Shown here one piece after another: positions 1-33,408 of a stretch of 33,408 bases of DNA (the stretch's first letter is position 1; each line of letters begins with the position of its first letter). The position numbers and the translations under genes were made by a program. The DNA comes from Salinicola peritrichatus (GTDB lineage Bacteria > Pseudomonadota > Gammaproteobacteria > Pseudomonadales > Halomonadaceae). The notes beneath the pieces are model-generated. The model had not been told where the DNA came from, did no database searches, and saw only the letters and a list, made by a program, of their open reading frames with translations. Where the stretch lies: assembly GCF_003206715.1 (NCBI RefSeq), contig NZ_PZJU01000022.1, positions 17,353-50,760 on the forward strand, read 5' to 3'.

Positions 1-81
1 GCTCCGTGCGCCTTGCGACGGAGTGCCGCCCACTTCATCCTGCTCGCCGATTTATTCAGCCTTTCCTTAGGGAGCCGGAAG

Positions 82-1326
82 ATGGAAAAAAACGATAGCG
101 ACGTGCTGATCATCGGTGGCGGCCTGGTCGGTGCCACGCTGGCGATCCTGTTGGGCGATGCCGGCTGGCAAGTGGACGTATTCGATGCCGCGCCGCCATC
201 GCATGCCGACGAGACCCTGGGCAAGGGGCCGCCGGCACTGCGCGTCAGCGCGCTGACCGCCGCTTCGCAGCGGCTGCTGGCCTCGTTGGATGTCTGGCCG
301 TGGCTCGTGTCCCATCGCGTCTCGGCTTATCACGGCATGCAGGTATGGGATGCCGAGGGCAGTGGCGAGATCCGTTTCGATGCCGAAGACGTCGGTGTCG
401 ATGCCCTGGGCCACATCGTCGAGAACGACCTGCTGCTGGCGGTACTCAGGCGGCGTGTCGAGGTGTTGCCCAATGTCGTCTGGCATCACGGCGTACGACT
501 GACCGGCTACGCACGCGACGATCAGCGGGCCACAATCAAGCTCGACAACGGCGAACGCCGGCAGGCGCCGCTGATCGTTGGTGCCGACGGCGCCCGCTCG
601 CCGCTGCGTTCGATGGCTGGAATCCCGGTCTGCGAGCGCGATACCGGCCAGGCCGCCGTGGTCACCAGCGTGAGAACCGAACATGGCCACGGCGGTATCG
701 CGCGCCAGGCGTTCCTGCCCACCGGCCCGCTGGCATTCCTGCCCTTGATGATCGACGGGCGGGACGACCACTGTTCGATCGTCTGGTCGACCACGCCGGC
801 CGAGGCCAGCCGCATGACCGCGCTGGGCAAGACCGGACAGAGCCGCGTCACGCTGGGGGATGAACTCGCGAGCGCGCTCGGCGCCCGCCTGGGCCGGGTC
901 GAGGTGATCGATATCGCGCCGCACTTCCCGATAGCCCAGCGCCATGCCGGGCGCTATGTCGACGATGGTCTCGCGCTGGTGGGGGATGCCGCCCACAGCC
1001 TGCACCCGCTGGCCGGGCAGGGCGTCAACCTGGGGCTGATGGACGCGGCGGTGCTGGCCGAGGAGTGGGTTCGCGCCCGGCGGCGCGGTGCCGAGCCCGG
1101 CGATCCGCGCATCCTGGCCCGCTACGAACGCCGCCGGCGCAGCGAGAACGCGGCCATGCTCGCCGCCATGCAGGGTTTTCAGCGCCTGTTCGGCAGCCAC
1201 CAGCCGGCGCTGCGGCTGGCGCGCAACTGGGGGCTTTCCGGTGTCGACCGATTGATGCCGCTCAAACGGCTATTGATCCGTCAGGCGCTGGGAGAATACG
1301 GCGATTTGGCCGAACGCTGTCGGTGA
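82..1326 (+). CDS. ubiI: FAD-dependent ubiquinone biosynthesis hydroxylase (UbiH/UbiF/UbiI family, UbiI/VisC-like)
   Basis: A 414-residue flavoprotein monooxygenase of the family that hydroxylates the ubiquinone ring using O2 and NAD(P)H. The N-terminal Rossmann motif GGGLVG (residues 12-17) binds FAD, a GADGARS motif lies near residue 168, and the second FAD motif GDAAHSLHPLAGQG lies near residue 301; all three define the family. The segments YHGMQVWD and LGHIVEN resemble UbiI (C5 hydroxylase) more than UbiH or UbiF, but the paralogues are hard to separate by eye. The ATG at 82 is preferred over an in-frame TTG at 13 because AGGGAG lies about 8 bases before it and the flavin motif then sits at the usual distance from the N-terminus. 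An upstream ubi gene would be expected to the left of the window. Family certain, paralogue about 70% sure. Confidence 0.88.
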   Translation: MEKNDSDVLIIGGGLVGATLAILLGDAGWQVDVFDAAPPSHADETLGKGPPALRVSALTAASQRLLASLDVWPWLVSHRVSAYHGMQVWDAEGSGEIRFDAEDVGVDALGHIVENDLLLAVLRRRVEVLPNVVWHHGVRLTGYARDDQRATIKLDNGERRQAPLIVGADGARSPLRSMAGIPVCERDTGQAAVVTSVRTEHGHGGIARQAFLPTGPLAFLPLMIDGRDDHCSIVWSTTPAEASRMTALGKTGQSRVTLGDELASALGARLGRVEVIDIAPHFPIAQRHAGRYVDDGLALVGDAAHSLHPLAGQGVNLGLMDAAVLAEEWVRARRRGAEPGDPRILARYERRRRSENAAMLAAMQGFQRLFGSHQPALRLARNWGLSGVDRLMPLKRLLIRQALGEYGDLAERCR

Positions 1327-1341
1327 GTCGCTTGGATGCGA

Positions 1342-1486
1342 TCAATTACCGTCTCGATACTGGTCTCGAATGGCTTCCAGTAGCGATAGCAATTCGGGAA
1401 TATCATCCCGAATAATGCTCCAAATCGTATCGTTGTCGATGCCCAGGTAGGCGCCACTCCCTATCGCCGACCTTATTGTCGGACAT
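1342..1486 (-). pseudogene. hepT: hepT (DUF86 toxin) remnant with large internal deletion
   Basis: Read leftward, an ATG at 1486 overlaps the end of the mntA-like gene and opens with MSDNKVG, a plausible HepT start. Within a few codons the reading is lost, and in another frame (stop codon at 1342-1344) the sequence reads GAYLGIDNDTIWSI, then IRDDIPELLSLLEAI. That is the typical C-terminus of DUF86/HepT proteins (pattern GxYLGID..xIW.I...DIPxLL). Intact HepT is about 135-145 residues; only some 145 bases remain, so roughly 270 bases with the catalytic RX4-6H region appear lost, together with the frame. The toxin is therefore dead. Recognition rests on the C-terminal pattern alone. Confidence 0.7.
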
Positions 1487-1769
1487 GATGAGCCTCACGT
1501 TCGATAAAGGGCCTCAATTCGGGTCTTAGCGCCTTATCGGTTACCAGATCGACGGGCCTTTCCAACAGGTCTTCCAGATAGAACTGTACGCCGAAATAGC
1601 GTGCCGAGGTCGCCGGCCCATCGAAGCTGACCAGAATGTCCACGTCGCTATCCGGCCCGGCCTGGTCGTGGGCGAACGAGCCAAACAGTGCCAGCGACTT
1701 CACTTGAAAATCGGTGGCCGGGATCGGCAAATGTTCATGCAGCAACTGCAATGTCCGTGCTCGATTCAT
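1473..1769 (-). CDS. mntA: MntA-like minimal nucleotidyltransferase antitoxin
   Basis: A 98-residue protein with the minimal nucleotidyltransferase signature GSX10DXD: G30-S31 followed by D42-V-D44 in LALFGSFAHDQAGP...SDVDIL. Proteins of this family (MntA) adenylylate and silence the partner toxin HepT, an HEPN RNase, in type VII toxin-antitoxin modules. The ATG at 1769 is chosen because AGAGGAAGAG precedes it closely; longer in-frame starts lack a site. The normal partner hepT should follow immediately and overlap the stop, and its remnant does exactly that (1342-1486). The gene is thus an antitoxin left without a functional toxin. It sits between ubiI and ctpA, convergent with ubiI. Family assignment is strong; whether it still has a role is unknown. 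Confidence 0.85.
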   Translation of the reverse strand: MNRARTLQLLHEHLPIPATDFQVKSLALFGSFAHDQAGPDSDVDILVSFDGPATSARYFGVQFYLEDLLERPVDLVTDKALRPELRPFIEREAHHVRQ

Positions 1770-1839
1770 GACTCTTCCTCTCTTTGACCTCACCATCCTA
1801 TTCTTGATGGTCTTCATTGGCCGGGCCAATCCAGAAGGC

Positions 1840-3213
1840 TTACTCGGCCGGCGCCGGCTGAGGTATTGCCCGCTCTCCTTGCGGCCTTTGCACCACGTTG
1901 AGTGCCTTGAGCAGGTTGAGCGCTTCGCTCAGTTGGTAGTCGTCGGCGGCGATCGGGGTATCGGCGTTGTCCAGTGCCTCGCTCGGGTTGGCATTGAGCA
2001 GGTGCCCACGCAGGTTGGATTCGCGCAGTTGGAACCCGGCATGGTCATCGACTTCGAGACGTCCGCGCACCACGTGCACGTCCGGAGTGATGCCCTCGGC
2101 CTGGATCGAGCGGCCGCTGGGCGTGTAGTAGCGCGCGGTGGTCAGCTTGAGACCGTCGCCGTTGCCCAGCGGCAATACCTGCTGGACCGAGCCCTTGCCG
2201 AAACTCCGCGTACCCATGAGCACGGCGCGGTGCTGATCCTGCAACGCACCGGCGACGATCTCGGCGGCCGAGGCGCTGCCGCCGTTGATCAGCACCACCA
2301 GCGGCACCTCCGGCGCCGTGGTATCGGCGTGGGCGGTGAAGCGCATGTCATCGTCGGCCAGGCGGCCCTTGGTATAGACGACCAAACCGCTGGAGAGGAA
2401 CTGGTCGGCGACCTCGACGGCGCTGGAGAGCACGCCGCCGGGGTTGTTGCGCAGGTCCAGTACCAGCCCGTTCAACGGCTGCTTGGCGCTCAGCGACTCT
2501 AGGGCTTCGCGGGTCTGGGTGCCGGTACGGCTCTGAAACTGGCTGATGCGCAGGTAGCCGTAGCCGGGTTCCAGCAGGCGGCTCGAAACGCTTTCCGACT
2601 GGATCGACTCACGCTCGAGGGTCAGTTCGCGGGGCTCCTGTTCGTTGCCGCGCAATAGCGTCAGCTCGATCTCGGTCCCTGGCTCCCCGCGCATCAGATC
2701 GACGGCTTCCTGCAACGTCAGGTTGTCGGTCGGCGTGCCGTCGATGGCGACGATGCGATCGCCCGGCTGGATTCCGGCGCGGGCGGCCGGGGTGTCGTCG
2801 ATCGGGGCGATGACGGTGAGCTGACCGTCGCGCAAGCCGACTTCGATCCCGACGCCGCTGAACTCTCCTTCGGTGGTCTCGCGCAACGCTTCGAAAGCGT
2901 CGGCGTCGAGGTATTCCGAATGTGGATCGAGCTGACTGAGCATGCCCCGCATGGCGTTGCGCAGCAGTGTCTTGTCGTCGACCTCTTCGACGTAGGCGCG
3001 CTTGATCCGCTCGAATACCTCGGCAAAGGTCTGTACATCTTCGATCGGTAGATCGCTGGCGGCATCCTGCCCAGTAGTCTGACTGGCAGCGTCGCTTTGC
3101 GCCTGTACCGCCGGTGCCAGGCCGGCGACTGCGAAGACCAGCAGCAGCGAGCCGGCGAGCGTACGGGGATAGGCGGAACGACGGTGCCTTGCGTTCAGGC
3201 TGCTTGGATTCAT
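1840..3213 (-). CDS. ctpA: C-terminal processing peptidase, S41 family (CtpA)
   Basis: A 457-residue periplasmic serine protease. It opens with a Sec signal peptide (basic MNPSSLNARHRR, hydrophobic LAGSLLLVFAVAGL, then AVQA-Q as likely cleavage site). A PDZ domain follows at about residues 95-175 (VIAPIDDTPAARAGIQPGD). The S41 catalytic domain carries the Ser in GGSASAAEI (about 313) and the Lys in SFGKGSVQQ (about 338), the Ser-Lys dyad of the family. The ATG at 3213 has GGAG about 8 bases upstream. CtpA-type enzymes trim or degrade periplasmic proteins, including murein endopeptidases. It is the last gene of a leftward gpmI-envC-ctpA block, an order common in gammaproteobacteria; envC ends 121 bases upstream. 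Confidence 0.93.
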   Translation of the reverse strand: MNPSSLNARHRRSAYPRTLAGSLLLVFAVAGLAPAVQAQSDAASQTTGQDAASDLPIEDVQTFAEVFERIKRAYVEEVDDKTLLRNAMRGMLSQLDPHSEYLDADAFEALRETTEGEFSGVGIEVGLRDGQLTVIAPIDDTPAARAGIQPGDRIVAIDGTPTDNLTLQEAVDLMRGEPGTEIELTLLRGNEQEPRELTLERESIQSESVSSRLLEPGYGYLRISQFQSRTGTQTREALESLSAKQPLNGLVLDLRNNPGGVLSSAVEVADQFLSSGLVVYTKGRLADDDMRFTAHADTTAPEVPLVVLINGGSASAAEIVAGALQDQHRAVLMGTRSFGKGSVQQVLPLGNGDGLKLTTARYYTPSGRSIQAEGITPDVHVVRGRLEVDDHAGFQLRESNLRGHLLNANPSEALDNADTPIAADDYQLSEALNLLKALNVVQRPQGERAIPQPAPAE

Positions 3214-3334
3214 GCGATCTCCGCGACTCAGGGGGACATTGGCGTGACGGAACGGTGTTTGATAACTCTCAGCATAGCGTTTAGAGATGCCGATGATCCA
3301 GCGCGGCGGCCTCGCGATCGCCGCTGACGCGCGT

Positions 3335-4510
3335 TCAGCGGCGCGCAATCCACCGGTTGGGGTTGATCGGATCGCCGTTCTGGCGTACCTCGAAGTAGAG
3401 CGCGGGCTGCGATTGCCCGCCGGTATTGCCGACGGCACCGACGGTCTGGCCATTGGCGACCTGTTGCCCGGGGTCGACGGTGAACTGCTGCAGGTGGGCA
3501 TAGAGCGTGAGGATGCCATCGCCGTGGTCGAGAATCAGCAGGTTGCCGAAGCCGCGCATCCAGTTGGCGAATACCACTCGCCCGGCATGCACCGCCTTGA
3601 CCGCGGTACCCGCCGGCGCGCCGATCAGGATGCCGTTGCGATTGACGCCATCGCCGCTGCCGTAGCTCGATAGCATCGAGCCCTGCACCGGCCACGGCAG
3701 GTCGCCACGGGTCTTCTGGATGTCGGTCGAGGGCGGCGGCTTTTGCAGATTGGCGAGCTCTTTCTGCATGCGATCGAGTAGCCGCTCGACGTGGGCGCGG
3801 TCTTGATTGAGATCCTCGAGGCGCGACTGCTCGCTGTCGTAGCGCGCGTCGAGCTTGGCCACCAGCGCCTTGCGCTCACGCAGGTTCGAAGCCAGCCGCT
3901 GGCGCTGCTGTTCCAGGTCGGCGTGCACCTCGTCCAGCCGTGTGCGGCGCTGCTCGATGGCCGCCAGATTCTCGTCCAGCCGCTGGTTGAGCTCTCGCAA
4001 CTGCTCGAGCCGTTGCTGTCGCGCCGATGAGAGGGCATTGAGATAGTGCTGCAGGCGGTCGACCTCGGCCGGATCGTCCTGGTTGAGCAGCAGCTTGAGT
4101 TGCGGCGTGGCGCCCAGCCGATAGAGCGCGTCGAACTGCCTGGCCAGGGCCTGGCGCTGCTGCTCGCGCTCGGCGTCGAGGGTCTCGCGCTGACGGTCGA
4201 GCGTTGCGACCTCGTCGTCCAATCGGCGCCGCTCGGCCTGGAGTTCGTCCATCCGCCGGTGGGTGTCGCCGATCGCGGTTTCGACCTGCTTGAGTTCGTC
4301 CTGGGCATCGCCGCGCGCTGCCTGGGTGTCCTCCAGCTTGCCTTGCAGCGCCTGGATATCGGTGGCCAGGCTGTCGAGACGCGCGCGGGCTTCCTGCGGA
4401 TTGGCCTGGCCGAAAACCGGACCGGCCAGCAGCAGGCTGCCGGCCAGTAACAGTACGACCTTCCAGCGCTTTCGCCCGGCCCTTGCCAAGGCGTCCTGAT
4501 ATCCGCGCAT
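3335..4510 (-). CDS. envC: Murein hydrolase activator EnvC (degenerate LytM/M23 domain)
   Basis: A 391-residue protein with an N-terminal membrane or signal segment (about residues 18-33), a long coiled coil (about 40-250, rich in Glu, Gln, Arg and Leu) and a C-terminal LytM domain (about 280-388). The zinc ligands of true M23 peptidases are missing: the first motif reads RNGILIGAP where HxGxD is expected, and the last reads ALYFEVR where HxHFE is expected. Only YAHL survives. That is the hallmark of EnvC, a non-catalytic activator of the septal amidases AmiA and AmiB recruited by FtsEX. The start is ATG at 4510; a GTG at 4513 is possible and no strong ribosome site is visible. It lies 51 bases downstream of gpmI and is probably cotranscribed. 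Confidence 0.92.
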   Translation of the reverse strand: MRGYQDALARAGRKRWKVVLLLAGSLLLAGPVFGQANPQEARARLDSLATDIQALQGKLEDTQAARGDAQDELKQVETAIGDTHRRMDELQAERRRLDDEVATLDRQRETLDAEREQQRQALARQFDALYRLGATPQLKLLLNQDDPAEVDRLQHYLNALSSARQQRLEQLRELNQRLDENLAAIEQRRTRLDEVHADLEQQRQRLASNLRERKALVAKLDARYDSEQSRLEDLNQDRAHVERLLDRMQKELANLQKPPPSTDIQKTRGDLPWPVQGSMLSSYGSGDGVNRNGILIGAPAGTAVKAVHAGRVVFANWMRGFGNLLILDHGDGILTLYAHLQQFTVDPGQQVANGQTVGAVGNTGGQSQPALYFEVRQNGDPINPNRWIARR

Positions 4511-4561
4511 CACGCCGGGCGGCGTCCGCGTCCACGGGGCTTGCTGTGCAATCCTGCGACC

Positions 4562-6169
4562 TCAAGCATCTTCGATCAGCACATTCCCCGTCATCTCTTC
4601 GGGAATCGGTTGATGCAGCATGTGCAGAAGCGTCGGTGCCAGATCGCACAGGCGGCCGTCGGCCTTGAGCCTGACCGGCTTGTTCTGGCCAGCCTGGTTT
4701 TGGCAAACCTGGTTTTGACAAACATAGACCAGCGGCACCATGAAGGTGGTGTGCGCGGTGTGCGGATTGCCGGTAATGGGATCGACCATCAGCTCGGCGT
4801 TGCCGTGGTCGGCGGTGACCAGGCACTCGCCGCCAGCTTTCCGGATCGCTTCGACCACCCGGCCGAGACAGGTGTCGACCGCCTCGATCGCCTTGGTGGC
4901 GGCCTGTAGATCGCCGGTATGGCCGACCATATCGCCATTGGCGTAGTTGCAGATGATCAGGTCGTACTTGCCGCTCTCGATCGCCCCGACCAGGGTGTCG
5001 GTTAGTTCAAAGGCGCTCATTTCCGGTTTCTCGTCGTAGGTCTTGACGTCCTTCGGCGACGGAATCAGCGCGCGGTCCTCGCCCTTGAACTCCGACTCGC
5101 GGCCGCCGGAGAAGAAGAAGGTGACATGGGCGTACTTCTCGGTCTCGGCGATGCGCAATTGGGTCAGGCCATGGCTTTCCGCCACCTCGCCCAGGGTGTT
5201 GACCAGATTTCCGGGCGGAAAGGCGACCGGTGCATTGATGTCATCGGCGTACTGGGTCAGCATCACCAGGCCCTCGCCGGCCAGTTTGACCCGCTCGCCG
5301 CGGTCGAAGCCGGAGAAATCGGTATCGACGAAGGCGCGGGTCAATTCACGGGCGCGGTCGGCGCGGAAGTTCAGAAACAGCGCTGCGTCGCCGTCGGCCA
5401 TGACGATCTTCTCGTCGCCTTGAGGGGGCCGCACCGCGGTGGCGGCGACGAACTCGTCGGTCTCGCCGCGCGCGTAGGCGGCGGCCAGGCCCGCTTCGGC
5501 GCTTTCGGCCACGTGCTCGCCTTCGCCGAAGCGAATCAGGCGGTAGGCCTTCTCGACCCGATCCCAGCGGTTGTCGCGGTCCATGGCGAAGTAGCGTCCG
5601 ATCAGCGAGGCGACGAAGCCGTTGTCGGCGCCCACCAGCTCGGCCAGCTTGGCGTTGGCGCGTTCGATCGAAGCACCGGCGCTCTTGGGCGCGGTATCGC
5701 GGCCGTCGGTGAAGGCGTGCAGATAGATCCGCCTGGCGCCACGCGACGCGGCCAGCTCGGCGACCGCCAGTAGATGGTCCTCGTGGCTGTGCACGCCACC
5801 TGGAGAGAGCAGGCCCATCAGATGCACGGCGCCATCGTTGGCCACGGCGTCGTCGATCGGCGCTGTCAGCGCTTCGATCGTTTTCAGCTCGTCGTCTTCG
5901 ATCGCCTTGGTGATCCGGGTGAAGTCCTGGTAGACGATGCGTCCGGCGCCGATGTTCATGTGGCCGACTTCGGAGTTGCCCATCTGACCTTCGGGCAGAC
6001 CGACATAGGGGCCGTCGGTGTGAATCAGGGTATTGGGGTAGTCGCGCTTGAGCCGATCCATGACCGGCGTGTCAGCGTTGGCGACGGCATTGTTGGCGGT
6101 GTCGTCGTTCTGGCCGTAACCGTCGAGAATCAGCAGCGCCACCGGGCGCGGGATGGAAGTCTCTGCCAT
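4562..6169 (-). CDS. gpmI: 2,3-bisphosphoglycerate-independent phosphoglycerate mutase
   Basis: A 535-residue glycolytic/gluconeogenic enzyme interconverting 3- and 2-phosphoglycerate with a phosphoserine intermediate and two Mn ions. Visible signatures are [11 protein letters not shown] (metal ligand D16), [14 protein letters not shown] with nucleophile S66, and the C-terminal TADHGNAE metal motif. The ATG at 6169 is preceded by GAGG; longer in-frame starts add residues not found in the family. An oddity is an extra stretch near the C-terminus between LVYV and [13 protein letters not shown], made of [15 protein letters not shown], encoded by three imperfect 15-bp tandem units (4678-4722). 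First gene of the leftward gpmI-envC-ctpA block, divergent from the rhodanese-secB genes. Confidence 0.96.
4678..4722 (-). repeat. 15-bp tandem repeat, three units, inside gpmI
   Basis: On the plus strand 4693-4707 and 4708-4722 differ at a single base, and 4678-4692 matches at about 10 of 15 positions. The unit is five codons long, so copy number changes keep the reading frame. It encodes CQNQ-type pentapeptides in a surface-loop region near the C-terminus of the phosphoglycerate mutase. Confidence 0.8.
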
Positions 6170-6536
6170 GACAAGCCTCGGAAAGTCGGATGAGCATTGG
6201 AAAATCGCAAACGTGGTGCGCTCGTGCACCCGCCGCAGCATGGTTGTGATGACCGTGCCGGCCGTGGATCATGTTCCGAAGGATAGCGCACCGCGTGACT
6301 CGGGTCAGCCGCCGGACCGCGAACGTGCGGCCTCGTCTCCAAGTCCGCCTCGTGTATAATGGCCGGCGCTCGGAGACGGGCCAATGCACGAAACAGAGGG
6401 CAACGCTCTCCCAGGCCGTTCGTGTCTCGCTGAAAGCCTGTGCCAGCGCTTTTCCGAGATGCGTCGTGACGCAGACGCGCCAGCAAGAGAACCACCGGGT
6501 CTCTCTGGCCCCCAGCTTTAGAGTGTCGGCAGATCC
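6170..6536. promoter_or_regulatory. Divergent intergenic region gpmI / rhodanese-secB
   Basis: A gap of 367 bases between divergent operons. On the plus strand a perfect TATAAT lies at 6355-6360, preceded by TG at 6353-6354; no good -35 is visible at 16-18 bases. If used, it gives a leader of about 170 bases for the rhodanese gene. That leader holds a perfect dyad TGCGTC-gt-GACGCA (6460-6473) and a 7-bp stem with one bulge, agagaacc/ggtctct (6486-6504). No open reading frame in the gap has recognisable similarity. No clear gpmI promoter was found on the minus strand. Confidence 0.5.
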
Positions 6537-6959
6537 ATGATCGATCAGTTATTCGAATTCATCGAAAACCACCCGCTGCTGGTCAGCGCCTTTCTGGTCG
6601 TGCTGCTCGCGTGGCTGGCTTTCGAGGCCAAGCGCGGCAGCGCTTCCGGCGTGTCCACCGGCGAGGCGACGTCGCTGATCAACCGTGAAGACGGTGTGGT
6701 GATCGATATCCGCGATAGCGGCGAATTCAAGGCGGGCCACATCGCCGGCGCCAAGAATATCCCCCAGGCGCGCCTCAAGGAGCGCCTCACCCAGCTCGAC
6801 AAGTTCAAGGAACAGCCGATCATCGTGGTCTGCAAACAGGGGCAGGCCGCCGGGGCCGCGGTCACCGAGCTGAGCCAGGCCGGCTTCTCCCGTGTCTACA
6901 AGCTCAAGGGCGGCATGGCCCAGTGGCAAGCCGACAACCTGCCGGTGGTCAAGCGCTGA
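6537..6959 (+). CDS. Membrane-anchored rhodanese-like sulfurtransferase (YibN type)
   Basis: A 140-residue protein with one N-terminal membrane helix (about residues 13-30) followed by a single rhodanese domain. The active-site loop is CKQGQAAG with catalytic Cys99, and the domain contains the usual DIRDSGEFKAGHIAGA segment. Family members carry sulfur as a persulfide; the YibN type faces the cytoplasm from the inner membrane and has been tied to protein insertion and secretion. It lies 61 bases upstream of secB, as in many gammaproteobacteria. A glutaredoxin gene (grxC), often found between the two, is absent here. The ATG at 6537 is the first start of the frame. Confidence 0.88.
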   Translation: MIDQLFEFIENHPLLVSAFLVVLLAWLAFEAKRGSASGVSTGEATSLINREDGVVIDIRDSGEFKAGHIAGAKNIPQARLKERLTQLDKFKEQPIIVVCKQGQAAGAAVTELSQAGFSRVYKLKGGMAQWQADNLPVVKR

Positions 6960-7020
6960 AGCGACGCCGGCCGCGCGACATTTCGTACGCTAAGCTCTCA
7001 GTAACATAAAGGAAACGCAC

Positions 7021-7512
7021 ATGGCGGAAGACAACAATCAGCAGGGGTCTCAGGACAAGCCGCAATTGCAATTCTCCCTGCAGCGCATCTATGTGAAGGA
7101 CATCTCGTTCGAATCGCCCAATGCACCGAGCGTGTTCCAGCAGCCGTTCAAGCCCAAGGTGGGCCTCGACCTGGACACCGGCAGCCAGTCGGTGGGGCAG
7201 GACCTCTACGAAGTCGTGGTCAAGGTCACCGCCCAGGTCTCGAACAACGAAGACGGCGCCACCGCCTTCCTGGTCGAGGTGGAGCAGGCCGGCCTGTTCC
7301 GGATTTCCGGGCTCGAAGGCGATCAGCTCGATCACACCCTGGGCGCCTTCTGCCCCAACGTGCTGTTCCCCTATGCGCGCGAGTGCATCGACAGCCTGGT
7401 CAGCCGTGGCAGCTTCCCTCCGCTGATGCTGGCGCCGGTCAACTTCGAGGCGATGTACGCGCAGAAGAAACAGCGCGCCGCCCAGGCCCAGACCACCGAA
7501 ACGGCTCACTAA
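7021..7512 (+). CDS. secB: Protein-export chaperone SecB
   Basis: A 163-residue cytoplasmic chaperone that keeps secretory preproteins unfolded and hands them to SecA. The sequence shows the SecB core: [17 protein letters not shown], a Gly/Phe-rich [13 protein letters not shown] segment, [20 protein letters not shown] and [15 protein letters not shown]. The N-terminus is short and acidic, and the C-terminal tail is Gln/Ala rich. AAAGGAAAC lies about 8 bases before the ATG. Rhodanese lies upstream and rsmE 19 bases downstream. Confidence 0.97.
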
Positions 7513-7531
7513 AGCCAGCGAGCAGCCGACG

Positions 7532-8257
7532 ATGGCCGCACCGCGCATCCATGTCGCCGCCAGCTTCCCGGTTGGCGGCGACGTCGTTCTGCCCGAGAAT
7601 GCCGCGCGCCACGTCGCGCTGGTACTGCGGCTGCGCGAAGGTGCCCCATTGACACTGTTCGACGGTGCCGGCATCGAAGCGTCGGCGGTACTTTCGGAAG
7701 TCGGCCGCAAGCGCGTGGTCGCGCAAATCGAGGCGGTTCGCGAAGGTCGTGGCGAATCACCGCTGTCGGTGCACCTGGGGCAGGCGATCTCCAAGGGCGA
7801 TCGCATGGATTACGCGATCCAGAAGGCGGTGGAGCTGGGCGTGGCGGCGGTGACGCCGCTCTACGTCGAACATGGCGACGTGCGCCTGAAGGGCGATCGC
7901 GAGGCCAGGAAGCTGGCCCACTGGCAGGGCGTGGCGGCGAGCGCCTGCGAGCAGTGCGGACGCGCCGTCGTGCCGCCGGTTCATCCGCCGCAAACGCTGA
8001 CCGCCTGGCTGGCGGCACGGGACGAAACCCTGCGTCTGGTGCTGCATCCCGCCACCGATGACAATTGGTGCCAGCGCGACACGATCGACACCGCCGCGCT
8101 ATTGATTGGGCCTGAAGGCGGACTCAGCGACACCGAGATCGAAGCAGCCCGCAGTGCCGGCTTCCAGCCGCTCACCCTCGGCCCGCGCATCCTGCGCACC
8201 GAAACCGCTCCGGTGGTGGCGCTGACGCTGCTGCAGCACCATTTCGGCGATTTGTAG
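7532..8257 (+). CDS. rsmE: 16S rRNA (uracil-1498-N3)-methyltransferase RsmE
   Basis: A 241-residue SPOUT-class methyltransferase that methylates U1498 of 16S rRNA using S-adenosylmethionine. The N-terminal PUA-like domain carries HVALVLRLREGAPLTLFDG. The C-terminal trefoil-knot domain carries the SAM motifs LIGPEGGLSDTEIE (about residue 193) and LGPRILRTETA (about 220). QAISKGDRMDYAIQKAVELG and ASACEQCGR are further RsmE signatures. The gene follows secB by 19 bases. In enterobacteria rsmE directly precedes gshB; here gshB lies 23 kb to the right. Confidence 0.95.
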   Translation: MAAPRIHVAASFPVGGDVVLPENAARHVALVLRLREGAPLTLFDGAGIEASAVLSEVGRKRVVAQIEAVREGRGESPLSVHLGQAISKGDRMDYAIQKAVELGVAAVTPLYVEHGDVRLKGDREARKLAHWQGVAASACEQCGRAVVPPVHPPQTLTAWLAARDETLRLVLHPATDDNWCQRDTIDTAALLIGPEGGLSDTEIEAARSAGFQPLTLGPRILRTETAPVVALTLLQHHFGDL

Positions 8258-8297
8258 GCAGCACCGTCCGGTAACCCGCTGTGCTCGCCCGTGCTGC
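8258..8297. terminator. Hairpin between convergent rsmE and gntR-type gene
   Basis: A perfect 7-bp inverted repeat GCAGCAC (8258-8264) / GTGCTGC (8291-8297) fills the 51-base gap between two convergent genes. No T-tract follows on either strand, so it may be a weak terminator or an RNA-stabilising hairpin. The call rests on position and symmetry only. Confidence 0.35.
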
Positions 8298-8308
8298 GTT
8301 GCACCGAT

Positions 8309-9316
8309 TCAGCTCAGCCGGATGACATAGTCCGGCATCTCCGGTTCGGGAAACACCGACAGGCTTTTGAGTCGATCGAGCGTGCGCCACTCCGCGCGCT
8401 CCAGGTGCGTGGTCAGCGCTTCGGCAGCGGCTTGGGGTTGGCGATCTAGCAATAGCTGCAATACCAGTCGGTGCTCTTTGAGACCGGGTTCATGGATCGG
8501 CCGACTAATCTCCTTGAAGAACAGGCGATTGATGGTCAGCGCCGTCTGGGCGTGGCGCAGATTGGAGAGCAGGCGCTGATTGCCGCAGAGTGCCAGGCAC
8601 TGCTGGTGAAGCGCCTCCTCGGCCCATTCCAACTCGCTCAGCTCGGGTTGTGCTGTCGTTATCAGGCGTTCGGTGCGTGTCAGCATCGATTCCAGATTGG
8701 CGGATGCCAGTTGACTGGCCGAATGCTCCAGCGCATGGGGCTCGAGCAGCCGTCTGAGTTCATAGTCCTCACGAATGGCACGGGCGGTGATCGGTCCGGC
8801 CCGCCAACTGGAGTACGGCGACTTCTCGACTAGACCACGCTCCCGCAGGCGCAGCAGCACCTCGCGAATGGCGCTGCGATTGACACCGAAGTGTGCGGCG
8901 GCGCGCTGCTCGTTGATTTGGTAGTGGCCGAACACGACGCAAGTTGCGACCGCCCGATAGATGTCTCCATAGACGCGCTCGCCCGCCGATCGCGTATCCA
9001 TGATCTGGGTCTCTTCATCGAGTCCCAACATGCGCGTCGTCAGTGGCTCGCGTCTTGGCGTCTGCGCCGAGGTCGGCCAGGAGACCAAGTAACCGCGGCC
9101 GTCGAAACGCGTGATCAATCCCTCTGCGTGGAGCATGCCCAGCGCTTTTCTGACCGGGGCGCGGCTTGTGCCGAATAGTGCTGACAGCGGCTGTTCCAGC
9201 AGCACCTGCCCCGGCTCGACGCTACCCCGGCGGATCGCCCGAGCCACCACCCGGTGGATCGTTTCATAGCGCGCGCGTCCATTGAACTTCGCGGTCTGAC
9301 CTGGATCACTCCTCAT
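8309..9316 (-). CDS. GntR-family regulator with two winged-helix domains and an FCD domain
   Basis: A 335-residue transcriptional regulator. The first winged-helix domain (about residues 17-85) contains VARAIRRGSVEPGQVLLEQ, FGTSRAPVRKALGML and the wing RFDGRGYLV. A second one (about 100-165) contains YQINEQRAAAHFGVNRSA and IREVLLRLRERGLVEK. An all-helical FCD-type ligand domain follows (EDYELRRLLEPHALEHSA to HLERAEWRTL). Ordinary FadR/GntR proteins of about 230 residues have one DNA-binding domain, so this one is about 100 residues longer. The ATG at 9316 has AAGGAA upstream; a GTG at 9337 is the alternative. It is divergent from the amidase cluster and is its likely regulator, by position. 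Confidence 0.85.
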   Translation of the reverse strand: MRSDPGQTAKFNGRARYETIHRVVARAIRRGSVEPGQVLLEQPLSALFGTSRAPVRKALGMLHAEGLITRFDGRGYLVSWPTSAQTPRREPLTTRMLGLDEETQIMDTRSAGERVYGDIYRAVATCVVFGHYQINEQRAAAHFGVNRSAIREVLLRLRERGLVEKSPYSSWRAGPITARAIREDYELRRLLEPHALEHSASQLASANLESMLTRTERLITTAQPELSELEWAEEALHQQCLALCGNQRLLSNLRHAQTALTINRLFFKEISRPIHEPGLKEHRLVLQLLLDRQPQAAAEALTTHLERAEWRTLDRLKSLSVFPEPEMPDYVIRLS

Positions 9317-9616
9317 GGAATGGATGTTCCTTATCACGGTCTGCGTCGTCGGGTCCGTTCTGGCGAATTATCGCATATTCCCGCCTGTCCTCCCGATAGG
9401 GATGTTCGAATAATCGACTTTTTGCATCAAAATCCAATTTATTGAGGGCGCTGCCAGCGCCATCTAGCCATTTTTTGCGCTAAAAAGTGATTTCTTGGCC
9501 GGTATAGTTAGTTCTGTAACCACAAAAAAATGACTATTTTTAAAAAAATACGGTTTGTGCTAGCGTTGTCATAGTTTCCCGCATCAGACCCAACAACAAC
9601 GTCACGGGACAGATTG
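9317..9616. promoter_or_regulatory. AT-rich divergent control region, gntR-type gene / amidase cluster
   Basis: A gap of 300 bases, clearly richer in A and T than its surroundings. It contains a dyad GGCGCT-gcc-AGCGCC (9447-9461), a 16-base quasi-palindrome TTTTTTGCGCTAAAAA (9471-9486, one mismatched pair) and a perfect AAAAAT-gact-ATTTTT (9526-9541). A TATAGT box at 9503-9508 lies between the last two but has no good -35 partner. These dyads are candidate binding sites for the adjacent two-headed regulator and mark the probable promoter of the amidase operon. I see no gene here. Confidence 0.45.
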
Positions 9617-10972
9617 ATGACCGACATTCCCTGCTCCGATGCACTCTCGCTGGCCGATGGATTCCGTCACGGTCACTGGACCCCGAGCGATATCGTGGAG
9701 GCTGCACTGAGCTCGGCGACCCGGGCCCCGTATGCTTTCATCGAATATTTGACCGAACGTGCACGACGCGAGGCCGCAGCATCAACCCAACGTTGGCATG
9801 CAGGGCAACCATTGAGTCCGCTCGATGGCGTGCCGATGGCATGGAAAGATCTATTCGATGTGGCAGGCCATGTGACTACGGCCGGAGCCGACTTGCGCCG
9901 CTCGGCAACGCCGGCATCATCCGATGCCGAACTGGTGCGGCTCGCCGCCAGTGCCGGCATGATCTGTCTGGGCAAGACCAACCTGAGTGAATTCGCCTAC
10001 TCCGGGCTCGGCTTGAACCCGCATTTCGGTACGCCAGTGTTGCCCGGTACGCATATGCCATCCCGAGTGCCAGGTGGCTCCTCCAGCGGTTCCGGGGTAG
10101 CCGTTGCGGCAGGCGTCGTACCGCTCGCCATGGGTACCGACACTGCAGGCTCAGTGCGTATTCCCGCTGCCTTCAATGGGCTGGTGGGTTATCGGCCCAG
10201 CCCGGATCGCTACAGCCGTGACGGCATATTTCCGCTCTCCTCGACGCTTGACTGCGCAGGTCCTCTCGCCAGGAGCGTGCGTGATCTGTGTTGTCTGGAT
10301 ACCGTGCTCAGTGATGGCGAGGCGCCGGCACCACCAGCAAGCCTCGATAGCGTACATCTGGTCGTCGATACCCGAGTGCTCGAAGATCCCCAGATCGAAT
10401 CTGCGGTGGCAGCCAATCTCCGCGAACTGGTGATGCGCCTAGAGTGCGCCGGCGCCCGAGTCGAGTGGCGCGAGTACACAGTGTTCGGCGAGACGCTGGA
10501 TCACATCGCCCGCGATGGCTGGCTTGGTAGCCTCGAGGCATTCTTACTGCATCAGTTGCTGCTCGACAGCCATGACGCCGAGCGTCTCGACCCCCGGGTG
10601 CGTTGTCGGCTCGAAGCATCGCGCCCCGTGGATCGGGCGCATCTGGCCTCGCTGCTGGCACGACGCGACGCATTGCAGCAGGCCCAAGCTGAGACGCTTG
10701 GCGACGCCATCCTGGTGACGCCGACCGTCGCTCACGTGGCACCAGAGCTGGCGCCGCTGACCGAGGACGCAGCGCTATTCGCCGAGGTCAACGCAGCGAC
10801 GCTGCGCCTGACCATGCCTGGCAGCCTGCTCGGCATGGCCGGCATCACGCTGCCCTCCGGCGTCGACCGCGCAGGGCTGGCCACCGCCGCGCTCTTCGCG
10901 ACCCGCCGCGGCGAGGACACCCGACTACTGGAGACAATGGCCGCGGTCGAGCGAACACTGACAACCGTTTGA
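9617..10972 (+). CDS. Amidase (amidase signature family)
   Basis: A 451-residue cytoplasmic amidase with the full Ser-cisSer-Lys catalytic triad. K77 lies in VPMAWKDLFD, the cis-Ser S155 in GGSSSGSGVA and the nucleophile S179 in GTDTAGSVRIPAAFNGL; the 24-residue spacing between the two serines matches the family. Members hydrolyse carboxylic amides, half-amides, acylureas or act in GatA; substrate cannot be read from sequence. No gatB or gatC is near, so it is not the tRNA amidotransferase subunit. The ATG at 9617 follows GGGA; a TTG at 9614 is in frame. First gene of the rightward cluster, followed after 71 bases by the deacetylase/imidase-type gene. Confidence 0.9.
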   Translation: MTDIPCSDALSLADGFRHGHWTPSDIVEAALSSATRAPYAFIEYLTERARREAAASTQRWHAGQPLSPLDGVPMAWKDLFDVAGHVTTAGADLRRSATPASSDAELVRLAASAGMICLGKTNLSEFAYSGLGLNPHFGTPVLPGTHMPSRVPGGSSSGSGVAVAAGVVPLAMGTDTAGSVRIPAAFNGLVGYRPSPDRYSRDGIFPLSSTLDCAGPLARSVRDLCCLDTVLSDGEAPAPPASLDSVHLVVDTRVLEDPQIESAVAANLRELVMRLECAGARVEWREYTVFGETLDHIARDGWLGSLEAFLLHQLLLDSHDAERLDPRVRCRLEASRPVDRAHLASLLARRDALQQAQAETLGDAILVTPTVAHVAPELAPLTEDAALFAEVNAATLRLTMPGSLLGMAGITLPSGVDRAGLATAALFATRRGEDTRLLETMAAVERTLTTV

Positions 10973-11004
10973 AGGGCGGGCAGGCGATGGCCCGGCGCCG
11001 CCTG

Positions 11005-11043
11005 CCTTGATCGATACCGGGAAGCGATCAAGGAGTTGTAGCG
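11005..11043 (+). promoter_or_regulatory. Hairpin covering the ribosome binding site of the deacetylase gene
   Basis: A perfect 9-bp inverted repeat, CCTTGATCG (11005-11013) and CGATCAAGG (11025-11033), with an 11-base loop. The right arm contains the first four bases of the AAGGAG ribosome binding site (11030-11035) of the gene starting at 11044. Folded, the stem would hide that site; ribosomes coming from the amidase stop at 10972 would not reach it directly. It could set the amidase:deacetylase ratio or respond to a factor. Confidence 0.6.
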
Positions 11044-11943
11044 ATGACAACAACGACGACGACTCACCAAAAAGAGATCCTGGTCTCGATCGGTGTGGAT
11101 GTGGATGCCGTTGCCGGCTGGCTGGGTTCGTATGGCGGCGAGGACTCTCCGGACGATATCTCGCGGGGACTATTCGCTGGCGAGGTGGGCGTGCCACGAC
11201 TGCTGAAGCTATTCGAGCGTTTCGGTATCACCACCACCTGGTTTGTACCGGGGCACTCGACGGAAACTTTTCCCGAGCAGATTCGGGCCGTCGCCGGTGC
11301 CGGGCATGAATTGGGCGTGCACGGTTACAGCCATGAAAACCCGATTGCGATGACGCCGGAGCAGGAAGAGGCGATCCTCGACCGCGGTATCGAATTATTG
11401 ACCGAGATCGCTGGTAAGCGTCCGACTGGCTATGTAGCACCGTGGTGGGAATTCAGCCCGATCACCAACGAACTGCTACTGAAGAAGGGTATCAAGTACG
11501 ACCACAGCCTGATGCACAACGACTTTACACCTTACTACGTCCGTGTTGGCGACCAGTGGACCAAGATCGATTACAGCCAGCATCCAGAGACATGGATGAA
11601 GCCACTGATCCGTGGCGAAGAGACCGACTTAGTCGAGATTCCAGCCAATTGGTACCTGGATGACCTGCCGCCGATGATGTTCATCAAGAAGTCGCCCAAC
11701 AGCCATGGCTTCGTCAATCCCCGCGATATCGAGCAAATGTGGCGTGACCAGTTCGATTGGGTCTACCGCGAGATGGATTACGCCGTGTTCCCGATCACCA
11801 TTCACCCTGATGTCTCGGGACGTCCCCAGGTCCTGCTGATGCTCGAGCGGCTGATCGAGCATATGCGCGCTCACGCCGGGGTACGTTTCGTCACCATGGA
11901 CGAGATCGCGGATGACTTTCTCAAGCGTCAACCGCGCGGCTAA
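11044..11943 (+). CDS. Polysaccharide deacetylase-family hydrolase (HP0310 PgdA / cyclic imidase type)
   Basis: A 299-residue metal-dependent hydrolase with the NodB fold. Metal and catalytic residues are visible: D19 and D21 in IGVDVDAV, and H93 and H97 in VHGYSHENP. The segments [28 protein letters not shown] and [16 protein letters not shown] are typical of the HP0310 group rather than of NodB or PuuE. From memory, that group includes Helicobacter PgdA and bacterial cyclic imide hydrolases. There is no signal peptide; the N-terminus is a run of six Thr followed by His, so a cytoplasmic small-molecule hydrolase is more likely than a wall enzyme. Beside an amidase and an importer, imide ring opening is plausible but unproven. 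AAGGAG lies 8 bases before the ATG. Confidence 0.85.
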
Positions 11944-11966
11944 CCCGACTTTCCGAGGGCAACACA

Positions 11967-13316
11967 ATGCATAACAACACCTCGCTGTCCCCCGGCATCG
12001 CGCCGGATTTCTCGTTGAACGTGCCGAGTGCCGGCAGCGTTCGCTATGCGACCTGGATCGCCTTCTTCGCGTGGGTATTCGCAGTCTACGACTTCATTCT
12101 CTTTGGCACCCTGCTGCCCGAAATCGGACGTCACTTCGGCTGGAGCGAGGCCGCTCAGGCGGAGCTGGCGACCTGGATCGCGGTCGGCACCGCAGTGGTT
12201 GCCATCGGCATGGGGCCGTTCGTCGATCGCTTAGGGCGACGCGCGGGTATTATCTTCACCGTGGGCGGGGCGGCGGTCTGCTCCGCGCTGACCGCCGTCG
12301 GTGGTGCCTGGGGCAGGCTGCCGCTGATATTGATTCGCTCGGTCGCCGGGCTCGGCTATGCCGAACAGACCGTCAATGCGACCTACTTGAGCGAGCTCTA
12401 CGCGGCCAGCGACGATCCCAAGCTGAAGCAGCGGCGTGGCTTCGTCTACAGCCTGGTACAGAGCGGCTGGCCGGTCGGCGCGCTGATCGCGGCGGCGCTG
12501 ACGGCCATTCTGTTGCCGTTGATTGGCTGGCAGGGCTGCTTCGTGTTCGCCGCGTTGCCATCGCTGGTAATCGCTTTCCTGGCGCGCAAGCTCAAGGAGA
12601 CGCCACAGTTCGAATTGCATCGCGAGATCGGCCGTCTCAAGCAGCAGGGCGAACAGGAGTCCGCACGTCAGCTGGCGCTTTCCCACGATGTCGATTTCGA
12701 CTCCCACAGCAACGCTGGCCTCAAGGGTGCTTTTCAGCCCGCCACTCGGCGTGCGTTGTTCGTGCTGGGCGGTGCGATTCTGCTCAACTGGTTTGCGATT
12801 CAGGTCTTCAGCGTACTGGGCACCTCAGTGATCGTCAGCGTTCATCACGTCTCGTTTGAAAACTCTCTGGTGATCCTGATCCTGTCCAATTTAGTGGGCT
12901 TCTGCGGCTATCTCACTCACGGATGGCTGGGCGATCGCATCGGCCGGCGTAATGCGGTCGGCCTAGGTTGGATCTGCGGCGGCGTCGCCTTCGCCACCAT
13001 GTTGTTCGCGCCCAGCGCTTTCTGGCCGGTGGTAGCGCTCTACAGCATCGGGTTGTTCTTCTTGATCGGACCCTATGCGGCGGTGCTGTTCTTCATCAGC
13101 GAGAGCTTTCCCACCAGCGTTCGGGCCTCCGCAGGGGCGTTGATCAATGCCATGGGGCCGATCGGAGCGGTGCTCTCCGGTGCCGGCGCCACTACCGTGC
13201 TCAGCATGGGCGGGGATTGGCAATGGGCGGCACTGCTGTTCGGTGCGCTGCCATGCCTGCTCTCGGGGTTGCTGATCTTCGCTGCCCGCCACGTCGATCC
13301 GGCCAGCGTGCGCTGA
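11967..13316 (+). CDS. MFS transporter (metabolite:H+ symporter type)
   Basis: A 449-residue membrane protein with about 12 hydrophobic segments, the first starting near residue 27 ([20 protein letters not shown]). MFS motif A appears after segment 2 ([11 protein letters not shown]) and again after segment 8 ([12 protein letters not shown]). A charged central loop of about 60 residues joins the halves. It resembles symporters for organic acids and sialate-like compounds. It lies 23 bases after the deacetylase gene and 28 before the first SDR, in the same direction, so it probably imports the compound handled by the cluster. The substrate cannot be told from sequence. Confidence 0.88.
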
Positions 13317-13344
13317 GCCTCACGCCAACCTCGAGGAGAGCATC

Positions 13345-14118
13345 ATGCATGTAACCACGTCCTCGCCAGTGATGCTGATCACTGGCGCGGCCAGTGGCAT
13401 CGGCCGCGCGCTGGCACTGCGTGCGGCTGAGAGTGGCTGGCACGTTCTCGGTGGGTATTTCCCCGCCGACCCCCACGATCCGGCGCCGGTACGTCAGGCG
13501 CTGAAAGCCCTGGATCCTGACAGCGATCTGCTGGCGTTGGACGTCACCGATGCTGAGTCGGTCGAGGCACTGGCGGAGGTCGCCATGGCACGCTTTGGGC
13601 GTCTCGATGCTGGGGTCGCCAATGCTGGCATCCTGCGCCAGTCACCGCTCACCGAAATGACCGATGTGGCCTGGGAGGCGATGCTCGACGTTGACCTCAG
13701 CGGGGTGATGCGCACCTTCCGAGCCGCCTCGCGTCATCTGAGAGACTGCGGTGCGCTGGTAGCGATTTCGTCGATCGCCGGAGGCGTCTATGGCTGGCAG
13801 GAACACGCCCATTACGCCGCAGCCAAAGCTGCAATTCCAGGGCTGTGCCGTTCGCTAGCAGTGGAATTGGCGCCGCGCGGCATTCGCTGCAATGCGGTGA
13901 TTCCCGGTCTGATCGAGACACCGCAATCCCTAGATGCCGAGAATTCACTGGGACCGGCAGGGCTCGCGGCCGCCGGGCGCAAGATTCCGCTCGGTCGCGT
14001 CGGGCGGCCGGAGGAGATCGCCAGTGTCGTGCTATTTCTGCTCGGACCGGAGGCATCCTATCTCACCGGACAGAGTCTGGTGGTCGATGGTGGGCTCACC
14101 GTGCGTTGGCCCGATTAG
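13345..14118 (+). CDS. Short-chain dehydrogenase/reductase
   Basis: A 257-residue NAD(P)-dependent SDR. The cofactor motif TGAASGIG spans residues 13-20, NAG occurs in VANAGIL, and the catalytic tetrad includes the Ser in AISSIAGG and Y157/K161 in HYAAAKAAI. The C-terminus [12 protein letters not shown] is that of classical SDRs. It lies between the MFS gene (28 bases) and a second SDR (10 bases, whose AGGAG starts on this gene's stop codon), so it belongs to the same transcript. It probably oxidises an alcohol or reduces a ketone in the pathway. Confidence 0.9.
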
Positions 14119-14128
14119 GAGAGCGAAC

Positions 14129-14884
14129 ATGAACGATTCTAAATATCCACGCCGCTGTGTCGTCAGCGGCGCGGCTAGCGGTATTGGACGTGCGATCGCG
14201 CTGGCCTTCGCCGCTGAGGGCGACCGCCTGGTGCTGCTCGATCGCGATGGCGAGCGGCTCGCTCAGGCCGTGATCTCCTGTCGTGATCGGGGTGGTGCCG
14301 AGGTCTTCGGCGTCGAGGCGGACGTTGCAACTCCAGCGGGGGCCTCTGCCGGGGTCGATGCCGCGCTCCAGTACTGGCAAGGCATCGATATTCTGGTCAA
14401 CAACGCCGGGTTGCTGACCCAGGCGCCCTGTACCCAACTCAGCCTAGCGCAGTGGGACGAGATGCTCGATGTCGACCTGCGCTCAGCCTTCCTCGCCTCC
14501 CAGCGGGCACTACCTGCGATGATCGCTCAGCGCTGGGGGCGGATCATCAACATTGCATCCCAGCTAGGGCTGAAAGGCGGTGCAGAACTCTGTCATTATG
14601 CCGCAGCCAAGGCCGGGATGATCGGCTTCACCAAATCGTTGGCGTTGGAAGTCAGTAGCGACAATGTGCTGGTCAACGCTATCGCCCCGGGGCCAATCGA
14701 AACACCGCTAGTCGACGGCATCAGCGCAGCGTGGAAAGCCGCCAAGGCGGCCGAATTGCCTCTGGGACGTTTCGGCCGCGCCGAAGAGGTGGCGCCGACG
14801 GCGTTGCTGCTGGCTTCCGATCCGGGCGGTAATCTCTACTGCGGTCAGACGCTAGGTCCCAACAGCGGCGATGTCATGCCCTGA
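14129..14884 (+). CDS. Short-chain dehydrogenase/reductase (second copy in cluster)
   Basis: A 251-residue SDR with SGAASGIG at residues 13-20, LVNNAGLL, the Ser of INIASQLGLKGG and Y157/K161 in HYAAAKAGM. The reading frame is open far upstream, but the ATG at 14129 is supported by TTAGGAG directly before it and by the cofactor motif starting at residue 13. It is clearly related to, but different from, the preceding SDR, so this is not a recent duplication. One oddity: the usual C-terminal VDGG is replaced by GPNSGDVMP. Two consecutive SDRs suggest two oxidation steps or a heteromeric pair. Confidence 0.9.
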   Translation: MNDSKYPRRCVVSGAASGIGRAIALAFAAEGDRLVLLDRDGERLAQAVISCRDRGGAEVFGVEADVATPAGASAGVDAALQYWQGIDILVNNAGLLTQAPCTQLSLAQWDEMLDVDLRSAFLASQRALPAMIAQRWGRIINIASQLGLKGGAELCHYAAAKAGMIGFTKSLALEVSSDNVLVNAIAPGPIETPLVDGISAAWKAAKAAELPLGRFGRAEEVAPTALLLASDPGGNLYCGQTLGPNSGDVMP

Positions 14885-14908
14885 GCGGCCATCCGCAAGG
14901 AGAGTAAT

Positions 14909-15208
14909 ATGTGTGGACTCTGCGGCCTGCTGGAAGGCTCGCCCCACTGGAGCGAAGTCATCAACAGTGAACTACCGCTACGCCAGCAGCGCTATGCGCG
15001 TATCGCGGCGATCAATCAGGTGCTGGTGAGTCATCGCCTGCGCCTGGAAGATTTCCAGGGCAGCGGATACGTGTTGGCGTCTCCGACCGGGCATCAAGAG
15101 ATGATCGCCAACATCGACGAGCTGTGGACACGAGCCGAGGCATTGAGCGGTACTACGCTCGACCCGCTCGACAGCGAGCTGCTTATCCGATTGGAGTATG
15201 CCACATGA
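14909..15208 (+). CDS. Small protein with N-terminal CxxC, unknown function
   Basis: I do not recognise this 99-residue protein. It begins MCGLCGLLEGSPHW, with Cys2 and Cys5 forming a CxxC pair at the extreme N-terminus; removal of Met would expose Cys2. The rest is soluble and mostly helical (LRQQRYARIAAINQVLVSH, HQEMIANIDELWTRAEALSG), with no other cysteines and no signal peptide or membrane segment. AAGGAGAG precedes the ATG. Its stop overlaps the next start by four bases (ATGA at 15205-15208), so it is translationally coupled to the COG0523 GTPase. A metal-carrying partner or client of that GTPase is a reasonable guess. The MCG start recalls class II glutamine amidotransferases, but the protein is far too short for one. 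Confidence 0.8.
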   Translation: MCGLCGLLEGSPHWSEVINSELPLRQQRYARIAAINQVLVSHRLRLEDFQGSGYVLASPTGHQEMIANIDELWTRAEALSGTTLDPLDSELLIRLEYAT

Positions 15209-16230
15209 CGCCTCCAGAGCGACCTCGACGCGGCGCCGACTACACGATTCTGCCGGTAGTAGTACTGACAGGCTTTCTCGGTAGTGGTAAGACCTCGCTG
15301 CTGACACGCCTGCTGCGTGACGATCCGCCCGGGGAGACAGCGCTACTGATCAACGAGGTTGGTGATGTCGGTATCGACCATCAACTTGTCAGTCCAGTAG
15401 CGCCGGAGGCGCGGCTGTTGCCCAGTGGCTGTGTCTGCTGCTCGATCCGTGGTGAACTCAAGGCGGCGTTGCTGACGCTATACGAACAGCGTCAGCGCGG
15501 TGAGCTGCCACCGTTCCGGCGCGTGATTCTGGAGACCACCGGATTGGCCGATCCGGCTCCGATTCTGGCGACGTTGAGTCATGACTCCCAATTGCGACAT
15601 CACTTCCGGCCGGGACGCATTATCACTGTCATCGACGCGTTGAATGCCGAACTGCAGCAGCGTTGTCATCCGGAGTGGCTGGCTCAAGTTGGCGCGGCTG
15701 ACGAACTGGTCGTCAGCAAGGACGAGCTGCTCGACTCAGAGATCGAGCTGCGCGCGCTGCGGGAATCGCTCGAGCGCTTGAACCCGGCCGCCGAGCACCA
15801 CCTCGGTCGTGATGCCACGCCGGACTGGCTATCGCGCTTCGTCAAAGGTGTCACTGCGGGACCCATGCCGACGTTGCGTCCGGCGGCTTGGAATGATTCG
15901 CTGGCAGCGGCACACGGCGAGATTCGCAACGCTAGCCTGGTGCTGGACAGCCCGATTAATTGGACCCATTTTGGCATCTGGCTGTCGATGCTACTGCGCG
16001 CCCACGGCACCCGGCTATTGCGGATCAAGGGGCTGCTGGACGTGGGCGGGGCGGCGCCGGTCGCCATTCATGGCGTGCAGCACGTGCTGCACCCGCCCCA
16101 GCACCTGGCGGCCTGGCCGGACGATGATCGCCGTTCGAGGCTGGTGTTCATCACCCGAGGCATAGAGCCGGCAATGATCGAGCGTTCGCTGATGCGCTTT
16201 ATGGCCGCACTCTCCCACTCGGATATCTGA
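15205..16230 (+). CDS. COG0523-family GTPase (CobW/YjiA-type metal chaperone)
   Basis: A 341-residue G3E GTPase. Walker A GFLGSGKT spans residues 23-30, the metal-binding CxCC motif (GCVCC) residues 76-79, and the Walker B-like region reads ETTGLADPAP. INEVGDVGIDH matches the family's switch segment. A CobW C-terminal domain follows (LLRIKGLLDVGGAAPVAIHG, VQHVLHPPQHL). The guanine-specificity motif reads SKDE where N/S/TKxD is usual. Family members insert or traffic Zn, Co, Fe or Ni for client enzymes, often encoded nearby. Here the natural candidate client is the metal-dependent deacetylase-type hydrolase of the cluster. No cobalamin genes are present, so a CobW role in B12 synthesis is unlikely. 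Confidence 0.9.
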   Translation: MTPPERPRRGADYTILPVVVLTGFLGSGKTSLLTRLLRDDPPGETALLINEVGDVGIDHQLVSPVAPEARLLPSGCVCCSIRGELKAALLTLYEQRQRGELPPFRRVILETTGLADPAPILATLSHDSQLRHHFRPGRIITVIDALNAELQQRCHPEWLAQVGAADELVVSKDELLDSEIELRALRESLERLNPAAEHHLGRDATPDWLSRFVKGVTAGPMPTLRPAAWNDSLAAAHGEIRNASLVLDSPINWTHFGIWLSMLLRAHGTRLLRIKGLLDVGGAAPVAIHGVQHVLHPPQHLAAWPDDDRRSRLVFITRGIEPAMIERSLMRFMAALSHSDI

Positions 16231-16319
16231 GGAATGCCGCCCTATGTGTTGCAGCGAGCGGAGGGCAGCCGATCGGTCATTGTCACGCTGAAGTTCACGG
16301 CCGGTAAGGGAAAAATGAA

Positions 16320-17495
16320 ATGGCAGTAACCCACACTCGTCCGCGACTCCGGGTACTCGGCACGTCGGTCACACTGCTCGAGCAGATCCGTCGCCGTGCC
16401 GAGCGCGATCTCGACATCGAGTTGGAGTTCATCATACGCAATGCAGCCGATGCCCAGCGCATGGCGGTCATGGAGCCTGAGGCCTATGACGTCTATGATC
16501 AGTGGTTCCACGATATCGATTTTGTGTGGCCAGCCCGGGCGATCCAGCCGATAGACGTCGCACGAATCGCCCGCTGGGATGAGCTGACACTGCGCGCGCG
16601 CGGCCGCACCTCTCAGGGCCTGCTTGACGACGACAGTGTCCCGCTGCAACGTCTCTTCGTACAGCCGGATGGCAATCTAAGCGCCGCACCGAGCGATGCT
16701 ATCAGTATGCTGCCGCTGACTCACAATGTGGACAGCTTCGTCTACTGTGACGAACCACTGCCGGACGGGCTGACCCCGGAAGAGGCCAGTTGGGGATGGC
16801 TGCTGGACGAACGTTTCGCGGGGAGGGTGGCGCTACAGGCCGAGCCCTCGATCGGCGTATTGGATATGGCGCTGGCGGCATCCGCTTGGGGGATGTCGTT
16901 TGGCTGCTTGGGCAACCTTCGGATCGAGGAGATCGACGCCCTCACCGCGCTGTTGCAGCGCAAGCGCAAGAGCGGCCATTTCACCGCGTTCTGGGCCAAC
17001 GAGGCCGAGGCAATGGAGTTGATGGCGAGTCACCGGGTCTGTTTGCAAAGCTTGTGGTCGCCGGCGCTCATGCGGCTACATCGCGGACGCCATCGCTATC
17101 GATTGGCACGGCCGCGGGAAGGCTATCGCGCCTGGCTGGGTGGCATGAGCCTGTCTTGCTCGCTGCACGGTCGCGCGCTCGATGCCGCTTACGCCTACCT
17201 CAACTGGTGGTTGGATGGCTGGCCCGGCGCGGTAATGGCACGCCAAGGCTACTATCTCTCTACCCCAGAGCGCACGCGCCAGCATCTAACGGCCCAGGAG
17301 TGGGACTATTGGTACGTCGGGCTGCCGGCCCGCAGCGGTCTCTGCGATGCCGATGGCGTCGAGTTGATCGCCAAGGGCGCGGTGCGGGAAGGTGGCAGCT
17401 ACACCTCGCGCATGAGTCATATCGGCGTCTGGAACACGGTGATGGACGAGCACAACTATTTGGTTCGCCAGTGGACCCGTGCGCTGGTCGAGTGA
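16320..17495 (+). CDS. PotD-like solute-binding-fold protein lacking a signal peptide
   Basis: A 391-residue protein resembling type 2 periplasmic binding proteins of the PotD/SBP_bac_8 group: LRVLGTSVTLLEQIRRRAE at the start, YDVYDQWFHDIDFVWPA, MLPLTHNVDSFVY, then a C-terminal lobe with YAYLNWWLDGWPGAVMARQ and YYLSTPERT. Binding proteins of this kind normally start with a Sec or Tat signal. Here the first strand (LRVLGTS) begins at residue 10, and a TAA at 16305-16307 in the same frame rules out an upstream extension. No ABC permease or ATPase gene is nearby. It may be cytoplasmic and act as an enzyme, sensor or scavenging binder. AAGGGA precedes the ATG; last intact gene of the cluster, 89 bases after the GTPase. 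Confidence 0.8.
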   Translation: MAVTHTRPRLRVLGTSVTLLEQIRRRAERDLDIELEFIIRNAADAQRMAVMEPEAYDVYDQWFHDIDFVWPARAIQPIDVARIARWDELTLRARGRTSQGLLDDDSVPLQRLFVQPDGNLSAAPSDAISMLPLTHNVDSFVYCDEPLPDGLTPEEASWGWLLDERFAGRVALQAEPSIGVLDMALAASAWGMSFGCLGNLRIEEIDALTALLQRKRKSGHFTAFWANEAEAMELMASHRVCLQSLWSPALMRLHRGRHRYRLARPREGYRAWLGGMSLSCSLHGRALDAAYAYLNWWLDGWPGAVMARQGYYLSTPERTRQHLTAQEWDYWYVGLPARSGLCDADGVELIAKGAVREGGSYTSRMSHIGVWNTVMDEHNYLVRQWTRALVE

Positions 17496-17539
17496 ACGGC
17501 GCGGGGCACGTCAGCGATAGCCATCGCGTCGATATCGCC

Positions 17540-17950
17540 TGGTGCGGCATTCGCTCGAGGTGATAGTCCCGTGGTGCCACGCTCATCATCTTCTTGAGCT
17601 GTTGCGAGAAGTAGTAATAAGGTCCGTCGCAGCTCAGGTTGGCGGCGATCTAGGTTACGTCGAGCAGGCAGCAGGCGCGGCTGATCTTGAAGTGCTGGAA
17701 GTCCTGCATCGGTGTCTGGCCGGTCTGGTGCTTGTATTCGCGGATGAACTGGCTGCGTGACAGCTTGCTGGTGGCATCAACCAAGAGGCCTGTTCGACAT
17801 GCTGGTCAAGGCGCGCCTGCAGTCAGGCATTGACATGGGAGACTTCCAGCGGCGTGTGGTATTCGTCACGCTGATAGCGCACCAGTGCGATGTAGATCAA
17901 CAGGACCTTGGGCTGGTTGGCGGCACGGATTAACGGTAGCGTCTGGCGGC
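17540..17950 (-). pseudogene. AraC-family regulator pseudogene (C-terminal half recognisable)
   Basis: On the minus strand the DNA-binding half of an AraC/XylS regulator can be read through several lesions. One frame gives LPLIRAANQPKVLLIYIALV then YQRDEYHTPLEVSHVNA and a stop. After a frame change comes DATSKLSRSQFIREYKHQTG then QTPMQDFQHFKISRACCLLD, a TAG, and SCDGPYYYFSQQLKKMMSVA-PRDYHLER, the classic second helix-turn-helix. Two in-frame stops and at least one frameshift rule out function. The N-terminal half would lie in 17950-18240 but is not recognisable. It is convergent with the PotD-like gene and faces away from an aldehyde dehydrogenase remnant. Confidence 0.75.
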
Positions 17951-18389
17951 GTGTTTACCACCGAGAGCAGTAGCTCCTATTTATCGACGATGCGCGGATG
18001 CCAGCCGATGCCGATGCACACTTCATCTTTGCTGTCGGCGATGGCATCGAAATGGTCCGAAGCCGAACTCCCGCTTAGATGAACCCATTAGATCGTCCAC
18101 GGATCGTGTGGGTTGGCCCGGTAGCAATGCGCCCGCTGTGGAATTACCACGCGGTGCCTGCTCAGTGGCGGCGGCTAGTGTAAGGTTTGGACCAGCGGAG
18201 TGGCAGGGTTGGCGCAACATTGGCCATCTCCCCGGCAATCTCCGCCATCTTATGGCCGCGTAAGATATGTTACGTCTTTGTCATTGATCGAAATGGCCCG
18301 ATCGAACGGTGGTGCAGATGGAGGTTGCGTCATTCGGTGGCGTTCCCTCTGGCGCCGCTCGCGACGTTTCAGGAGTTGACCATGGCGAC
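17951..18389. other. Decayed DNA between AraC pseudogene and aldehyde dehydrogenase remnant
   Basis: About 440 bases without a recognisable intact gene. All frames are broken by stops into short pieces. The left part should hold the ruined N-terminal half of the AraC-type gene, and the right part the old divergent promoter of the aldehyde dehydrogenase remnant. TTTCAGGAGTTGACC just before 18382 looks like a relic ribosome binding site. No terminator, tRNA or repeat was seen. Confidence 0.5.
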
Positions 18390-18585
18390 ATGACCTACCT
18401 CAACTGGTCGGGGGCGAATTCGTGCCCAGCGAAACCGGTTCCTGGCTCGTGGTCACCGATCTGGTCACGGCAGGTGTTGTGCAAGGTACCGGCGGCGACG
18501 CTCGCGGAGATTGGGTGTGCCGCCGTTTCCACCCGGGTGACGTTCGAGCATTGGTGTGAAATGCCGCTCAATCGAGCCTTCGGGT
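18390..18585 (+). pseudogene. Aldehyde dehydrogenase N-terminal remnant, frameshifted
   Basis: From the ATG at 18390 one reads MTYLNWSG, then after a frame change GEFVPSETGSWLVVTDLVT and AGVV, then after another change KVPAATLAEIGCAAVSTR and VTFEHWCEMPLNR. Joined, this is the N-terminus of an NAD-dependent aldehyde dehydrogenase: the GEFVxSxxG...VxxP motif, then VPAAT..E...A...A..AFE.W and PLNRR. About 65 of roughly 480 residues remain before the 3' end of nemA at 18594, so the rest of the gene was lost at that junction. Two frameshifts confirm it is dead. Confidence 0.72.
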
Positions 18586-18593
18586 CTGCGCCG

Positions 18594-19727
18594 TTAGCTC
18601 TTGGCCTTGATCATTTTCTCGCGCTCCAGCCGCGCCTGTTCCTCGGGATAGGTGGGGTAATCGATGTAACCGCGTGCATCGCCGCCATAGAAGGTATCTG
18701 GATCGAACTCCGCCAATGGCCAGCCATTCTGCATCCGCTCGACCAGATCCGGGTTGGAAATGAACAGGCGTCCGAACACCGGCAGGTCGATGGTGCCTTC
18801 GTTGACCAGCTTTTCGGCCTCGGCCTGATCGAGATTGCCCGCCAGCAACAGCGTACCTTCGTAGACATCGCGGAACTGACGCAGGTAGTCGCGGGGCATC
18901 GGCGCCATGCCCTGGCCGCCCTGGTCGTGCAGATGCACGTAGGCCAGCCCGCGCTTGTTGAACTCCCGCGCCAGGTGCAGATAGGTTTCGCCGTTGTCGT
19001 CGTACTCCGGCATGTCGAACAGCGTGCCGTGGGGAGAAAGGCGAACGCCGACGCGCCGTGCGCCGATCAGCTTGCTGACCTCGTCGACCACTTCCAGCAG
19101 CAGGCGGCAGCGATTTTCCCGCGAGCCGCCGTATTCGTCGTCGCGATCGTTGACGCCGGGATTGAGGAACTGCTCGAACAGGTAACCGTTGGCACCATGG
19201 ATCTCGACGCCGTCGAAACCGACGCTGCGCGCATTGACCGCGGCCTGGGCGAAGTCACGCACGATATCGCGCACCTCGCGGGTTTCGAGCCGGCGTGGCT
19301 GGCTCGCCGGGAGCATGTCGGGCTTGCCGTCCTCGTTGTAGCCGAAGGCCATGCCGCCCGGCTTGTCGCTGGGGCCGACGGGCGAGGCGCCGGCGACCTG
19401 CACCGAGGTGTGCGAGACGCGTCCGACGTGCCAGATCTGGGCGAAGAAGACGCCGCCGCGCTCATGCACCGCACGGGTCGCCTTGGCCCAACCTGCGAGC
19501 TGATCGGGGCTGAAGATGCCGGGGTTGTAAAGATAACCCTGACCCTGGCGCGAAACCGGGGTGCCTTCGGAGATGATCAGTCCGGCACTGGCGCGCTGAC
19601 GATAGTAGAGCGCGCCCATTTCGTTGGGGATATCCTCCTGCGCGCGGGAGCGGGTCATCGGCGCCATCACGATACGATTGTTCAGGCGTGTGCCGTTCAG
19701 GTCGAACGGTTCGAAGAGTGAAGCCAT
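18594..19727 (-). CDS. nemA: Old Yellow Enzyme-family ene reductase (NemA-like)
   Basis: A 377-residue FMN-dependent NAD(P)H:alkene reductase with a TIM-barrel fold. The start ASLFEPFDLNGTRLNNRIVM and APMTRSRA are typical of the family. The substrate-binding pair is HxxN, in VEIHGANGYLFEQFLNPG, followed by NDRDDEYGGSRENR; the C-terminus has VFGRLFISNPDL. Members reduce activated double bonds, N-ethylmaleimide, nitrate esters and other electrophiles. The ATG at 19727 has AAGGAG upstream; an in-frame extension of 27 residues is not family-like. A 12-base perfect palindrome lies 28-39 bases upstream of the start, suggesting repressor control. Its 3' end abuts the aldehyde dehydrogenase remnant. 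Confidence 0.93.
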   Translation of the reverse strand: MASLFEPFDLNGTRLNNRIVMAPMTRSRAQEDIPNEMGALYYRQRASAGLIISEGTPVSRQGQGYLYNPGIFSPDQLAGWAKATRAVHERGGVFFAQIWHVGRVSHTSVQVAGASPVGPSDKPGGMAFGYNEDGKPDMLPASQPRRLETREVRDIVRDFAQAAVNARSVGFDGVEIHGANGYLFEQFLNPGVNDRDDEYGGSRENRCRLLLEVVDEVSKLIGARRVGVRLSPHGTLFDMPEYDDNGETYLHLAREFNKRGLAYVHLHDQGGQGMAPMPRDYLRQFRDVYEGTLLLAGNLDQAEAEKLVNEGTIDLPVFGRLFISNPDLVERMQNGWPLAEFDPDTFYGGDARGYIDYPTYPEEQARLEREKMIKAKS

Positions 19728-19754
19728 GCCAGGATCTCCTTTTCGGGACAGGCG

Positions 19755-19766
19755 GTTGGTACCAAC
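19755..19766. promoter_or_regulatory. 12-bp perfect palindrome upstream of nemA (candidate operator)
   Basis: GTTGGTACCAAC is a perfect palindrome located 28-39 bases before the nemA ATG on the minus strand. A second dyad, CGCGAG/CTCGCG (19772-19777 and 19788-19793), lies just upstream. A weak promoter, TTGTTA-17-TAGGCT on the minus strand, lies further upstream, so the palindrome would fall in the early transcribed region. The binding protein is unknown and no regulator gene is adjacent. Confidence 0.45.
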
Positions 19767-19875
19767 GACAACGCGAGCCCTGGCGGACTCGCGTATCTCT
19801 GAGGGCAAGCCTAGAAGGTAATTAGCGACTTAACAATTGCCCGCCTCGATCCATGGCATAGGCTTTGATTATCGC

Positions 19876-19887
19876 TCCCGAGCGGGA
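19876..19887 (-). terminator. Short hairpin after the gluconate dehydrogenase-like gene
   Basis: TCCCG-ag-CGGGA forms a 5-bp GC-rich stem just past the stop codon of the SDR gene on the minus strand. No convincing T-tract follows, so it would be a weak terminator at best. It separates the gluconate genes from nemA. Confidence 0.3.
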
Positions 19888-19893
19888 TCAGGA

Positions 19894-20661
19894 TCACACC
19901 ACCGAAGTCATGCCGCCGTCGACCAGAATGTTCTGCCCCGAGACGAAGTTGGAGGCGTCCGAGCCGAGATAGATCAATGTGCCGACCAGTTCCTCGAGCT
20001 GGCCCCAACGTGCCGCCGGGGTGCGCTTCTCGATCCAGGCGTTGAACTCGGCATCCTGCCATAGCGCCTGATTCATGTCGGTCTGGAAGTAACCCGGCGA
20101 GAGGCAGTTGACCTGGATACCATAACGCGCCAGATCCGCCGCCATGCCCTGGGTCAGCAGCGCCACGCCGCCCTTGGAGGCGGCGTAGGGCACGATGGTC
20201 TGCCGTGCGAGTTTCGACTGCACCGAGCCGATGTTGACGATCTTGCCGCTGCCGCGCGCCGACATCGCCGGACTCAACGCCCGCGAGACGTAGAAGGCGC
20301 TCGACAGGTTGGTGGCCAGCACCGCATCCCAGTCGCTGGGCTCGAACTCGTTGAACGGTGCGCGCTTCTGCAGCCCGGCGTTGTTGACCAGAATATCCGG
20401 CACGCCGTGACGCTCGACCAACGCCTCGATAGCCGCCTTGACTGCTTCGGCATCGGTGACATCGAAGGCTACTGCTTCTACCGCCGCGCCGGTCTCCGCG
20501 GCAAGCTCGTCGGCGGCCTGCCTGACCGCTTCGAGCCGCCGGCCATGGAGAATCACTCGGGCGCCGTGTTCGGCCAGGCCGCGCGCCAGCGCGCTCCCCA
20601 GGCCTCGCGTCGAGCCGGTGACCAACGCCAGACGGTCACGAATATCGAATAGACTGCTCAT
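19894..20661 (-). CDS. SDR oxidoreductase, gluconate 5-dehydrogenase-like (IdnO type)
   Basis: A 255-residue SDR. TGSTRGLG (residues 15-22) binds NAD(P), followed by LVNNAGLQKRAPFNEFEP, the catalytic Ser in NIGSVQSKLAR and the YxxxK pair in VPYAASKGGVALL. The NAGLQKRAP and GSVQS...R.TI.PYAASKGG segments are characteristic of gluconate 5-dehydrogenase / 5-ketogluconate reductase. It lies 27 bases downstream of a GntP-family permease in the same direction, which supports a sugar-acid substrate. No gluconate kinase is present in the window, so the keto acid or gluconate must be handled by genes elsewhere. Family is certain; substrate is inferred. Confidence 0.85.
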   Translation of the reverse strand: MSSLFDIRDRLALVTGSTRGLGSALARGLAEHGARVILHGRRLEAVRQAADELAAETGAAVEAVAFDVTDAEAVKAAIEALVERHGVPDILVNNAGLQKRAPFNEFEPSDWDAVLATNLSSAFYVSRALSPAMSARGSGKIVNIGSVQSKLARQTIVPYAASKGGVALLTQGMAADLARYGIQVNCLSPGYFQTDMNQALWQDAEFNAWIEKRTPAARWGQLEELVGTLIYLGSDASNFVSGQNILVDGGMTSVV

Positions 20662-20688
20662 CGGAAACTCCAGTTCGGAAATCAGCGC

Positions 20689-22068
20689 TCAGAAGATCAG
20701 ATAGACCACGCAGGCGAGGACGAAGCCGACCAACGATTCCAGCGCCTGCTGTACCGTCCAGGTCATCAGCGTGGTCTTGACGTCCATGCCCAGCAAGCGG
20801 CCCACCAGCCAGAAACCGGAATCGTTGACGTGGCCGGCGAAGACCGAGCCGGCGGCGGTGGCCAGGGTGATCGCGACGACCTGCATGGCGGAAAAGTCGC
20901 CGTTGGCCACCGCCGGTGCCATCAACCCCGCGGCGGTAACCAGGGCGACGGTGGCCGACCCTTGGGCCAGGCGCATGACCACGGCAACCACATAGGCGGC
21001 GGCGATCACCGGCAAGCCGAGGTCGCTCATCGAATCGGAGAGCGCGTCGCCGATGCCCGAGGCCTGCAGCACGCCGCCGAACATGCCCCCGGCACCGGTG
21101 ATCAGGATCACCGAACAGATCGGCCCGAGCGAGGAGTCGACGATCTTCTCCAAGGCGCTGCCGCCCTCGCCGCGCCGGCTGCCCAGCACATAGGTGGCGA
21201 CCAGCACCGAGATCAATAGCGCGATCGGCGTCTCGCCCAGCGAGGAAAGGAACTGGAACCAGGTGGCCTCGCTGTCGGCCACGCCGGCGGCGCGGGCGAA
21301 GTCGAGCCCGGTATTGAGGAAGATCAGCGCCAACGGCAGCAACAGCAGCGCGATGACCGTGCCCACCGAGGGCGGGTTTCGGACATCGTCATCGTCTTCG
21401 CCGCCGAACAGGCTGACCCGCAGCCGGAAATCGAAGCGCCTGGCGGCGAACAGCCCCCATAGATAGCCGGAGAGATACCACATCGGAAAGGCAATGATGA
21501 TACCGACCAGCAGCACCAGACCCAGGTTGGCGTCGTAGAGTTCGGTGGCCGTGACCGGGCCGGGATGGGGCGGCACGAACACGTGCATGACCGAGAACGC
21601 CGCCGCCGCCGGCAGCGCGTAGAGCAGCACCGGGCCGCCAAGGCGCCGCGCCACCGCGAAGATGATCGGCAGCATCACCACCAGGCCGGCATCGAAGAAG
21701 ATCGGGAAGCCCATGATCAGCGAGGCGATGCCGAGTGCAAGGGGCGCTCGCGCCTCGCCGAACAGCGATACCATCTTCTCTGCCAGCACCTTGGCGCCGC
21801 CGGAATGCTCCACCAGTTTACCCAGCATCGCGCCGAAACCGACCAGCAGCGCCACCGAGCCCAGCGTTTTGGCGAAGCTACCGGTCATGGTATCGACGAT
21901 GGCGCCGGCCGGGATGCCGGTGGCGAAGGCGGTCAGCAAACTGACCAGCACCAGGGTCGGGAAGGCATGAAGATGAAAGCGGATGATCAGAATCAACAAC
22001 AACGCGATCGCGACGACGGCGATACCGAGCAACGGGCCGGCCGACAGCGTTTGCGTCCACGTATCCAT
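20689..22068 (-). CDS. GntP-family gluconate/sugar-acid permease
   Basis: A 459-residue inner-membrane transporter with 12 or more hydrophobic segments. Family signatures are ALLVGFGAMLGKLVEHSGGA, FGEARAPLALGIASLIMGFP, FFDAGLVVMLPIIFAVAR and PAAAAFSVMHVFVPPHPGPV; the last is highly typical of GntP, GntT and IdnT. It imports gluconate or a related sugar acid with H+. The ATG at 22068 follows GGAGG directly; the frame is open for 14 more codons upstream without support. It is the first gene of a two-gene unit with the gluconate 5-dehydrogenase-like SDR. Paired inverted repeats lie upstream (22132-22178). Confidence 0.92.
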   Translation of the reverse strand: MDTWTQTLSAGPLLGIAVVAIALLLILIIRFHLHAFPTLVLVSLLTAFATGIPAGAIVDTMTGSFAKTLGSVALLVGFGAMLGKLVEHSGGAKVLAEKMVSLFGEARAPLALGIASLIMGFPIFFDAGLVVMLPIIFAVARRLGGPVLLYALPAAAAFSVMHVFVPPHPGPVTATELYDANLGLVLLVGIIIAFPMWYLSGYLWGLFAARRFDFRLRVSLFGGEDDDDVRNPPSVGTVIALLLLPLALIFLNTGLDFARAAGVADSEATWFQFLSSLGETPIALLISVLVATYVLGSRRGEGGSALEKIVDSSLGPICSVILITGAGGMFGGVLQASGIGDALSDSMSDLGLPVIAAAYVVAVVMRLAQGSATVALVTAAGLMAPAVANGDFSAMQVVAITLATAAGSVFAGHVNDSGFWLVGRLLGMDVKTTLMTWTVQQALESLVGFVLACVVYLIF

Positions 22069-22131
22069 GTGAACCTCCGAAATGGAAGAGTGCGCCAACC
22101 ACCTTGGCACGACCCGTGGCGGCTAAAAATG

Positions 22132-22178
22132 CGACATTGGTTTAGGATGGGTCGGACCTTTGTGTACCAATGTCGGAC
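22132..22178. promoter_or_regulatory. Inverted repeat cluster upstream of the gluconate permease gene
   Basis: CGACATTGGT (22132-22141) and ACCAATGTCG (22166-22175) form a perfect 10-bp inverted repeat with a 24-base spacer. Inside it lies a 9-base palindrome GGTC-G-GACC (22150-22158). GTCGGAC also occurs twice in the same orientation, at 22151 and 22172, exactly 21 bases (two helical turns) apart. The group sits in the 210-base gap between the divergent permease and S9 peptidase genes, 64-110 bases from the permease start. It looks like a multi-site operator. Confidence 0.5.
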
Positions 22179-22278
22179 AAACGGGGATTTAATTTAACCG
22201 AGCCTATGCGCCGGCGTGGCCGTGCATGAAACGTCACCAGACCCTAAGCTCAATATAGTGGACCTGCCCTTTGCGAGA

Positions 22279-24420
22279 ATGACCATGCTTCGCTTTCCTT
22301 CGTTTCGTTATCAATCTCCCGACATCGATACCAGCGGTAATGGCGATGGGGATCCTTATCGTTGGCTGGAAGCCGTCGACGGCGCCGAGGCGCTGGCATG
22401 GGTCGAGGCACGTAACCGCCAGGCCCTCGAGCGTTTCGCGGACGACACCTTCGATGGCCTGGAACGGGGACTGCGCGAGATTTTCGATGCCGACGACCGC
22501 ATTCCCTTCGTGGTCAAGCGCGGCGAGCATTACTACAACTTCTGGCAGGATGCCGAGCACCCGCGCGGTCTGTGGCGGCGCACCAGCTGGGCCTCCTATC
22601 GCCAGCCACATCCCGAGTGGGAAGTGCTGATCGATGTCGACGCGCTCAACGCCGAGGAGGGAGAGAATTGGGTTTGGCATGGTGCGCGCTGCCTCGAACC
22701 CGATGATCCCGAAGCGCCCTGGGAGCGGGCACTGATAGCGCTCTCTCGCGGTGGCGCCGATGCCGACGTGACTCGAGAGTTCGATCTGATCGGCAAGCGC
22801 TGGATCGGCGGCGGGATCGATAATGAAGGCGAGGATGGTTTCACACGCGACGAAGCCAAAGGGGGGATGAGCTGGATCGATCGTGATAGCGTCTATGTCT
22901 ATACCGATTTCGGCGATGGATCGCTGACGGCCTCCGGCTATCCGCGCCGGGTCAAGCGCTGGCGGCGGGGTCAACCACTGGAGGCGGCGGAGACGCTGTT
23001 CGAGGCATCCGAACAGGATCTGATGGCGGTGGCCTTTCGCGATCGAACCCGCGGCTACGAGCGCGATTTCATCCACCATGCGCTGGCGTTCTACGAGCAG
23101 CGCCTGATCGAACTCACCCCCGAAGGCGAGGTCACGCTCGACCTGCCGCTTTCCGCCGAGGCCGGGGTGCACCGCGACTGGCTGCTGGTACATCTGCGCG
23201 ATGACTGGCAACTCGGCGAGGAGGACGGCGCCGGGAAATATACGAGTGGCTCGCTGCTGGCGATCGACTACGAGGCTTTCAAGCAGGGTGCGCGCGACTT
23301 CACGCTACTGTTCGCACCGGACGACCATCGCTCGCTGGAAGGCTTCGAGTGGACGCGCCACTACCTGGTGCTGGATATCCTCGAGGACGTCAAACACCGC
23401 TTCCAGGTGCTCACGCCGGGGCAGGGCAGCGGCTGGTCGCCGCGTCCGCTGACCGGCGTGCCGGAAACCGGCGAGATCGGCATTGCGGCGGTCGACGATG
23501 AAGAGAGCGACGAAATCTTCATCATTGTCACCGACTACCTGACTCCCACGACCCTGGCTCGCGCCGACCTGGCCAAGCCGGCTAGCCCGGAAATCATCAA
23601 GCGTGCGCCCGCGTTCTTCGATGCCGACGGCATGCGGGTCGAACAGCGCTTCGCCACCAGCCGCGACGGTACTCGGATACCTTACTTCCTGGTGCTGCCG
23701 GCGGAAGTTTCACGTGGAACGCCACTGCCGACGCTGCTCTACGGCTATGGCGGCTTCGAAATCTCGTTGACCCCCCATTACGCCGCCGGCGTCGGGCGTA
23801 GCTGGCTCGCGCGCGGCGGCGCCTACGCGGTCGCCAACATTCGCGGCGGCGGCGAGTACGGACCGCGCTGGCACCGCGCCGCACTCAAGGGCAAGCGTCA
23901 CAAGGCGTTCGAGGATTTCGCCGCCGTCGCCGAGGATCTGGTCGCTACCGGCATCACCACGCCCGAGCGGCTCGGCATCCAGGGCGGTTCCAATGGCGGG
24001 TTGCTGGTCGGCAACATGATCACCCGTTATCCCGACCATTTTGCCGCGGCGGTGTGCGAAGTGCCCTTGCTGGACATGCGCCGCTATCACCAACTGCTGG
24101 CGGGGGCCTCGTGGATGGCCGAATATGGCGATCCGGACAGTGACGACTGGGAGGATTTCCTCAAGGATTACTCTCCCTACCACAACCTGCGCGATGACGT
24201 GGACTATCCGGCGGTGCTGTTCACCACTTCCACCCGCGACGATCGCGTCCATCCCGGTCATGCACGCAAGATGATGGCGCGCATGGAGGCGATGGGCTGT
24301 GACGTGCACTACTACGAGAACACCGAAGGCGGCCACGGCGGCGCGGCGGACAACGCCCAGCGGGCACGCCTGGGTGCGCTGGCGTGGCGTTTCCTGTGGG
24401 ATCGTCTGGGCGGCGTATGA
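22279..24420 (+). CDS. Prolyl oligopeptidase-family serine peptidase (S9A)
   Basis: A 713-residue protein with an N-terminal beta-propeller (about residues 60-420) and a C-terminal alpha/beta-hydrolase domain. The catalytic Ser is in GIQGGSNGGLLVG, the Asp in STRDDRVHPGHARKM and the His in NTEGGHGGAADNAQR. YGYGGFEISLTPHY and ANIRGGGEYGPRWH are S9A signatures; the start DPYRWLE is typical too. There is no signal peptide, so it is probably cytoplasmic and cleaves short proline-containing or other small peptides. Start choice is uncertain: ATG 22279 is used, ATG 22285 and GTG 22216 are alternatives. It stands alone, convergent with the NCS1 permease gene. Confidence 0.9.
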   Translation: MTMLRFPSFRYQSPDIDTSGNGDGDPYRWLEAVDGAEALAWVEARNRQALERFADDTFDGLERGLREIFDADDRIPFVVKRGEHYYNFWQDAEHPRGLWRRTSWASYRQPHPEWEVLIDVDALNAEEGENWVWHGARCLEPDDPEAPWERALIALSRGGADADVTREFDLIGKRWIGGGIDNEGEDGFTRDEAKGGMSWIDRDSVYVYTDFGDGSLTASGYPRRVKRWRRGQPLEAAETLFEASEQDLMAVAFRDRTRGYERDFIHHALAFYEQRLIELTPEGEVTLDLPLSAEAGVHRDWLLVHLRDDWQLGEEDGAGKYTSGSLLAIDYEAFKQGARDFTLLFAPDDHRSLEGFEWTRHYLVLDILEDVKHRFQVLTPGQGSGWSPRPLTGVPETGEIGIAAVDDEESDEIFIIVTDYLTPTTLARADLAKPASPEIIKRAPAFFDADGMRVEQRFATSRDGTRIPYFLVLPAEVSRGTPLPTLLYGYGGFEISLTPHYAAGVGRSWLARGGAYAVANIRGGGEYGPRWHRAALKGKRHKAFEDFAAVAEDLVATGITTPERLGIQGGSNGGLLVGNMITRYPDHFAAAVCEVPLLDMRRYHQLLAGASWMAEYGDPDSDDWEDFLKDYSPYHNLRDDVDYPAVLFTTSTRDDRVHPGHARKMMARMEAMGCDVHYYENTEGGHGGAADNAQRARLGALAWRFLWDRLGGV

Positions 24421-24463
24421 GTGCCGCCCGGGCTGGGAGAGGCAGGAGGAAAAGAGGGACATG

Positions 24464-24475
24464 CCTGATGTCAGG
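24464..24475 (-). terminator. Small hairpin at the end of the pxp operon
   Basis: CCTGA-tg-TCAGG overlaps the stop codon of the NCS1 permease gene; on the minus strand it is followed by a pyrimidine-rich stretch (CCCTCTTTTCC). The short 5-bp stem makes termination uncertain. It lies in the 50-base gap between convergent genes. Confidence 0.3.
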
Positions 24476-25814
24476 TCGGCGTGCCCACGCCGTTGCGCGC
24501 CCCCATCCTGAGCCCCATGGCATAGAACGCGTAGGCGCACAGCCCGGTGGCCGGCGCCGAGAAGGCGGCCAGGCCGGGCAACTGCATCACTACCATGCCC
24601 ACCAGGGTGGCGCCGAACCAGGCGCTCAGGCCGCGTGCGTCGTAGGTGCGGGAGAGGCGCTCCGGCGCCGTCGCGCTATCCTCCACGCCGGGAGGGTGGG
24701 CCTGGATGTGGGCCAGCGCCACGCCGACCCAGGCCACCACGAACACGCCCTGATAGGCCAGCGCCTGGAGGATGTAGCCGAACACGTCCGCCATCATCAG
24801 CAGGTAGGCCAGCACGCCGATGATGCAGCCGGAGACCGCCTTGGAGAGCTTGGTGCCGGTGAGCTTGTGCACCAGCGCCTCGAAGTTGATCGTCGCCAGA
24901 TAGTAGTTGGCGGTGTTGATGCGGCTCTGGGTCACCCATACCAGCAGCAGTCCGCCGAAGCCCATCAGTTCGAGCAGCCCGAGCACCACCGAAATTTCCG
25001 ACAGACCTTCCACCGGAATCATGGCATCGAGCAGGATGCCGACGATGCCGCTGAACAGGAAGGTCATCAGGTAGAACGGTACGCCGAAGGTCACCCGGGC
25101 GTGGAAGGCGGCGTCCTTGCGGCGGCCGAAGCGGGCGTAGTCGAAGGTGAACATCATCAGCACCCAGACCCCCATGTAGTAGGCGAAGGTCTGGGCCCAG
25201 CCCCACGGCGAGGCGCTGCCTTCGGGCACCCGGGTCAGCCAGCCGTCGGGATAGCCGAACTCGGCGAGCGCCATGCCGACGGCGATCAGCATGCCGATGA
25301 CGTAGGCCGGCAGCAGTACGCCGTTGAACTTGTCGAGCCAGTGCTGGACGCTGCCGAAGATCAGCGACGCGCCGAGGATCGCGACGATAGCGGTGCAGAT
25401 GGCCATGCTCAGGCCGCCGCTCCATTCACTCAGCACCAAGGCCATCACGTAGCCCTCGAACACCGCGTAGTAGAGGGCGGTGGCGAAGAAGATCAGGCTT
25501 GCCAGCAGCGCGCCCGCCTGGCCGAACAGGCGGCGCGAGAACAGCCCCACGGTGAGCCCGGTGCGAATCGCGTAGCGGCTGATCAGGGCGTTGATCAAGC
25601 CGTAGGCGAGTACCGTGAGGACGATCCCGATCAGGGCGTTGACGGTGCCGTAGCTGCGCGCCATCGCCGCCGCCACCACCATGTAGAAGATCGCGCTGCA
25701 TACCGCCCACCAGGCCATCATCAGATTGGCCCTGGGCATGCGCCCGGCATCGGGCACCGGGCATTCGGAAAAGTCGAGGTCGGCGCCTGTCTGCGCCTGG
25801 GGTGCGTTAGCCAT
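24471..25814 (-). CDS. NCS1-family permease (cytosine/allantoin/hydantoin transporter type)
   Basis: A 447-residue membrane protein with about 12 hydrophobic segments. ANLMMAWWAVCSAIFYMVVA at the first segment, GLTVGLFSRRLFGQAGALL, and the central PWGWAQTFAYYMGVWVLMM with FDYARFGRRKD match the nucleobase:cation symporter-1 family. It is the last gene of the leftward pxpA-accB-accC-pxpB-pxpC series, 136 bases after pxpC. Family members carry cyclic ureides and nucleobases. Its position suggests import of the cyclic amide used by the operon, such as 5-oxoproline or a related lactam or ureide. Substrate not readable from sequence. Confidence 0.87.
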   Translation of the reverse strand: MANAPQAQTGADLDFSECPVPDAGRMPRANLMMAWWAVCSAIFYMVVAAAMARSYGTVNALIGIVLTVLAYGLINALISRYAIRTGLTVGLFSRRLFGQAGALLASLIFFATALYYAVFEGYVMALVLSEWSGGLSMAICTAIVAILGASLIFGSVQHWLDKFNGVLLPAYVIGMLIAVGMALAEFGYPDGWLTRVPEGSASPWGWAQTFAYYMGVWVLMMFTFDYARFGRRKDAAFHARVTFGVPFYLMTFLFSGIVGILLDAMIPVEGLSEISVVLGLLELMGFGGLLLVWVTQSRINTANYYLATINFEALVHKLTGTKLSKAVSGCIIGVLAYLLMMADVFGYILQALAYQGVFVVAWVGVALAHIQAHPPGVEDSATAPERLSRTYDARGLSAWFGATLVGMVVMQLPGLAAFSAPATGLCAYAFYAMGLRMGARNGVGTPT

Positions 25815-25860
25815 GATGAAGATACCTTTTGTTGTGCTTGTCTTCGCAGGGTTTCAAGGG

Positions 25861-25930
25861 GCACCGGGCGGTGCGAAGTCATGGTGATGGGGCGGGTTTC
25901 TCCTTGGCTGGACCCGGCGCGGACGCCGGG
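25861..25930 (-). other. Two intra-operon hairpins between pxpC and the permease gene
   Basis: The 136-base gap holds a perfect 7-bp stem CCCGGCG-cgga-CGCCGGG (25913-25930) and a 5-bp stem GCACC-gggc-GGTGC (25861-25874). Neither is followed by a T-tract on the minus strand. They could stabilise the upstream RNA or lower expression of the permease; they could also be copies of a dispersed palindromic repeat. Confidence 0.4.
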
Positions 25931-25950
25931 CCGGTGGAGGGTCGTGGTGC

Positions 25951-26922
25951 TTACGGCATTCGCCGCAGTGCCTCCAGGGTGTCGCGATATTCTCGCCTTG
26001 CCGCCAGCGCCTGCTCGAGATCGACCGCCTCGAAGCGCACCTGCTGGTGCGGCTGGATCTGGCCGACCCAATCCATGTCGGCGCTGATCACGGTGCCGAT
26101 CATGGCGTAGCCGCCGCCGGAGACGGCGTCGCGGTGCAGGATGATCGGCTCGCTGCCGCTGGGAACCTGGATCGATCCGATCGGATAGCAGGCATCGACG
26201 ATGTTCGATGGGTCGTCGCCGGCGCCGAACGGTGGCTCGCGTTCGAGAAACGACAGCGACGAGCCGCCCTTGAGACGATAGCCGATGCGGTCGGCTTCGG
26301 AGGCCACCGCCCAGGTCTCGGCATAGAAGCGCTCGCGGCTTGCCGCTTCCAGGCGATGGTCGTAGATGCCGGGCACCACTCGCAGCCGGTAGTGCTTGGC
26401 GAAGCGGGGCAGCAGCGCCTCTGGCAGTCGACGGCCCGGACGCGGCGGCGTCACGGCGGGCAGCGTCGCCAGGCGGTCGCCGGCCTTCAACGGGCGGCCT
26501 TCCACGCCGCCGAGCCCGCCCAGGGCGTAGGTGCTGCGGCTGGCGAGCTTCTCTGCAACGTCGAAGCCACCCTCCACCGCCAGATAGAGGCGCGCCCCGG
26601 CGCGCACGAAATCGAAGCCCAGGGTGGCGCCCGCCGGCACCTCGAATACTTCGTTGAGCGGCTGCGGCTGGCCGTCGACCTTGGGCACCATCTCGGCGCC
26701 GCAGGCGGCCACGCAGCGGCGTTCGTCGAAGCGCAGCTCCGGCCCCATCAGCGCGCACTCCAGCACCGCCGCGCCCTCGGGGTTGCCGAGCAGGAGGTTG
26801 GCCGCGCGCAGCGAGCGCTGGTCCATGCCGCCGGAGGGTGGAATGCCCAGATGGTAGTAGCCTGTGCGACCCAGGTCCTGGACCGAGGTGGCGAGCCCAG
26901 GCTTGATCACGTCGATGGTCAT
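25951..26922 (-). CDS. pxpC: 5-oxoprolinase subunit C / carboxyltransferase A/B subunit (KipA, AHS2)
   Basis: A 323-residue protein of the KipA/PxpC group, homologous to the CT A/B domain of urea carboxylase. Signatures are VIKPGLATSVQDLGRTGYY, GIPPSGGMDQRSLRAANLLL, GNPEGAAVLECALMGPELRF, SEADRIGYRLKG and the C-terminal ADMDWVGQIQPHQQVRF. With PxpA and PxpB it forms the ATP-dependent prokaryotic 5-oxoprolinase. AAGGAGGTG, an unusually strong site, precedes the ATG at 26922, and the start overlaps the pxpB stop by four bases (ATGA), so the two are coupled. Longer open sequence upstream in this frame is pxpB in another frame. Confidence 0.92.
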   Translation of the reverse strand: MTIDVIKPGLATSVQDLGRTGYYHLGIPPSGGMDQRSLRAANLLLGNPEGAAVLECALMGPELRFDERRCVAACGAEMVPKVDGQPQPLNEVFEVPAGATLGFDFVRAGARLYLAVEGGFDVAEKLASRSTYALGGLGGVEGRPLKAGDRLATLPAVTPPRPGRRLPEALLPRFAKHYRLRVVPGIYDHRLEAASRERFYAETWAVASEADRIGYRLKGGSSLSFLEREPPFGAGDDPSNIVDACYPIGSIQVPSGSEPIILHRDAVSGGGYAMIGTVISADMDWVGQIQPHQQVRFEAVDLEQALAARREYRDTLEALRRMP

Positions 26923-27809
26923 TGCAGCACCTCCTTGACGCGGATGGCGGTGGCGTCGGGATCGCCCTCGAAAGCGTCCAGGTCGAAGGTGAACGGTGCC
27001 ACCCGGGGGCGGAAACGTCCGGCTTCGGCATCCGCTTGCAGGCGGTCGTGGGTGGCGCGATCGATGGCGCGGTGTTTCACGATGTCGCCGGGACGGAAGA
27101 AGATCATCGAGTCGTCGATGTGCGGCTGGCCGCCATCGGGGTCGTAGATCGGCATCGGGGTGATGCCGAACATCTGGTAGCCTCCGGCGCCGCGCACCGA
27201 GTAAATGCAACTGAAGCAGCCGCCGTAGCCCACCGTCTGCTTGGGCGTGTCGGTGCGCGGGCGCAGGTACTTGGGTACCTGGAGCTGGCGTTCGCGCGGC
27301 ACCATCTGGTACATGAACGGCAGTCCGGCGACGAACCCCACCATCGAGACGAACCAGGGGCTGGCGCTGTGGGCCTCGATGAAACCCGCGGGCGTGGAGA
27401 AGCCGTTGATCCGCGCGGCGTAATCGAGGTCGCTGCCTGAAGGGTCCTGGTGGCGGTCGCGGAAGCGCATCAGCGTCTCTCGCGTCCACGGGTCGTCGTA
27501 GAGCACCGGCACTTCGATCACCCGGGTCTCGAGGGTGCGTTCACGCTGGGCGGCGACCTCGTCATCCAGGCTCTTCAGGATCTCGATCAGGCGCTCGGCG
27601 GAGATCAGGTCGGGTTCGTAGCGCACCTGGTAGGAGGCATTGGCGGGGCAGATCTCGATGATCCCGGGCAGGGCCAGCGCACGCAGTCGTTGGGTGATGG
27701 AGAGGGCGCGGAAGAAGGCGTCCAGCGCCATCTCCTCGCTCACTTCCACGAACAGATATTCGTCGGCGGCCAGGCTATAGCGCGCCGGGGATGGCGTTTG
27801 GGTCGTCAT
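26919..27809 (-). CDS. pxpB: 5-oxoprolinase subunit B / carboxyltransferase C/D subunit (KipI, AHS1)
   Basis: A 296-residue protein of the KipI/PxpB group. The C-terminal cyclophilin-like CT C/D domain contains GFSTPAGFIEAHSASPWFVS, GFVAGLPFMYQM, VPKYLRPRTDTPKQTVGYGG and GAGGYQMFGITPMPIYD. It is longer than Bacillus KipI (about 240), with extra length before and after the core. The ATG at 27809 overlaps the stop of the biotin carboxylase gene (ATGA, 27806-27809), and its own stop overlaps pxpC the same way, so accC-pxpB-pxpC are translationally chained. Such tight linkage implies a complex of fixed stoichiometry. Confidence 0.92.
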   Translation of the reverse strand: MTTQTPSPARYSLAADEYLFVEVSEEMALDAFFRALSITQRLRALALPGIIEICPANASYQVRYEPDLISAERLIEILKSLDDEVAAQRERTLETRVIEVPVLYDDPWTRETLMRFRDRHQDPSGSDLDYAARINGFSTPAGFIEAHSASPWFVSMVGFVAGLPFMYQMVPRERQLQVPKYLRPRTDTPKQTVGYGGCFSCIYSVRGAGGYQMFGITPMPIYDPDGGQPHIDDSMIFFRPGDIVKHRAIDRATHDRLQADAEAGRFRPRVAPFTFDLDAFEGDPDATAIRVKEVLQ

Positions 27810-29185
27810 CGCACGGCCTCCTTCGCGGGGGTGGTGGCCGGCCGAGAGGAGAGCCAGCGCTCGAGAAAGCCGGTATCCACCTCGGCACTGCGCAACTGCG
27901 GGGTGTCGAGCAGGCGGCGGTGCAGACCGGCGGTAGTGGCGAAGCCCTCCAGCACGAGTTCGTCGAGGGCTCGGGCGGCGCGCGCCAGGGCAGCGTCGCG
28001 GCTGTCGTCCCACACGATCAGCTTGGCCACCAGCGAGTCGTAGAAGGGCGGCATGCGATAGCCCTCGTAGAGGCCGCTGTCGACGCGCACGCCGGGGCCG
28101 CTCGGCCACGCCAGCCGCTGTACCACGCCGGGAGAGGGGAAGAAGTCGCGCTCGGGGTCCTCGGCGTTGATGCGCATCTCGACCGCCCAGCCGCGTCGCT
28201 GGATGTCGGATTGGGTGAAACGCAGCGGTTCGCCGCCGGCCAGGCGCAGCATCTCGCGCACCAGGTCGATCCCGGTCACCGCCTCGGTGATCGGATGCTC
28301 GACCTGGATGCGGGTATTCATCTCGATGAAGAAGAATTCGCCGCTGGTTTCGTCGAACAGATATTCCAGCGTGCCGGCGCCGAAGTAGCCGACATGCTCG
28401 GTCAGCGCCACCGCCGAGTGGCACAGCGCCTCGCGGGTGGGTTCGTCGAGGGCCGGCGAGGGGCACTCCTCGAAGATCTTCTGGCGGCGGCGCTGCAGCG
28501 AGCACTCGCGCTCGAACAGATGCACCGCGCGCCGGCCGTCGCCGAGTACCTGCACCTCGATGTGCCGGGCTCGGGCGATGAAGCGCTCGAGATAGACCCG
28601 GTCGTCGCCGAACGCCGCCCGAGCCTCGGCCTGGGCCGCCCGTAGCTGCGCATCGAACGTGCCGGCGTTCTCCACCACACGGATGCCGCGCCCGCCACCG
28701 CCGGCGGCGGCCTTGATCAGCAACGGGAAGCCGATGTCTTCGGCCAGCGCCAGCGCTCGGGCGGGATCGCTCACCGCCCCGGGGGAGCCGGGCACCACCG
28801 GCACGCCGGCGTCGATCGCCGTCTGGCGAGCCATCGCCTTGTCGCCCATGCGCTCGATGATGGCGGCATCCGGGCCGACGAACACCAGGCCGGCGTCGGC
28901 CACGGCTCGCGCGAAGGCGGCGTTCTCGGAGAGGAAGCCGTAGCCCGGATGTAGGGCATCGGCCTCGCAGGTGCGGGCCGCGTGCAGTATCGCCTCCGGG
29001 TTCAGGTAGCTTTTGGCGGCCTGGGGCGGTCCGATGCAGATCGCGGCGTCGGCCTGGCGCGCCGCCAGCGAGTCGGCATCGGCCTCGCTGTGGGCGACGA
29101 TACTGCGGATGCCCAGTTCGCGGGCGGCGCGTACGATGCGCAGGGCGATCTCGCCGCGATTGACGATCAGCAGACGGCGGATCAT
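27806..29185 (-). CDS. Biotin carboxylase subunit (AccC-like)
   Basis: A 459-residue ATP-grasp enzyme that carboxylates biotin on a carrier using bicarbonate and ATP. The N-terminus RRLLIVNRGEIALRIVRAA, HPGYGFLSENAAFARA, the glycine-rich AAAGGGGRGIRVV, RHIEVQVLGDG, ECSLQRRRQK and EMNTRIQVEHPITEA are all standard. The ATG at 29185 overlaps the accB stop (TGATG). It is probably a pathway-specific paralogue of the fatty-acid AccC: it sits inside the pxp operon, not beside a fatty-acid accB. With AccB, PxpB and PxpC it supplies the BC part of a split urea-carboxylase-like enzyme. Confidence 0.92.
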   Translation of the reverse strand: MIRRLLIVNRGEIALRIVRAARELGIRSIVAHSEADADSLAARQADAAICIGPPQAAKSYLNPEAILHAARTCEADALHPGYGFLSENAAFARAVADAGLVFVGPDAAIIERMGDKAMARQTAIDAGVPVVPGSPGAVSDPARALALAEDIGFPLLIKAAAGGGGRGIRVVENAGTFDAQLRAAQAEARAAFGDDRVYLERFIARARHIEVQVLGDGRRAVHLFERECSLQRRRQKIFEECPSPALDEPTREALCHSAVALTEHVGYFGAGTLEYLFDETSGEFFFIEMNTRIQVEHPITEAVTGIDLVREMLRLAGGEPLRFTQSDIQRRGWAVEMRINAEDPERDFFPSPGVVQRLAWPSGPGVRVDSGLYEGYRMPPFYDSLVAKLIVWDDSRDAALARAARALDELVLEGFATTAGLHRRLLDTPQLRSAEVDTGFLERWLSSRPATTPAKEAVR

Positions 29186-29430
29186 CACTCGCCCTCCAGC
29201 GTGGCGATGGCTTGTCCCGCCTCGACCACGGTCTCGTCCTCGACCTCGAACGTGATCAGCGTGCCGGTGGCTTCGGCGCGCAGTTCGCAGAACTGCTTCA
29301 TGACCTCTATCAGGCCGATCACGGTGTCCGCTTCGACCCGCTGCCCCGGTTCCACGAACGGCGGCTGGTCGGGGGCGGGACGGCGATAGAAGACCCCAGG
29401 GAACGGGGCCTGGATGGGCTGCTGCGGCAT
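29185..29430 (-). CDS. Short biotin carboxyl carrier protein
   Basis: An 81-residue biotinyl domain and little else. The biotinylation site is K45 in LIEVMKQFCEL, 36 residues from the C-terminus as usual. PFVEPGQRVEADTVIG and ETVVEAGQAIATLEGE form the two halves of the lipoyl-like fold. Fatty-acid AccB is about 150 residues with a Pro/Ala linker, so this compact version is probably dedicated to the operon's own carboxylase. The motif is EVMK, as in other acetyl-CoA carboxylase carriers (consensus E[AV]MK). It overlaps the biotin carboxylase gene by one base and lies 51 bases after pxpA. Confidence 0.92.
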   Translation of the reverse strand: MPQQPIQAPFPGVFYRRPAPDQPPFVEPGQRVEADTVIGLIEVMKQFCELRAEATGTLITFEVEDETVVEAGQAIATLEGE

Positions 29431-29481
29431 GCGGCTGCCTCCTCGTGTGTTGTGGTTGTTGGGAATCGGGCTCGGGGACGC

Positions 29482-30252
29482 TTACGCCGCCTGTTGTCTC
29501 GGCGACCGGATCTCGAAACCTGCCTGCTCCAGCGTCTCACGGGTGGCACGTATCAGCGCCAGTGCGCCGGGGGTATCGCTGTGGAAGCAGACCGACTGGA
29601 AACCGACCGCCACCCGGCGGCCGCTGATGCTCTCCACCACGCCGTCGCGACAGGCCGTCAGCACCTTGTGTGCCACCGCTTGGGGGTCGAGGGCGTCGGT
29701 CCGGCGCACCAGGATGATGCTGCCTTGATCGTCGTAGTCGCGGTCGGCATAGAATTCGTGCACCCGATTCAGGCCCGCCTCGGCGGCGGCCCGGTCCAGT
29801 GCCGAGCCGGCCAGGCAGTAAACCGACAGATCCGGCGCCACTTGGGATAACGCCCCGGCCAGAGCGGTGGCATAGGTCTTGTCCCGGGCCGCATGCATGT
29901 AGAGTGCGCCGTGCAGCTTGAAGTGATGCAGCCGTAGGCCTTCGCGACTGGCCAGTTCGCGCAGGGCGCCCAGTTGGTAGAGCGTATCGTCGACCAGTTC
30001 GTCGGCACTGGCGTCGATATGGCGTCGGCCGAAGCCGACCAGATCGCGAAAACTGGGGTGAACGCCGACGGCGACGCCGTGGCGGGCTGCCTCGCGCAGC
30101 ACCCGGCTCATGGTGGTGGGATCGCCGGCATGAAAGCCGGCGGCGACATTGGCCGCGCTGATCAGGGGCAGGATCTGGCTGTCGATACCTTCGCCGATGC
30201 ACCAGGCACCGAAGCCTTCCCCCATGTCCGCGTTGAGGTCGATTGTTGTCAA
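29482..30252 (-). CDS. pxpA: 5-oxoprolinase subunit A (LamB/YcsF family), TTG start
   Basis: A 256-residue LamB/YcsF hydrolase subunit. Signatures are TIDLNADMGEGFGAW at the N-terminus, SAANVAAGFHAGDPTTM, GVAVGVHPSFRDLVGFGRR, HFKLHGALYMHAARD and FYADRDYDDQGSII. In PxpABC this subunit takes part in ATP-dependent opening of 5-oxoproline to glutamate; fungal LamB acts in lactam use. The TTG at 30252 is the best start: CAGGAGA lies 6-7 bases before it and the protein then begins MTTIDLNAD, as in the family. The upstream ATG at 30276 would put extra basic residues before the core. First gene of the leftward operon, divergent from the LysR gene. Confidence 0.9.
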   Translation of the reverse strand: MTTIDLNADMGEGFGAWCIGEGIDSQILPLISAANVAAGFHAGDPTTMSRVLREAARHGVAVGVHPSFRDLVGFGRRHIDASADELVDDTLYQLGALRELASREGLRLHHFKLHGALYMHAARDKTYATALAGALSQVAPDLSVYCLAGSALDRAAAEAGLNRVHEFYADRDYDDQGSIILVRRTDALDPQAVAHKVLTACRDGVVESISGRRVAVGFQSVCFHSDTPGALALIRATRETLEQAGFEIRSPRQQAA

Positions 30253-30360
30253 TTGATGTCTCCTGAATCGCCTCATCCATTTATTACAGTTGTGCCGGGC
30301 CTGTGGAATTATCAATTCTTGTTTTGTATTTTCAAAAAATCCGATAGCCGGGGCCTTTCC
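30253..30360. promoter_or_regulatory. Divergent promoter region, pxpA operon / LysR regulator
   Basis: A 108-base AT-rich gap. GAATT-atc-AATTC (30306-30318) is a perfect dyad suitable as a LysR-type binding site. On the minus strand TTCCAC-16-TAATAA is a weak candidate promoter for pxpA. The short shared region fits the usual LysR arrangement, in which the regulator controls both its own gene and the divergent operon. Confidence 0.5.
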
Positions 30361-31266
30361 ATGTCACGCGATCTTTCCCTGCGCAAGTTGCGCTACTTCC
30401 AGGCCGTGGCCGAAAGCGGCACGGTGACCCAGGCGGCGGTCGATCTCAATGTGTCGCAATCTTCCATTACCACCGGGGTGCGAGAGATCGAGGAGCAACT
30501 GGGCGTGAGTCTGTTCCAGCGCACCTCCCAGGGGATGTTGCTGACCCAACAGGGCAGTCGCTTTCTCAACCAGGTTCAGCATGTGTTTCAGGCCGTCGAC
30601 GAGGCCTTCGATGGCCTGCAGGACAGTTCGGCTTCGGTCACCGGCAGCCTGGACCTGGCGACGAGCTATACCGTGGCCGGCTATTTTCTGCCGCCGCTGC
30701 TGGCTCGCTTCCAGCGCCGCTATCCCGGGGTACGACTGCGTGTGAACGAGGCCCCAAGGCCGGAGATTCTCGACGGTCTGCGCAACGGGCGCTTCGACCT
30801 CGGCATCGTGCTCACCTCCAACGTCGACCAGACCTCCCAGGTCGAGCGCCAGCCGCTGTTGCACTCGAAACGCCGGCTATGGGTCAACAGCCATCATCCG
30901 CTGCTGGAACGCGAGGAGATTCGTCTGCGCGATCTGGTCGACGAGCCCTATATCATGCTGACGGTGGACGAGGCCGAACACACCGCGATGCGCTACTGGA
31001 AGCCCGCGGGGCTTTCGCCCAAGGTGCTGTTCAAGACCTTGTCGGTGGAGGCGGTGCGCAGCATGGTGGCCAACGGCACCGGGATCAGCATTCTCTCCGA
31101 CATGGTCTATCGTCCCTGGTCGCTGGAGGGGCGACGGATCGTCCACATCGACCTGATCGACCCGGTGCCGACCATGGAGATCGGCCTCGCCTGGGGGCGG
31201 GGGGCGGAGCTTTCGCCCACCGCGCGGGCATTCCAGGAGATGGCGCTGGCATTCGCGCGCGAGTGA
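30361..31266 (+). CDS. LysR-family transcriptional regulator
   Basis: A 301-residue regulator. The N-terminal winged helix-turn-helix reads LRKLRYFQAVAESGTVTQAA, then LNVSQSSITTGVREIEEQLG and LFQRTSQGMLLTQQGSRFL. The C-terminal effector domain is the usual two-lobed binding fold starting at about residue 95 (GSLDLATSYTVAGYFLPPLL). The ATG at 30361 lies at the family's normal distance from the helix-turn-helix, although the frame is open far upstream. It is divergent from pxpA with 108 bases between, so it most likely activates the pxp operon in response to its substrate. It is one of two intact regulator genes in the accessory region. Confidence 0.92.
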   Translation: MSRDLSLRKLRYFQAVAESGTVTQAAVDLNVSQSSITTGVREIEEQLGVSLFQRTSQGMLLTQQGSRFLNQVQHVFQAVDEAFDGLQDSSASVTGSLDLATSYTVAGYFLPPLLARFQRRYPGVRLRVNEAPRPEILDGLRNGRFDLGIVLTSNVDQTSQVERQPLLHSKRRLWVNSHHPLLEREEIRLRDLVDEPYIMLTVDEAEHTAMRYWKPAGLSPKVLFKTLSVEAVRSMVANGTGISILSDMVYRPWSLEGRRIVHIDLIDPVPTMEIGLAWGRGAELSPTARAFQEMALAFARE

Positions 31267-31283
31267 TTGTCGGGGGCGCCTTG

Positions 31284-31322
31284 GTGATGCCGTGCCGGCT
31301 CGGGCATACTGCTCGGCATCAC
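31284..31322 (+). promoter_or_regulatory. 9-bp inverted repeat upstream of gshB, overlapping a candidate promoter
   Basis: GTGATGCCG (31284-31292) and CGGCATCAC (31314-31322) are perfectly complementary, with a 21-base spacer. A weak promoter TTGGTG (31281-31286)-18-CATACT (31305-31310) lies across it, so the repeat could be an operator or, as RNA, a leader or terminator hairpin after the LysR gene. The 81-base gap between the LysR gene and gshB contains nothing else. Confidence 0.4.
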
Positions 31323-31347
31323 TCCTCCTGCGTGGAAGACCGAATCG

Positions 31348-32304
31348 ATGAGCCAGAACGCGGTGAAACTCGGCGTGGTGATGGACCCCATCGCCGACAT
31401 CAGCTACAAGAAGGACACCACCCTGACGCTGTTGTGGGCGGCGGAAGCGATGGGCTGGTCGCTCTTCTATCTCGAGCAGGAAGACCTCTATCTCTACGAG
31501 GGGCGTGCCATGGGAAGCGTGCGCCCGCTCGAGGTGTTCCGCGATCCCGAGCACTGGTTCGAGCTGGGCGAGCGCGAGACGATGGCGCTTTCCGAGCTCG
31601 ACGTGATCCTGATGCGCAAGGATCCGCCGGTGGACAGCCACTTCCTCAATGCCGTGCACCTGCTCGGTTTCGCCGAACGCGAGGGCACGTTGGTGGTCAA
31701 CCCGACCCGGACGCTGCTTGAGTGCAACGAGAAACTGTTCGCGCAGCAGTTCGTGCACTGCATTCCGCCGACGGTGGTCTCGTGCAATGCGACGGTGCTG
31801 CGCGCCTTCCAGGCAGAGCATGGCGATACCATCTTCAAGCCGCTGGACGGCATGGGTGGCAGCGGCATCTTCCATATAGGGCCGGATGGACGCAACCTTG
31901 GCGCGGTGATCGAGGAACTGACCGAACGCGGCCGGCGCCAGATCATGGCCCAGCGCTATCTGCCGGAAATCTCGGCCGGCGATACCCGCATCCTGCTGGT
32001 GGATGGCGAGCCGGTCGAGTACGGATTGGCGCGCATTCCCAGCGCCGGCGAGACGCGCGGCAATCTGGCCGCCGGCGGACGCGGCGTGTCGCGCGAACTG
32101 ACCGACCGCGACTACTGGCTGGTGGAGCAGGTCAAGCCGATGATCCGCGAGAAGGGCCTGCTGTTCGTCGGGCTCGACGTGATCGGCGACTACATCACCG
32201 AGATCAACGTCACCAGTCCCACCTGCGTACGCGAGATCGATGACCAGCGCGGCACCGACATCGGCGCGCAACTGATGGCAGCCATCGCCAGACGGCTTGG
32301 ATGA
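31348..32304 (+). CDS. gshB: Glutathione synthetase
   Basis: A 318-residue ATP-grasp ligase joining glycine to gamma-glutamylcysteine. The N-terminal domain starts VKLGVVMDPIADISYKKDTT, followed by LMRKDPPVDSHFL. ATP-grasp motifs are KPLDGMGGSGIFHI, AQRYLPEISAGDTRILLVDG and EINVTSPTCVREID. Length and motifs match E. coli GshB (316). It begins the conserved gshB-yqgE-ruvX series. In enterobacteria rsmE precedes it directly; here the LysR gene of the pxp operon lies upstream instead. Confidence 0.96.
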   Translation: MSQNAVKLGVVMDPIADISYKKDTTLTLLWAAEAMGWSLFYLEQEDLYLYEGRAMGSVRPLEVFRDPEHWFELGERETMALSELDVILMRKDPPVDSHFLNAVHLLGFAEREGTLVVNPTRTLLECNEKLFAQQFVHCIPPTVVSCNATVLRAFQAEHGDTIFKPLDGMGGSGIFHIGPDGRNLGAVIEELTERGRRQIMAQRYLPEISAGDTRILLVDGEPVEYGLARIPSAGETRGNLAAGGRGVSRELTDRDYWLVEQVKPMIREKGLLFVGLDVIGDYITEINVTSPTCVREIDDQRGTDIGAQLMAAIARRLG

Positions 32305-32360
32305 TCACGTTGGCGAGGGGGCGGCGCATTGTCCTCCCCCGACTTATCCCCAGGTGGAGG

Positions 32361-32369
32361 TGTTACAAT
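32361..32369 (+). promoter_or_regulatory. Extended -10 promoter candidate for yqgE-ruvX
   Basis: TGTTACAAT fits the extended -10 pattern TGnTAtAAT with one mismatch, 77 bases before the yqgE ATG. No good -35 lies at 16-18 bases, which extended -10 promoters tolerate. It is in the gap after gshB, so yqgE and ruvX may have their own promoter. Confidence 0.4.
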
Positions 32370-32445
32370 GAGGTATTTCCCTGCCGATCCGGTGGTTCGC
32401 GACGTCTGTCCGCCGGGACCGCCGCGTGACGTCCGATGGAGTCTC

Positions 32446-33003
32446 ATGCAAAGCCTCAAACACTATTTCCTGATGGCGATGCCGCACTTGGAAGACCCCA
32501 ACTTCGCGGGTACGCTGACCTATCTCTGCGATCATGACGACGATGGCACCCTGGGAGTGATCGTCAATCGCCCCTCGGAGCTGACGCTTGACGGACTCTT
32601 CGAACAGCTCGACATCGAGTCCGAACCCGGCCCCCACAACCAGGTGCCCGTCTACAATGGTGGGCCGACTTACCGCGATCGCGGCTTCATCCTGCATCGC
32701 GGCAACGCCAGTGACTGGGATTCCAGCATCCAGGTCGCCGAAGGGTTGGCGCTGACCACCTCGATGGACATGCTGCAGGCGATCGCCCAGCGGCGTGGTC
32801 CCGAGCAGTATCTGGTCGCGCTGGGCTGCGCCGGCTGGAAGGCGGGGCAGCTCGAGGACGAGCTCAAGCAGAATACCTGGCTCACCGTCGAGGGTAGCGC
32901 CGCCATTCTGTTCGATCTGCCGCCCGAACAGCGCCTGACCGCCGCCGCCGGCAGCCTGGGGGTCGATCTCAATCTGCTCACCCGCGACGCCGGACACGCC
33001 TGA
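32446..33003 (+). CDS. yqgE: UPF0301/DUF179 family protein YqgE
   Basis: A 185-residue protein of the YqgE (AlgH) family. Signatures are LKHYFLMAMPHLEDPNFAGT, LTYLCDHDDDGTLGVIVNRP, VYNGGPTYRDRGFILH and ALGCAGWKAGQLEDELKQN-TWL. The biochemical role of the family is not settled. The ATG at 32446 has GGAG five bases upstream; the frame is open for 39 more codons but these do not look like the family. Its stop overlaps the ruvX start by one base (TGATG), as in many gammaproteobacteria. Confidence 0.94.
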   Translation: MQSLKHYFLMAMPHLEDPNFAGTLTYLCDHDDDGTLGVIVNRPSELTLDGLFEQLDIESEPGPHNQVPVYNGGPTYRDRGFILHRGNASDWDSSIQVAEGLALTTSMDMLQAIAQRRGPEQYLVALGCAGWKAGQLEDELKQNTWLTVEGSAAILFDLPPEQRLTAAAGSLGVDLNLLTRDAGHA

Positions 33004-33408
33004 TGGCGGCGATGGCGGACAAGCACGGCCAGCGCCTGGTGATGGCGTTCGACTACGGCACCCGGCGCATTGGTGTCGCCGTCGGCAACGAGATGCTGCG
33101 CTCGGCGAGCGGCCTCGACCCGCTCGCCGCGCGTGACGGCATTCCGGACTGGGTGAGGGTAGAGCGCTTGCTGCACGAGTGGCAGCCCGACCTGCTGGTA
33201 GTGGGTCTGCCACTCCACGACGACGGCAGCGAATCCGACATGAGCGTACGCGCGCGCAAGTTCGGCAATCGTCTGCATGGCCGTTTCGGCAAGCCGGTGG
33301 CAATGTTCGACGAGCGCGGCACCACCCGCGCCGCCAAGCTCATCGCCCAGGGGCAGGGCCACAAGGGCAACTATCGCGAGCGCGGTATCGACGGCATCGC
33401 CGCGCAGC
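33003..33408 (+). CDS. ruvX: Putative pre-16S rRNA nuclease / Holliday junction resolvase-like YqgF (partial)
   Basis: The first 135 codons of a YqgF/RuvX gene that runs off the right edge. It starts at ATG 33003, overlapping the yqgE stop by one base; ATG 33012 is also possible. The RNase H-like fold begins with VMAFDYGTRRIGVAVGN, carrying catalytic D17, followed by LLVVGLPLHDDGSES and FDERGTTRAAKLI. The protein matures the 5' end of 16S rRNA. Full length in the family is about 140-160 residues, so only a small part is missing. Confidence 0.93.
   Translation, partial: MAAMADKHGQRLVMAFDYGTRRIGVAVGNEMLRSASGLDPLAARDGIPDWVRVERLLHEWQPDLLVVGLPLHDDGSESDMSVRARKFGNRLHGRFGKPVAMFDERGTTRAAKLIAQGQGHKGNYRERGIDGIAAQ

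Follow-up and report, generated by a model that had tools for sequence, protein, structure and literature searches.

The clearest result of this analysis is a genetic linkage, almost without exception in the genomes sampled, among three genes: an HP0310/imidase-type metal hydrolase, a small CxxC protein and a COG0523 GTPase. All three lie in one operon of the window, the whole 33,408-nucleotide stretch of Salinicola peritrichatus DNA that was analysed. We lean towards reading this operon as an inducible catabolic unit whose substrate is a small cyclic imide or a hydroxylated lactam, in which the CxxC protein and the GTPase would serve as a dedicated metal-loading pair.

Gene content of the operon

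Nine reading frames are open at the positions and on the strands given in Table 1: eight run rightward (9617-17495) and one, the GntR gene, diverges from them. The gene identities proposed in the sequence-only reading were right. The amidase scores 572 bits against the PRK06102 family (cut-off 559). The nearest NCBIfam model for the MFS transporter is the aromatic acid/H+ symport group, with a score far under the cut-off. Neither the CxxC protein nor the binding protein has a match in Pfam (E 0.1) or NCBIfam (E 0.01). The ATG of the COG0523 gene overlaps the stop codon of the CxxC gene by four bases (ATGA), which suggests translational coupling of the two. Co-occurrence in other genomes was a point on which the sequence-only reading could have failed; the gene set is kept in Halomonadaceae, Enterobacterales and Burkholderiaceae, and the same order recurs in other genera.

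Table 1. Genes of the operon and its surroundings, by position in the window
Feature	Position	Strand	Evidence or remark
GntR/FCD-family regulator	8309..9337	-	Pfam GntR E 7e-22, FCD E 2e-13; divergent from operon
Amidase-signature amidase, proposed half-amide hydrolase	9617..10972	+	Pfam PF01425 E 3e-66
HP0310/imidase-type metal hydrolase	11044..11943	+	Pfam Polysacc_deac_1 PF01522 E 2e-16
MFS transporter, proposed importer	11967..13316	+	Pfam MFS_1 E 2e-42
SDR oxidoreductase 1	13345..14118	+	two SDRs: Pfam E 2e-63, 1e-55; pair recurs elsewhere
SDR oxidoreductase 2	14129..14884	+	Pfam/NCBIfam; ATG at 14129 read from sequence
99-aa CxxC protein, proposed metal carrier	14909..15208	+	N-terminal M-C-x-x-C-G
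COG0523 (CobW/YjiA-type) G3E GTPase, proposed GTP-driven metal insertase	15205..16230	+	Pfam cobW E 2e-38, CobW_C E 3e-20; CxCC motif present
PotD/PotF-fold solute-binding protein, proposed intracellular partner of GntR regulator	16320..17495	+	profile and predicted fold
5-oxoprolinase-like operon: NCS1-like permease, CT_A_B, CT_C_D, biotin carboxylase, BCCP, LamB/YcsF (PxpA)	24471..30315	-	

Linkage of the hydrolase, the CxxC protein and the GTPase

Of the 398 Pseudomonadota genomes sampled, 10 have the hydrolase (65-100% identity), and exactly these 10 have the CxxC protein (Fisher p 4e-20 by genome and 3e-13 by genus, phylogeny ignored). A class sample of 369 genomes has the CxxC protein in five, each with the hydrolase in the same stretch. 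In a separate hydrolase search, all seven hydrolase places have both the CxxC and the COG0523 genes, and one of these genomes holds two hydrolase copies, each with a CxxC and COG0523 pair of its own (L102 and L106). On plasmids, the CxxC protein was found in 59 of the best 60 of 105 hydrolase records, 57 of them in the CxxC search lists and two (L063 and L119) in the fetched stretches, within which alone COG0523 presence was scored. Loci L012-L049 were picked by their binding protein and make a biased sample for linkage counts; the four sets above are free of that bias. Over all distinct loci whose hydrolase is at least 60% identical, both partners are present at 61 of 62, as predicted by the metal-loading idea of the sequence-only reading. 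Stretches under 10 kb were dropped from this count and the contigs shared by L012/L102 and L013/L101 were counted once; with the duplicates the triad stands at 63 of 64. The CxxC profile search scored up to 12 first-look candidates per genome, and L047-L049, which are partial binding-protein matches, were left out of gene calling.

The pair might instead work in general zinc allocation or for some other enzyme, and be merely co-inherited with the hydrolase, an account to which we give perhaps a minor share of belief. A subset of COG0523 proteins does act in zinc homeostasis (excerpts of PMC2770081 and PMC9164220). Moreover, in two Paraburkholderia plasmids the CxxC and COG0523 genes adjoin an allantoinase/dihydroorotase-family gene with no HP0310-type hydrolase within the 16-20 kb fetched; the pair is thus not exclusive to this hydrolase. 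The one hydrolase locus of the 62 that lacks both partners is on plasmid CP021373 (L118, an 82% hydrolase), and another plasmid of the same strain has the hydrolase and the CxxC gene adjoining. A Rouxiella locus (L100), with its hydrolase in two pieces, also has neither partner and falls outside the 62 by the length filter. What argues against mere co-inheritance is that the linkage survives very different neighbourhoods and an actinobacterial plasmid, whereas the window's amidase, SDR1 and MFS genes have relatives at only 34, 34 and 29 of the 62 loci.

The DDHHH ligand set is found in 55 of 57 distinct hydrolase sequences of at least 60% identity and also in five of five lower-identity relatives, in an alignment that left out sequences with stops, short alignments and duplicates; at the six loci with relatives of 35-54% identity the CxxC and COG0523 genes are never present. 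Because relatives without partners keep the ligands, the metal site itself leaves the triad linkage unexplained. The fungal hydrolase HxnM is not known to need a CxxC partner, and therefore the partners may matter only under metal scarcity.

The CxxC protein is well conserved near its N-terminus: over 60 distinct sequences, C5 and W14 are invariant and C2 is found in 59. Its predicted structure has an alpha-beta-beta-beta-alpha-alpha body after the N-terminal motif (mean pLDDT 78.6, below 50 at residues 1-4 and 6-13). The GTPase tree, which left out stops, short alignments and duplicates, has 64 rows, namely 59 CxxC-linked proteins and five paralogues from the window's genome. Two of these paralogues (L001 and L004) fall on long branches among the linked rows, so that the tree neither shows nor rejects a clade of the CxxC-linked proteins alone; every one of the 59 linked rows has the CxCC motif, and so do both paralogues. 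Many COG0523 GTPases are without known clients, according to an excerpt of PMC9164220. The same paper describes Nha3, the COG0523 maturase of Fe-type nitrile hydratase and, as we propose for the window's protein, a GTPase for one C-N metalloenzyme; that system differs from the window's in client fold and metal, and only the window has the extra CxxC protein.

The hydrolase family and its possible substrates

The window hydrolase aligns with H. pylori HP0310 over its full length and ungapped (292 aligned residues, phmmer E 3e-161), which bears out its earlier assignment to the HP0310/imidase type. D19, D21, H93, H97 and H254 correspond to D12, D14, H86, H90 and H247 of HP0310, whose metal-ligand and water-binding residues are listed in PMC3084791. 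An identity as PuuE allantoinase was rejected (TIGR03212, 82.6 bits against an equivalog cut-off of 424.6). In excerpts of PMC9304392, the P. putida YZ-26 imidase and the fungal imidase HxnM are named as relatives of HP0310; HxnM is 64% identical to the former and its structure resembles HP0310. The YZ-26 imidase (AAY98498) thus belongs to the window hydrolase's family by way of the published HxnM value.

Two of the closest known systems are from a fungus and from H. pylori. In A. nidulans, the SDR HxnW is followed by HxnM, which opens 3-hydroxypiperidine-2,6-dione, and then by the amidase HxnN (PMC9304392, in excerpt). The window has the same set of an SDR, an HP0310-family hydrolase and an amidase, matched at the family level only, and its MFS transporter parallels the transporters of the fungal hxn regulon. 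Unlike the fungal set, the bacterial operon has two SDRs, the CxxC protein, the COG0523 GTPase, the binding protein and the GntR regulator. In H. pylori HP0309-HP0312, HP0310 (named HpPgdA) is matched by the window hydrolase, HP0312 is a COG0523 member (excerpt of PMC2770081) and HP0309 is listed as an N-carbamoyl-D-amino-acid amidohydrolase (PMC3866246). The idea that an imidase opens a cyclic imide to a half-amide, from which the amidase releases ammonia, is well supported but unproven: the hydrolase family, an amidase relative at more than half of the loci and asparaginase genes recurring near the hydrolase speak for it.

The most serious competitor is a hydantoin, dihydropyrimidine, ureide or lactam as ring substrate, with a hydantoinase- or lactamase-like hydrolase and the same operon logic; we regard it as possible, at about one chance among several. 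Hydrolase neighbours elsewhere include dihydropyrimidinase, HyuAB, N-carbamoyl-D-amino-acid hydrolase, an Asp/Glu-racemase-family gene and an NCS1 permease, and 16 of 75 further stretches (10 kb or longer, one contig counted twice) carry parts of the window's 5-oxoprolinase-like module. PuuE, a structural relative of HP0310, opens allantoin (PMC3084791). However, these neighbour genes vary and are not part of the eight-gene operon, the biochemically studied relatives named above are imidases, and HP0310 is inactive on allantoin, the sole cyclic imide or ureide tried on it in PMC3084791 and the excerpted parts of PMC3688963. The lower part of a pathway for nicotinate or hydroxypyridine that resembles the fungal hxn route, with 3-hydroxyglutarimide as substrate, would account for the shared SDR-imidase-amidase set and seems unlikely to us. 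The old-yellow-enzyme gene 1.1 kb downstream of the operon (cf. HxnT) would suit it, but was rejected as a conserved part of the pathway, its relatives being weak (27-32%) and found in 2 of 75 other stretches; also, no pyridine hydroxylase was seen in the annotated neighbourhoods.

That the hydrolase deacetylates peptidoglycan or N-acetyl sugars, as the name of HP0310 says, is somewhat less probable still. The knock-out of HP0310 has more acetylated peptidoglycan (introduction of PMC3084791), and activity on chitin, chitosan, acetylated xylan and p-nitrophenyl acetate is reported in an excerpt of PMC3688963. Yet the HP0310 structure was called atypical by its authors; its active site is poorly accessible, and no activity was found on GlcNAc, chitotriose, N-acetyl polyamines or several N-acetyl compounds (PMC3084791). 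The window hydrolase has no hydrophobic N-terminal segment by eye, HP0310 is without a signal peptide, as PMC3084791 also remarks, and what the operon encodes beside it are dehydrogenases, an importer and hydrolases of C-N bonds in small molecules. Catabolism of polyamine derivatives through acetylpolyamine deacetylation, tried by earlier authors because of polyamine-importer neighbours, appears the most improbable of all. The PotD/PotF fold of the binding protein is in its favour; against it stand the inactivity of HP0310 on N-acetyl polyamines and an invariant G-Y-R-x-W in the binding-protein alignment where PotD has G-G-I-F-W.

The binding protein, the regulator and the proposed pathway

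Profile comparison (1pot, E 2e-11) and the predicted fold (7xjm PotD1, Foldseek E 5e-17) both mark the binding protein as PotD-like, in agreement with the sequence-only reading; a role in uptake here is not supported. The protein looks cytoplasmic: by eye, signal peptides being judged from N-termini, it has none, and no ABC permease or ATPase is among the genes annotated in the window. In several loci the reading frame extends upstream into the preceding gene, and the exact start is thus unsure there. Transport-type paralogues at 18 other loci have a twin-arginine-like signal by eye. The protein tracks the regulator instead. DNA-binding winged helices occur twice in the GntR regulator (residues about 24-85 and about 146-173), and such two-headed regulators are found at 47 of 54 distinct loci with a window-type binding protein (49 of 56 with duplicate contigs) and at none of 23 without. 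No shared operator was found by a GntR-like consensus within 500 bases upstream of each regulator, nor by counting palindromes at 17 gammaproteobacterial loci (best 6 of 17).

In the cyclic-imide or lactam pathway that we favour, whose substrate class, reaction order, metal, metal transfer and sensing we infer, the MFS protein would bring in the cyclic compound and one or both SDRs would oxidise a ring or side-chain hydroxyl, turning a cyclic hydroxy-amide into an imide. The hydrolase would open the imide to a half-amide, which the amidase would split into ammonia and a dicarboxylate. For its maturation, the hydrolase may receive a divalent metal at its Asp-His-His site from a pair of proteins dedicated to it: the CxxC protein, whose flexible N-terminal thiols would carry the metal or pass it on, and the GTPase, on which GTP binding and hydrolysis would gate the transfer. 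In the cytoplasm, the signal-less PotD-like protein would bind either the substrate or an intermediate, acting together with the two-headed regulator.

A wider proposal, which we offer only tentatively, is that the two proteins together make up a metal insertase dedicated to cyclic-amide hydrolases and have spread with these through Pseudomonadota and Actinomycetota. In H. pylori, HP0310-HP0312 would be the same module and 'PgdA' a cyclic-imide or related hydrolase, its contradictory activities the outcome of wrong substrates and incomplete metal loading; the PotD-like protein would be a former transport receptor, now an intracellular sensor for the regulator. Edmonds 2021 may describe the cluster studied here. 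In the papers searched, COG0523 and polysaccharide deacetylase are joined only in a regulon table of unrelated loci, 'cyclic imide hydrolase' has no mention among the matches listed, and HP0310 is named together with HP0312 only in PMC3084791. A gene cluster anchored on these two is reported there as Figure S1, and part of the linkage was thus seen already in 2011.

In the triad, linkage allows a client to be named for a COG0523 GTPase, and by the same reasoning the label of HP0310 as a peptidoglycan deacetylase comes into question. It is unusual, too, for a GntR regulator to be paired with a solute-binding protein that looks cytoplasmic. The operon is also a possible bacterial counterpart of the fungal SDR-imidase-amidase sequence, whose ring-opened product is unreported in bacterial nicotinate pathways.

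Conservation and spread of the operon

The sequence-only reading had described a cluster of eight genes, running from an amidase to a PotD-like binding protein and faced by a GntR regulator. The cluster is real, and its conservation is stronger than could be known from that reading. In the window, the eight genes are separated by short gaps, with an overlap of four bases between the CxxC and COG0523 genes, and the GntR gene lies to their left on the opposite strand. A scan with the binding protein recovered 38 loci. The gene order was nearly constant in loci of Halomonas, Phytohalomonas, Pantoea, Enterobacter, Mangrovibacter, Prodigiosinella and Caballeronia, apart from the regulator of Caballeronia, which is placed on the far side. 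Across these seven genera the hydrolase was the most conserved member (81-91%); the corresponding values were 56-72% for the binding protein, 45-63% for the COG0523 GTPase and 41-65% for the CxxC protein. The MFS gene was relocated in Burkholderia, and no amidase relative was found nearby in three Brenneria loci and one Pantoea bin. The operon is also borne on plasmids of Klebsiella and Paraburkholderia. Five Klebsiella plasmid records matched the hydrolase. The distribution of the cluster is sporadic, since the hydrolase was found in none of the 17 other listed genomes of the same genus at an E value of 1e-40. The genome of the window measures 4.6 Mb and probably belongs to Halomonadaceae, given that contigs of two genomes from the same family coincide with loci of Phytohalomonas tamaricis and Halomonas salipaludis.

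Positions of features in the window and in stretches from other genomes and plasmids
Stretch	Positions	Strand	Feature
Window	8309-9337	-	GntR regulator; two winged-helix segments and one FCD domain
Window	9617-17495	+	Eight-gene operon
Window	18594-22110	-	Old-yellow-enzyme gene (OYE; N-ethylmaleimide reductase-like, below cut-off), SDR and GntP permease, between the two operons
Window	24471-30315	-	Second operon, 5-oxoprolinase-like: YcsF/PxpA, BCCP, biotin carboxylase, CT_C_D, CT_A_B, NCS1-like permease
L064	7256-16376		Complete operon, carried by a conjugative plasmid of Klebsiella pneumoniae; insertion sequences immediately downstream
L097	10061-11319		CxxC and COG0523 pair adjoining an allantoinase/dihydroorotase-family gene
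L100	8001-8869		Hydrolase gene split in two pieces, Rouxiella plasmid; neither partner nearby
L118	7995-8873		Hydrolase (82%); stretch without CxxC or COG0523, an exception to the triad
L120	8001-9340		CxxC and COG0523 pair adjoining an allantoinase/dihydroorotase-family gene

The binding protein and the two-headed GntR regulator

A paralogue of the binding protein (26-37% identity) with a twin-arginine-like signal, as judged by eye, was present at 18 other loci, and ABC permease genes adjoined it in all five of those loci that were annotated. No such signal was seen by eye among the window-type binding proteins. Of 54 distinct loci that have the window-type binding protein, 47 also carry the long two-headed GntR; of 23 that lack the protein, none does. 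Three of the seven loci missing the regulator (L032, L079 and L119) are at stretch ends. The binding protein of the earlier reading is re-read here as probably cytoplasmic. The lack of a signal by eye and the pairing with the two-headed GntR lead us to propose that the binding protein and GntR would form an intracellular sensor pair rather than serve uptake. Alternatively, the binding protein could have an enzymatic role. The CxxC protein occurred without the window-type binding protein in 13 of the 65 stretches that have both CxxC and COG0523.

The hydrolase, the CxxC protein and the COG0523 GTPase

The triad of hydrolase, CxxC protein and COG0523 GTPase was searched for independently of the binding protein. 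In 398 sampled Pseudomonadota genomes, a hydrolase relative was found at an E value of 1e-40 in 13, with 65-100% identity in ten and 38-39% in three; a CxxC profile search of the same genomes gave ten positives, which were the ten with the 65-100% hydrolase. Locus counts were taken over stretches of at least 10 kb, with repeat contigs removed for distinct counts. The co-occurrence in other genomes that the earlier reading had put forward as a check was borne out: where the hydrolase was at least 60% identical, both CxxC and COG0523 were present in 61 of 62 distinct stretches, or 63 of 64 when repeats are counted. Neither was present in the six stretches with 35-54% hydrolase relatives (two haloarchaeal and four bacterial). 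L071 and L072, stretches of haloarchaeal plasmids, have 51-54% relatives and neither CxxC nor COG0523. The relative in L072 adjoins an asparaginase. Wherever CxxC and COG0523 were both present (65 of 65 stretches), their starts were no more than 1.2 kb apart.

The neighbourhoods of the triad vary widely. It stands in an SDR/MFS operon in the window, in Pot-like ABC operons in rhizobia, and elsewhere in dihydropyrimidinase and asparaginase operons, in a hydantoin-type operon with N-carbamoylase and HyuAB, in an NCS1 permease operon and on an actinobacterial plasmid. In the Halomonadaceae genome G790 the hydrolase is encoded twice, at L102 and L106; the two settings differ, and at both the hydrolase is accompanied by a separate CxxC and COG0523. 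The strain of L118 has adjacent hydrolase and CxxC genes on a different plasmid, CP021372. The pairs of L097 and L120, on two Paraburkholderia plasmids, are also exceptions to the triad, and the examined stretches of both lack the imidase-type hydrolase.

Among 60 distinct CxxC sequences, the two cysteines at the very N-terminus were kept in 59 (C2) and in all 60 (C5). All 60 also share the Trp of alignment column 14 and a D-P motif close to the C-terminus. The predicted model places a thiol-bearing N-terminus (low confidence) on an alpha/beta body, and comparison with known structures gave no convincing match. Of 57 sequences of the hydrolase family, 55 retain all five ligand residues, as do 5 of 5 relatives of lower identity; the need of some members for partners is therefore not explained by these residues. 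The best reading of these co-occurrence data, the strongest in the analysis, is that the CxxC protein and the COG0523 GTPase would load metal into the hydrolase.

A similar arrangement may exist in Helicobacter pylori. The window hydrolase aligns end to end with HP0310, and PMC2770081 counts HP0312 among the COG0523 proteins. The genes that H. cetorum lacks, according to a table in PMC3866246, include HP0309 (N-carbamoyl-D-amino-acid amidohydrolase), HP0311 (hypothetical) and HP0312; HP0310 is not mentioned in the text of that paper. This fits an H. pylori module in which HP0311 may be the CxxC protein, without proving that identity.

Probable imide chemistry and the second operon

According to PMC3084791, HP0310 is a tetramer without signal peptide, has D14, H86 and H90 as metal ligands at a poorly accessible site, and failed to act on any of GlcNAc, chitotriose, acetyl polyamines, acetyl dipeptides or allantoin. 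A second group reports that chitin, chitosan, acetylated xylan and p-nitrophenyl acetate are substrates of HP0310 (PMC3688963).

Parts of the 5-oxoprolinase-like module (at least YcsF or one carboxyltransferase domain) were found in 16 of 75 other stretches, a figure in which one contig is counted twice and L048 has no imidase or window-type binding protein. The genome of the window has two YcsF genes in all, one of them inside the module. Its gene content is consistent with a theme of ring-amide catabolism, and its tie to the imide pathway is a candidate one. As for the genes between the two operons, OYE relatives at other loci were weak, and no GntP permease relative was found at the other loci examined.

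A fungal relative of the window hydrolase is HxnM. According to PMC9304392 and PMC8478523, HxnM has 64% identity to the YZ-26 imidase and opens 3-hydroxypiperidine-2,6-dione, in a route that runs from an SDR to the imidase and then to an amidase. The pathway of the earlier reading, in which the imidase opens a cyclic imide to a half-amide and the amidase then frees ammonia, is likely right in outline.
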